Under the pieces are notes generated by a model. That model was given only the letters and a program-made list of their open reading frames with translations, searched no databases and was not told the origin of the DNA. Shown here piece by piece: positions 1 to 64,000 of a stretch of 64,000 nt of DNA (within the stretch, counting starts at the first letter, position 1; each line of letters starts with the position of its first letter). The position numbers and the translations under genes were made by a program. Source of the DNA: Linum tenue (lineage: Eukaryota; Streptophyta; Magnoliopsida; Malpighiales; Linaceae); contig CAMGYJ010000006.1 of assembly GCA_946122785.1 (NCBI GenBank), positions 69,255,676-69,319,675 of the forward strand, given 5' to 3'.

Positions 1-104
1 GGTAAGGAAGTTGACACACCCTCGCAATGTCTTTGTTAGTTTATCTTCACGTCCGAGGACATCATATTCATCTCCTCTTCATTTCATCCCAGTCCCAGAG
101 GCAT

Positions 105-2165
105 CAATTATGGACAAATCAGACTCTGAGTCATTCAAAAGGGAGAGAAACGACATCATAGTGCAGAACTTTGCTAAAGATTTGAAGCAATACAAAGAAA
201 AGCTTCTGGTGAACTCATTGAGAAATCAACTGCTCCCTGTAGCCAAGTTTTTCGTCTGGGATTGGGTCTTATTTATCAAACACCTATTTGACAATTAGCT
301 GGCTGAAAGGAAAGTTGAAAGTCTTGGTGAACACCTCAGAAATGAAAGGGCCAGACGCATTGAGCTAGAAAAGGAACTTGAGGATTTGAAGCTACGATGT
401 ACTTGCTCCAAGGAACAGACAGTGGAAGCCAAGCCACCTTAGTAAAAGTTGATGGGGGTAAGCCTACTATTATCCAATGAATGATGGTAGAATTTTGGAC
501 CATTATAATTCACTGTTACCTGCTATTCCAGACCCTTGAGATTCCCGAAAGAGTGCTAAATCTTCTTCAGAACAAATATGCTCTGTCGTGGAACCCAAGC
601 CTTGTGATTCCCCCAAGATTACTGTGTCTATTTCAAAACAGATCTTGTCTGACCCGGAACCCATGCCTCCTCATTCTTCAAAGAGTAGTGAATCTATTTC
701 AGAACAGATTCAACAAGATACTGAACAACTTGCTCCAGTAAGTTTTCCATTCTTGTCTCTTTCCTGTCATAAAATCTAACTTGTCTCAATAACTTGGTGT
801 GAGAAGTTAGGTGAGCTTTCTTCTCTTTTCCAGATGAATGCAGCCAATTGCTCTCAAAGCATTAGCAGCCATCAAGAATCCAGCATCAATGAAGTACATG
901 ACCAGGACGTATGTTCTCCTATAAACCTTCGTTCTAAATAAAAACAAAGCTCAATTGCTATCCTAGAAGAATAACATGCATTTGCGTTACTCAGATTCAG
1001 AATCAACCAGTCTCAGAAGCCTTTTCATTTAGTTTATAACCCCCCGATCATTACATGCTTACCCGAGTTCCGCTTTGTTTCATCAAGCAACCTAGTCCTT
1101 GGACGTGCCATTCTCGTGTAACAATGAACTCGGAATAAGAAAGTAGTTGATATGCCTTACTGACACATGGCATACTTTGTTTGAGCTGTCAGGCAGCTGA
1201 AGACCAAATGCTGACTACATCTGGGGACCTTCGATGCGTAAAGGCCGAATGTCTTGATCTTGAGCAGGACCTCGTTAAGGCTCAGCCAGTAGTTGTGCCT
1301 GGCGAGGATCCCCTGGACTTACATCCAAGCCTCACTCACTTGTTCAGAGGAAACTTCGAACCTATCAACTTCTGTTCCAGTAGATGCTGAGGTCGAAGAC
1401 ACGGTGCGTCTGGAAAGGCATAGACCTGGCAGCTTTAAGCCGGTAATTAACTAATCCTCTTCTTCCCCTAATTTAATTTCCATTTTCTATGTTCAACCCT
1501 CTTTTCCTGCAAACCTCATTAATAATGTGACCAAGAAAGTGAGTTTAACATACCAACCTGCCTTGACAATGAGTCTACACACTTCATTATATGACTGGTT
1601 GCCATTGAATCCCAAGCATTGAAAAGCCTTGATGCGTCTTACTTTTGACACTTGAGGTTCTCATGATGACAAAGTCATGAAAATGATCGAGTTGCTTCAG
1701 TACTAAGCATGCAAAAGCTTGGACCTCAAGCTTTGAATTAATTTTGCCTACCCACCACCACAACTTCACGTCCAATCCAGGCAAGCTTCCAGCTCCGAAG
1801 ATGAAGCGGGATTGGTCAGACGTGGCAAGCCAACCAAGCCAGCAAAACCGAAGAGGTCATTTTCCAACCTCCCCTCATTTTTTTCCAATCCTTATCTGAT
1901 GCGGAGTTCTCAAGTTTTTTTTGGCCCCTTATATCAGGAGACTATTGCCTGCCTCGTCTCCGTTACTAAGGGATATGAATGCCTTGGCCATAGTCCATAG
2001 ACGACGAAGTAAGTTTGGCTCTAGTTGAAATATCTAACTTAGGTATTATTACCTCAAATGCAGGGAATCAGAGGTGGGAAGAAATTGACTGTAGATGAAA
2101 CAAAAAGAAGAACTCAGGGCAGTATTGCTCTCCTACGTTTGCTACAGAATAACCTTCGAGTCTAA
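105..2165 (+). CDS. Unrecognised multi-exon gene, partial or degenerate
   Basis: Several open segments separated by intron-like stretches suggest a plant gene read on +. A first segment starts with an ATG near 111 and encodes a charged, helical stretch. After about 59 bases ending in TTAG it continues in phase at 299 with a coiled-coil-like run (motif ERARRIELEKELEDLKLR). Further segments lie near 560-738 (Ser/Pro/Gln-rich, followed by GTAAGT), 835-908 (bounded by CCAG and GTATG), 1192-1400 and 2065-2155, the last ending in LLRLLQNNLRV and a stop. The family is not recognised. A stop at 440 and one in the next segment cannot be removed by an obvious splice, so it may be a pseudogene or my exon model may be wrong. 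It could begin left of the window. Confidence 0.35.
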
Positions 2166-3195
2166 ATTATAGTCACCTGCTTGCTAATCATCCCAACGAT
2201 TTCTTAAACAGTGCCTAACCCTTAATTGTCCAGAATTACTCTACCAATAGCTATTCGAGAGGTCTACCTTTTTTTGCACAAATGCCTCTTTACTCTGGTG
2301 CTAAGCCTTACCACATGTAGTACTTACGATATTTTTCGCTCGTATCATATATAATGTCTGAGAATACTTAACATGATCATGTGATGTTGGGGCAATTCGG
2401 CTTTGTTATGGGATGAGTGGACATGTTCAAATTTGTGGGTTGGGAAGTAGTGCTTTTTTGTTGGGTCAAAATTGACTTTAAAGTGAAGAAAGAATAGAAT
2501 GGACATATTTTGAAGGGTTTTGCTAGAAGCTTAGAGTGGTGATCAAGCTATCCTCATAGTGGAATATTAAAAAAAAAAAAAATGGGCAAAACACCTAAAA
2601 TACCATGGCCCGCTTTGCCTCTCATCATTACCATTATTATGACATTTTTGTTTGGGTGTTGCCTACAAACGCCAAAAGATCCAATTGCTTAATGCTTATC
2701 TTCTATTCTTAGGATGAACAAGGGCGAGAAGATAAACCTAACCTTGTTTTACACGTCCTCCTTTGTCAATCATTTTTTTCAGACCTTTGTTTACATCTTT
2801 CTCTATTTGATTGTTGTCAATTATTTAGAATCGATGATAAATTATATTCAATTTGATTCAATACGATTTGGTACAAAATCAGAGAAGTGGAGTATATATG
2901 AGAATTACATTTAAAGTTAATATCATATGCAATTCAATTCACCAAAAGCTATAAGTTCAAGATCAACCTTTTTAAGGATCCTGGTAGAATTCCCTCACAG
3001 ATTAAGTTACAAATATGGCGGGATTATGTTTATTAACTGTGGTTTTGTACAGTAACAGCGATTATTTACAGGATTATCATTATTCCATTGCTTACACTCT
3101 TTCACTCACTCAGCTCAGTTTCCCCATTTATCTCTCGGGCAAAACAACAAACACCTCGTGGGCTTCAACGAAATCTATCCATCCCCAATTCTCCC
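2166..3195. other. Intergenic, AT-rich
   Basis: No convincing gene is seen. The stretch contains A and T runs and short open frames without recognisable motifs. The right part (about 3000-3195) would be the 3' untranslated region of the membrane-protein gene that follows on the minus strand. Confidence 0.5.
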
Positions 3196-3603
3196 TCACC
3201 ACGCGCCGAGCGCCGCCGGCGGCGGCGGAGGAGGTGCTACCTGCGGATGATTCTGTTGGTGGTGGTGGTGGTGGTGAGGTAGCCTGAACCGAACCTGAGA
3301 CGCCGGCGACCGGACCGCCACTCCGTGCCAGCAAATGCCGCCCTTGCAAATTTCGCCTTCCCCCGCCGCCGCGGCCGTCGCTGCCCTGTCGTGGCCCTCG
3401 CAGGAGATTGCGTACGTGGCCTTCCGCGATACGTCCCACGTCAGCGTGGCGACGAGGATTAATGCCACCACCGTGGTGGACGCGATGAGGACGAACCCGG
3501 CGCCGAAACACCGGCCGCGCACCATCCCGTACGCCTTAATCCCGGCGATCACCGCCACGTAGATGGTCGTCAGGTTCCCCGTCACCTTATCCGATAGCGC
3601 CAT
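3196..3603 (-). CDS. Small plant-specific two-helix membrane protein
   Basis: A single exon of 135 residues. The start is the ATG at 3603, because homologous plant proteins as I recall them begin MALS-K; the upstream in-frame extension is basic and atypical. Two hydrophobic segments, residues about 11-27 and 35-56, look like membrane helices, followed by the polar motif TWDVSRKATYAIS. Residues 86-109 carry the motif CKGGICWHGVAVRSPASQ and then VRFRLP, typical of an uncharacterised conserved family of plant transmembrane proteins. Its function is unknown to me. The C-terminal tail is odd: six histidines from a GGT/GTG microsatellite (about 3258-3276) and a six-proline run. No frame break is seen and it has a plausible promoter, so it is probably a live host gene and the only clearly intact one outside the transposons. 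Confidence 0.75.
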   Translation of the reverse strand: MALSDKVTGNLTTIYVAVIAGIKAYGMVRGRCFGAGFVLIASTTVVALILVATLTWDVSRKATYAISCEGHDRAATAAAAGEGEICKGGICWHGVAVRSPASQVRFRLPHHHHHHQQNHPQVAPPPPPPAALGAW

Positions 3604-3960
3604 CTCCTCCACCGCCAAAAAAAAAATTCTCCTTGGAATTCGCGATTCGGCGGGGTTTCTCTTTCCCCGCAATTCGCCGGAATTGAATCGATCGGCGGGA
3701 AGAGAACGAAGGGGTTTAGTGCGGCGGATTTGTGGAGGACGTGGTCGGAGGGAGGGTTTGCGAATTGGGGAGGAGAGGCGAAAGAAAACAAAGAAGGAAA
3801 ACGGAGAAAAGGAATTTGGGGATCAAAGTTTTTTGGGAAGGCCACAGTCCATATGTAACGTTGGTACAAACAAAGCGCTTATATCATCAACATAACATAT
3901 CACACATCCCGCGAGCCAATTATCCAAGCGGATAGGCACACGTGGCAATTTTCTTGAAGT
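3604..3960 (-). promoter_or_regulatory. Promoter/5' region of membrane-protein gene with G-box/ABRE
   Basis: Upstream of the minus-strand ATG at 3603. A G-box CACGTG core at 3939-3944 sits inside ACACGTGGC (3938-3946), the classic ABA-responsive element form bound by bZIP factors. A CCAAT motif (on +) is at 3916-3920. About 335 bp separate the G-box from the start codon. No convincing TATA box was found. ABA or stress control is inference only. Confidence 0.4.
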
Positions 3961-5150
3961 TTTCTTTTAAATTATTGAATTTGCTTTTGCTGTTGCTTGC
4001 AGCGCGATTCGGAAGTTCTACCGGCTATTTACTTAATTTTTTTTGTGTTAATTCTTAATTGATGATTAATCTAAGCAAAAAGGCAATGATAGTACCTAAT
4101 GCACTAAAGGACTATGGAATACATATGACATACATATTTTTTTTTATAATGAGATAATGCTTGTATGATGATCCTTTCCTTTATTTATTATATATAGTTT
4201 ATGGTGATTTCTTCGGTGCACTTATAAAAATAAGTTATACAATACACTTAATTCTAAAAGTAACATTAAGAGTTCAATTTTTGGAATTGGTCGCATTAGT
4301 GTGATATGATGATGAAACACAGGATCACAATTAATCAGTATATTACCCTAACCCCCTAAACTTTCAATTATGTACACTAACCCTGAACTCCTAATTATAA
4401 ATCCTAATCCTAAATTTCTAAACTTTAAGACCTTCAAATCAAAGTAAATCTTAAATGGTTTTTGTACAAATTCATGTGTTTTCTTCTCGGAAGTGAATTT
4501 TGACATCGTTTCGATATGATTCACCTGCCCAAAATAACGACTATCAGGTGATCGAGTACATATATAGCATGCACCCAGAAAAGTGAATGCACTGAAAACA
4601 AAACCATAGTTTCATAGAATCTAAAATAGGCGTGTTACTTATATTTCTAATGTATTTTTATAATATACAAGTTCTTAATATACACTACTTTAATCGATGC
4701 ATTCATGTAATACACCACTGTAGGAATCAAGTATCCAAACCACCCGTAAGGAATGAAGTGTAAACCTCCAAATTAGAGGTAGAACATCCAAGTAATACGT
4801 ATCTAAAGTACACCATGGAACTTTACTGAGAAGTTCTAAGGTCCTGTTTAGCATAATTTTCTCTCATTGGGGCCTTGGAAAAATTGAAAAGAGTACTAGA
4901 GAGGGAAAACAACTAAATCCTCCCAATTGCAGACTAGGTTTCTGGCCTTGGAGCTTGGTTTGTCGCCCCGGTGCCTGTCGCTTGTCTGTGTCGTCCATTC
5001 ACGATCTGATATGAAATGAATGATTCTCCTCCAGTCGTCCAATCATCGATTATTCGCTCCTTTAGGGTGACCAACCATTCGTATTAGAGCTATAGAATGA
5101 GATTTTCGAGTTTCTTAGTTGAGCTTCGAGCTATTGGTGTAAGCCCTGAT
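3961..5150. other. Intergenic, AT-rich
   Basis: No gene or clear element seen. AACCCTAA-like words near 4345-4420 are degenerate and scattered, not a telomeric array. Confidence 0.5.
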
Positions 5151-5283
5151 CATATGGATTTGCTATATTGGTATGGATTGTGGGTGTGAACTCAAGCAAA
5201 GAGGGAAGATGGGGATGTGGTTAAGTTGTTGGATGCTCCTAAGAAAGGTGGAAATAGGGTAGAGAGCTCTCCCCCGCCTCTAA

Positions 5284-5511
5284 ATGATAATCTTATCCTG
5301 GAATGTGAGAGGGTTCGATAAACTCTTTAAACGTAAAGATTTTCTTGACTATTGAGGAGTAGATGTGGTGGCTGGTTTGGAAACTTGGTTGCACAAGGCT
5401 AAATTTGTTGGGACGATAGCGAGTTTCTTCGCTAAATTGGGAGAAACATCTGAACTATGTGGACTGTGGTCTAGGAAGGGTGTAGCTTTTCTGGATCCTA
5501 TGTGGAACTAA
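5284..5511 (+). pseudogene. LINE ORF2 endonuclease N-terminal fragment
   Basis: From ATG 5284 the frame reads MIILSWNVRGFDK, the signature N-terminus of the APE-type endonuclease in plant L1-like LINE ORF2 proteins (S-WNVRG-N/D-K). A second endonuclease landmark, GLETWLHK (matching the family's L-ET--), follows about 30 residues later. An in-frame TGA at 5353-5355 and a terminal TAA at 5509-5511 end it after about 75 codons, where a live protein would have more than 1,000. No reverse transcriptase follows. LINE-derived sequence may extend left to about 5150. It is a dead fragment of a retroelement. Confidence 0.65.
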
Positions 5512-5926
5512 ATTTTTTGGTTCCAAGCAAGACTTTTGTGCATTGTCTAGCTAAAGCTCCAGATGGGGAGATTTGTTCTAAAAATGAACATGTCGCATAA
5601 AAAATCAAGAGTGGAAAAATGAGGCAAATGCATGATATTTAAGCTAGTACTACAAATTTTGAATCGCTTGGTCATTGTGAAATTAGTAATGATTGTTGAT
5701 AAAGATTTGCTATCTAAGTCGGACATCGATCGAACTGAATTTATCGTCCGATTTTTTCTTATGAATGAGTTGGTTGTATATATCATTGAAAACTTTAGTC
5801 ACTATGACAACATCACTGCCACATAAGCTAGCAATCCAATACAAGAAACTACTAGTCTTTTGTATGCAAAGACAAACAAAGTTATGGAACCAAAGCACAA
5901 GAGCAAAAGATGAACACTAAGTATAC

Positions 5927-7104
5927 GGGTTAATTGCAAGTTTGGTTACTGAGTTTATTAAAAAGATTCATGTTTAGTCATTAAAAATATTTAAATCTAT
6001 TCACGATCACTATTATTAGTTAAATGTTTCAACTTTAGTCACTCTCCGTTAGTCTCCATTAAGTTTATCTGACGTGACAGTCAAATCTGATAGTTGACTG
6101 TTAAATGAGTGATTACAATTTCCACATCATTTTTACAATTATTTTTAAAAAATTATTATTTTTAAAAAAATAATTTCCTATTTTCTACAAAGTATAAACA
6201 CCTATATCTAGCATTTCTCCTCCTCCATCACCTCGGCGCCGGAAGCAGAATTGCCGAAAACTAATTCCCGGTGGCGACGGCTTCGTTGGAAGACTAGGAG
6301 CACGAGACGCAAGCAGAACGGTGGCGGTGGTGGGTTCGATTGAAACCACCCGCTCCTGCTTTTTGAGGTAAAAAGGGGTTCTGGAAAGCCAGTGTGTTCA
6401 TCATCGTTTTCCCATCGGCGACGGAGCCGAACTCCAAGGTTAATAACCCTGTGCGATCTCGGGTCCAAACTCGGCTTGTGATCGCACTGCCCATCGCAAC
6501 GTCATCGTCAACCGGCTAAGAGGCGGGACTGGGATCGATGTGGATCTTATTTTGTGGACTACAAAAATCTGGATCTGGGTTTATCAACAACAAAGTTGTG
6601 GATCTGCCGCCCCTTCCTTGACGAGCACCTCATTCTCCGCCATCGCATCCAGAGGGAATTAAAGGGGAAGTAATTCCTTTGGCGAGATGTACGGTTTGGG
6701 ATTTTGGAGAACCGCCGGTTGCTAGTGCGAGGGAATTTCAGTGGGCATTGGCGGCGGTGGTACTGGTGGACAAAAACAAATAAGAGTTTGGCATTTTTTC
6801 AGGCATATTTAGGGATTAGGTGAAATTAGGATTTATTAATTTTTAATAATGATGATAATGAGGTGGAATATTTATAAGATTATATTTTATTATTTTAATA
6901 ACATTTTTAATATCCACGTCACTCATTTAACGGTCAACTATCAGAGTTGACTGCCACGTCAGATAAATTTAACGCAGGCTAACGGAGAGTGAGCAAACGT
7001 GAACGGTTAAATTAATTTTAGTGACCATCATTGGAATTAAATATTTTTCAGTGACCAAATGTGCGTTTTCAGTAATTTCAGTGACTAATGTTGCAATTTA
7101 CCCC
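5927..7104. mobile_element. Non-autonomous long-TIR MULE, copy 1
   Basis: Long terminal inverted repeats of roughly 200 bp begin GGGTTAATTGCAA on the left and end, inverted, as GGGGTAAATTGCAA on the right. They are flanked by a 9-bp duplication TAAGTATAC at 5918-5926 and 7107-7115 (two extra T at the right border). GG-terminal long TIRs with a 9-bp duplication are typical of Mutator-like elements. The interior (6200-6800) is GC-richer, with a short minus frame around 6208-6468, but no transposase, so it must be mobilised in trans. It belongs to the same family as the element at 56951-58563. Confidence 0.8.
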
Positions 7105-7115
7105 TTTAAGTATAC

Positions 7116-7700
7116 AATAAGTGTTAATGTCTTCCTCACACATAAGACTTTAATTTTCACCCTATCCTTCACCTTCTCCACTAGCCGGCTCCGGTCAACC
7201 CCTTTTACTTTTACAGACCCTTCATGGACAAAGGAACAACTTCTAGGAGATTGAGTATTACAGTGACTGAGTAGACATTTTGTCTCTGGTTTGGTTTGTA
7301 TTGGATTCCACACAATCATCCACGCCACCAACCCATTCTACGAGGTACCATAACCCTTCCAAGCAAGTTTATACCATCACGAACTCCTAACCCCATATTA
7401 AGTCATCTGCAAAAAAAAAACAAGTAAGTTAATATCCCCCGGCCCCTTCCTTTACACATTAGATGATAAGGCAGCCCTCTTAGAAGCATCATCTAAATCC
7501 CAAACTTGACATAGGAGTGGTGAAGCACATCATAACCCAGTCAACAAAACGGGCAGGAAACCTCATAACATTCGATACTTTTAGAGATAAAATCACAATC
7601 CCACATCATCAAAAGGTTTCACCGACCCATTTTTCAATGCACATCTTGATGATATGTTATTCCTAGAGTACTTATGGACTAACTCATGAGAAAGCAATAT
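7116..7700. other. Intergenic between two elements
   Basis: No gene, RNA gene or repeat recognised. Composition is similar to the surrounding intergenic DNA. Confidence 0.4.
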
Positions 7701-7708
7701 ATTGCCAA

Positions 7709-8238
7709 TAGGGCTGTTAATGAACCAATCCGCTCATGAACGGCTCGGTGTGCGACTCGAAAAAAACTCGTTCGACACTCGATTCGTTTTAATCGAGCCG
7801 GCTCGCGAACAAGTTCGTTAACTAAACGAGCCGAACTCGAGCCATACCATGTTCAGCTCGAAAGCTCCCGAACAAGCTCATTTAATGGTTTGACATAAAA
7901 AAAAGGATTAGAATTCATGGATTTTATGTATTAAAATTGGGATAAATATTGTGTTTTACTTTGCTAGACTTTGTTACAGGTTAGAATGTAATTTTGTGCG
8001 CAGTTCTAGGTCAATCTTGAGCTATCATGAACATTTTATGAGTTGAACTCGAATTTGGGGTCGTTAAGCTTATTTGACGAGTCGAGCTCGAGCTTTCATT
8101 TTCATAAACGAGCCGAGCTCGAGCTTGCATATTAAAGCTCGTGACGAACACGAGCCGAGCTCGAGCCTGGAAATATATTAACGAGCCGAGCCCGAACTAT
8201 GGCAAAGCTCAGCTCGACTCGGCTCATTAACGGCCCTA
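7709..8238. mobile_element. hAT-type MITE, 530 bp
   Basis: Termini TAGGGCTGTTAATGA and, inverted, TAGGGCCGTTAATGA. A perfect 8-bp target duplication ATTGCCAA lies at 7701-7708 and 8239-8246, diagnostic of the hAT superfamily. The subterminal regions are full of GAGCTCGAGC/GGCTCG words in both orientations, and there is no coding capacity. Non-autonomous. Confidence 0.85.
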
Positions 8239-8246
8239 ATTGCCAA

Positions 8247-8904
8247 CTATATCTGCCTACCTTTAACAAAGTCCATTTGATTTTCACTAATCATCAAACG
8301 CAACGGTTCACGAAGTCTGACAACTAGGATCCTCACTCTACATTAATATATAGTGTTGCAACAAGAAATCGGCTTGAAATAAAATCTTTATCTCCTTCGG
8401 TTCGGAACTTTAGGAACAAGTGCAAGCATGATAGGATTTACCTATCTTGGCAGTGACTTTGTCTTGGCTCTTCCCAAGCATTTAAAAGGCAGTGGACTAA
8501 ATATATTAGGTTGAGGGGATGGTGGAGAGTGATGAATGTTTAGTGGTGTGAGCGGTCGCAAATGGTGATGATGGGAGCGTAAAGCAAAATGTGATGCAAA
8601 TGGAAATTTGTTAAGTATTGGAAGGCAAAAAGGGGCACAAGTCATAAATTTATGGTCTAGATTGGGTGGCAAGGTAGACACAGATAAAAATAGAGGCTCG
8701 GAAAACCCGACCCAGGAGTTGAATCTGGTTGGAAATGGGCGCCCTCCTTGCCAAACTCGCCCCCATTTTGGGTGGCTAGGTTGGTTCTGATTTGGGTCAT
8801 GATTTTTTGTTGCCAAATTGTTGCATGTCCTCCTTGGAAAATTATAGTATTTTCTTCATGTCATCACTAAGCATCCGGAACTGAGTACTGAGTAGGATAT
8901 GATG
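8247..8904. other. Intergenic between two MITEs
   Basis: A minus frame of about 120 codons (8442-8816) is proline- and histidine-rich with no recognisable motif and is probably chance. Nothing else is supported. Confidence 0.4.
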
Positions 8905-8912
8905 GTTGTGGC

Positions 8913-9598
8913 TAGCGGTGGAAATCGGTACGGTATCGATATCCCAGTATCAAATATCAAAATCTCGAATATCAAATAATTTTGTAAACTCAATCCCAAT
9001 TCCCAAAAAAGTTCGTTATCCCAATCCCTAAAATATTGTTCAGTATAATATACCAAATATCACATTAATTTCCTTCAAAATTACAAATCAAATATACAAA
9101 CAAAAATACTAGCTCCAAAAACCATTCTCAAAATTGATAAAAACAAACAATGGTGGCAACACTCATGAAAAAATGGAGAAAACTGTAATAACAACAAACT
9201 AAAAGCATGTAGTGCCTAAGAAGCGAATTAAGAAATTAAAGCAACAAACTAAAACAGGTAAACACTAAACAACCCATAAACATACTACAATTATCAAATT
9301 GAGTTTGATATGAGTAGTCAAATAGTGAGAGAATGAGTTATGCATAATTAAGTGATCATCATGGTGGTTGAGAGTCTGGTAGTAGTGAGTGAGAGAGTCT
9401 AGTTGAGAGGGATAAAATATACACTAGCTTATATTTATGTATTGATAGGTATTTAGTGTATTAGTGATATCAATCCCTTGATACCTAATACAAAATAACA
9501 CTCATTCTCAATCCCATAAAAAATGAATGTATTCGACAATACCAAATATCGATAAATTTAATATGGTATTCGGTACTAGTACCAAACTTTCAACCCTA
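8913..9598. mobile_element. Probable hAT-type MITE, about 686 bp
   Basis: The left end reads TAGCGGTGGAAATCGGTAC; the right end inverted reads TAGGGTTGAAAGTTTGGTAC, so the ends pair imperfectly. The flanking 8-mers GTTGTGGC (8905-8912) and ATTGTGGT (9599-9606) agree at six of eight positions, as expected of an old duplication. Subterminal GGTAC/GTATT words occur in both orientations. No coding capacity. Confidence 0.6.
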
Positions 9599-9980
9599 AT
9601 TGTGGTTGGCACGTTGTGAATTGGCCAAGAATTTGAGCAGCATGATGTGGTTGAATTGCTTGAAGAATTATTGATACTGCTGTTGGAAAATGTTTTAGTC
9701 GGCTTGAGTGATCATCATAGGAGTATGACCCCAAGGACCACAACCTTAAGAGAGAGAAATATATTTATATTATTATATACATCATTTGTCAAGCTCAATC
9801 CATCAATGTGATATTTTGAAACTTTCATTAGCTTTCAAAAAATGATTGACCTAATTTGAGTTTACACACAACTCTTGAATATTATTGATCTAATTTAACC
9901 TCTAACTAATTTCCTAATTAAATCCCAATTAACTTCTAAAATCTTAAAAAGAAAAAAAAAAGCTACGTGGCGGGCTTTGG

Positions 9981-10064
9981 GGAGTCTCTATATTTGGGGG
10001 AATCCTCATTTCCACCCCAAATTTGGGGATCCTTTTGCAGATCTCCCCCAAATATAGAGACTCC
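9981..10064. repeat. Perfect 20-bp inverted repeat with inner palindrome
   Basis: Arms at 9981-10000 and 10045-10064 are exact 20-base complements (GGAGTCTCTATATTTGGGGG). The 44-base loop itself holds a perfect palindrome CCCCAAATTTGGGG at 10015-10028. No target duplication was identified. Confidence 0.7.
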
Positions 10065-10263
10065 TCCATTTGTAGAGAACATTTTAAAAGGCAGATAGGT
10101 GAGTCTCAATCCAGGTAAGATCGAGACATGCATGTGTATTTTCTGTGTTTTTCTTGGTTTTAATTTACTTTTTTTTTTGCGTTCTTGATTACTTGGAGGA
10201 ATGAAAATAACAGAGGCGACCGTTATATCCACTTCGATGGCTGACGGTGAGCTATGTTGTGAT

Positions 10264-10715
10264 TAGGGCTGTCAATTTGGTTTGGTTTGGTTAACCAAAC
10301 CATTAAGTATGAAAAACCAAAAACCAAAAACCAAATCTCAAAAACCAAAACCATTAAGGTTCTTATTGGTTTTTGGCAACCAAAAACCAATAAGGGCCTA
10401 ATGGTTTTGGTTAACCAAAAAACCAACATGTACTCATACACTCATATTTATTCATATTTCCCTCCCTTTTATTGAATAAACGTCATAATAATTGTAAATG
10501 GCCATTACAAACTATTAGTTGGCATGCGTGTCAAAAGAAACCAAAAAATAAAATTTGTTGATAAATAATTTTATTCTTATTGGTTTTTCGGTTTTAACCA
10601 AACCAAAACCATTAAATTGCTTATTGGTTTAAAATCAAAAAACTGAAACCATTAGCTTTCCAATTGGTTTGGTTTCGGTTAAAACCAAAAAACCAAAACC
10701 AAATGAACAGCCCTA
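10264..10715. mobile_element. hAT-type MITE, 452 bp
   Basis: Begins TAGGGCTGTCAATTTGG and ends CCAAATGAACAGCCCTA. A perfect 8-bp duplication GTTGTGAT lies at 10256-10263 and 10716-10723. The subterminal regions are arrays of AACCAAA/TTTGGTT words in both orientations. No protein is encoded. Confidence 0.85.
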
Positions 10716-11048
10716 GTTGTGATTGTTTTCAATGGTATTCTAATTGTATTTTTCTATTTTGCAAATTTTATCAAGTTTCTAGTTTATGGGGAAGGTTTCT
10801 AGTTTATGGAGGAAGAAGAAAGAAAAGAGAAGAAAGGAAGGTGATGTTTTGAATTAAAAAAAAAAAAATTAGCCACACCTCGTTGTCCTTCCCCTGCCCA
10901 CTGTTTAACTTTTCGAGAACGGGGAGAGGGTATACAGTTTTCTCAGCTGTGCCATCCCTTTGTATTGTATTTGTATGGATGATGATGTCCTTTCCCAAAG
11001 TCACATCTATCTTTTCCCTTTTAGCAACTCTTCCACTTCATCCGTGAG

Positions 11049-11267
11049 CAGTGGCGGAGCCACGGCCAAGGGAATGGGGTCCCAGGACCCCACTTGGGAA
11101 CAATTATGAGCAAAAAATGCTTAGATAATTGCTGTAAATTGGATTTAGGACCCCATAATAAATCATCTCACTCAACATATTAAGAGCTTCTCATGTATCT
11201 TCACCTTAATTTCTATGTAACCCACCAATTAGGACCCCAGTCAAGTTCAAATCTGGCTACGCCACTG
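11049..11267. mobile_element. hAT-type MITE, 219 bp
   Basis: Termini CAGTGGCGGAGCCA and TGGCTACGCCACTG form an imperfect inverted pair. A perfect 8-bp duplication TCCGTGAG lies at 11041-11048 and 11268-11275. The equivalent place in unit B (about 16425) lacks it. Confidence 0.85.
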
Positions 11268-11819
11268 TCCGTGAGACCGTGAGTCTGTGACAAGACAACA
11301 AATTCCTTTCTTTGTATTTTATGGTTTAGACCGTGGGTGTGGATAGAATAACAACACCCATTTTATTGTTACTGTCACAACAAGGGTATAATAGTAAACT
11401 TAAAAAAACTAAAAATTTAAATTAAGGAAAAGCAACAGAAAGCGTGTTTCTCTTTCTTCTCCGATCCCCAATCCTTCATATATCAATCGTCTTCTTTAGT
11501 CTATCGTTTCTTCTTACCTCCGGCGCCGGCACAGTGGCACTTCTTCCTAGCAATTGCAACAGCAGAGGAGAAAGCACATAATAATTGTGCACGATTCCGA
11601 TTGCGGTTCCACAAGCGGGAGAGTTGGAGAAGAGAAACCAAGGAGATGGAGAACGAAGGCGGAGCACGAGATCTATTCCACGAAGCTGCTCGAAGCTCTC
11701 TTCCTCATCCTCCTCTGTCGTCAGGGCTGCGCTGGTGAGGGACGCGACGGTCCAATCCTCCTCTACCGCAGTTCTCCATCCTCAGACTACTGCTCTGCTT
11801 TCCAGCCAAATCCCGTCGA

Positions 11820-12092
11820 AGCCTCAACCACTATACGATGTTTGTACGAGAACTTGTTGTCCGATTCGATATCGAGTGCGTTGGAAAAGCAGACGGAATT
11901 TATGAATCTGTTGCTGTGGCAGAAAAACTTGGTAGCGGCTATCCCGCCGGAGCTGGGGAGCTATTAGAAGATGTTGTCGTTGATGTTTCCATGAATTCGT
12001 TAATCGACAACATTCCACAGTCGTTTGGGAATTTGACGGAGCTGGACGAGTTGCAGCGGAGTCAAACAAGGAATATTCATACCAATCTTTGA
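11820..12092 (+). pseudogene. Captured LRR receptor-kinase fragment
   Basis: Two consecutive leucine-rich repeats are visible, in different frames. LLLWQKNLVAAIPPELGSY ends at a stop at 11965-11967. Then, from 11991 in another frame, MNSLIDNIPQSFGNLTEL is followed by DELQ. The pattern (LWQNNLVG-IPPELG, then SMNSLTGNIPQSFGNLT-LQELQLS) is that of LRR-XI receptor kinases such as the RGI (root-growth-factor receptor) group. No kinase domain, signal peptide or complete ectodomain is present. At least one frameshift lies between the repeats. It is enclosed by the MULE termini, so it is read as a captured, decayed host gene fragment. Confidence 0.7.
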
Positions 12093-12246
12093 GCTTTGAC
12101 TTTGCTCTTAATTCCCGATTCTTCTTCCTTTCGGCCATATTTTTATTTTATGTTCTTTCTTCTCAGGTTGCAGTCATGGGGAGGGATTCTTTCTTCCTTT
12201 TGTTTCAATACCAAAGCAACAAGCAGTCAACCCAAGTCTTGATTGA

Positions 12247-12860
12247 TTTTGTCCAGTTCATAAAGCACACCAGAAACCTCCTAATGCAGATCACAAACAC
12301 GATAAAACAATTCATAAAAAGCGTACTAGAAACCTTCCAATCCATACCACAAATCCCCTAAAACAAACCAAAAACCCCACAAAGCATACTACAAATATTC
12401 CGAAAGCAAACCAGAAACGTCCTAATGCAGTCCAAAAATCTATTAAAACAAATCAGAAACCTCGCAAAGCAAACCACAAAATTTTCGAAAGCACACCAGA
12501 AACTTCTTAATGCAAACCAAAAACCTCCGAATGCGTACCACAAATCTCCTAAAACAAACCAGAAACCCCACAATGCAAACCACAACATTTGCGAAAGCAC
12601 ACCAGAAACCTCATAATGCAAACCACAAATACAGTAAACCAAACCACAAAAAAACAAACCATAAACGTCCTAATGCAGACCACAAATACATTAAAACAAA
12701 CCAGAAACCTCATAATGCAAACCACAAAGTTTTGGAAAGCAAACCAGAAACTTCTCAATGCAAACCACAAACACGATAAAACAAACCAGAAACTTCTCAA
12801 TGCAAACCACAAACGCGATAAAGCAAACCACAAAAGGCATACAAAAATGTGAGAAACCAA
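12247..12860. repeat. Degenerate minisatellite of about 45 bp
   Basis: About thirteen degenerate units built on ACCAGAAAC-TC-TAATGC followed by AAACCACAAA. The period is close to 45 bp (15 codons), so several frames on both strands stay open with repeated short peptides (for example QTRNL-MQTTN). It lies inside the Pack-MULE-like element and is almost C/A-only on +. Confidence 0.7.
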
Positions 12861-12928
12861 ACCATAAATCTCACAATGCAGACCATAACATCCGGTGGTC
12901 GTTGGCCGTTGGCCGGTCAACGAAGACC

Positions 12929-13180
12929 GTTGACCGGTCAACAAAGTTCGTTGACCGAACTCCGGTGACCGTCAGTCAGCATATTCCGACGCCGATAGGC
13001 ATATTCCGGCCCCGATGACTAGATTCCGACGCCGGTAAGCATATTCCGATCGCGGTGAGCATATTCCGGTGACAGTGGCATATTCCGATGACAAAATAGC
13101 ATATTCCGGCGACAAAAAGCATATTCCGGTGACCGGCGACCAGATTCCGGCGACCCGTGGCAGAATTCCGGCGACCAAAA
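12929..13180. repeat. Palindrome and short tandem repeat of about 20 bp
   Basis: A perfect 14-bp palindrome GTTGACCGGTCAAC at 12929-12942 is followed (about 12978-13175) by around ten degenerate units of the form AGCATATTCCGGCGAC. Base composition differs sharply from the adjacent C/A-rich minisatellite. It lies inside the same element. Confidence 0.65.
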
Positions 13181-14370
13181 TTTTGTACCGGAAAATAAAA
13201 AAATATTTTTTTATTTTTTTATTATTTAAACATATTTTTCATAATGACAATTATACCCCTGCTTTGATTTTACACTAGGTCAACTCATCTAATAAAAAGT
13301 CATCATAATCCTAGCTTCCTATTGGTTGAAGACTTGTGTTGTTACAATAACAACACAAGAAGTGTTGTTACCGTAACTGGTCCCTTAGACCGTTGTGGTT
13401 GTGTGAGAGCCTTTGGATATTTGTGAATTCACGGAATAAAAAAATTAATTAATTTTTCATTTTATGAATGTAATAGTTAAAAGTTGATGATATTTGTTGG
13501 ATTGTATCTAAATTGTCCACAAATATATTTTATATATGATTAAATACATTGGATATTAATTGTTTTCACATTTTTTTTAAACCGACATGAACCGGCACAA
13601 ACTGGTTATACCACTGGTCGTACCATTCCACTTCCCAAACCGGCACAACGATAAACCGGTTTGACAACCTTGATAGTATGTATTTCATTCATTCATATTT
13701 TCATTTTCCGGCATGGGATGTCCCTCCAGTCGTTCACAAAAATCAATCCAAGTGCACACATATATAAGTATATTTATTCGAATGCTTTGGATAAACATAA
13801 CATATTCTTAAAACATATGGATCAGATGAACTTGTTTAGTGGTAGATCATTTTTTGACTCGACCCAGCGATTTAATTATCATGTTAATTTCATGAGCAAG
13901 ACGCAAAGGCAAACAAAAGAATAGTTTATGAATAATATTAAAATGATCCCGAAGAGCATAAGACAAATTAAACTTTCTTGCTAATCCTATCCTTTTGGTA
14001 TGAGTCATGACTATTGACAAAAGACTAAAAAACAAAGAGATCCTCCAGAACTAGGGCAGAAGGCAAAATAAATCAAAAACCGAAATTAAAATGAAAAGCC
14101 TCACAACTAATGCATATATAGTCCAAAAGGACAACATCTGCTGCTAGCCAAATCATCAGATATCCCTGCTGCAATAAAACAAATTAAGAATACATAAACA
14201 AAATGAAAAAAAAAAAACATAAAACAAAGGAAAGGTACTGAGGACAAAAAGTTACATAGGGGTAGGAATTAGAACGAACAACAGAGCCTCGCTTGCACAA
14301 ATTTTGGTGGAAGTTATTCGAATTATTTGACCATGTATTAGTTCCCATCTTATTGAACGACATCATAAAT

Positions 14371-14944
14371 ATCAACATCAGTGTAAGGTACTTTATATAT
14401 TTTTTTTCTAGACCATCATGAAAATCAAAATTATCAGATTAAGTAGTCCAAGGTTTGATGGTCGGATCGGCGTCAACAAGTTTAAATCAGTTTTAATGAT
14501 ATTGAGTAGATTATGCATATATTTGATATATCTTTTAAAAAAATCTGACTAATGTACATTCATATATTATTATGGTTTTGACTTTTCCCCCCAAGTCGTC
14601 CAAATGGAATGTATTCCAACTGTTTAGATGAGCAGTTCTGGTGGGATTTGGTTGAACCGGCTGGCCAGATACAAGTTTGACAACCGTGATAAAAATTGAG
14701 TTGAAACTATTGATTAGCAGAGCGTTCATTATGCATATAATTAGAATTTCGTTATATCAGCTTGATTATAAGGTTCAAATCTTGCATGTATGATTATTGT
14801 AGTGAAGATTTTTTTTTTTTGTAGCGAAGATTTGAATTGCTTATAATTGATGAATAATCAATCTCCATACACAAAAACACACAACGGTTTCCCCTTTACC
14901 TTTTGATCCTCCCCTGCTTGCTGCTTTAGTGCTTTTTTGTTATC
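14371..14944. other. Intergenic, AT-rich
   Basis: No gene or element is recognised. A T-run is at about 14811-14820. Confidence 0.4.
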
Positions 14945-14947
14945 TTA

Positions 14948-15277
14948 GGGGTCGTTTGGAAGTTGTGATTCTTCAAATTGATGTATTAGGTCAATTAGTG
15001 TATTATCATTTGATGTATTGATTCAATGCATGTATTAGGAAAATACTTTGTTTGGAAGAGCAATGATGAAACAAAAAGTAGGGTAGACAATCCCTCATTA
15101 ACAATCTCACCTTTTATTAGAGATTTACAATCATTCATTTTGAGTGATTGTAGGTGGGCCCAACAAAAAGGTAATGCATGCATTCTAACTCAAAGTGAAC
15201 CAAAAAAACGACTTAATCTTATCATTACATGTATTTGCTAAATACCTCACTTCAAATCTCAACTTCCAAACGACCCC
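14948..15277. mobile_element. PIF/Harbinger (Tourist-like) MITE, 330 bp
   Basis: Begins GGGGTCGTTTGGAAGTTG and ends CAACTTCCAAACGACCCC, a perfect 18-bp terminal inverted repeat. It is flanked by the 3-bp duplication TTA (14945-14947, 15278-15280) that defines PIF/Harbinger insertions. Non-coding. Confidence 0.85.
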
Positions 15278-15280
15278 TTA

Positions 15281-16183
15281 TTTTCTCTCTCTCACTCTCT
15301 CTCTCCTTCCTCCGTTCAATTTACACAACAATTCCATCTCTTCTCTTCCATGGAATAAGATCTTAATCACCACTATTATTAATCCACGTTCAAAACTTTC
15401 TTCCTGCTCGAATTATGGCTTCTTCTTCATCATTTTCTATACTTAACATCATATATATGTTCTAAACCATGATTTCTTATCTAGGAATTTCTGGTTTTTC
15501 GTAATAGTCAATAAGTATTATGGAATGGTGCCATTTATGATAATATTGGCACATTTTTCTATCCAAGTGACATAATTTTCGTATTTGCTAAAATCGTGCA
15601 CAAAATTAAGAGACTCGTAAAAATGGATCAATCCGCTCAAAAATCCATACGCTTAACCCCACAACCAAACATGATTTGCTGAAAACAACCACAACATTTC
15701 GCGACATGATTAATGGTTGACCTACCCGAAGGTCCCTCGACACTCTGTATGATGTTTTTGGTTATATCAGGGCAGCACAGACTTAGCATTGTCCACTACT
15801 AAAATAGTCACGATTTTTTTACCTTTTTATATTCATCGTCTCTCGCTTTTCAAAACCCTTTTTGTTTGTCCCTCGTCTTGGCTTGGAATCATGGTGGCCA
15901 TTTGGAATACAATTTACGATTCATAATGTAAAAAAAAAGTCATAGGTAACTATAGCGGGTTTTTAGCTTTATTCATTAATCAATGTTTTAGTTGCTTTGT
16001 TGTTTGGTGGATTGACATAGGAGGAATGGCAATGAATGGTGAATTTGAAGTAAATATAATTGGGAAATGATACAAGAATTAGATTTAAGAGCCGGGTTTT
16101 ATGGGGTTTGGTGTTTGGTGTTTGGAGATGAGATGAAGGAAAGGTAATAGAAGAAATTAGGGATATGGTTTTCTAATCACACG
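15281..16183. other. Intergenic
   Basis: A CT-rich stretch occurs at 15283-15312. Nothing else is recognised. Confidence 0.4.
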
Positions 16184-16239
16184 TTAAGAATAATTTCCAG
16201 AAATTGAATAAGTTGAATGACAGACGGGGACCGAGCCCG

Positions 16240-17532
16240 CCATAACGGCTGCATTTTGGTGAAAAAGATAGAGAGTTTTGACTTTTCCTTTTCGCAAGTG
16301 TGCTCTGGTTTTGTATTTGTATTGAGTGGTGACTGATGATCTCTTTTTCAGAAAGTCACATCCAATCTTTTCCCTTTTAGCTTCTATTCTTCTCCTCTTC
16401 CTTTTCCTATGTGACCACTGACGAGACAACAAACACTATTTGAATTTGGAAACAAATCAACAATAAAGTGGAAATTTCTTGGTTTGTGCTTCTTCCATTG
16501 TTGTGGTTGCCTGAGAGCTTTTTGATATTTGTGTTTTGAGGCAAGAAATGAACCCTTTTGGTTGGGAGTCGATCATATATATTTTGTTGGTTCAGGTTTT
16601 ATCTTTCCAGCGTAGAACACAATACTACCTCCAAGACCCAAGTGCACTAAAAATCAGCAAAGATGCAAAATAATATCTCACGATTCCATGCAAATGGATC
16701 TATTTATTCGTGTGAAACTAAATGCAACATCTTTAACATAAACGTTTTAGGAAAAGTTGTCAGCCCGGTTTAGTCCGTTAGTCCGCTGGAATAAGTGTAT
16801 TGAGAGTTAAAGGTCCGATCGCTTTATCTCGATTTAGCTTGGATATATATATGAAAAAATTATTATATTGTTAATATATATTTATAAATACAATCTCATA
16901 TAACATATGAGTAATAACATATAATATTACACCAAAGTAATAGGTCGTACTTGAATTCAACATATAGTGAAAATTCACACACACTTATATAACATCAATG
17001 ATCAAATGTTCAACTTAGAATTTCAAATATACGGTTAGGCAAAGAGGAAAATCGAAAAAGAGGCACATTTCACAAACCAAATGAAAAACGACGTCGTTTG
17101 ACATGTAACCCGATAACCTTGCAGAGGGTCAGCCCGCGGATGTGTGGCTCGTTTTTCTCACCGGATCAGGGTTGAAACCGATCGACTGGTAGGTTGATAA
17201 CCTTACTTCATATTAACATAATATATTGTTAGAAAAAATATCGAACAAACTTATTTAGTGGTAGATTATTTTATGGTCTAGGTTATATTTTAAACTCTAG
17301 CCTGTAAGAACACACAAAACCAAATCGTATCATCATATCAAGAAGTTTTGTATCCTAGCCGCTCTCTTTTTATTACCCGATCAATCAGTTTAATTAATAT
17401 AATGTACTTTATCATGTTTAATTGCATGATCATGACGCAAGCATAAATTTAGTTGTTTAATTAATACAAAGACAAACATAATTCAAACAAAATACGATCA
17501 AATCCCAAGCAAATAAAAGAATATTATATGAA
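16240..17532. repeat. Duplicated segment, unit B (left part)
   Basis: Matches unit A in order, as listed for that feature, for example AAAGTCACATC (16354-16364) and TTTAGTGGTAGAT (17253-17265), and lacks the two insertions that split unit A. It is cut at 17532/17533 by a Helitron and resumes at 23952 and again at 32213. Confidence 0.6.
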
Positions 17533-17885
17533 CTAGCTTTGATCCCGGCCATTGGCCGGGTGAGTTTTATTTGATATTAAATTAATTTTGAGAAATTTTG
17601 TTCATATTCTTGAAACTCTCATTAATTACATGCATACACTAAATTTATATTAAATAATTTGTTGTCATACTTGAATTATTATTCATATATTATTCAACAA
17701 ATATTTGTTATTCTTTGTGTATGACTGGAATGTATGGTTTGAAAATTTGACTCGTATATATAAAGTTAATTTAGTTCCTCGGAGAACAACCACGATACTA
17801 ATACGATATAAGTTAATTTATAAGTGACAATATTTAACTTTTAATTGAGATATATTAACTATTGACTAAATGTATAACATGATCA

Positions 17886-18201
17886 TGTAGAAATCGTAGA
17901 ACGCGGAAAGAACAAAAACACGAAGACGGGTTTTACGTGGTATCCCTGTTCGTTGTGAACAGGACTAATCCACGGTGAGCTCGGAACGAGCTCACGGACT
18001 GAGTTTTTATTTTGACTGAATGACAACTGCTTGCTTTTACATAACCCAAGCTAAGCATATATATAGTGACCGAGGAAGAGACTAATGCCTCGAATATACC
18101 TCTGACTCTCGGTTTCCCTTTACAACATCAACTAGGAAACTTACATTCACAAGGACACAAAGACTCGGTTACTTGGGACACAAGGAAAAGTAACCGCAAC
18201 A
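17886..18201 (-). repeat. Copia 3' LTR
   Basis: 316 bp, TG..CA ends on +, paired with 23019-23335. It contains a TATATATA motif near 18057-18064 that could serve as a promoter TATA box on either strand. Confidence 0.95.
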
Positions 18202-18212
18202 CTCCCCCTCAA
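18202..18212 (-). other. Copia polypurine tract
   Basis: On minus TTGAGGGGGAG immediately precedes the 3' LTR. It would prime plus-strand DNA synthesis. The gag-pol stop codon TGA lies within it. Confidence 0.85.
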
Positions 18213-21200
18213 GCGAAAGCATGAATATCCAACATGCCGAGCTTGGAAAGGAGATGACCAAACTGATCCACGCTCAAGCCCTTGGTAAATAAATCTGCAG
18301 GCTGATCATGAGTAGCGATCTTGCAAGGAGCAATATCAGCAGAGAGAACACGTTCTCGAACGAAGTAACAGTCCATTTCAACGTGTTTAGTACGCTCATG
18401 AAACACAGGGTTAGCAGAGATATGCAAGGCAGCTTGATTGTCGCAATGGAGAGGAGTAGCAGACGTGGAAGAGTGTCCAAGCTCAGAGAGCAACCAACGG
18501 AGCCAAATGATCTCACTGACAGTGGTGGCCATGGCCCTGTACTCGGCTTCGGCAGAGGACCGGGCAACGACTGACTGTTTCTTGGTTCGCCAAGAAATGG
18601 GAGCACTGCCAAGGCTAATAAAATAGCCGGTAGTGGAGCGACGAGTGGTAGGACAACCACCCCAATCGGCATCGCAGTAAGCCTCGAGACGGAGAGGATT
18701 CTGAGCCGGAAAGAAGAGACCACGACCAGGGGACTGCTTCAAGTAACGCAATATGCGAACGGAAGCATCAACGTGGGCTTGTGTCGGCGCATGAACTGCC
18801 TGACTGAGTATGTTGACTGCGTACTGAATATCAGGACGGGTGACTGTAAGATAGAGCAACCGTCCAACGAGGCGCCGAAAACTCGAGGGATCAGGAGCTG
18901 GTGATGAGGGATGACGGCCCAGATGATGGTTTTGCTCGATGGGAGTGGCACAAGGACGAGTGCCTTCAAGCCCACAGTCAGCGAGTATGTCCAAAACATA
19001 CTTGCGTTGATTTAGCACAATGCCTTGACGTGACCGGGCGACTTCAATGCCCAAAAAATATTTCAAGTGGCCCAGGTCCTTGATAGTGAACTCGGCATGA
19101 AGAAAATTCTTGACCTGCTGCATAAAATGCTCATCATTGCCGGCGAGAATGACGTCGTCGACATATATAAGCGCAGCCACGAAACTAGAACCAGACCGAT
19201 AGGTGAAGAGAGAGTGATCCGCACGGCATTGAACAAACCGCAACCCAAGTAGTGCACGAGAGAAACGTTGGTACCAATTTCTTGATGCCTGACGAAGACC
19301 ATAGAGAGACTTCTGCAACCGACAGACACGAGAATCACCAGGACAAGCAAACCCTGGAGGAACTCTCATGTAAACCTCTTCCTGAAGATCGCCGTGTAAA
19401 AACGCGTTGTTGACGTCGAGCTGATGGAGAAACCAGTTCTGACTGACGGCAACGGCAATCAAGCACCGAACAGTGACAAGTTTGGCAACGGGGGCGAAAG
19501 TATCGTGAAAATCGATACCTTCGATCTGGGTGAAACCTTTCGCCACTAGACGAGCTTTATACCGGTCGACAGAGCCGTCAGGTTTGAACTTGACTTTGTA
19601 GACCCATTTGCAGTCGACAATACGTTTACCAGGCGGTGCATTTGCCAACACCCATGTTCCGTTGGCCTCTAGAGCATCGATCTCTTCTTGCATTGCTTTC
19701 CTCCAATGCTCATAACGGATGGCCTGCCAGAAGTACGTGGGTTCAAACGTAGCAGTGACATTTGCTACAAATGCACGATGAGCAGGAGAGAGTCTCTCAT
19801 ATGTGACGTGATTGCCGAGAGGATAGAGAGATGCATGCTGCGCATGCGGACGTAAACCAGGAAGGTCCGTGTCATAGTCTTGGAGACGAACCGGAGGACG
19901 AGAGACACGCGTGCTGTGGCGTGGGACGGGCTCGGCCGGAGGTGTGGCCGAGGGCGATGAGCTGGCCGAGGGTGTCGGACTGGCCGAAGACGACGGGCTG
20001 GCCGGGGCTGGTGGACTGGCCGAGGACGGCGGACTGGCCGAGGACAGTGGACTGGCCGGGGCTGAGGGACTGGCCGAGGACGGTGAGCTGGCCGAGGACG
20101 ATGGACTGGCCGAGGACGAGGGACTAGCCGAGAGCGACGGACTGGCCGAGGTCGCTGGGCCGGCCGAGGGTGATGGCCGGGCCGAGAGCACTAGACGGGC
20201 CAAGGACGCTGGGCGGGCCGAGAGTGATGGACGGGCCGAGAGCGCTGGGCTGGCTGAGTGCGACGGGCTGGCCGAGATCGCTGGGCTGGCCGAGAGGGAT
20301 GGCTGGGCCGAGTGCTATGGGCTGGCCGAGGTAGCTGGGCTGGCCGAGTGCGGGGACGAGCTGGACGAGTCGGGGGGAGTGCTCGCCTGTGGACTGAAGG
20401 ACGAGATGGATGCGTCGAGGCCAGCAAGATCGTCCTCCTCACGCGAAGAAACCACCCCCTGCACCATGTCAAAAATGCTGAGATCAGCATGCTCGTCGTC
20501 ATCCTCATCGTGTGGCCAAGACATGGACGAGACCTGGGAGGGCAATGCGGCCGCCGTCCCTAACTTTTGAAATGGGAAGACTTCTTCCAAGAAAAATACA
20601 TCACGGGAAGTGTAAATGGCCCGTCGTGCAACATCAAAGACCCGATAGCCCCGCTGATGCGCAGGGTATCCCACAAAAATGCCGGGCTTCCCACGAGCTG
20701 CGAACTTTGGAAGACCGGGACGCGTATCCTTGGCATAGACGAGGCAGCCGAAGGTTCGCAGGTGATCGAAGGTCGGACGGTGACCAAGGAGGACTTCGTG
20801 GGGAGTTCGATTCTGAATAGTGACCAGTGGCAAGCGATTAATGAGATACGCTGCCGTGAGGATGCATTCTCCCCAAAAGTGGATCGGTAGGCCAGCATGA
20901 AATCGTAGTGCTCGTGCAGTGTCGAGAAGGTGTCGATGCTTTCTTTCAACGACCCCATTTTGCTGCGGAGTGTGAACACAAGAAGTCTGAAGAATAATCC
21001 CGTTCTGTTCATAAAACTCGCGTAGCTCAGGAGTACTAAATTCTCTGCCATTATCGGCCTGGACGCGCTTGACACCTTTCCCATACTGCATTCGGACTTG
21101 ATTAAAAAACATGAGAAGATACCGAGCAACTTCGGATTTCTGCTTTAACAAATATACCCACACAACACGACTAAAATCATCCACGATTGTGAGAAAATAA

Positions 21201-22930
21201 TGAGCACCAGAAAACGAGGCCTGTTGATATCCTCCCCAAATATCAATATGAATAAGATCAAAAACCGACGTAGTCTTAACAGTACTAGCAACAAACGGTA
21301 GCCGAGTTTGTTTGGCCCGTAAACAAGATATGCACGGGTCCTTATTGACAACCAAAGTACTTGAGATATAAGACTGCAAAACTGAAAATTTCGATGCCGA
21401 CGGATGACCAAGCCTCGAGTGCCACAACTGAGAGTCTCTAATAGCCTGCTGTGCCGTGAATGCCACCGGATGACGCCCATCAAACACTTGCAAGTAATAG
21501 AGACCATCGACACGTCTACCCATCCCAATCATCGCTCTGGAGCGTAAGTCCTGTAGCACGCAGAAATCACTCAAGAAAATTACGGCAACAGCATGATCGG
21601 CGGTAAGACGACTGACAGACAATAGATTGCACTGGAACTCGGGAACATGCAGAACACGACGAAGCATGAACCCATTACTTAATTTCGAGTTCCCAATACC
21701 CTGAACTGAGATGCCTGTCCCATTAGGAATACGAACCTGTAAACTCGAGTCGGTGGCCAACTCGCCATCAAACAAACATTTATCTTTAGCAATGTGTTCG
21801 TTACACCCGGAATCTATAACCCATGTTGTAGATAAATCGATCGAGGACATACCTGACATATTTGCAGTAGGTTGCGACTGGACTTGAGCCGTGGTTGGCT
21901 CCGAGCTCAAGAATGCCCGAAGTTGGGCAATTTGCTCGGCAGTAAGGCCTGGAATTGAAACTTCAGTACGCTCCACTGCCGCTGCTTGAGGCTCAGAACG
22001 AGATGGACGAGATGATCCCTGACGACGAGAACGTCCTGACTTCTCTCCGGACTTGGGCGGCCAACCATGCAGGTCATAGCACGTGCTTTTGAAGTGGCCG
22101 AGCTTGCCGCAGTGACTACACAAAGGTCGACCATCCGGAGTCCGCTCGTCTTGCTGCTCCCCCTGTCCTTGAAAGGCGGCGGCTTCGACTCGCGGTCTGC
22201 TGTCGCTAGTCAAGTTTCGCTGCTGCTCATCATTAGCAACGGCGTGATAGGCTTCTCCAAGGCTGGGGGCAGGCTTCAACGACAGTAGATGAGTGCGGAC
22301 AGTGGCAAAACTATCGTCAAGCCCAACCAGAAAGTCGAGCAGCTTTATGGACTCGTGTGACTCCCGAGTTCGTTGTTCGACGTTGCAGGTGCAATTCCCA
22401 CAAGTGCACCGTGCTGGAGGATCGAGTGTTAACCAGTCGTCCCATGCTCGCTTGAGTTTGGCATAGAAGGTGGACACACTTGCTCGATCCTGCCGCAAAC
22501 TTGTGATCTGGCGGCGGATTTTGTAGCGACGGGGAAGAGTTCCAGTGCTGAACCGCTCCTGCAACTCATCCCAAATCTGTTTTGAGGTAAAATTTGAGCT
22601 GATGCTTGACCTGATCTCTCGTGACATGGCCTGACGCAGCCACCCGACGACCATCGCATTGCACCGTACCCAAGCGTTGAGCTTCTCGCCGTATGCGGGC
22701 TTTACGACGGTTCCCAGGACAAAGCCGAGCTTGTTTTTAGCAAGCAGGGCATTAGAGATCTCAGCTGACCACTCCCCATAATTTGCGTCGGTCAGCAGAT
22801 CGGCGACAAAAACCTGACTAGGAGTGTCCGACAGATGGAGAAACAAAGGGGACGTCGGACCAATGACGTCAACTGCGTCGGCTGGATTCTTCTCAGCGGC
22901 CGCCGTTGCACTCGACTCTTCATCGGACAT
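18209..22930 (-). pseudogene. Copia gag-pol polyprotein, one nonsense codon
   Basis: One frame of 1,573 codons from ATG 22930 to the TGA at 18209-18211, broken only by TAG at 20315-20317. Order on minus: gag; a CCHC zinc knuckle (CSHCGKLGHFKSTC, about 22078-22125); aspartic protease (WVIDSGCNEHIA); GAG-pre-integrase (LWHSRLGHPS); integrase with its first two acidic residues in HIDIWGGY and VQADNGREF; a Ser-Ala-Pro-rich linker; reverse transcriptase (LVAKGFTQIEGIDF, YVDDVILAGND); and RNase H (SSAEAEYRAMA). The nonsense codon falls in the linker, separating gag-protease-integrase from reverse transcriptase-RNase H. All catalytic motifs I can see are intact. The product would act in virus-like particles and the nucleus to copy and insert the element. 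Confidence 0.9.
19911..20390 (-). repeat. Coding tandem repeat (SASP)n in copia linker
   Basis: Degenerate 12- and 24-bp units of CTGGCCGAG on + encode about thirty Ser-Ala-Ser-Pro-like tetrapeptides between integrase and reverse transcriptase. The single stop codon of the polyprotein (20315-20317) lies here. Confidence 0.8.
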
Positions 22931-23003
22931 GATGGAGAACACCAATCAGCAGCGAGGACTGTAGAACTTGAAGCTGAAAATCAAACCCTAGGATGATTCG
23001 ATT

Positions 23004-23018
23004 CCAGCTCTGATACCA
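23004..23018 (-). other. Copia primer-binding site (tRNA-iMet)
   Basis: On minus TGGTATCAGAGCTGG directly abuts the 5' LTR. TGGTATCAGAGC is the standard plant initiator-tRNA-Met complement that primes minus-strand synthesis. Confidence 0.9.
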
Positions 23019-23335
23019 TGTAGAATTCGTAGAACGCGGAAAGAACAGAAACACGAAGACGGGTTTTACGTGGTATCCCTGTTCGTTGTGAACAGGACTA
23101 ATCCACGGTGAGCTCGGAACGAGCTCACGGACTGAGTTTTTATTTATGACTGTGTGACTACTGCTTGCTTTTACATGACCCAAGCTAAGCATATATATAG
23201 TGACCGAGGAAGAGACTAATGCCTCGAATATACCTCTGACTCTCGGTTTCCCTTTACAACATCAACTAGGAAACTTACATTCACAAGGACACAAAGACTC
23301 GGTTACTTGGGACACAAGGAAAAGTAACCGCAACA
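23019..23335 (-). repeat. Copia 5' LTR
   Basis: 317 bp, near-identical to 17886-18201, followed by the GATCA duplication. Confidence 0.95.
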
Positions 23336-23977
23336 GATCATGTTATAATATCTCGATTGTTTATCATCACACTCACAATGACTCGTTTATCCAATTCTTG
23401 AATGAGGTGGAAATAAAGTTTTCATAAAAAATTCAAATGGCAGTTCATGAAATCTAGATGCATGAAACACTCAAAATAAATATTTAGACAATATATGTCA
23501 TTCCATAATTTCCAAAATTTAGACTAACGTGCAGCTAATGTTTGAAATATTTGGACCGAACCTTACCCAATATACTCAAATTATTTATGCTATGCATTGT
23601 ACACTACAACTTGCTAGTGCATATAAAATATAACTCTATTTTTTTTTTATTATAAACACGGTGACAAATTTATATATAGTTAAAATATAATATATATGGT
23701 AGCAATGTTTTAGATGGTAACAAATATATAACTTATATCTAAAAAGGAAGAAACGTGAACTTGCAAAAGAAAAAAATCCGAAACTGGCGGAAGCATTCAC
23801 CGAGGGGGCTGATACTATTGTTGGTTTGATTTTTTTTTTTGTGAAAATAATTTGATTGGCTAGTACGCTGTGCTGACGTGGACCCTTGACCGATGGAGAA
23901 TTTCGAATCTGTGACCCCTTTTTTGAGAAATCCCTTATAATATTCTTTAGATATAAAACTTTCTTGCTCTTTTGTAA

Positions 23978-24420
23978 GGAAAAAATCCAAAACTACCACT
24001 GTTAAAAAAAAAAAATTTACAAAAATACCACCCACTCCAAAGAATTTCCAAAAATACCACCCTTAATTTAAAACCGCCCCCCTGATGAGCGGTTTTCAAT
24101 GAAACCGCGCCTCTAAGAGGCGTTTTCCTATCTAACCGCTCCTTGGAGGAGCGTTTTTATTTTCCGGAGTAAACCGCCTCTGGGAGCCGCGGTTATAGGC
24201 TAAACCCTACCAGAAAACGCTGGTAGAGGGAGCGTTTTATTGTCGGCATTACAAACCGCCTGGGGAAGGGGCGGTTTACAATGTCAGGACACAAACCGCT
24301 CCTTTGAGGCGCGGTTTGTGCCTGGTCACCCGACATCCGACATGTCGGACATGTCGGCATGCAGGGGTAGGGCTGCATGGCAGACATAAAACCGCTCCCC
24401 CCCCAAGCGGTTTTGGTGCA
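23978..24420. repeat. Left TIR and subterminal AAACCGC..GCGGTTT palindromes
   Basis: After the terminal 100 bp come seven or so modules of about 30 bp in which AAACCGC is followed by an imperfect GCGGTTT (24073-24415). Each module can fold back on itself. They stop about 15 bp before the TATA box of the transposase gene. Confidence 0.75.
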
Positions 24421-24429
24421 AAATTTTCC

Positions 24430-24436
24430 TATAAAA
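24430..24436 (+). promoter_or_regulatory. TATA box of transposase gene
   Basis: TATAAAA in the context CTATAAAAGG, at the inner border of the palindrome array. A start site near 24460-24470 and a 5' exon ending in CGTAAGT at 24530 fit. Confidence 0.65.
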
Positions 24437-24530
24437 GGCTGTTTCGGAGAACACAATTCTTCACACTTCCTTTCTCAAATTTCAGCTTTGCACCTTTAAA
24501 TTATTTAGTTTTTGCGATTAACGTTAATTC

Positions 24531-25098
24531 GTAAGTTTGTTTCGTAATTACTTTTCATTGTCTTTGTGATTTTATGTTAGTAACTTAATTACTTTTGATT
24601 CTCCTTTGTGATGTTATGTTAGTAACTTAATTACTTTTCATTGTCCTTTGTTTATTAGATAATGTATATTTGTTGTACAATAATTTACTTAATTGTTAAT
24701 CGTATTGATTATTTTCAATAGTTTAAATCAATACAATACAACACTTATTGAGACTCTTTATAAAGAAATGCATGTCTAAGGAAATGGGGACTTAAGCGAT
24801 CATCATGATCCCCCCATGACCTGGGAAAATCGGGTTCTAAGCGATCCTCGGATCCCCCCTTTTTCTGTCAAAAAGACTGTGTTTCTAAGGAGATGTATAC
24901 CTCTCCTAAGAGTCTTACGAGTGTACTTGTATTGCTTTAAATTATTGAAAATAATCAATACGATTAACAAAATAATTTTTATGTTAGTAACTTGTGTTAC
25001 TTTTCATTGTCATTTGTGATTTTATGTTAGTAATTTGAATTACTTTTCATTTTTCTTTGTGTTGTTATGTTAGTAACTTGTGTTACTTTTCATTGCAG
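24531..25098 (+). other. 5' UTR intron of transposase gene
   Basis: Donor GTAAGT at 24531 and acceptor TTTTCATTGCAG ending at 25098, immediately before the ATG. It contains one arm of the 305-bp internal inverted repeat. Confidence 0.65.
24667..24971 (+). repeat. Internal inverted repeat, left arm (305 bp)
   Basis: Apparently base-for-base complementary to 30938-31242. The unit itself has ends that pair over about 44 bp (TTGTTAATCGTATTGATTAT at one end, inverted at the other), so it resembles a MITE of about 280 bp. About 25 bp outside those ends is also shared, so the two arms do not look like two independent insertions. Confidence 0.8.
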
Positions 25099-27916
25099 AT
25101 GGAATTTCAAAGGTTCACGCTTGGGTTGCGGTGGAATGGTTACACGGAAGAGACCGAAAAGGGTGTAAGTTACGTCGGTGGCAATTTTCATAAAATGAAG
25201 GTCCGTACGAGACCGATGCTTGAAGAGCTCCACCGAATGTGCACTGAGATTACCTGCATGGATGGCAGTAGAAGAGTTGATCGAATGGTGTATCGATATC
25301 CAAACAGACATGACGGGTCCCTGTGGCATGAGGAATTCCTCCTTACCACTCAGGAGGACGTTGATGCCATGGTCCAATTTTTGACCACCAATACAATTAA
25401 GCAAGCGGAGATGTTCGTTTACACCGAGACCGTCGAAGGCAGTGTAGGTCATTATGGAGATGGCCAAACATCTGGTATCCACGGTGGGAGTGTATATTAC
25501 GAAGATACTCCCCACCAGGATTTCCAAGCCTCGAGTTGGAGTCAGGAGTATCATCATGGAACTGGAGGAAGTCATCAATCCTTCCATTCATATGAACAAG
25601 AAGCTCAACAGGCGGATTACAACCAACAAGCAGGGTACCAGTACCCACCCGAGTACAACTTCTATCAAAGCGGTGTTAGTTACCACAACTACCATTACGG
25701 AGCTAGTGGAGGTCAAGGTGCCTTTCATGCTGAAAATCAGATGGAAGAAGAGGTCAATCCAAGTCCAGTTAGTGACCATGAGGTTGAAGAAGAGGAAGGC
25801 GAAGTTAGTGCAGACAGCTCCGATCCGCTGGAAGGTGCTGATGATTCCGGTCCAGATTCAGACGCAGATGGTGATGAGGTACCTCACGACCGTGTACCTA
25901 TTCCATACTACAATCACATTCAAAGTGAAGATTGGTATGTTGATGCCGACATGGACCCGCCAGATGTGCCATTATGGGGTCCACTAACTGGCTTTACGAA
26001 GGGCCAACAATTTGCAACGAAGAATGAGGTTCGACACGCTATTTCCACTGAAGCAATGACTCGGAGTTTTGAATGGCAGACAACCCATTCCGACACAAAG
26101 AGGCTGATGGTTCGATGCAGAAACCACAATGAGGGATGCACAGCTAGGGTCCGGGCCATCAGGAGCAAGAGAGTCGGTCATTGGGTCATATCCCGTGCGG
26201 TGAACACACACACATGTGTGTCATCAATAACATCCCAAGGCCATCGACAGTTGAAATCAAGGGTGGTTGCCGCGGCTATCAAACATCTAATTGAGGAACA
26301 GCCCGACCTGAAGGTGAAAACCATCATCGCCCACATTTCTAGTCGTTATGGTTATATCATTAACTACAAGAAAGCGTGGCATGGGAAACAGAAAGCAATG
26401 GCTGACGTGTTTGGTGACTGGGAAGAATCATATGCATTCCTTCCCAAACTGATTTTGGCGTTGGAGGTGTCTCCCTGGAACCATTTTCTCGCCTCGCTAC
26501 CAAGATGAAGAAATTCAATCGCCGGTGGCTGGTAACAATCGCCAATTCAAGCGTCTTTTCTGGGCCTTCAAGCCATGTATTGATGGTTTTCCATACTGTG
26601 TTCCTGTGATTCAAGTTGATGGAACATTCCTTACCGGCAAGTACAAGGGTACTCTACTGATTGCCAGCGGAGCAGATGCAAATAGATTAGTATATCCATT
26701 AGCCTTTGCCATTGTGGAGGGAGAGAATACCGATAGCTATGGATGGTTCTTCAGACAAATTCAGCTCCATGTCACCAGACGGACGAACTTGTCTATCATC
26801 TCAGATCGCCACGCCGGTATACGGGCTGCTATTTTAGGCTTGGATCCAGCCTGGAACTGGTCACAGAGATGGTGCATCCGGCATTTCAAGAGCAACTGGA
26901 ACCATCATTTCAAGCGAAGGAAGCTTGCTGACAGTCTATGGTGGATTGGTAAGCGTTCTAATTAATTGTCTTACGAGTGTACTTGTATTGGCAATAAGGT
27001 CGATCTTGCTTTTCTCACGTTTTTTTTATATTCATCAGCTGTCGCGTACCAAGAGAAGAAATTTAAAGAGAAGATGCAGAATATCCGTCAAATATGCCCT
27101 GAAGGTGCGCAGTGGCTTGATCAACATGACCTTGAAATGTGGACTTTTCATAAGGACGGAGGTCATAGATGGGGTATCGCCACAACAAACTCAAGCGAGA
27201 ATATCAACAATGTCTACAGGGAATGTCGTGCACTCCCCATCTCTGCAATTGTTGAGATGACATTCTGGAAAACAAACAGATGGTTCGTCAACCGTCTCCA
27301 CTGGTGTGAGAAGAGGGAGGTACTCGGCAAGGTACACTCCGATTATGTATTGAAAATAATGGAAAAAGATAATCGGAAGAGCTCTCGTCACACAGTCACT
27401 GTGATGAACCGTCATGCTGGCGAGTATTCGGTCGAGACTGGGCACTGGGAGGATGGGAGACGTGGTGGTCATCGCCATGAAGTCACCATTAACTTTAGGA
27501 CTAAAAAGGGGGAGTGCTCCTGTCAGAAGTATCAGGGAAGAGGGATACCATGTTCTCATGCAATGGCTGGAATAAAGCACAGGAGCAAAGACCCTCGTCA
27601 TTTCGTTAGTCCGTTCTTCAACATTGACTCACAAAAGAGCAGTTATCGTACTAGTTTCCGTGCATTGCCGGATGAAGCTTACTGGCCAGTTTATGAGGGT
27701 ATGGTCATCATTCCACCAATCGGTCTAAGGCGGGAAACAGGGCGCCCGCGGAGAAAAAGGATTCCAAATGAAATGGATCAAAGTGGAAGACCACCGCGAG
27801 GGCCAAGGCGGTGTTCCATATGCAAAGTACCCGGTCATGATAAACGAAAATGTCCCGGACCAATTGGTCCTCAAAATGTTGGCCCCGATGTGGATGTCCC
27901 GGATAATGGCGCTTAG
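25099..27916 (+). pseudogene. MULE transposase (mudrA-type), one frameshift
   Basis: Exons 25099-26948 and 27039-27916, with intron 26949-27038 (GTAAGC..CAG, phase 1). Domains in order: an acidic, Tyr/Gln-rich N-terminal region; the MuDR-type N-terminal domain (FATKNEVRHAIS, with C and H residues of the WRKY-GCM1-like zinc finger, CRNHNEGCTARVR and NTHTC); the MULE DDE core with acidic residues in VIQVDGTFLTG and IISDRHAGI; a SWIM zinc finger (CSCQKYQGRGIPCSHAMAG); and a C-terminal CCHC knuckle (CSICKVPGHDKRKC). The frame shifts by one base at about 26473, just before PGTIFS, producing a stop at 26506-26508; the downstream frame is then clean to 27914. The enzyme would bind the TIRs and cut and join the element. 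No other defect was seen. Confidence 0.85.
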
Positions 27917-28222
27917 ATTGATTTTATGCGTGGGTTCCATCTTTGTGTATTAATTTCAATGGTTACTCTACTTGTATGTTGTTGCTTAAATGACATTGGA
28001 GATTTGCACAATTAACAAACTTTGGTTCAATTTTTCCTTCTTTTTTAATAAAACACATCACGAATTCAAACGCACTACTTTGTTCAACTTAATTTAACTT
28101 GTACCATAACTTCACCTAAAAACACCATTGTTCAACTTAATTTAAACAAACACCACAACTTGAAATAAAAACACCATCGTTCCACTTAATTTAAACAAAA
28201 CCAATCCTTGAAATAAAAACAC
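27917..28222. terminator. Intergenic 3' ends of the two convergent MULE genes
   Basis: A 306-bp AT-rich spacer between convergent stop codons. ACCACAACTTGAAATAAAAACACC-type words recur about three times (28128-28223), and AATAAAA-type signals occur on + at 28047-28053 and elsewhere. Both transcripts presumably end here; the exact sites cannot be seen. Confidence 0.4.
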
Positions 28223-31200
28223 TCATGCATTGTTTCGACGGTTTGCCCTCTGCTTCCTTGTGCGATGGGCGACTGGTCCACCGGGTGTCGACGATGGTGG
28301 AACTGGTGGCAGACTCCTATTCGCCGTAGAAGCGCGATCATCCGTGCTATGCCGCCTCGGTTCCGTGATAGGTGGCCCCTCCGTCTGCGGCCGAGGGCTA
28401 TCCATGCTCATACGGTGGGGAGAGGATTGCCATTGTTGTTGCCATTGTTGTTGTGGTCGAATCCAAGGTGTGAAGTCTTGTTGTGGAGTGGATTGCCATT
28501 GCTGTTGTTGCCATTGTTGTTGTGGTCGATGCAAAGGTGAGAAGTCTTGGTGGGGACTTGAGTATGAACCCTCGGCCCAAGTAGCTGAAGATGTGCCGTC
28601 ATGAAATGTAGTTGGCCGTTGTTCATACTGGAAACTGGGCCGGAGAGTGTACTGGAAACTTGACCGCGGATCATACTGGCTTCCGGGCGTAGGGCCGTGC
28701 TGAGTACTCCCCCCTTCACCGCTGCACACCTCCAAAGGAGTAGGCGCCTTCCACGCCTCAATCGGTTTGATCTCCGGCACGTGAGGACGATCCCTCACAG
28801 CTTTGTTTTGCCTTCTTTGGACCGGCGGAGGCACTGGGTCAACATCAAGCGTCACCGGCGGCGGTCTCACTGGGGGAACTGGAGGGTATCGCCTATGGTC
28901 ACGTCCGCGCGCTCGCATACAGCCAAGGAGATTGTTCGCTATCCTTAGAATCATCCCCACCTCTCGACCCGCCGCCGAATGTTCTGCGGTACGTGCGAGG
29001 TCGTGGATTCGCTCGATGCCATCAACCTAAATCGAACAAGATAACAAAGTTAGACATTTAAAAAATAATGCACCGCATGACTAAACAAATAAAAACTTAA
29101 TTTCTTACCAAAGCTCCGTCCGCCGCTCCTTCGGGGGTCATGTAACGAACAGATTGTCTTCGGTAGGTTTCCATGTATGGGTCATGGTAGCCCATCCGCC
29201 CCACATGAGATGCCGTCACAATATCCTGATCTTGCCTAACATTCCACAGCCGGATCAATTGCTTATACTCCTCTGGCCAATTAGTAGGTCCTTGTCGACC
29301 ATCTTTCCCGTGGTACCCCTTCTGACTCTCCGGGACATCCAATGGTATGCATTGCTCACGTCCAAATTGTCGTAGACATCGATCCGGCAAGTGCCACTCC
29401 ACTATGTGGTGGCAGATTAGTGGAACTCGGGTGCACCATTGACCGGGATGTAACGGGAACTTATGGACGTGATGCGCAACAATCCGTTCTGGATACGGAT
29501 CGAACTTAAGCTACGAAGGTTTAAATAATAAAACCATTAAGCAACATAATAATATAAGTTAAAAAAAGTAGGGTATTATAGCGTATTATGATGCTCACCT
29601 CTGCTTCCCATAGGTGATCAAGCCTCCTACGATACTCCTCCAGCTTATGCGCTCCTAGATTGTCGCATGTTGTTTCATCAAGCCACCTATTAATATGGAC
29701 AAGTACACAATGTTAGTACCTTAAAAAAATAGCTCGTTACAACAAACTAAATTAGTAAAAAAAATGTGAGAACTATGAGTGGGATAGAAGATATTTACCT
29801 ACAACCATAAGCTTCGTGTCGTAGGGGATGATCGGGTCCCCAATCCTTGTCGGGGTCTACCTTCGGCGCAATCCATTGCAAATGCTCCCAAGCCCAAAAT
29901 TGGACGATGAACATTGCCCCATCAATCTCCTTCACCGCTCTCGCACTAGCATTACATAGGGATCGGTAGAGCTGGGCTAGGCAAGCAGATGCCCAGCTCA
30001 AGTTTCCCATATCATCCCAACTACCAAGTATGATCTTCAACCATGAATTGCTGATTAGGTTGTTGGATTTCTTGGGGAAGAAAACTCCTCCGATCATGCC
30101 GAGGATGTAGATACGTGCATAAATTTCTTTATCACGCTCCGAACTTTCCTCCGTGAGGGGAATGCCTCCGAACTCAGGGTTGTGCTTACGCCTGATCTCC
30201 GCCGTTAACCACGTGATAGATACTTGGCCCTTGGACAATGGTGGATGACCATCCGCATCGTGATCTCCCTTTTCTGGCGGACACAACCCGGTGACCGTCC
30301 ATATAAAATGTTGCCAACCACTCATATTGGCAACAACTTTAGGTGGTGGCGTAGAGTCCACACAAACAACATCACCATCGACGGGGAGATCGGTTAGGAT
30401 GGCGATGTCCTTAAGTGTGATGGTGCACTCGCCTTCACGAAAATTGAAGCAGTGTGTCTCCTTTCGCCATCTCTCTACCATCGCCGTGATGAGTTGGCGG
30501 TCGATCTTAATTCCGTTGAAATGCCTAATCGAATCCAATCTTGCCCTTTTTAGAAAGGGCAAGATGACGTCGTTCCATTCAAGCACATTCGTTGTGCCCC
30601 TATAGCGGACTATATGGTATGCATCCTAGAGAAAAAATTAAATTTCACTATAAGTATATTATAAGATACAATTTATATATAAATCAAGGTTGTTTTAGAG
30701 AAATATACATTATCTAATAAACATTAATTTTAACATAACTAAAATAATTTTATAAGATGCAATATTAATTAAATCAAACGATTTTATAGAAATATACATT
30801 ATCTAATTAACATTAATATTAACATAACTAAACCAATTTTTTAAGATGCAATATTAAATTAAGAGATTTTATAGAAATATACATTATCTAATAAACATTA
30901 ATATTAACATAACTAAAATAATATCCAAATATATTAATTTGTTAATCGTATTGATTATTTTCAATAATTTAAAGCAATACAAGTACACTCGTAAGACTCT
31001 TAGGAGAGGTATACATCTCCTTAGAAACACAGTCTTTTTGACAGAAAAAGGGGGGATCCGAGGATCGCTTAGAACCCGATTTTCCCAGGTCATGGGGGGA
31101 TCATGATGATCGCTTAAGTCCCCATTTCCTTAGACATGCATTTCTTTATAAAGAGTCTCAATAAGTGTTGTATTGTATTGATTTAAACTATTGAAAATAA

Positions 31201-31554
31201 TCAATACGATTAACAATTAAGTAAATTATTGTACAACAAATAAATTACTTTAACAAAATACAAATTACAAGTGATGATAAATAATATGTACCTTATGGTC
31301 GTTCCAAACATCTCTTGAACGATGATTTGATTGATCGTATAAAACTGTCGGATCAATCGGTCCTTGATCAACATAATATCGTTGATTGAAAATATCAACA
31401 TCCGGCCCAACCTACGATAGCATAACAATAACATAAATCATTAGTATATAAATTAAATAAATCATTATAACAACAACAACAATTGAGAAAAATGAGTACG
31501 TACCGTTTGATAATCATCATAAAAAAGACCCTCTTCTTGAGCGAAATCGGCCAT
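28223..31554 (-). CDS. Plant mobile domain (PMD) protein carried by the MULE, six exons
   Basis: Exons on minus: 31554-31504, 31411-31292, 30625-29799, 29686-29599, 29510-29109 and 29026-28223. All junctions have GT..AG ends and matching phases and give about 763 residues with no stop. Exon 3 holds the hallmark MVERWRKETHCFNFREGECT and LKDIAILTDLPVDG, matching the aminotransferase-like plant mobile domain (PF10536; MAIN/MAIL family). PMD continues through exons 4-5 with W-rich motifs (WEHLQWIAP, WLDETTCDN, VEWHLPDRCLRQFG). Exon 6 is a Pro/Gln-rich tail with QQWQQQQW repeats. PMD proteins of plants act in the nucleus in silencing and genome stability; what a MULE-borne copy does is not established. 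It converges on the transposase gene, its end lying 307 bp from the transposase stop. Unlike the transposase, it appears intact. Confidence 0.85.
30938..31242 (-). repeat. Internal inverted repeat, right arm (305 bp)
   Basis: Exact inverted copy of 24667-24971, lying in intron 2 of the PMD gene (30626-31291), while the other arm lies in the 5' intron of the transposase gene. Confidence 0.8.
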
Positions 31555-31753
31555 TCTCTCGGAATCCGGACAGAGGTTCGGCGGTTTTTTAGTGAAAACC
31601 AAAGAAAAGTTTTTTGGAGGCAGATCGGACTTAGGCCGCAACCAACAAAAAAACTAATTCTAAGGTTGGGTGGGGAGGGGTTGGGTAGAGAGAAGTTAGA
31701 GGGAGAGAGGGGAGTGTGGTGGATGGTGTGCAGAAAAGAGAAGTGGAGGGGGG

Positions 31754-31761
31754 TTTATATA
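31754..31761 (-). promoter_or_regulatory. TATA box of PMD gene
   Basis: On minus TATATAAA, about 200 bp upstream of ATG 31554, at the inner border of the right palindrome array. It mirrors the TATA box at 24430. Confidence 0.6.
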
Positions 31762-31764
31762 GCC

Positions 31765-32212
31765 ATCAAACCGCGTGGGGGAGGGTCGGTTATGTAATTT
31801 CTCGCCACCAAAAACCGCGCCTCCAGCACGCGGTTTGCCTTTCCCGATGGTCAAACCGCGCCTCGGGGGGATGGTTTGCGTTTTCCAACGGTCAAACCAC
31901 GCCTCGGGAGAGCGGTTTTAGTGGGGCAACGCGGATCGCTTATTTGGCAGCCATTTTAGCCGTCACATCGCTCCTCCGACGGGCGGTTTGATGCACCGCC
32001 ACTTGGCAACGCGGTTTGACAGCCATGCAAGGTCAAACCGCGCCTCGGGGGCGCGTTTTTCACTTTAACCGCCGCCTGGGAGCGCGGTTTTATTATAAAC
32101 CGCTCATCAGGGGGGCGGTTTTAAATTAAGGGTGGTATTTTTGGAAATTCTTTGGAGTGGGTGGTATTTTTGTAAATTTTTTTTTAAACAGTGGTAGTTT
32201 TGGATTTTTCCC
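31765..32212. repeat. Right TIR and subterminal AAACCGC..GCGGTTT palindromes
   Basis: About eight modules of roughly 30 bp (31767-32123) with AAACCGC and an imperfect GCGGTTT, then the terminal 100 bp that pair with the left TIR. The sequence CGCTCATCAGGGGGGCGG next to the terminal block is the exact inverse of the left side. Confidence 0.75.
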
Positions 32213-32700
32213 CGTTTGTTATGGCAATTGAGAAATGTTAAAATAAAGGTAACAAACAAAGTGTTCACCGCCAAAAGTAGGACAGAAGGCAAAATCACAA
32301 AAAGAAAACTGAAAACTAAAATGAAAATTCTGACCGCTGATGCATATACTAACCCAACAGAACGAAATCTGCTACAAATACAGCCAAATTGACAGATATC
32401 ACTGCTGTAACAAATTAAGGATACAAAAAACAAAACGAAATGAAAGAATAAAAAACTATTAAACAACAAATAAAGAGTAGGCGCTACGCTACTTCGTCAC
32501 TCTTCCTACACAAAAAAAAAAGTAAGGAGCAGAGGACACAAAGTGACAAAACAATTACAAATGGGCAGAAGCAACAATGTTTGCTTGCGCAATTTTTGTT
32601 TTTTTTTTTCTAGAAAGCTTGCACAAATTTTGGTGGAACAGATTTGAATTGCTTAATCATGTTTAGTTCTCATTTTATTGAATGACATGAAAAAAGGACT
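32213..32700. repeat. Duplicated segment, unit B (right part)
   Basis: Resumes the match to unit A after the MULE: for example GACAGAAGGCAAAAT (32281-32295) and GCTTGCACAAATTTTGGTGG (32618-32637) against 14055-14069 and 14290-14309. Confidence 0.6.
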
Positions 32701-32714
32701 TGCTATTCGTAGTC

Positions 32715-33255
32715 CTAAATATTACTAAAAGACGTCCTAAGTTTAATGCATATTTACCTTTTTGTCCATTTAAGATTTTTAAATCAAAATAAAAAACAAA
32801 CCTACCCATCCAATATCCCTTCTCCCGCCCAGCTGTATTTTGTCGCTGGCAGAACTCCTTCCCACATCCTCCGCCAACGAAACCCTCCAAAGCTGGCGGA
32901 AGTTCGACTGCGCCGCTTCTTGCCGGAGAAGATGACTGGAAAAGGTAAGCTCTTGATCCATCCGTTCTTCTCATGACCTAAAAATCCCTCTGTTCAAAAC
33001 CTGAAAACAGCTGATCTGTTCTCCACTGGTCGGAGGGTCGAGAGATAGAGAAGCTGTTCTTTATCCGTTGGTCGGAACGCAGCAACGTGGTTGTTCGCCC
33101 TCTGGTCAGAAAGCAGCCCCGCGCAGGTTTATCCATTGGTCGAACGCAGCGAAGCTTTCGTTTACCCTATGGTCAAAAATAGAATTTGGACTAATTGGTA
33201 AATTGCATATTAAAATTAGGACGTCAAATAGTAAATTTAGGACGTCAAATGAAAT
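32715..33255. mobile_element. Possible small TIR element with an exon-like core
   Basis: GTCCTAAATATTACT with GACGTCCTAAG (32712-32741) recurs inverted at about 33205-33250 (TTAGGACGTCAAATAGTAAA). Between them is a GC-rich open segment (about 32800-32945) ending ATGACTGGAAAAG followed by GTAAGC, a good splice donor, and then imperfect repeats of TTGGTCGGA. No target duplication was found, so the element call is tentative. Confidence 0.3.
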
Positions 33256-33308
33256 AGGCATTTCAGTAAAAAAAGGTCAGGTTGCCTAGCTATATTCCTC
33301 TTCTCATC

Positions 33309-33374
33309 TCCCCTATAAAGGCTGGAAACCCTTCGCTGCCTTCAACCACCAAAAAGAGAAGAAGCAGAGAAATG
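33309..33374 (+). promoter_or_regulatory. Possible promoter and start upstream of the 288-bp array
   Basis: CTATAAAGG at about 33312 and an A-rich leader GAGAAGAAGCAGAGAA directly before ATG 33372. The ATG opens a Ser/Pro-rich frame that runs into the tandem array. No transcript evidence. Confidence 0.3.
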
Positions 33375-34000
33375 TCGAAAACCCCATCCTCCTCCGCCAC
33401 TCCTTCCCCTCTCCATCTCACCGCCGCAGCCAACTCTTCCTCCCCGCAGCCGACGCCGGGGCCCGTCTCCTCCTCCGCTATTCCTCCTCCCCATGTCCGT
33501 GCTCCCATCTCCTTGTCATCAGCCGTCGTCGGCAGTTCTTCCACCCCACGCCGGAGTTCTTCCCAGGCAACGATACTGATGAGGTCGATGTCATCCCCCT
33601 TCCGGCCAAAAGCTCTATGGAGATCGGATCCACAACATCCTCCACTCACTCTACAATCTGGTCCTCGCACTCCATGCCCACAGCAGGATGAACCTTCTGC
33701 CCCGTCATCCGCCGCAGCCAACTCTTCCTCCCCGCAGCCGACGCCGGGGCCCAGTCTCCTCCTTCGCTGTTCCTCCTCCCCATGTTCGTGCTCCCATCTC
33801 CTCGTCGTCAGCCATCGTCGGCAGTTCTTCCACCCCACACCGGAGTTCTTCCCAGGCAACGATGCTGATGAGGTCGATGTCATCCCCCTTCCGGCCAAAA
33901 GCTCTATGGAGATCGGATCCACAACATCCTCCACTCACTCTACAATCTGGTCCTCGCACTCCATGCCCACAGCAAGATGAACCTTCTGCCCCGTCATCCG
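33372..34000 (+). CDS. Hypothetical Ser/Pro-rich ORF running into the tandem array
   Basis: From ATG 33372 a frame encodes MSKTPSSSATPSPLHLTAAA and continues into repeat unit 1, giving about 200 codons to a stop near 33980. The product is rich in Ser, Pro, Ala and Gln with no recognised domain. The frame changes relative to later units because unit 1-2 has an extra G near 33747. Later units hold in-frame stretches of up to 577 codons (35589-37322) and open antisense frames, so openness here is weak evidence for coding. I would not assign a function. Confidence 0.25.
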
Positions 34001-37000
34001 CCGCAGCCAACTCTTCCTCCCCGCAGCCGACGCCGGGCCCTGTCTCCTCCTTTGCTGTTCCTCCTCCCCATGTCCGTGCTCCCATCTCCTCGTCCTCAGC
34101 CGTCGTCGGCAGTTCTTCCACCCCACACCGGAGTTCTTCCCAGGCAACGATGCTGATGAGGTCGATGTCATCCCCCTTCCGGCCAAAAGCTCTGTGGAGA
34201 TCGGATCCACAACATCCTCCACTCACTCTACAATCTGGTCCTCGCACTCCATGCCCACAGCAGGATGAACCTTCTGCCCCGTCATCCGCTGCAGCCAACT
34301 CTTCCTCCCCGCAGCCGACGCCGGGCCCAGTCTCCTCATTCGCTATTCCTCCTCCCCATATCCGTGCTCCCATCTCCTCGTCGTCAGCCGTCGTCGGCAG
34401 TTCTTCCACCCCACACCGGAGTTCTTCCCAGGCAACGATGCTAATGAGGTCGATGTCATCCCCCTTCCGGCCAAAAGCTCTGTGGAGATCGGATCCACAA
34501 CATCCTCCACTCACTCTACAATCTGGTCCTCGCACTCCATGCCCACAGCAGGATGAACCGTCTGCACCGTCATCCGCCGCAACCAACTCTTCCTCCCCGC
34601 AGCCGACGCCGGGCCCAGACTCCTCCTTCGCTGTTCCTCCTCCACATGTCCATGCTCCCATCTCCTCGTCGTCAGCCGTCGTCGGCAATTCTTCCACCCC
34701 ACACCGGAGTTCTTCCCAGGCAACGATGCTGATGAGGTCGATGTCTCCCCCTTCCGGCCAAAAGCTCTGTGGAGATCGGATCCACAACATCCTCCACTCA
34801 CTCTACAATCTGGTCCTCGCACTCCATGCCCACAGCAGGATGAACCTTCTGCCCCGTCATCCGCCGCAGCCAACTCTTCCTCCCCGCAGCCGACGCCGGG
34901 CCAAGTCTCCTCCTTCGCTGTTCCTCCTCCCCATGTCCGTGCTCCCATCTCCTCGTCGTGAGCCGCCGTCGGCAGTTCTTCCACCCTAAAATGGAGTTCT
35001 TCCCAGGCAACGATGCTGATGAGGTCGATGTCATCCCCCTTCCGGCCAAAAGCTCTGTGGAGATCGGATCCACAACATCCTCCACTCACTCTACAATCTG
35101 GTCCTCGCACTCCATGCCCACAGCAGGATGAACCTTCTGCCCCGTCATCCGCCGCAACCAACTCTTCCTCCGCGCAGCCGACGCCGGGCCCAGTCTCCTC
35201 CTTCGCTGTTCCTCCTCCCCATGTCCGTGCTCCCATCTCCTCGTCGTCAGCCATCGTCGGCAGTTCTTCCACCGCACACCGGAGTTCTTCCCAGGCAACG
35301 ATGCTGATGAGGTCGATGTCATCCCCCTTCCGGCCAAAAGCTCTGTGGAGATCGGATCCACAACATCCTCCACTCACTCTACAATCTGGTCCTCGCACTC
35401 CATGCCCACAGCAGGATGAACCTTCTGCCCCGTCATCCGCCGCAGCCAACTCTTCCTCCCCGCAGCCGACGCCGGGCCTAGTCTCCTCCTTCGCTGTTCC
35501 TCCTCCCCATGTCCGTGCTCCCATCTCCTCGTCGTCAGCCGTCGTCGGCAGTTCTTCCACCCCATACTGGATTTCTTCCTAGGCAACGATGCTGATGAGG
35601 TCGATGTCATCCCCCTTCCTGCCAAAAGCTCTGTGGAGATCGGATCCACAACATCCTCCACTCACTCTACAATCTGGTCCTCGCACTCCATGCCCACAGC
35701 AGGAAGAACCTTATGCCCCGTCATTCGCCGCAGCCAACTCTTCCTCCCCGCAGCCGACGCCGGGCCCAGACTCCTCCTTCGCTGTTCCTCCTCCCCATGT
35801 CCGTGCTCCCATCTCCTCGTCGTCAGCCGTCGTCGGCAGTTCTTCCACCCCACACCGGAGTTCTTCCCAGGCAACGATGCTGATGAGGTCGATGTCATCC
35901 CCCTTCCGGCCAAAAGCTCTGTGGAGATCGGATCCACAACATCCTCCACTCACTCTACAATCTGGTCCTCGCACTCCATGCCCACAGCAGGATGAACCTT
36001 CTGCCCCGTCATCTACCGCAGCCAACTCTTCCTCCCCGCAGCCGACGTCGGGCCCAGTCTCCTCCTTCGCTGTTCCTCCTCCCCATGTCCGTGCTCCCAT
36101 CTCCTCGTCGTCAGCCGTCGTCGGCAGTTCTTCCACCCCACACTGGAGTTCTTCCCAGGCAACGATGCTGATGAGGTCGATGTCATCCCCCTTATGGCCA
36201 AAAGCTCTGTTGAGATCGGATCCACAACATCCTCCACTCACTCTACAATCTGGTCCTCGCACTCCATGCCCACAGCAGGATGAACCTTCTGCCCCGTCAT
36301 CCGCCTTAGCCAACTCTTCCTCCCCGCAGCCGACGCCGGGCCCAGTCTCTTCCTTCGCTGTTCCTCCTCCCCATGTCCGTGCTCCCATCTCCTCGTCGTC
36401 AGCCGCCGTCGGCAGTTCTTCCACCCCACACCGGAATTCTTCCCAGGCAACGATAATGATGAGGTCGATGTCATCCCCCTTCCGGCCAAAAGCTCTGTGG
36501 AGATCGGATCCACAACATCCTCCACTCACTCTACAATCTGGTCCTCGCACTCCATGCCCACAGCAGGATGAACCTTATGCCCCGTCATCCGCCGCAACCA
36601 ACTCTTCCTCCGCGCAGCCGACGCCGGGCCCAGTCTCCTCCTTCGCTGTTCCTCCTCCCCATGTCCGTGCTCCCATCTCCTCGTCGTCAGCCGTCGTCGC
36701 CAGTTCTTCCACCCCACACCGGAGTTCTTCCCAGGCAACGATGCTGATGAGGTCGATGTCATCCCCCTTCCGGCCAAAAGCTCTGTGGAGCTCTGATCCA
36801 CAACATCCTCCACTCACTCTACAATCTGGTCCTCGCACTCCATGCCCACAGCAGGATGAACCTTCTGCCCCGTCATCCGCCTTAGCCAACTCTTCCTCCC
36901 CGCAGCCGACGCCGGGCCCAGTCTCCTCCTTCGCTATTCCTCCTCCCCATGTCCGTGCTCCCATCTCCTCGTCGTCAGCCGCCGTCGGCAGTTCTTCCAC

Positions 37001-38448
37001 CCCACACCGGAATTCTTCCCAGGCAACGATAATGATGAGGTCGATGTCATCCCCCTTCCGGCCAAAAGCTCTGTGGAGATCGGATCCACAACATCCTCCA
37101 CTCACTCTACAATATGGTCCTCGCACTCCATGCCCACAGCAGGAAGAACCTTATGCCCCGTCATCCGCCGCAGCCAACTCTTCCTTCCGCAGCCGACGCC
37201 GGCCCCAGTCTCCTCCTTCGCTGTTCCTCCTCCCCATGTCCGTGCTCCCATCTCCTCATCGTCAGCCGTCGTCGCCAGTTCTTCCACCCCACACCGGAGT
37301 TCTTCCCAGGCAACGATGCTGATGAGGTCGATGTCATCCCCCTTCCGGCCAAAAGCTCTGTGGAGCTCTGATCCACAACATCCTCCACTCACTCTACAAT
37401 CTGGTCCTCGCACTCCATGCCCACAGCAGGATGAACCTTCTGCCCCGTCATCCGCCTTAGCCAACTCTTCCTCCCCGCAGCCGACGCCGGGCCCAGTCTC
37501 CTCCTTCGCTGTTCCTCCTCCCCATGTCCGTGCTCCCATCTCCTCGTCGTCAGCCGTCGTCGGCAGTTCTTCCAGCCCACACCGGAATTCTTCCCAGGCA
37601 ACGATGCTGATGAGGTCGATGTCATCCCCCTTCCGGCCAAAAGCTCTGTGGAGATCGGATCCACAACATCCTCCACTCACTCTACAATCTGGTCCTCGCA
37701 CTCCATGCCCACAGCAGGAAGAACCTTATGCCCCGTCATCCGCCGCAACCAACTCTTCCTTCCGCAGCCGACGCCGGGCCCAGTCTCCTCCTTCGCTATT
37801 CCTCCTCCCCATGTCCGTGCTCCCATATCCTCGTCGTCAGCCGTCGTCGGCAGTTCTTCCACCCCACACCGGAGTTCTTCCCAGGCAACGATGCTGATGA
37901 GGTCGATGTCATCCCCCTTCCGGCCAAAAGCTCTGTGGAGATCTGATCCACAACATCCTCCACTCACTCTACAATCTGGTCCTCGCACTCCATGCCCACA
38001 GCAGGATGAACCTTCTGCCCCGTCATCCGCCGCAGCCAACTCTTCCTCCCCGCAGCCGACGCCGGGCCCAGTCTCCTCCTTCGCTGTTCCTCCTCCCCAT
38101 GTCCGTGCTCCCATCTCCTCATCGTCAGCCGTCGTCGGCAGTTCTTCCACCCCACACCGGAGTTCTTCCCAGGCAACGATGCTGATGAGGTCGATGTCAT
38201 CCCCCTTCCGGCCAAAAGCTCTGTGGAGATCGGATCCACAACATCCTCCACTCACTCTACAATCTGGTCCTCGCACTCCATGCCCACAGCAGGATGAACC
38301 TTCTGCCCCGTCATTCGCCGCAGCCAACTCTTCCTCCCCGCAGCCGACGCCGGGCCCAGTCTCCTCCTTCGCTGTTCCTCCTCCCCATGTCCGTGCTCCC
38401 ATCTCTTCGTCGTCAGCCGTCGTCGACAGTTCTTCCATCCCATCGCCT
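33423..38448. repeat. Tandem array of a 288-bp unit, about 18 copies
   Basis: The word CCAACTCTTCCT recurs near 33427, 33718, 34008, 34296, 34584, 34870, 35158, 35446, 35734, 36022, 36310, 36598, 36886, 37174, 37462, 37750, 38038 and 38326, a spacing of 288 with small indels. Units are about 95% alike by eye. Variants shared by units 11/13 (CTTAGCC, GATAATGATG) and 12/14 (GTGGAGCTCTGATCC) show a 576-bp higher-order repeat. 288 is 96 codons, so frames persist through the array. The last copy runs directly into gypsy RNase H sequence. GC-rich and C-rich on +. Confidence 0.95.
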
Positions 38449-40205
38449 TTATGAGTAAGACACCGGCGCCGTCTAAGGAGGCGTGGTCGACATAAAAGAA
38501 GGAAATGCAGGCGATCATTACTGCAGCACAGACATGGCGGCCGTATCTCCCGGGGCAGAAATTTCACATATACACCGACCACCAGAGTTTGAAACACCTT
38601 TTAGAGCAGAGGGTGTCTACACCAGATCAGCATAAGTGGGTGTCGAAGCTGCTAGACTACGACTATGAGATCCATTACCGACCAGGGCCTACTAATGTGG
38701 TGGCAGATGGCCTATCTAAGAAACCGGGCAGTGAGATCCTCGCCCAGTGACAGGGCCAGTTTCGCAGTTTTGGGATGAGTTGCGGGCATCCATGAAGACC
38801 AGTCAGTATTTACAGGATTGCCAGGAAATCGCCTTTAGCGACAACCCGGGGCATTATATGTTTCGACAGGGACTGGTGACCTTCAAGAGTCGGGTGGTCC
38901 TTCCTCTAGGTTCAAATTTGGTCACTTCAGTACTGGAGGAGTTCCATGATTCTCCATTGGTCGTTCAATTAGGCGCCGAGAGGACACTCCGCCGAATTAG
39001 AGGCCATTTTTACTGGCCCCGGATGGCGCAGGCGGTGAAGGCCTATTTGGAGTCATGTAATACGTGCTAGAGGGTGAAGCTGTCTCACCTGCGGCCGGCC
39101 GGACTCCTTCAGCCGATGCCGGTGCCGGAGCGGGTATGGGAGGATATTAGCATGGATTTCATCGTGGGATTACCTCCCTCGGGTGGAAAGACGGTGGTGT
39201 TCGTGGTAGTGGATCGGCTCACTAAGTATGCCCATTTTCTGCCATTGGCGCATCCGTACACTGCTAAGTCTGTGGCCGAGCAGTCCGTACACTGTTAAGT
39301 CTGTGGCCGAGCAGGTCGATCGTCAGTGATCGTGACCCGGTTTTCTTGAGAAGGTTTTGGCAGGAGGTCTTTGCGATGGCACAGACGGTTTTACGCATGA
39401 GCTCGGCCTATCATCCCCAGACTGATGGCCAGACGGAGATCGTTAACAAGCACCTCGAGCAGTATTTGAGGTGCTTCACCCACCAGCAGCCGAAGCAATG
39501 GCTGGCCATGCTCCCTTGGGCAGAATTGTGGTATAACACCACGTATCATCGGGCCATCAAAATGACCCCGTGTGAGTCTATACGGGCGTCCACCCCCGAC
39601 GTTGGTGCAGTACAAGGGCGGATCGAGTTCGGTTGACGCGGTGGACAGGTGCCTGGGCGCGCGAGACGAGGCTTTGGAGCAGTTACAAACCAATTTGGCG
39701 GCAGCAAACAACCGGATGAAGCAGGCTGAAGATGCAGGGCGGCGGGATGAGGAGTTTGAGGTGGGTGATTGGGTACTGTTGAGGTTGCATCCCTACCGGC
39801 AGTCTTCGGTCTTCCGTCGGGCATACCAGAAGCTTGCGGCTCGATTCTTTGGGCCGTATGAAATCACCCACAAGGTCAACCCTGTTGCTTATAGGCTGCA
39901 GCTACCTGCAGGTTCCCGCATACACCCGGTGTTCCACATTTCCTTGCTGAAAAGGTACCGGGGCCCGGCGGACAGAGTGACTTCGACGGCTCCTCCGGCG
40001 ACAGCCGATGGTGACTTGGAGCTGGTTCCTCTCAAGGTGTTGGAGACACGGTGGACGAAGAAAGGAGGGCGGCTGGTGGAAGAGATCTTGGTGCAGTCGA
40101 AGCACGTGGAGCCGGAAGATGCCAGCTGGAAGAGTCAGAGATGCTCCGACAGAGGTTTCCGGATTTCGACATCGAGGCCGATGTCGATTCTGAAGGAGGA
40201 GGGGA
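38449..40205 (+). pseudogene. Gypsy RNase H - integrase - chromodomain remnant
   Basis: Recognisable in order: AFMSKTPAPSKEAWST then a stop; RNase H (IYTDHQSLKHLL, YRPGPTNVVADGLS, 38505-38750); after a frame change the H2C2 finger region (HFYWPRMAQAVKAY, ESCNTC); a stop at 39068; integrase ([14 protein letters not shown]); a 31-bp tandem duplication (39255-39316) that breaks the frame; a deletion of the segment before VSDRDPVF; AYHPQTDGQTEIVNKHL; a further frame change near 39630; and the C-terminus HPVFHISLLKRY with a chromodomain-like PLKVLETRWTKKGG..EEILVQ..EDASW, where a usual Trp is Ser. In live elements the chromodomain steers integration to heterochromatin. Clearly dead. Confidence 0.85.
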
Positions 40206-40477
40206 TGTGGGAAACCCGACCCTTGGTTAGGGAGAGAGGGCCGGCTCGGCCAAGAGGGGGGGGGGGAAAGAGTGGCAAACTTATGATTTATGTTATTTTC
40301 AGTTTACTGCTACTAAAGGCTACGACTCATTAGTTGTGGGAATTAAGCAATAATAATCAGAAATTCTCAATCCCTAATCCCTCTTCTCTCTCTCTTGTTC
40401 TTCCCCAATTCTCCAAATCCCTAAATTCTTCTCTTCTCAATCCCTAAATTTCCAATTGGGATTTCTTGTGTCTTACA
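40206..40477 (+). repeat. Gypsy 3' LTR, 272 bp
   Basis: TGTGGGAAACCCGACC..TGTCTTACA with TG..CA ends, preceded by the purine-rich GAAGGAGGAGGGGA. Its 3' half is rich in TCCCTAAT/TCTCTT words. No partner LTR in the window. Confidence 0.7.
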
Positions 40478-41104
40478 ACCGTGGTCTACCTCAGTAAACC
40501 GCGACAGACAGTGACACACTACCTACTAACTTAGACCAAAATAACACTAAATTAAACCTCCCATTTATGTATTAGAGAATAAAATTAGTTGATTATTAAT
40601 CAAGTTGAGATCCAAAAGATTGTCCAAATGATCTCTTATGCGTGATCTCCTTATCAAAGAACCACACAAACATAGGATAGATAGCTTGAGTTATCTCCTT
40701 GTAAAAAAATGACACAAACATAAGGTAGATTCATAAATAATATATCACTGACAATGTCTAGACTATGGACTCGATAAAGCAGAAAGACTAAAAAAAATTC
40801 ATTCAACTTGATGAGATAAGAAAAATTATTGAGAGATAAGCGACCATCTTGGTGGTTCAAAACGACCTCGACGTCATCAAGACGTTGCTCCATTGCAAGA
40901 ACCTTTTGGATCACCCGAGAGAGGGAGAGAACAGAACACATGTTCTTTTCCTCCGGCTGCGTACTATGAGATTGTCCTCCGACAACGTACTTCTGGACTA
41001 GGCAAGTCCCCAACGATAGACAACACAGGTTCTTTTTGGCGACCGCTGTGGATTGGCTTCAGATGAATCTTGACGAGGCTAACAGGCGACAACTTGGGCA
41101 TTGA
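40478..41104. other. Unassigned sequence
   Basis: A minus frame (40654-41013) has a short heptad-like stretch (VLAMEQRLDDVEVVLNHQDG) that could be a decayed coiled coil, but no family is recognised. Otherwise nothing is seen. Confidence 0.3.
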
Positions 41105-41870
41105 GTGGGGACTCTCTTCAGCATTGACGCTTGGTTGATTTGGAAGAATAGAAATGACATATTCTTCAAGGGGGTTTCCTACACTCTCACTCTACCTTCC
41201 TTGGCTCATTCCATCATTGCCAAAGCTAGAATCTTGAGTGAAGCCTGGCGTGCTCTCTCTATGCTGCCGAACTTGAGGAAGGTACCGACAACTCGGATCG
41301 TGGCAGCCATCGCTTGGACTCCCCCTACTGGGGAATGGGTAAAGCTCAATATTGACAATGCCTCAAACAGGAATCCAGGTCTGGCCTGCGGGAGGTGTTC
41401 TAAGAGATGGGACAAGATTTTGGATTAGCGTCTTCATGGCATAGATTGGTTAAGCCTCTGCGGCGTTGGTGGAGCTGTGGGCGTTCTATTATGGCTTGGA
41501 TTTAGCTTGGAAATCCGGTCATCTAGTGGTAGAGTCGGACTCGCAGCTCACCATCTGGTTACTTAATGGCAGACATGATCCAGTTCATCCTTATGCCACT
41601 TTGTTGTCGTCTTCCATTCGCGGGAGAGTTAGTCGTGATTGGCTGGTGCACATTGTTCATGTATACCGAGAAGGGAATAGAGTAGCGGAGTGGCTTTTGA
41701 AGCACAGTCTCGTTTATCCCTATTGTATGCATGAACTTGTGCACTCGACATCAGCGTCCTTTTTTCGGGACGATATGCAGGGAGTGTCTTTTGAGCGGCA
41801 TGTTGTTTCCTGCCAGTATAACTCTCCTCCCCCATGTAATCATTTCTTTTTCTTGGCTTCTTGCCTCTAA
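41105..41870 (+). pseudogene. LINE-type C-terminal RNase H-like remnant (RVT_3)
   Basis: The first part (41105-41428) contains AWLIWKNRNDIFFKG and WTPPTGEWVKLNIDNASN, the typical zinc-ribbon-to-RNase H transition of plant non-LTR ORF2 proteins. After a frame change near 41395 it continues in AAALVELWAFYYGLDLAW-like sequence, VVESDSQL and HVYREGNRVAEWL (41466-41705), the rest of the RNase H-like fold. The conserved DG after KLN reads DN. Reverse transcriptase is not present. Frame changes and missing catalytic context make it a dead fragment. Confidence 0.65.
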
Positions 41871-42048
41871 TAATGCAAAAATGTGGTGCAATTACTAAAT
41901 AGACCTTGCTTGAATAGTTCTCGGACTACGAAATTTGGAATTGAAGTGTCGGTTTTACTTTTCAAGTATTATAATTAGTGTAGATGTAGATAGATAGATG
42001 TAGACAAGTCATGTTATGACTCTCTAATGTTTTTGAAGAAATAAGTAA

Positions 42049-42689
42049 CACTACAAGAACAACTGGATTCGCAATAAAAAAAGTTAGTCTTTGAAAGCAG
42101 GACATGGGTTACTAACAATTTCTTGTGACCAAAATATTTTGGTAGCAGAAATGATCGCTATAGACGCGTTACTAATTCCTAGCGCAACCAAAATGCAGAT
42201 TGGTATTGAAAAAGAGTGCTATCGCAACCAATTTTGCTAATGATAAAGTCTTGATTTTTCGTGACAATTTGTATTTGGTTGTTACAATTCAAAATATTGG
42301 TTGAGAATTCTAGGCTATTGGTCGCCACTAATACTGATGACAACAAATTCATGTGATTTTTAGTAACCAATTATTTTTGGATGCAAAATAAAATTTATTA
42401 AAGTGTTAAAAGTGGCCATCCAATTTGGTTGGGAAAATGACTGACAATTATATTGGTTATCATATTTTAACACAATTATGAAATTTGGTTGTGAATAATA
42501 CATATTCCAACCAATTATATCATTTTAGACAACTATTTGTTTTTGTTATAAAAGTTTAACACAACAATGTAATTTGGTCGTGAAAAACACGTACCACGAC
42601 CAATTAAATCAATTTTACAAACTAATTATTTTAGTTACACAAGGTTAACACTACCATAAAGTTTGATCGTGATAAATAAATATGCCGAC
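42049..42689. mobile_element. CACTA (En/Spm) element end, truncated
   Basis: Starts CACTACAAGAACAACTGG, the CACTA superfamily terminus (CACTACAAGAAA type). It is followed by subterminal repeats of ATTTGGTTG/CAACCAA words in both orientations about every 40-60 bp. It is cut at 42690 by the Athila-like LTR; the other end is not found in the window. No transposase. Confidence 0.6.
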
Positions 42690-44050
42690 TGATAATCGGC
42701 TTTAATATATCGGATTCTTGAACTTTATGTGACTATACCATGATATATTAAAGCCAATTGGTGCTATTTTAGGGCTCGCTAACCCGGGAATGGTTGAAAA
42801 ACCATTACTGCCTAGTGCCATGAGTTTGATATGTTACAGGTGGAGAAAGCACGAAAAAAAAAACGAGTGCACAAGCAATTAATGGGGCTCGAATCACTGG
42901 TGGAATACTCATTTGGGCTAGGAGGAGCAGTGGGCCGAAATGGGCCGGAAGTGGTATTGTGGGAGGATGCTGGAGGATTTGGGCGGAGGAATTGTTGGGC
43001 GGAAGGCCCAACTGAATTGGACACAAGGCTGGCGGCCTTGAGGAAAAAGAGAGGACGCAAGGATTTTTTGGGGCCAGAGACTATTAGAGGAGGGGGCTGG
43101 GAATTATAAGGGGACTATTATTTGGTGGCTCTTTTTTTTGGACGGGAAAAAAATTCTCTGGAGGCGAAATTTTGGGAGGCAAGAGAATTTCTTTTGGGGA
43201 AGAAAAAGGCAGAGGGCGCAGCGGAAGTTTGGGGACGCGCGGAGCAAGCAACATGCGATTGAAGCGGGAAGGAATTAGTACCAGGATTACGATCGAGAAT
43301 CTCAGTATTTTTCCTTTAGCTTTAATTGATACGATGATGATTATAAACATAATTGTGTGCTTTACTTTCGTCATGAACTAAATCCCAATTTCTGGGGGAA
43401 ACACCATAGGATGTAGCTATTTCTATATTTGATGGATTGATTCATATATCTTTTCTTCCAATCTCTATTGCATGAAATTACTTTGCTTTGTGTTGACTGG
43501 CCACCAATACATTGATTTGTTGTTAATTAGGTTATTAGCGACAGTAAAACCCTAATAACTGAACATAGTTCATGTGACATAGTAACTTATCGAAGCGACA
43601 GTGGATTAAATAAGGTGCTATGCGGTTTTAAATAGGATATCGATCTTTAGGCTAAATAATTAAGTTATTGAGTTACGACAGTAGGATTTGATTTAATTGT
43701 TTAGTACGTAGTAATTCCCGACAGGAGTAGCTAGCACAGTAGTGATATCCTGGCTGTAGAGAGTTGGATTAAATTGATTGGAATATGTGAATTAATCTGG
43801 ATAGGATAGGTAGTGAGTCCCGGTGTTTCTCCCAGAGCTTTCTCCTTTGAATTTCGCCCGACAGTTTTCATTTAGTTAATTTGTTTATTTTAATTTGCTT
43901 TTAGAAATTAGTCTCATTAAACTATTTTCACTTATAGTTTGCTCATAAATTTGATAGAATATAAGGTTGTACCAGTCCATGAGAGACGATACCCGGACTT
44001 TCCAGTATACTACGAGATAGGAAATTGGCATATACGCTTTTGCCCTATCA
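42690..44050 (+). repeat. Athila-like 5' LTR
   Basis: TGATAATCGG..CCCTATCA. Near its start a 14-bp perfect inverted pair (GGCTTTAATATATC at 42698-42711, inverse at 42742-42755) can form a hairpin. GC-rich AAGAGAATTTC/GGAGGC blocks at 43120-43250 are conserved in the 3' LTR. Confidence 0.85.
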
Positions 44051-44056
44051 AGTTTT

Positions 44057-44074
44057 TGGCGCCGTTGCCGGGGA
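44057..44074 (+). other. Athila-like primer-binding site (tRNA-Asp type)
   Basis: TGGCGCCGTTGCCGGGGA begins 6 bases after the 5' LTR; it is the standard primer site of Athila-group gypsy elements. Confidence 0.85.
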
Positions 44075-44383
44075 CTGCCATACCTTATTTTTATTGATTT
44101 TTGTGAGTGAACTATTTTGATCTGGGTGTAAGTGTGCAGGAGAATTTTCAGGTTTATCCTCCTTGTGCAAGCATAGGAGGACGACCGGCGATTTACTGCC
44201 ACTAGATCCGGAGATCGAGAAGACCTGCCGACAGAATAGGAAGCAGGTCAAGTTAGGGAAGCAGCCAACCACAACTCCTAGGACTTCTCTAACCCATAAT
44301 CGTCAACAGAGAGAGCAGGCTTCATCACCTGTCATCCCTACACCACCGACACCACCACCGCGCGACATCGATCTTGTCACCAT

Positions 44384-46934
44384 GGAAGACCAGGATCGTT
44401 CGATCAGGGCTCGCTTGAATCGAAGGACTGGAGCCCGAGCTTCATGTGTTGTCATTCCGGCTGGTGATGCAACCATGGAGATTACCCCAGCATTCATCAA
44501 TATGATCACCAATTGGTATACTTTCTCAGGCGCTAGCACTGAGGATCCTCACGAGCATCTTTGCCGGTTTGCGAGCATATGTGATACGATGAAAAGCCCC
44601 ACAATATCTGATGATGCAATCCGCCTTCGTATGTTCTCATTCTCTTTGTTAGGGAATGCATCACACTGGTTTCAGAACATAACACCTCGATCGATCACGA
44701 CATGGGCTCAGCTTGAGAAGGTCTTTCTAGATAAGTACTTCCCACCTACCTTGGCAATGAAGAGGCAAGAGAAAATTGTTACTTTTAAGGAGGCTGATGA
44801 TGAGAGTCTAACTTAGGCATGGGAGCGCTATAAGGGGCTATTGATGAGATGCCCAAGCCATGGTCTTGAAGATTGGAACGTGATCATTATTTTCTTCAAT
44901 GGAATCAGAAGGGAGTTCCGAGATGCCTTGAATAATGCTTCTCGAAATGGTTTCACAAGCATGGAGGCACCAGCAGCATATGATATGGTAGAGAAGATCT
45001 GTTCAGAAGCCACTGAATGGGGTAGTGAGACCAGTATTCGAAGAAGAGGAGGCTTGCATGAGATAAACAGAGTTGCGAGTCTAGAAGCCAAGATAGATGC
45101 CAAGCTGGATTCTAAGTTTGATGCACTCGAACGAAGATTGGCCAAGATTGCTCTTGGTAGACAAGAGGAGGTTACTTTATGTGAACTTTGCGAGGGTCCT
45201 CGTCATAGGGATATGTGTCCACTGAGAGCTGCTCAGTTGGAAGATGTCCAATATATCAATAATCCGCGAAGTCAAGGCTAGGGTGGTATGTATTCAAATA
45301 CATAAAACCCTCAATGGAGACATCACCCCAATATGTCATGGTCAAACAATAATCCAGCTGGTGTTCGAAACATCCCACCTCCCCGTTTCCAGCAACAGCA
45401 ACCTCAACCAGAGAAGAAGCCCCAGTTAGAGGAGTTGATTTTGCCTCATATGCAGAAAACAGACAATAATTTCAAGGGTCTAGATCAATTTGTCACTCAA
45501 CAGCTAGCCATCAACAACAATATGCAATCATCTATGCTAGCTATGGAGAGGCAAATAGGCCAGATGGCTCAGACTTTGGCAGATATTCATGGTAGGATTC
45601 CTGGGACTTTACCGCCAAATGCCGAGAGGAATCTGAAGGACGCCATGGTTGTAGCTGTCACATTGAGGAGTGGGAAGGAGTTGGAGGATCCAAAGAGCAA
45701 GAAAAATCCAGTAGAAAAGGAGGACAAAGGAGCTGCAGAGGAAGAAAGTGCAAAAGCTGAAAAATCTAACTTGCACAGGCAAACTGCATGCAATCTGCCT
45801 GTGCATGAGCATTCTGCCTGTGCACCTCCAAAGGTGGAAAAATTGAAGAATGAAGAGGTAAAGCCTTGCGAACCTCCCGCACCATTCCCTTAAAGGTTAA
45901 TGAAGCCCATGAAAGACCCAAACTTCAAGAAATTTGTGAATATCTTCAAGCAACTTCATATCAACATACCGTTGGCGGAGGCACTTGAACAGATGCCTAC
46001 ATATGCTAAATTCTTAAGGGAGTTGCTGACAAAGAAGCGCCAATGAGCTGATCTGGAGAAGGTAACCCTTACTTCTAAATGTAGTGTTGTGATTCAGAAT
46101 AAATTACCAGTAAAGAGGGATGATCCGGGCAGTTTTACCATTCCATGTGTCATTGAAGGTACAGAGTTCGATAAATCACTTTGTGATCTTGGAGCAGGAA
46201 TTAATTTGATGCCATACTCAGTCTACAAGAAATTGGGATTGGGAGATGTTCTTAAGCCTACTCGGATCACTCTCCAATTGGCCAATCGATCAGTAAAAAT
46301 TCCAAGGGGAGTGGTGGAGAATGTATTGGTGAAGGTGGGGAAGTTTATTCTCCCAACAGATTTTGTGATTCTGGAGATGGAAGAAGATCGGGGAGTGCCT
46401 CTCATTCTTGGTAGACCTTTTCTAGCAACTGGAGATGCACTCATCGATGTTGGGAGAGGCAAACTGACATTCCGAGTAGGTAAGGAGGAGGAAATTTTTA
46501 ATGTCATTCAAGTTGATCATAATCACGATGCATTTGATGACTTTGAAAGTGGAGCTCGAGAAAGGAAAAATCCCTTCTCCTGTGATAGTGGACAACCTGA
46601 ACAACTATCACATGTCCTATCTGCTCAGATTCTGAAATCAAAGCAAGGACAGAAATCCTTGCCAGATCACCTCAAGTATAGATATTTGGGTAAGGATTTC
46701 AATCTTCCTGTTATTATTCTTTCTTCACTGACATTGAAACAAGAAGAGTACTTGCTTGAGGCGCTTCAGTACCACCTACGCCTCACTAAAGGATCCAATA
46801 TGCCAACTAAGAAGGTCCCACCAAATTTTCGCACACCTGGCCCTGCAGAGGTGACTCATATGTTGGATGGAGGTTATGCGTTCTATCATTGCTCGGGAGG
46901 GTATTCTGGATACCTTTACATACCCATTGGTTGA
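44384..46934 (+). pseudogene. Athila-like gag-protease frame with five nonsense codons
   Basis: One reading frame runs from ATG 44384 to 46934 with no frameshift. It is interrupted only by TAG 44814, TAG 45279, TAA 45303, TAA 45891 and TGA 46044. Gag landmarks: FSGASTEDPHEHLCRF, IRLRMFSFSLLGNASHWF, TWAQLEKVFLDKYFP. A cysteine motif CELCEGPRHRDMC sits near 45181-45222. Protease: CDLGAGINLMPYSVYKKLGL (the family's C-LGAS-N-MP motif) and VPLILGRPFLATG. After about 46560 the sequence goes to a 3' Athila-type tail (EEYLLEALQYH) with no RT. All five stops are one C-to-T change from Gln or Arg codons. Confidence 0.8.
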
Positions 46935-48478
46935 AAGCTCCATGAACGTTAGGCTGATGACGTTAAACAAGCGCTTCTTGGGAGGCAACCCAAGGTAAGT
47001 TTTCTTTTCTTTATTTTTCTTTTTAGTTGTGTCAAACCCGTGCATGTTTAGATTAGGAGTTGAACATTAGGAACATTGTTCCATCCTGAGTGTGGGGTGG
47101 TGAGTCTTAGTGTTTGTTTGTTCCTATTGCATGTGGTAAAAAAATAAAAATAAAAACTGTTATTTGGGCTATGCACAGTCAAACTGCATGCAGTCTACCT
47201 GTGCTAGTGCAGTCTGCATGTGCTAACCTAATGGCTAAAAAAAACACCTAAAATGAGAAAAATTAAAAACAAAACCTTGTACTCTTGTGATAACATGATG
47301 TAAATGACCGTGATGCGTGTGAAATGAGTTTGTGCTTGAAGGAAATCATCAAAATCGCCCAACTAGTGTTGAATTGCAAAGTTCTTCACAATGAGCTTAA
47401 TGTTTTGACTGACTTGATGTGCTTTGGATGAGCAAACTCTTTTATCAACATTCTCTTTTGGGAGGATAGTGTAATGACTTATGGTGAAGTGGTTAGGTGG
47501 AGAACATTGACCATTCGACATGTTTGGATACCGTGCTTATTTGCATCAATTGTGAGCTTTTGATTTTGCAATGAGTCTCTCTGTTTTGATTATTTTATGA
47601 TGGGGTGAACTGTATCTTTATAAAAAAAAATCCTACCTGACAAGTATAATATAAGAAAGTTGCCATAACAATTAAAGTGTGGGTAAAATGCCAAAATCGT
47701 GTGAGGCAATCACTCATTGCACAGGGGGATTAGGAAAGGTTCAACTGAGCATCGGTTCGCGACCGTAAGATGTTGCTTATCAAGTACGATCCCCCGTTGA
47801 GTGAAGTGCCATTTGAGGATGTGCAGTGACCCTCCACACGGACCGAGGAAAAGGAGTTGAAAGAAGCCCTTATGCGAGTGCTAAGAAGCAGAAATTGCTC
47901 TTGCTCGGTCACCGGTAGTAAGAAACAAATCCCACTTGTACTAAGTACAACTACTCGGCAAGCAAAATCAGAAAGAGAGAAAGCATCTCCTTGTCATAAA
48001 AGGTAGTGATGTGCTTAAAGTTAAAATCATGTTTGCGAAAGGCTTCCCCCATTATTTTTTTGAGACTCATGCTTTGTTAATTACTTATGATTGGTGTGAG
48101 TAAGCCAGATTGTCCTCACGAGATATGCACCTCACTGATGTGGTTAGATTCTCCTAATAACTGTTGCACCATAAGTTGTTAATCCCCCACTACCGACGAT
48201 CGAAATTGAGTGTGGCTATTTGAGTTTTTGGTGGATTTGAGTCAGTCAATGGTTAAATGGTTGCAAGACCTTGAGTGTGGGGTGAAAGGTATGATCATTA
48301 AAGCACAACTTGTCCGTTGAGAAAGAAACTACTGATTACAAAAAGAGTACAAGGAAAATTTTGTTTTGTTTTGAGTGTTTGATTGTTGAGTCTGTGGTGT
48401 GTCATTGTTATGGATGGTTATATGTTTGTGTCTTTTGAGTCGTTGCTTAGGGACAAGCAACAATTGAGTGTGAGGTTG
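46935..48478 (+). other. Athila-like 3' internal non-coding region
   Basis: No gene. It contains TTGAGTGTGGGG-type words typical of Athila 3' regions (near 47088, 48271 and, as the polypurine-like tract TTGAGTGTGAGG, 48463-48475) and a second copy of a CTGCATG/CCTGTGC motif (about 47178-47222) also present in gag. Confidence 0.6.
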
Positions 48479-49800
48479 TGATAATCGACTTTAATATATC
48501 GGATTCTTGAACTTTATGTGACAATCCCATGATATATTAAAGCCAATTGGTGCTATTTTAGGGCTCGCTAACCCGGGAATGGTTGAAAAACCATTACTGC
48601 CTAGTGCCATGAGTTTGATATGTCACAGGTGGAGAAAGCACGAAAAAGAAGAGAGTGCACAAGCAATCAATCGGGCTCGAATCACTAGTGGAATACTCAC
48701 TTGGACTAGGAGGAGCAGTGGGCCTAAATGGGCCGGAAATGGTATTGTGGGAGGATGATGGAGGATTTGGGCGGAGGAATTGTTGGGCGGAAGGCCCAAC
48801 TGAATTGGACACAAGGCTGGCGGCCTTGAGGAAAAAGAGAGGACGCAAGGATTTTTGGGTGCCAGAGATTATTAGTGGAGGCGGCTGGGAATTATAGGGG
48901 GGACTATTATTTGGTGGCTCTTTTTTGGACGGGAAAAAATTCTCTGGAGGCGAAATTCTGGGAGGCAAGAGAATTTCTTTTGGGGAAGAAAAAGGCAGAG
49001 GGCGCAGCGGAAGTTTGGGGACGCGCGGAGCAAGCAACACGCGATTGAAGCGAGAAGGAATTGGTACCAGGATTACGTTCGAGAATCTAAGTATTTTTCC
49101 TTTAATTTTAATTGATACGATGATGATTATAAACATAATTGTGTGCTTTACTTTCGTCATAAACTAAACTCCAATTTCTGGGGGAAATACCATAGGATGT
49201 AGCTATTTCTATATTTGATGGATTGATTCATATATCTTTTCTTCCAATCTCTATTGCATGAAATTACTTATTATGCTTTGTGTTGACTGGCTACCAATAC
49301 ATTGATTTGTTGTTAATTAGGTTATTAGCGACAGTGAAACCCTAATAACTGAACATAGTTCATGTGACATAGTAACTTATCGAAGCGACAGTGGATTAAA
49401 TAAGGTGCTATGCGGTCTTAAATAGGATATCGATCTTCAGGCTAAATAATTAAGTCATTGAGCTACGACAGTAGGATTTGATTTAATTGTTTAGTACGTA
49501 GTAATTCCCGACAGGGATAGCTAGCACATTCGTGATATCCTGGCTGTAGAGATATTGATTAAACTGATTGGAATATGTGAATTAATTTGGATATGATAGG
49601 TAGTGAATTCCAGTGTTTATTCCAGAGCTTTCTCCGTTGATTTCTCCCGACAGTTTTAATTTAGTTACTTTGTTTATTTTATTTTGCTTTTAGAAATTAG
49701 TCTCATTAAACTATTTTCACCTATAGTTTGCTTTATAAAATTGATAGAATATAAAGTTGTATCAGTCCCTGAGAGACGATACCCAAACTTTTCGATTTAC
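48479..49800 (+). repeat. Athila-like 3' LTR, 3'-truncated
   Basis: Starts TGATAATCGACTTT and matches the 5' LTR until about 49800, where similarity ends before the expected CCCTATCA. No target duplication can therefore be scored. Confidence 0.85.
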
Positions 49801-49814
49801 TAACAAGTGAAGAA

Positions 49815-51560
49815 ACTTTTGATGATAGGAAAGTTGCAGATTTCTGAGGAGTCTAAGATTTTGGTGAAATATAATTATTTGACAAGTTAACCATCTAGAC
49901 TGCCAGCCTGCTACTTGATTTTCGACTAGTTTAATATTGGGCAAAGATTGAGGTATATTCTGCTAAGTTGTTGCATGCTAAGTTTCTGCATAAGAGGGAG
50001 TTACTAACCATCAACTTCTCTCTCTATTTTTCAAAAGCTCTGACTTCTCTCTAGTTTCCTCTTCCAGCTTTCATTGGGGGTGCCGCCGGTTTACCATTTG
50101 GTGACCGGCGGCGACCCAACCCTCTCTTTTCCTTGCGATTTCCATTTTTTCTGCTTTCATTTGGCCAATCCCTATGTGGATTTTTCCATTTCCATCTTTG
50201 CTTCATTCCCTTGTGGAATTTTCCAAAAACCCCTCTTCTGAGATGGTTTTTTCTCCACACTTCAGATCTGTGAAAAGATCTTGAAGTCGGCTCTTGTGGA
50301 CAGAGGGGATTGCTTTGCAATCTACATCCTCCTTCTTGACTATTGGAGCCTTCCTCCTTGCTTCACTCAGAATGGCGTATTAGGCTTGATGCCTGTGGTT
50401 CTATTGTCTCGTGGTGTGGATGTAGGGATGGTGTCATCTTTCGCTGGTCTTGCTTCCCTTGTTCTCTTCCTGGCTGCGACGGATGCGTGGGTGGTGTTTT
50501 CATGGCGTTGTTGGCAGGTGTGGGTGTGTGGCGGCTTTGGCAGGTGTTTGGCTTGGTCTTTTGTCTCTTGTTTACTGCCTCATCGTGTTCCTTGGTGTGT
50601 TTGGTTCGTTTGGAGTTGGTGGTTGCGGTGGTGGTTTGGTTTTCGAAGTGGTGTGTGGTTGGTGTTCTGGTTGTGGCTTTGGGATGGTTGGCAGGGGCAG
50701 AAACAGGATGGAGGATGGCGGATTGGTGATGCTAGGCGGCTGTGGGCTAGGGTTAGATGTTGAGCCCATGTGTGTTTTTTGTTCTTTTGCTTTTGGTTGG
50801 GTTTTGGGCTTTTTCCCGTGTGTTGGTGCTTTGGGCTGGTGTTGTTGGATTTTCCCTTTGTTTGGGTTGTGGATTTATTTTTTTTGTTTGTTTTTTTTCG
50901 GTTGCTGTTTTTCTTTTTGGGCTCTTCATTTTTCTTTGGGCTATGCTCTCTTTCTTTCCTGGACCTAGTCCAAACTCTGTATCACTTCCCCTTTTTCTTA
51001 ATGAAATCAGGTTGTCAAAAAAAAAAAAAAGTTTCTGCATAAGCCATAAAGTAAAACATCAAAAGGAGTCTCAAGCACTCAAACATGTACTAATTCGAAT
51101 CCAGAGGATACGAGAAATGAAAAACTCACAAGTGGGTGACAATAATGGGTAGGCTGTAAGGAATTTCACTAGGGATGTTATTGGAGCTAAGATCCCTAAG
51201 AATAGAAGGATGACCAGAGTGCAGAAAAGATCAATGAGAGGTAGTTCCATAATCTGAACTCAAGTTAAGAAGAGTTAACTCACAGTTTTCTCAACTCATG
51301 GAGCAAATGTAACAGGCTCCCCATGTATCCACTCAAGTTCAAACCCTGAAGCTTACTGCAATAGTGAATATATAGCAAGAACAGCAAGAAACAGACGCTG
51401 CTCTAAAATGTGAACAAATGTATTTGAAGTCAATTAGAAAAGGGCAATGAGAAGGGGAATTACAGGAGGATAACAGTAGATCCATAACATGAGATGCCCA
51501 TCCATGACTCAATTGGGCCGGGTTATTCAAAGCCATGTATTGATCTTCAGGGGCTAGTGA
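49815..51560 (-). pseudogene. STRUBBELIG-family LRR receptor kinase remnant
   Basis: On minus, two exons with correct GT..AG ends and phase encode consecutive LRRs: 51355-51284 (72 nt; LQGLNLSGYMGSLLHLLHEL) and 51195-51130 (66 nt; LDLSSNNIPSEIPYSLP). The next exon resumes at 49985 with LNLACNNLAEYTSIF after a retroposon inserted at its splice acceptor. Upstream, near 51488-51546, PEDQYMALNNPAQLSHGW resembles the family's PAQL-GW N-terminal segment. The PY-LP--VTHLNLA pattern and 72/66-nt LRR exons fit the STRUBBELIG-receptor family of plasma-membrane LRR kinases. Later LRRs are scrambled and no kinase domain is present, so it is a pseudogene. Confidence 0.55.
49995..51030 (+). mobile_element. 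Poly(A) retroposon (LINE-derived), about 1.04 kb
   Basis: A target duplication of at least 13 bp, GTTTCTGCATAAG, lies at 49982-49994 and 51031-51043. The insert ends with about 14 A after TTAATGAAATCAGGTTGTC. A long variable duplication and a poly(A) tail are the marks of target-primed reverse transcription. The 5' part (50040-50320) resembles a LINE 5' region and the 3' part is T/G-rich, but no ORF2 domain is present. It landed across the intron/exon junction of the STRUBBELIG-like gene. Confidence 0.8.
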
Positions 51561-51705
51561 CCAGACCATCATCAGAACAAGTGACCAAACTCAATTGACT
51601 ATCAAATTCCTTACAAGCAGTCCTCTCTCCTCTATCCAGTAAGCATACAAGGTTATCCTCCGTGAAGACCCTGCAGAAGCAGTAAGCACAATGGGTTTAA
51701 GACCC

Positions 51706-52049
51706 TAATAGAAACCCGATTCTTCGTGATCTATCATATTATCATTTATAGTATTTCTTAGGATTTTATTAGATATGGTTAGAAGTATTTGAGTGGATAG
51801 TCTATTAGGTTTTCCGGTCTTTAGTTATAAATATGTATTTTGCGTTTTATTCAGAATCAATCAAGAAGAATATTAAGAAAAACTCTCCTAAACCCTAATC
51901 TCCCAATCCTCTCAATTCTCGATCTCAACTCTCTAAAGGCTTAAGCTGATGCTCTATCTTTCTCTTCTCAAATCTCTAATTTTGTTCTTCAATCCCTAAA
52001 TCCCAATTCCACAACCCGACCGATAGATTCTTAGCAACAGGTTCTATCA
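51706..52049 (+). mobile_element. Solo LTR, 344 bp
   Basis: TAATAGAAACC..GGTTCTATCA (the first bases probably TG originally), flanked by the 5-bp duplication GACCC at 51701-51705 and 52050-52054. TATAAATA near 51826 and A-rich downstream sequence suggest + orientation. It interrupts minus-strand pseudogene sequence. Confidence 0.75.
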
Positions 52050-52346
52050 GACCCTGCATTATAGAAGTATACTGAAAGTTGAGATAACTTAGCAGCCAGT
52101 TCACAAGACCATCCATCAACAAGTTCATTCCTGAAACAAATTCCATCTATATGAAAAGAGCACATCACCTGCAAAAGAAAGTAAAGCCTCTCTGACCTCG
52201 TGCATGATGACATTGATCTATCTGCAGTTCCATGAAAAAGAATGATGGGCGACAAATGAGATACAACAGCTTAGGCACTTGGATCCTTTAGTCTAACTTC
52301 AGGCGATAATTTATGCAATGATTCCTCACACTTCATTATGTTGTAT

Positions 52347-52718
52347 TGTTAGAAACAAAGTTTCTAACGTGTTTCTAAATCAGATCTAGAGATTGGGAAT
52401 TTAGGGTTTATAGGATAGAATTGGGGATTTAGGGATTTGAGGAGAATTTGGGGAAGAATAGAAAGAACGGCCGAAGCCTCTAGGAAGAAGGATAGACGAG
52501 ATTTGAGAGAAAGAGATTAGTGATTTGGGGAAGGAGGACTTTTCTATTAATTTCTGCTTAATCTGACGAATGACCCAAAGTACATATATATAGGGAAATA
52601 CTAGAAAACCCTAAGAATAAACCTAATTCTATTAAATGACTACTAACCTTGTTGATAATTACCCTAATAATAATTATATTAATAAATAGAGAAACCCTAC
52701 AGAAATCGGTTTCTAACA
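52347..52718 (-). repeat. 3' LTR of the HSP20-domain element
   Basis: 372 bp, TG..CA ends. On minus a TATATATA-type box lies near 52583-52592. Confidence 0.9.
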
Positions 52719-54951
52719 TCTCCTCCCCCTTCAGACCAACCTTGCCCTCAAGGTTGAACCACTTTACCCAATCTTTTCCCCTTCCCGTGCCATCCACACG
52801 TTGACTCCTCCATTTCTTGCGCTTCCTTCCCTTCCAATCGTGCTCCACCACTTGACTTGGCCTTCTTTCTTCTATCTCCTGGTATTGCTCCAAAATTGTG
52901 AATTTCATCAATGATAGCCACATCCTTGCGTCCTTAACGAATTCAAACCTCCCCAACGCCTCTTTCGATATCATTGCCATCCAGCAACGCAAGGGACTCA
53001 AGAATTCGCTCTTGTTCAAGAACACATCCTTGAGTACCATTTCATCAAGGCCCTCGAAAAGTTTTCCTGGTGCTAGCCCACTGGCTTGGTCAATGGTTTC
53101 TTCAATCTGCATTGGGTCATGCCTTCTCTTAAGCCCATTTCCTTCTCTCTTTAAATTATCTCCCTGCAAAATGGGTCCAATAAAACAGTCCACATGAAAA
53201 CTCAGCCTAGCCTTACCAAGAACCCAGCCGGTTCCCTTGTCATTTGGCCCACGAACAAGCTTTTGCTTAAACCATCTAACCCAAAACCTTGGCATGTCCT
53301 CCTGATCCCTTCGGCCCCAGGAAAGCCCAGTTTGCCGGCCTGCTTTGGGCCCGCTCGGCTTGTGAGGCCCAGTCAAGTCGAGCCCGACTGACCAGTGAGG
53401 CCCACGACCACTTCTGCTTAGAAGTGCTTCACGGCCCAAGGAAGCAGTCCTAGGGTTTGTGAGCAGAGAGGAATTGCCGCTCTTCACCCTTCCCTTGCTC
53501 GTCGCGAGCTTCTTTCTCCCTGTCACCGAGCAACCCGAGCGGTGGCTCGACTCCGCCTCCGCCTTGCGTCGGCGGTCGATTCTGACTCCTAGCGTCATCT
53601 TCCAGTCCGTCGGCGAGTCTTCCACCAGTAGCTCAGCTCTTGATTTCGTCTCCGGGGATGATTACTCCACCAGCTTCGCCCTCCCTTTTGTTTCTCCTCC
53701 GTCGACCGCCACAGCGAATAGCCTCAACTCCGGCGATGAACGACTCACCTGACAGCTAGGTGGCAATCCCGATCCCGGTTCCAACTTCGCTTTGCGTTCC
53801 TTCTCTGGCTCGTCGTCTGCCGCGCCGGTCCTTCGCTCCGCCATCGTTGCCGCGACTGGAACTGCCGACGACTGTGACCGTGGCGCCTCTTCTCCCTTCT
53901 CAATCGGCGACCGGATTATCACGCTGGATCCTCGAACAGTGCGAGAAGGAAAGACGTTGCCACCCTTCATCTTCTCTCTCTCCGGCGGCGAGGGAGGAAA
54001 CTCACCGCCGCCTCCCTTCTTTCTCTTTTTCTTCCTCGGCGAGAAGAGGGTCCTGCCGCCGTCATCCTCCTTTCCCTGCGGCGACGAGCTGCTCATCACG
54101 CGGGCGGAAGGCCAATCCACCTCCGCCCTAGACTCCTGGTTCATCACCTCGTCCGTCATCGCCACGAACGGATCTTTCGACGGCTGCGGCGCTTCATCCT
54201 CGTCGGTTGACGAATTCGGCTTCTTCTTCCTGTCTTTCCAATTAGCCCTGCCATTATTCTTCATTAAATTGTTGAATGGGGATTCGGGCTCTCTGAGATC
54301 CTCAGCGGTCGACCTTCCCACCTCTACTGAGGAGATTGTGGTCTTTGAAGCTGCAACAGCAATGGTCGGCGCGATTGCGGTCCCCATGCTTGCGACAGAG
54401 TCGGCTGTGCCTGTTGGTGATGATAGCGGGTGAACCTCAACAATCTTCTTTGCATCGGCCAGCAAAGCCTGTGATTTGGCTAGCTCCGTTGGTTCTCCTT
54501 CCTCGTTCATCTCCTTGGCTGGTGGTTCAATACTGACACGCGGCTGTGGTGGTGCTTCGAGGTTTGCCGGCGTCTCCTCAACCTGTGGTGGGACTTCGGT
54601 TGCTGCCTCTTCGTCGTGAACAGGAGGTGTGATGATTTTTGGGATCTGAAGGATGAAATCAGTTTCCCCAAACTTAGTACGATACCATTTGATGTCGTGG
54701 ATTGCTCTGAATTTGATTTGCTTTTTGAATCGTAACCACCGGTGACCATCAGCCAACAGTCGTTGTCCCGTTATTGCTAGCACATCCGATCCAACCACCT
54801 GCACATCTACGTGATCCTCTTCGAATCCAGGCAAGGTGAAGAACAAGACAACGCTATGTCGTAGCTCTATCCTCATGCTGTCAGGTTTGAAGTCTTCATA
54901 TATCTGTTCGTCCCCGGTTGAGAGTTGTGGCAAATTCAGTTTTTCGACCAT
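52558..54951 (-). pseudogene. Retrotransposon ORF with N-terminal HSP20-like domain, one stop
   Basis: A frame of about 797 codons from ATG 54951, which directly follows the primer site, to a stop inside the 3' LTR. It is broken only by TAA at 53662-53664. Residues about 17-105 resemble an alpha-crystallin (HSP20-like) domain: IYEDFKPDS, VVLFFTLPGFEEDHVDVQV, LAITGQRLLADGHRWLRF, TKFGETDFILQIPK. The order YEDF-P..LPGF..G-R..RW-RF-K..F..IPK is that of plant HSP20-like proteins such as RTM2. A long disordered Glu/Pro/Ser/Lys-rich region follows. The last third is basic and partly helical (ALGRFEFVKDARMWLSLMKF) and ends in the NLEGKVGLKG segment that retroelement polyproteins often show before the polypurine tract. 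Its role is unknown: a captured chaperone-like gene or a strongly diverged gag are both possible. Confidence 0.7.
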
Positions 54952-54966
54952 GGCTCTGATACCAGA
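54952..54966 (-). other. Primer-binding site (tRNA-iMet) of the HSP20-domain element
   Basis: On minus TCTGGTATCAGAGCC, followed at once by ATGG, so the start codon abuts the primer site and leaves almost no leader. Confidence 0.85.
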
Positions 54967-55338
54967 TGTTAGAAACAAAGTTTCTAACGTGTTTCTAAAT
55001 CAGATCTAGAGATTGGGAATTTAGGGTTTATAGGATAGAATTGGGGATTTAGGGATTTGAGGAGAATTTGGGGAAGAATAGAAAGAACGGCCGAAGCCTC
55101 TAGGGAGAAGGATAGACGAGATTTGAGAAAAAGGGATTAGGGATTTGGGGAAGGAGGACTTTTCTATTAATTTCTGCTTAATCTGACGAATGACCCAAAG
55201 TACATATATATAGGGAAATACTAGAAAACCCTAAGAATAAACCTAATTCTATTAAATGACTACTAACCTTGTTGATAATTACCCTAATAATAATTATATC
55301 AATAAATAGAGAAACCCTACAGAAATCGGTTTCTAACA
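54967..55338 (-). repeat. 5' LTR of the HSP20-domain element
   Basis: Pairs with 52347-52718; followed by the TGTAT duplication. Confidence 0.9.
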
Positions 55339-55520
55339 TGTATCCACACGTTAGATGAACTGGATAAGGTGACAAATATGTGCAAACACTTAACTGAAAT
55401 AGAACAACAAAAATTTACGAGTTGGAATTGTTAGTTTCCTGGGAAGTTACCTTGAGAAAATTGAGTGATACGGACCATGGTTGTGGAGCTGGTCAACCAA
55501 CTTCAATAGTTTGTACCTGA

Positions 55521-56204
55521 AATATGGGAAGTCATAAGTAGTGTTGATGCTTCATCATGTTCGAAACTCAAAGGCCAGATTCAAGGAAAAGTAAAAAGGC
55601 TATGCAATCACCAGTAAGTCTAGCAAAATAAAAGAGAAAATTATCAATGTCGCTCCAGTCTGCATCTCCTCCCACAAAATGAAACAGAAAATCATTAGTA
55701 GTCCACATCAATAAATAAAAGAGACAGGTAACATGAAGAACTGTTAACAAATTTTCCCGTAGGTATGCTTCAATCACCGCTGGAAAACAAGATAGAAAGC
55801 GCATTTGTAGGAGGCAGCTTCTGACCCTGCTCCACGATTCAAACTAGGAGCCAATGCCAGGATTAGGCTACCGAAACTGAACACGGTTCATGTAGAAAGG
55901 GATGAAGGCTATGTCAGTTGATGCAATACTAATCGAAATGACAAAACATGCTCAGCAATACACAGCTGTAGCTATCCTTAAATCTGCCTCGTTTCTATAG
56001 TAGTTGTTCTAAGTAGTTTAGCTACCAACCAAACGACCAACCATTTGCAGTCTTTGCAGACTTTATGGCTAGATATTCCTACTTAATCTCTTTGTGACTC
56101 AACGTTCGCTCTCTTTGGCTAAAACAATCTCATATTGGATTAAGGACTTGGACTCCATGACAGAAAACTTTCATATTACAATTATGAAATCCTGACTGAG
56201 AATA
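55521..56204. other. Decayed host gene surroundings
   Basis: Probably upstream introns and exons of the ICME-like pseudogene on minus (splice-like signals exist), but no further conserved segment is identified with confidence. Confidence 0.3.
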
Positions 56205-56640
56205 AGAGAGTCTAAACTAGTACGAATTCTTTTAGAAATGTGTTGATGATCACAATCAACAATAAACATATTCTTCTAAAAAAACAAAAAACATATTCAT
56301 AAATTATCAGGGCGTAGCCAGAATTGATGACCAACTCAGGGAGGTGTTGTGAATCACTAAATATTGGGAATGTAAACTCTCCCGTTTGAGTAGAACCACT
56401 CAGCTCCTCTATGGGGTGCATTTCTTCCCCATGAACACCAACCTCAACATAACTTGTATTAAATTTCTTCCCCATGAACACCAACCTCAACATAACTTGT
56501 ATTAATGACGAGAATAAGAGAGCCTAAACTAGTACGAATTTTTTGAGAAATGTGTTGATGATCACGATCAACAATAAACATATTCTTCTAAAAAAACAAA
56601 AAACATATTCATAAATTATCAGGGCGTAGCCATAATTTCA
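56205..56640. repeat. Local direct duplication of about 310 bp period
   Basis: About 125 bp from 56206 (AAGAGAGTCTAAACTAGTACG) recur from 56515 with few changes. Within it, a 44-bp unit (TTCTTCCCCATGAACACC..) is repeated head-to-tail at about 56424-56466 and 56467-56509. The duplicated block includes the left end of the neighbouring MITE. Confidence 0.75.
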
Positions 56641-56929
56641 GGACCGGGTGGATCGGAAAAGAAAATTTATAATTAGTTTAAAAGTATTCGTTAAGTTAAT
56701 ACATATTTAGGGTATATAACTATTTTAAAGTTCAAATAGTTGGGATTTGATCCCAAATCCTCAAATATAAAAGCCAAATTTGCTTACCGTCAGACTACAA
56801 TGACATCTTATGGTATTGTGTCTGGTCGATTCTTACTTAAATTTTTTACTAAATATTCTTAAAATCTCATGGCCGAGACCATTTTGAGGGGCCAGGGCCC
56901 ACCTCAGATATAAGGTAGGTCCACCCCTA
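56620..56929. mobile_element. hAT-like MITE, 310 bp
   Basis: Starts CAGGGCGTAGCC and ends GGTAGGTCCACCCCTA. The flanking 8-mers TAAATTAT (56612-56619) and TAAATCAT (56930-56937) match at seven of eight. Ends of this CAGGGGCG-TAGCC type are common in plant hAT MITEs. Confidence 0.6.
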
Positions 56930-56950
56930 TAAATCATATTCAATTAAGTA

Positions 56951-58563
56951 GGGTTAATTGCATGGTTGGTCATTGAGATTACGAAAAACGTTCATGTTTG
57001 CTCACTGAACATATTTAAATCCAATTTTGGTCACTCAAATTAGTTAAATGGTTCAAGTTTGGTCACTCTCCATCTATTTCCGTTAACTCTAACTTACGTG
57101 GCAGTCAACTTTCATAGTTGACCGTTAAATACATGACATGACAATTAAAAATTATTAAAAAAATAAAAATAAAAACTTTTATAATTTCCACCTCATTATT
57201 ACATTCATAAAAAAAACCTAATATTTTTTCTACACACCCCATACCCGACCCAACCTCACTACCACCAGAACGGCAAGAACACAACCTCCAGCCCGCGGGA
57301 GAGGAGAGGAAAGACTGCGGAGATGGAAATCAGTACCGAGAGCTTCCCGTAACTCTCAGCCGCAACCGCACCAAAAACGAAAACCACAAATCAGTGAGCT
57401 CCGAGTTCCGCCTATATCCTCCTAAAACCCTAGAATTCAAGACGGTGAATCGGAACGGTTCTCCCCCGTCCTCTCACTCGATCGAAGAAGAAAATGACGG
57501 GGAAAAGGAATACGGAGGAGAAGCCGAATCGAAGCCCAGAGCCGGTGCCGCAAGAGGAAGTAACTAGGAGAGGAGCCAAGGTTGGCGGCGTCAGCGCCAT
57601 CGCTGACCTTTCTGTTCTCTCACTCGTTAGAACAAACAAGGAGAGTAAGTGTTTGTTTGGGCTTTCTATCGACTGGAGCTTGTTAACGGGATGCATATAT
57701 TAATTTGGATCTTCTTTTCTCCCGTTTTTCTCTACAGACACTTGCTTCTGCCGGGTGGACACAAGCTAAGCAACCAGAACACAACCTCCCCCTAACCTTA
57801 GCTCGATCAACAGATCCGACATCGGATTAAACGTAGATCCGAAGCAGACATAGATCGTCGAACGGTTATCCATCAAATTGAGCCAATCGATGATTGAAGA
57901 ATCTTCTCCTCCGCTTCCGCCTCTGTCCAATTGGGCGCCGCTGGCTAGCTAGGGAAACGGGGCCGACGCACCAGATTTCCCCGTTCCCTCCTTCCCCTTT
58001 CTTCAACTCCTCAGTCCTCACCCGAAACTCGATCCGGATGACGGCTGGCTTCTTAGAGGTTGCCCTCGATATGAGTTGTTGCCGTAGAGAGGGAGTCGCC
58101 GAAGCTTATAATTGATTAGAAGTATCTAGATGTGGCGGCGGTTGAAATAGTAGCCGGACGCCGGAGTGGAGGATCGCTTGCTGCGGGCGAACGGAAGTAA
58201 TGCCGCCGCCGGAGGTTGTGTTCTGGTGGTGGTGAGGTTGGGTCGGGTAGGGTATTGGAGTGTGTAGAAAAGAAATTACGTTTTTTTTTTTTTTAATTTC
58301 TAATTTTTAATGAATGTAATATTGAGGTGAAAATTATAAAAAAAAATATTTTTTTAATAATTTTTTAATTGATATGTCACTTATTTAACGGTCAACTATG
58401 AAAGTTGACTGCCACGTAAGCTAGAGTTAACGGATTTGGACGGAGAGTGACCAAACTTGAACCATTTAAATAATTTGAGTGACCAAGATTGGATTTAAAT
58501 ATTTTCAGTTACCAAACATGAACGTTTTTTGTAATTTCAGTGACCAATCATGCAATTAACCCC
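56951..58563. mobile_element. Non-autonomous long-TIR MULE, copy 2
   Basis: Perfect terminal GGGTTAATTGCA/TGCAATTAACCC and TIRs of about 330-350 bp (56951-57297 against 58215-58563). The 9-bp duplication AATTAAGTA lies at 56942-56950 and 58564-58572. The interior (57300-58210) is GC-richer with short frames on both strands (for example 57494-57703 on +) but no transposase, and may derive from captured host DNA. Same family as 5927-7104. Confidence 0.9.
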
Positions 58564-58572
58564 AATTAAGTA

Positions 58573-58999
58573 TATGCATCATAACACAAATATACATTGA
58601 GCTTAACGAGGAATCGTTAACACCAAATAAAATTCCCCACATATAACCTAGGGTAAGAACAATCCTAGAGATTAGGGTTATAAATATAATATGCCCTTTA
58701 TTATGGCGTTTTATCAAACATGACCCTCTACGATTTTTTACGTCAAACATGCCCTGTACTTTGAGAAAATCATCATATAGCCCTTACCCAGTAGGCCAGT
58801 ACCCACCTTTGTCTCCCTTTGCAATACCCAAGCTTGCATCTGCTTCATTCGGTGGAAGTTAACAATTTTTGCCAGACTTCCACAAGGTCGTGGGTTTCGA
58901 TTTCGAAAACCCAAATTAAATGACCTTTTTGTGCCCTACCAATCTCCATCTTTCCTACCCACTCCTCTCTCCCTCTTCGTCTAAGTTCCAAATGCAGCA
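58573..58999. other. Intergenic
   Basis: No gene seen. CAAACATG-CC words repeat near 58717-58755, as in ends of some plant elements, but no partner is found. Confidence 0.4.
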
Positions 59000-59400
59000 T
59001 GTTATAAACGCGCTGCTACGGATCGGGAAATTGCCGGAATCGATAAAGCAAGAATACGAGAGCGAGAATCGAAAGAACACAGACACACGATTTACGTGGT
59101 TCACTAACACGATGTGTGTTAGCTAGTCCACGGGCGAGAGAGAGCCAGTTTCACTATATCGAGGATATTACAGATTACAGAGGAGTATGAGAAGTATTTA
59201 TAGTACTTCTCCATGTGGGTCTAAACCTAATCCAATCTGACAAAGGAAACGGTTACAGACCAGGCCCAGAACCCGAACCCAAATAACATTGAGACCCCCG
59301 ATTACCAGTCGTAGCGGCTGATAGTCCGATTCAAGTCACATCAACAAATCTCCACCTTGACTTGAATCCTCTTCCTCTGAAATCTCTGATGTACTCTGCT

Positions 59401-59457
<57 letters not shown>

Positions 59458-60167
59458 AATGCCCCGTAGGGCGGAGTCACCCACTCAAGACATTCAGCAA
59501 GTCCAAGCAGTGTTGGAACTTGCCATGTGGAACCGGCTTCATGAACATATCAGCAGGATTATCCGCGGTGTCAACCTTCTTCACCTTAATCCTCTTTTCT
59601 GTCCTCAAGAAATGATACCTCACGTCGATGTGCTTAGTCCTCTCATGGTGGACTTGATCCTTGGCCAAGCATATTGCACTCAGACTGTCGCAATACACCA
59701 CTGCTTGATCATGATGTAGACCAAGATCACCAACCAGTCCCTTCAACCATATTCCCTCCTTAGCCGCTTCTGTCAACGCCATATACTCTGCCTCAGTAGT
59801 AGACAATGTCACCGCCGACTACAGAGTTGCCTTCCAGCTCACTACAGAACTCCCAAGAGTGAATACATAACCGGTCATCGATCTTCTCGTGTCAACATCC
59901 CAAGCATAGTCCGAGTCAGAATACCCAGACACCAAGCACTCTGTATCACTTCCGAAGCTAATCCCCACATCAGGTGTACCCTTAAGGTACCAGAAGATCC
60001 TCTTCACAGCCTGCCAATGCTCCTTTCCAGGTTGTATCATAAACCTGCTGACAACACTAACAGCATGTGCAAGATCAGGTCTAGTGCATACCATAGCGTA
60101 CATCAAGCTACCTACTGCACTAGCATATGGGACTCTCGACATGTACTCCTTCTCAGCCTCTCACTGT
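59000..60167 (-). mobile_element. Copia remnant, 3' portion (pol end and 3' LTR)
   Basis: The 3' LTR is 59000-59346 (TGTTATAAAC..CACATCAACA). On minus, reverse transcriptase C-terminal (RVPYASAVGSLMYAMVCTRP, then DLAHAVSVVSRF) and RNase H ([29 protein letters not shown]) motifs follow in order. The frame has a TAG at 59819-59821 in place of the usual Gln before SAVTLS. The element is split by the solo LTR 60168-63783 and continues at 63789-64000 and beyond the window. Confidence 0.85.
59404..59453. repeat. (CT)n microsatellite
   Basis: About 24 CT units, lying between the copia 3' LTR and RNase H coding sequence. Confidence 0.95.
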
Positions 60168-63100
60168 TGTCGCAACCGTCCCCTCCGGGGGTCCGATGTC
60201 GTCGCGTCGGCTGTTTTTGGGAGTCGCCATCGATCTTACTTGGAGTGGATCGAACACTCTTCGGTTGGCTCTAACCTTAGGTCAGAACCAAGATATGGTC
60301 TGCGATTAAGAGATATGGGTTCGGGAGTACGGTTACGTGTGGGGAAGTGAAATCACACCCCACAACGCCCTAAATCGGTACTGCTTAAGTTGATAAGTTT
60401 TATATGTGTTGGGTGTATTTTAATAATTATTGTGTATTTTTGGGTCCCTCTGGACCATTAAATAATTTTAACGTATTATTTGTAATTTAATTATACGTCC
60501 ACTGACGTACGATCCAAAGATAAAAGTTAATTGGTTAGTTGGACTCGAACCTTATCGGTTGCCTACGTACCCGTTAGACGGGATCAAAGTCCACGTAGTT
60601 CGTTTGGACTTTGATAGTTTAATTGTGACCTTTTCACCACGTTCCACTGAACGTAATTCTCGTATTATAATTTTGTTAATAAAACTTCATTTAGATTATT
60701 ATGAGGTTGCTAACGTGAAAGTAATAATTTGGACATTAGGAAGAGATTCGATGTATCAGAAAAAGAAGCAAAACTAACTTAATCCGCATACAACATTTCG
60801 TATTAAGAACTTTAAACGAATAAAAGTAAACGGGATGGTCAAAGTTAAGCATGTTGGACCAACAGCCCAACTGGTTAACTTGCTAAACCTGTACTTGAAT
60901 TCGAGTGACGAGGGTTCGAAACCCAGCCACACCATTTTTGATCCGTCGTTTTTAATTCAGAGGCGGGGGAGGGGTATTTTCGTAAGTTCTCAAAAACGCG
61001 GTGGCTGGGCTGAGGAATTGGCGATAAACCCTAGGGGCATTCTAGTCCTTTTCAAACGCCTACTATAAAAGGTCTCTAAAAAAAAAACCCTAAACCTAAA
61101 TCGGCTGTAGCAGCCGCCTCTCTCTCGATCCTTCCCATCTCTCGAGTCTCTCTCTTCTTCCAGAACCAAAGAACGGCGACTTCTTCTCTCTCTCGCCTCT
61201 CTCAATTTTCTGCTTCTTTCTCATTCCATTCACCGGAAAACGACGACGAAACTCTCTTCCTTCTCGCCCCTCCAGCCGGCGAAACGACCCGAAGACAACC
61301 CTCTTCTCTCTCTCTCGTTCTGCCTTCTTCTTTCTCACTCGCCATTCACTGCCTCTCCGTGACGGCGACGGGCATGGCGGCGGAACCTCGTCGGCGACGA
61401 TCGATCGAGGTAGGGTCAACTTGCATGTCGGCTTCTTAGGGTATTTTTTGTTTTATTTATGATTCTGATCTGGATTTGTGTTTATTTTGGATTTTATGAG
61501 GTTGGTTTCGGACGAGAGGGAAAGAAGGGCGGCGAACCTTTACTGCCGGCGACAAGAACTGTGACACCGATTTGGCCCTTCGGTGAGTTCCTTTATTTGT
61601 TTCGATTTTCCTAGGTTAGATGGGTTTTATTAATTTGGACTGCGGTTTATCCATTTCTACTCTTCGATTCTGATTCTAGAGGGACTCTGATCTGTTCTTT
61701 TTGTGTATTTTTTTTATGGATTCTGATCTCTACCGAGGGAAGGGAGGAGAAACGGAAACCGGCAGCGGCCCGGCCTGCACCAGAACCGATGGCAGGGGTT
61801 CGGTTTCGGTAAGTTTCTCTTTAATTTTTTTGTTCTGGGTTTTTCATTAAATTCGGATTCTGGGTCCTAAATAGTTAGGAATCAATTTCTTAATCTGCGG
61901 GCTGCATTGGTGTTTTATGGTCAAATTTAGTAAATCGTTTGTTTTGCTGGGTTTATTAACTATGAAATGATTTTAAGATAGATAAAAACCACAGCCTCTG
62001 CTTGTGATTTCTGAATAATTTTAGATAACCGAAAATCACAGCCTCTGCTTGTGATTCTAGAATGAAAGAAAAAAAGTTGTTCTTGATGGGGTTTATCTAG
62101 CAAAAGTTTTATCAGGATTACCAATGAAAAACCAATGTTTGATAAACTTGAAAACTATTCAAAGCTAACTGAAAGTCTTAGCCATTGCTAATGATTTCAT
62201 ATTTGAAGAAACTATTGTAGTATGCGTTGGTTTCATATGTTTTGTATTGTAGAAAGTTTGTGTTCCTGATTCTTATACTGTACTTTAAGGATGATAGAAA
62301 AAGACATAGCCTCTACTTAGGACCTTGTCTTTAAAACAAAAGGTTCTATTATAAGATATGATCGGATTTGGAGGTGTTCCCTAGAAAACGAAAGAAAATG
62401 TCTTTTCTATGATAGCCTCCTAAAACAGAGTTTGTAATGAATCTGAGTCTGTTATTTTTTTGCTATTATCATGAGGATTGGCAATGGATTCTCTTGTTGG
62501 GAATTCAACTATGCTTGAACTAGAGGGACGTACTCATCTTTAGGACTAACTTATTACAGATCATAACAGGGAATACGGCTCATATATATATATAATAAGT
62601 GCAAAATACAAAGGTGATTCACATCTAAATTATCACTAAGATGTGTTAGCAAAGCATATGTAGATCAGGTTAGTAAAGGTATGTTTACATGAGTTTGTTT
62701 AAAACGAGAAAATGTTGATGTAAGCTAGATTGGATTTCCTAACGAGCATCGGTTATAGATCTATCATGGACATTCATTTATGCTTTCAGTTACGTTTATC
62801 ATGAAGAGATGAATGATTTACTCTTGTGAAACGATTAAATATGTGGTGTTTTTGGATCTGAGAGATACTAACCTGGAACTGTGAAGTGTGGTCCTTTGTG
62901 ATTTGAATATGATTGCTTGCTGCCCCCTTTTGATCTTTCTGCCTGGGTTTATGCCGAGTTTCTCCTTGGTGCTGCTCCTCTTTGATCTTCTAATACTGCT
63001 TTTTTCTCTTGTCAATGCTTGCTGCTGTTTTTCTGTCCTTTTTTTCTCTATCTCCCCCTTTTGGGACCGAGACCCACCTCCAATATATATTGGCCTCTTT

Positions 63101-63783
63101 TACTATTCATTTTGGTGTGTTGTCAATTGTTTGGTCGGTTTGCAGAAGAGCTATCCGTTTTTCTCCTTTCAAGAAAAGGCAGTAATCATTGTTGGTCTTT
63201 GGGATGAGATAAGGTTGTAAGAAGTCGGTTGATCCAAGTTGACCGAAGCTGATCCGTTGACTTTGTTTGACTGGGCTGGTTGACTTGTGGACTGGGCCGA
63301 AAATTATGGGCCTGGATTGGGTTTATGGTTTGAGAATTGGGCTGCTGGTGTGGGTTTGTTTCTGATAGTTTTCTTTTTTTCAATGTATAATTACTAAGTG
63401 TATCTTAAAGTTTATAAATTGTAATTTGTAGTTACACATTTATTTATTTATTTATTTATGTTATTGCCTTCAGAAATAGATGATCATTGCATGTATTGCT
63501 CAAACATTCAATTGATCCTTCCAGCCCAATTTGTTTGCTTCTCCAATTTTAAACCATATCCAAACTTCTAATCAACGTTTCCCATACCATTGATTACTAC
63601 CATTCGTCCATTTGACCACCTTTAGACCAACTGTAAACCGAATACAATTATATTAGTATAGGTTGTGACAGCACACTATGTTATTCTAAATAAAGCAAAT
63701 TTTACTTGACTTTTCTTTTTAAGTTGGATACTCTTTTGAGTTTTGAGCAGGATGGTTGCTCCGGACAAAATGTGGTGTCTACA
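60168..63783 (+). mobile_element. Large solo LTR (Tat/Ogre-like gypsy), 3.6 kb
   Basis: TGTCGCAACCGTCCCC..GTGTCTACA with TG..CA ends and a perfect 5-bp duplication ACTGT at 60163-60167 and 63784-63788. No internal primer site, gag or pol is seen and the ends are not repeated inside, so it reads as a solo LTR. Size and ends resemble Tat/Ogre-type LTRs (inference). A promoter-like CTATAAAAGG lies at about 61063, followed by a pyrimidine-rich leader. Short open frames inside have no recognised domain. Confidence 0.7.
61064..61072 (+). promoter_or_regulatory. TATA box inside the solo LTR
   Basis: TATAAAAGG followed by an A-rich then CT-rich leader, about 900 bp into the LTR; presumably the U3/R promoter. 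Confidence 0.5.
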
Positions 63784-63788
63784 ACTGT

Positions 63789-64000
63789 GGTGCATACGCT
63801 GAGGATAGATGAACATTTGAAGCACTAGGAGTATTTAAGGGTTTTGCTGAAGACATGCCAAACCTCGACAGTATCTTCTGGATGTAGCTCTTCTGTGACA
63901 AGAAAAGCTTCTTCTTCGACCTGTCCCTGTAAATCTCCATACCCAAGATCTTCTGAGCAGCTCCCAAATCCTTCATCTCAAACTCAGCACTGAGAAGCCC
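63789..64000 (-). pseudogene. Copia reverse transcriptase fragment (continues off window)
   Basis: On minus MKDLGAAQKILGMEIYRDRS and SQKSYIQKILSRFGM, the RT segment (D-G-----LG-EI, Q--Y---IL--F-M) that lies just upstream of RVPYASAVGSLMYA in copia polyproteins. The latter is found at about 60140 on the other side of the solo LTR, so the two pieces are one gene split by the insertion. The remaining polyprotein and 5' LTR are outside the window. Confidence 0.85.

What the first reader, a model, noticed from the sequence alone, without database searches (positions are those of the whole stretch)
52347..55338. Young non-autonomous LTR retrotransposon whose only ORF starts with an HSP20-like domain
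Seen: exact TGTAT duplication, near-identical 372-bp LTRs, primer site, polypurine tract, and a frame of about 797 codons with one stop. The first 105 residues follow the alpha-crystallin pattern of RTM2-type HSP20-like proteins; no gag or pol is recognised. Long frames in young elements suggest the protein is kept by selection. It may be a captured chaperone-like gene reused by the element, perhaps for particle assembly.
Basis: partly seen in the sequence, partly recalled or inferred. Interest (0 to 1): 0.85.

Follow-up and report, generated by a model that had tools for sequence, protein, structure and literature searches.

The report
Small retrotransposons carrying captured HSP20-like domain
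A family of small plant retrotransposons that lack their own copying enzymes carries one long protein gene whose front end appears to have been taken from a host small-heat-shock-like gene and kept by natural selection, so these genomic parasites seem to use a borrowed chaperone-type domain for a purpose that can now be tested.

Summary
[quoted passage not shown] Its first ~107 residues are an alpha-crystallin/HSP20 domain: 20 of 25 family copies match PF00011, and a 25-copy profile finds mainly small heat-shock proteins in PDB. A host gene of RTM2 type (name recalled) scores 71 bits and has an intron inside LPGF that the elements lack, which fits capture from spliced RNA. The host genome gives 66 domain-spanning matches; 23 lie in uninterrupted frames of 600 codons or more. 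Domain dN/dS is about 0.41 (shifted frames 0.64 and 1.76). Siblings with like LTRs often lack the domain but share the C-terminal tail. LTR and domain identities are uncorrelated among 25 copies, so parts reassort. Pol terminus, PPT, LTR start and U5 resemble a Ty3/gypsy remnant in the window, the likely partner lineage; the scan for an intact partner did not complete. What the protein does is inferred: a cis-acting RNA or particle factor, or an agent against silencing. A new variant of a known kind, of real interest.

The parts
54967..55338 (-). 5' LTR, 372 bp, TGTTAG...CTAACA
52347..52718 (-). 3' LTR, 372 bp, 5 differences from the 5' LTR
52342..52346 (.). target-site duplication TGTAT (left copy; the right copy is 55339-55343)
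54953..54964 (-). primer-binding site TGGTATCAGAGC (initiator-Met tRNA type; the tRNA assignment is recalled)
   Evidence: exact in 18 of the 21 copies listed
53662..54951 (-). first part of the single ORF, 429 codons plus a stop (P0002)
54910..54951 (-). residues 1-14, read from the element's own leader, which HSP20-less siblings share (their match to the window leader ends at nt 57-59 after the LTR)
54631..54909 (-). HSP20/alpha-crystallin domain, residues 15-107
53665..54618 (-). charged, low-complexity-looking middle of the ORF (judged by eye; no disorder predictor was run), variable between copies
52720..53058 (-). conserved C-terminal tail in the same frame beyond the stop (residues 202-314 of P0001; EHDWK..RKRKKW...NLEGKVGLKGEE), dN/dS below 1
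52719..52731 (-). polypurine tract AAGGGGGAGGAGA
38496..40478 (+). Ty3/gypsy remnant (RNase H, integrase zinc finger, Tf2-type SH3); its pol terminus, PPT, LTR start (40163-40219) and U5 (about 40387-40457) resemble the family's: likely partner lineage
51736..52009 (+). diverged LTR fragment of the same family, opposite orientation, next to the element
   Evidence: sibling L063 LTR, 78% over 247 columns of 51774-52002, E 6e-47; other sibling LTRs match from 51734 to 52009

Best explanation
This is one copy of a recently active family of non-autonomous LTR retrotransposons in a plant, probably a Linum species. The cis parts (pol terminus, PPT, LTR) descend from a Ty3/gypsy lineage, and enzymes are supplied in trans. 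In one branch a sequence from an HSP20-like host gene of RTM2 type, without its intron, was joined about 58 nt behind the 5' LTR, giving a fusion protein: ACD (HSP20-like) domain, a long variable middle, and a basic C-terminal tail shared with HSP20-less siblings. SHOWN: element anatomy, domain identity, affinity to a two-exon host gene, missing intron, many copies with open frames, dN/dS below 1 for domain and tail, discordant LTR and ORF histories. INFERRED: enzymes in trans; co-packaging and template switching as the source of mosaics; a cis-acting protein, since otherwise broken copies would spread as well as intact ones. Most likely mode of action, about 0.35 on its own: the ACD makes the protein self-associate and the basic tail binds the element's RNA or carries it to the nucleus, so the protein marks its own transcript for packaging in the partner's particles. 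The window copy has a stop at codon 430, so its own frame is broken; intact siblings exist.
For: Anatomy. Domain: 20 of 25 copies (the window's included) match PF00011 at E<=1, best 2.1e-6; at least one family copy (C8:46504744) exceeds the PF00011 cut-off, 28.6 against 20.8 bits, in a genome scan with PF00011; a 25-copy profile gives 23 PDB sequences at E<=1, best 3.3e-5, of which 19 are named heat-shock proteins and one more (3aab) is titled hsp14.0. Origin: a host gene with YEDFEP...LLVYLPGF and a GT-AG intron inside the glycine codon scores 71.2 bits, against 27.1 for the best PDB sHSP, 12.7 for another host HSP20-like gene and at most 3.9 in 200 shuffles. Retention: 94 genome matches, 66 spanning the domain, 48 of the 66 without a stop in the matched part, 23 open for 600 codons or more. 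Selection: domain median dN/dS 0.41 over 242 pairs of 23 intact copies (6 of 29 set aside for stops), shifted frames 0.64 and 1.76; tail region 0.39-0.47 against 0.72-1.20. Reassortment: Mantel r=0.095, p=0.13 for LTR against domain in 25 copies, while domain halves give r=0.87. Gypsy lineage: 52 bits against 27.4 at most in 100 shuffles. Youth: LTR K 0-0.025 in 14 further elements, 12 of 14 with exact 5-bp duplications. Another species: Linum trigynum protein P0003 is 91% identical to copy L072 over 117 residues.
Against: The window copy alone scores below the PF00011 cut-off, and its ORF has a stop. Two whole sibling ORFs that carry the domain (L034, L037) gave no Pfam match at E<=1. Siblings with similar LTRs thrive without the domain, so it is not required for mobility. 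The AlphaFold model rests on 2 sequences and is poor (pLDDT 50); the best Foldseek rows are sHSPs, but with E at least 0.035. Close pairs have dN/dS of 0.42-0.69, one 1.53; domain values range from 0.15 to 0.83, tail values up to 1.50; pairs are not independent, and 0.4 is moderate. LTR halves also fail to correlate (r=0.10), so part of the discordance may be recombination or alignment noise within LTRs. The donor's RTM2 label is recalled, and the splice sites come from consensus and frame, not from cDNA. No intact autonomous partner was seen. No expression, protein or particle data exist here.
Confidence: 0.8

Rival explanations
1. Anti-silencing agent: the element-encoded ACD plus its long variable region enters or poisons the host's ACD/methyl-CpG-reader assemblies (MBD5/6 with ACD15/ACD21, or MBD7 with LIL and ROS5), so that methylated copies are transcribed.
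For: In Arabidopsis, ACD15 and ACD21 are needed for silencing and drive multimerisation of MBD5/6 complexes that silence genes and transposable elements (PMC10651127, abstract and outline); LIL and ROS5 are ACD proteins that suppress silencing of methylated reporter transgenes (PMC5462541, passages). The ORF has an ACD, a long variable region and a basic KKRKRKK stretch that resembles a nuclear localisation signal (the NLS reading is recalled).
Against: The domain is closest to the two-exon host gene that I call RTM2-type; the one other host HSP20-like gene tested scores 12.7 bits against 71. RTM2 and its homologue SLI1 are described as phloem-located, transmembrane hsp20-like proteins (PMC7077274, passages). 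Whether LIL, ROS5 or ACD15/21 orthologues of this genome are closer was not tested. No binding data.
Confidence: 0.2
2. Passenger: the domain was captured by chance and the frames are open mainly because insertions are young; the protein does nothing.
For: LTR pairs are nearly identical; recent pairs have dN/dS of 0.42-0.69, one 1.53; siblings without the domain are active too.
Against: Three deep pairs (dS 0.55-0.73) have dN/dS 0.27-0.39, and shifted frames are higher. In the alignments of 24 and 25 copies, down to about 32-37% identity with the window domain, L40, P41, G42, F43, W72 and R74 are at least 90% conserved and F75 is invariant. 23 of 66 matches keep frames of 600 codons or more. 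The tail is constrained as well.
Confidence: 0.12
3. The domain is an ancient gag-like or unrelated beta-sandwich and only resembles HSP20.
For: Weak single-copy Pfam scores; another family, DUF7127, matches 3 of 25 copies weakly.
Against: Family-level sequence evidence points to HSP20, and most strongly to a host HSP20-like gene, including the YED-P motif outside the core domain. No gag family matched.
Confidence: 0.03
4. The domain-bearing units are host genes that retrotransposon LTRs merely flank.
For: HSP20-like host genes of this type exist in the genome.
Against: The frame starts at the primer site and runs to the PPT; elements are flanked by paired LTRs with 5-bp duplications; leader and tail are shared with HSP20-less elements.
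Confidence: 0.02

Closest known systems
RTM2/SLI1-type HSP20-like (ACD) proteins of plants (label recalled)
   Same: YED-P motif, LPGF, L-I-G-R, W-RF-K, P-K; a host gene in the same genome scores 71 bits with the family profile
   Different: The host gene has an intron inside LPGF. RTM2 and SLI1 carry a transmembrane segment (PMC7077274, passages), which was not tested for in the element protein. The element protein continues into an unrelated variable region and a basic tail.
TR-GAG and other non-autonomous plant LTR retrotransposons with one ORF
   Same: Short element, complete LTRs, PBS and PPT, one long ORF, no pol (the definition of TR-GAG is recalled; only the listing was seen)
   Different: No gag domain found; the ORF starts with an ACD domain or with another N-terminus.
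LTR retrotransposons with transduced host genes (Bs1 of maize; rice and sorghum surveys) and aORF elements
   Same: Host gene sequence in sense orientation inside an LTR element; one review also reports the idea that plant ENV-like proteins might serve as chaperones for replication (PMC7264820, passages; PMC13317346, passages)
   Different: Here the captured part is fused in frame as the start of the element's only ORF and is kept in dozens of copies. Term counts in both reviews give no 'heat shock' or 'HSP20'.
Ty3/gypsy lineage with Tf2-type integrase SH3 (window 38496-40478)
   Same: Pol terminus, PPT, LTR start and U5 are alike
   Different: No RT, RNase H or integrase was found in the family; only short LTR stretches match, not the U3 part.

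Membership tests
LTR retrotransposon | paired TG...CA LTRs, target-site duplication, PBS, PPT | tested here: met
   siblings (12 of 14 exact duplications, 2 with one mismatch)
Non-autonomous LTR retrotransposon | no protease, RT, RNase H or integrase of its own | tested here: met
   no Pfam match for the window ORF pieces other than sub-threshold HSP20 and DUF7127; none in 3 whole sibling ORFs except a weak RNase P hit (E 0.046) in L032
HSP20/alpha-crystallin family (PF00011) | score over the family's cut-off | tested here: inconclusive
   window copy 13.6-13.7 bits, below 20.8; sibling C8:46504744 28.6 bits, above it; 20 of 25 copies match at E<=1, best 2.1e-6
HSP20/alpha-crystallin family (PF00011) | alpha-crystallin beta-sandwich fold | tested here: inconclusive
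   pLDDT 50; the first 25 of 50 rows shown are small heat-shock or crystallin chains (three of them titled Stress-induced protein 1, recalled as an sHSP), E 0.035-0.39, none significant
RTM2-like HSP20 subfamily | closer to the host genes that I call RTM2-like than to other ACD proteins | tested here: met
   71.2 bits for the C4 gene against 12.7 for another host HSP20-like gene; 27.1 for the best PDB sHSP. Only five host loci compared
RTM2-like HSP20 subfamily | match to a named RTM2 or SLI1 sequence | not tested
   the label is recalled from the sequence pattern; no named sequence was fetched
RTM2-like HSP20 subfamily | transmembrane segment | not tested
   no transmembrane predictor was run
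TR-GAG | gag domain | tested here: not met
Ty3/gypsy descent | RT phylogeny | not testable with these tools
   no RT in the element
Ty3/gypsy descent | shared pol terminus, PPT, LTR start and U5 with a gypsy element | tested here: met
   52 bits against 27.4 at most in 100 shuffles; short stretches only
Functional small heat-shock chaperone | oligomerisation and holdase activity | not testable with these tools
   needs protein

The most novel reading that the evidence does not exclude
A retrotransposon family has turned a host ACD protein against the plant's own silencing or defence machinery. By supplying an ACD protein with a long variable region, it enters or jams the ACD-driven methyl-CpG-reader assemblies (MBD5/6-ACD15/21, MBD7-LIL-ROS5) and keeps itself and related LTR elements transcribed. 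Modular exchange of N-terminal domains (ACD or other) on a common basic tail would let the family try different host-targeting heads.
Probability: 0.15. Interest if true: 0.93.

Novelty: new variant of a known kind. Interest (0 to 1): 0.72.

Why it matters
Captured genes in retrotransposons are mostly described as gene fragments carried along. Here a captured domain sits at the front of an element's only ORF, is constrained across dozens of copies and apparently more than one species, and travels between LTR backgrounds. It makes two open questions testable: why non-autonomous elements keep long ORFs (cis-preference), and whether transposable elements encode counter-measures built from the ACD proteins that plants use in silencing and defence. 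The uncoupling of LTR and ORF history would also be a sharp example of reticulate retrotransposon evolution and a warning for classification by LTR.

Tried and rejected
Single-copy searches were weak: Pfam and PDB with the ORF pieces gave nothing, and the domain alone gave E=0.071 and 0.021. Of three searches of the large protein collection only the first gave a hit (P0003); the two later ones did not return even P0003, so their emptiness is not used as evidence. A window copia element (17884-23335) was considered as partner because it has the same primer-site type; its LTR ends differ, and the element found no match to it in the window. L036, whose region holds gypsy reading frames on the opposite strand, was left as a probable nested insertion. 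P0004 in its own frame does not end like the family; the match is at nucleotide level and in another frame. Literature: searches listed no paper whose title or abstract start describes an HSP20 or ACD domain in an LTR retrotransposon ORF; full texts were not read beyond the passages named, and most subscription papers are not held. (Linum genomes) did not identify the host.
Full report
WHAT IS THERE. On the minus strand of the window lies a 2,992-bp LTR retrotransposon. Its LTRs (54967-55338 and 52347-52718) differ at 5 of 372 positions, both ends are flanked by TGTAT, a primer site TGGTATCAGAGC lies just inside the 5' LTR, and a polypurine tract lies just outside the 3' LTR. With a recalled rate of 1.3e-8 per site and year, the divergence of 0.0136 gives about 0.5 million years. 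The one long frame starts at an ATG beside the primer site (54951) and runs for 797 codons with one stop at codon 430; its last part runs into the 3' LTR. I kept the two parts of the frame apart in all searches.

THE DOMAIN. The window copy alone gives only a hint of HSP20 (E 0.07 in Pfam, 0.02 in PDB), and two whole sibling ORFs that carry the domain give no Pfam match. The family settles it. One search found 94 matches of the first ORF part in the host genome, 66 of which span the domain (near-identical places such as L061 and L062 are counted apart). Of 25 domain copies scanned singly, 20 match PF00011 at E<=1, best 2.1e-6. A profile of these 25 finds 23 PDB sequences at E<=1, best 3.3e-5; 19 are named as heat-shock proteins, one more (3aab, ST1653) is titled hsp14.0, and the last three rows are other proteins. 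In a scan of the genome with PF00011 itself, at least one of 51 matches is a member of this family and exceeds the curated cut-off (28.6 bits).

WHERE IT CAME FROM. The same genome holds HSP20-like genes that I call RTM2-type; that label is recalled from the sequence pattern, and no named RTM2 was compared. One (C4) reads MATG...YEDFEP...LLVYLPG and then, after a GT-AG intron inside the glycine codon, FRKEQMKVQV...RFKKEI...HPKLI. One search prints 79 nt between the codon boundaries, which makes the intron 82 nt from GT to AG; it is placed by consensus and frame, not by cDNA. Joined, the gene scores 71.2 bits against the family profile. Its exon 2 alone scores 50.5, exon-2 pieces of three other such loci 56.6, 31.6 and 20.7, another HSP20-like gene 12.7, and the best of 200 shuffles 3.9. 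The element domain runs through the junction without an intron, as expected after passage through spliced RNA; splicing during later retrotransposition would leave the same trace. HSP20-less siblings match the window's leader only up to nucleotides 57-59 behind the LTR, which is where the captured part begins; residues 1-14 of the protein are read from the element's own leader.

KEPT BY SELECTION. Of the 66 domain-spanning matches, 48 have no stop in the matched part and 23 lie in frames of at least 600 codons, 9 in frames of at least 800. Among 23 copies with an intact domain (of 29 extracted; 6 set aside for stops), 242 pairs with dS between 0.05 and 1.2 have a median dN/dS of 0.41 (range 0.15-0.83); the same alignment read in the two shifted frames gives 0.64 and 1.76. 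A more distant subfamily (9 of 13 fetched copies, 36 pairs) gives 0.415 (range 0.09-1.42; shifted 1.21 and 0.69). Three deep pairs are lower (0.27-0.39) than recent ones (0.42-0.69, one 1.53), as expected if selection acts during propagation and insertions then drift. The C-terminal region shows medians of 0.39-0.47 against 0.72-1.20 in shifted frames (13 copies for the tail, 8 for the part before it). Pairs are not independent, so this is good but not final evidence.

MODULAR FAMILY. Among 20 sibling loci fetched for their LTRs (85-94% like the window's), the HSP20-like N-terminus was found in 4, one of them only 32% identical. Others share the tail VEHDWKKRKRKKW...VNLE(G/D)KVGLKGEE but start with MSSSKLSNLSWAELRDRARRIGRRW or related segments. 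One search scored 126 genome matches of the second ORF part; 117 of them reach residue 307 or beyond, by my count. Conversely, the nearest relative of the window ORF (C7, 93% over 424 residues) has LTRs only about 75% alike: in 100-nt blocks along the element, identity is 92-99% from 401 to 1,600 and 24-80% elsewhere, apart from one block of 90% at 2,701-2,800. Over 25 domain-bearing copies the LTR and domain identities are uncorrelated (Mantel r 0.095, p 0.13), while the two halves of the domain correlate at 0.87; examples are domain 98.8% with LTR 72%, and LTR 97.6% with domain 73%. LTR halves also correlate poorly (0.10), so LTRs are themselves mosaic or noisily aligned. The likeliest cause is template switching between co-packaged RNAs; the LTR end ACTTTGTTTCTAAC is exact in 17 of 21 copies and the primer site in 18 of 21, a natural switch point. 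That step is inferred.

PARTNER. No scored match of the two ORF parts lies in a frame above 890 codons. The LTR search scored 41 matches of 1,468 candidates; in 16 of the 20 loci fetched two LTRs pair up, and those elements are about 1.7-3.0 kb long, so no autonomous member was seen there. In the same window a Ty3/gypsy remnant (38496-40478: RNase H, integrase zinc finger, Tf2-type SH3) ends in a pol terminus, PPT and LTR start that align with the family's. Its U5 shares 80 columns at 77.5% with four siblings (52 bits) and 67 columns at 79% with the window LTR (48 bits), against at most 27.4 bits in 100 shuffles of dinucleotide blocks, and one sibling (L050) begins its LTR with TGTGGGAAAC like the gypsy. 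The family thus seems to be a derivative of such a gypsy lineage. The genome scan that could find intact partners did not complete.

HOW IT MAY WORK. The conserved parts are a self-associating type of domain at the front and a basic tail at the end, with a variable middle. For selection to keep the ORF in an element that is mobilised in trans, the protein should favour its own RNA. I therefore think it most likely (about 0.35 by itself) that it binds and marks its own transcript for packaging or nuclear return. A bolder reading is anti-silencing: plant ACD proteins are working parts of methyl-CpG-reader complexes that silence (ACD15/ACD21; PMC10651127, abstract and outline) or unsilence (LIL, ROS5; PMC5462541, passages) DNA. 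Against it, the donor looks like RTM2, which with SLI1 is described as a phloem-located transmembrane protein acting in virus and aphid resistance (PMC7077274, passages). No call here decides between them.

HOST AND SPREAD. The only protein-database relative is from Linum trigynum (P0003). It is 67% identical to the window domain over 99 residues but 91% identical to another copy in this genome over 117, so the subfamilies are probably shared between species.

NOVELTY. Non-autonomous LTR elements with ORFs and LTR elements with captured genes are known. An ACD domain as the selected head of a retrotransposon's only ORF did not appear in the listings, nor by term counts in two reviews. I file it as a new variant of a known kind.

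Noticed in passing
window 51736-52009: A diverged LTR fragment of the same family in opposite orientation directly beside the element; it explains the inverted repeats.
   Followed up: partly
window 17884-23335: A copia element with 319-bp LTRs (97.8%), gag, integrase and RVT_2, and an 18/54-bp tandem repeat inside or beside its coding region at 19945-20352.
   Followed up: partly
window 33421-38442: 17.4 copies of a 288-bp tandem repeat, 95% matches, with long open frames in several frames, close to the gypsy RNase H remnant at 38496.
   Followed up: no
window 24641-31270: Probable Mutator-like element: inverted repeats of about 336 bp at 24641-24976 and 30933-31270, with MuDR transposase and SWIM matches between them.
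   Followed up: no
window 42690-49802: Direct repeats of 1.3 kb (93.9%) enclosing retrotransposon gag and aspartyl protease frames, probably another LTR element.
   Followed up: no
L032, L033, L035, L040-L043, L047, L049, L050: HSP20-less siblings start with a different conserved N-terminus (SWAELR-RARRIGRRW); 200 residues from that start in L033 have no Pfam match. It may be another captured or original module.
   Followed up: partly
G000 C6:4082374-4090283: Four matches of the second ORF part in a row within 8 kb, possibly a local array of elements.
   Followed up: no
G000 C10:14683212-14733060: Four matches of the second ORF part with the same score or nearly so within 50 kb, perhaps a segmental duplication.
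   Followed up: no
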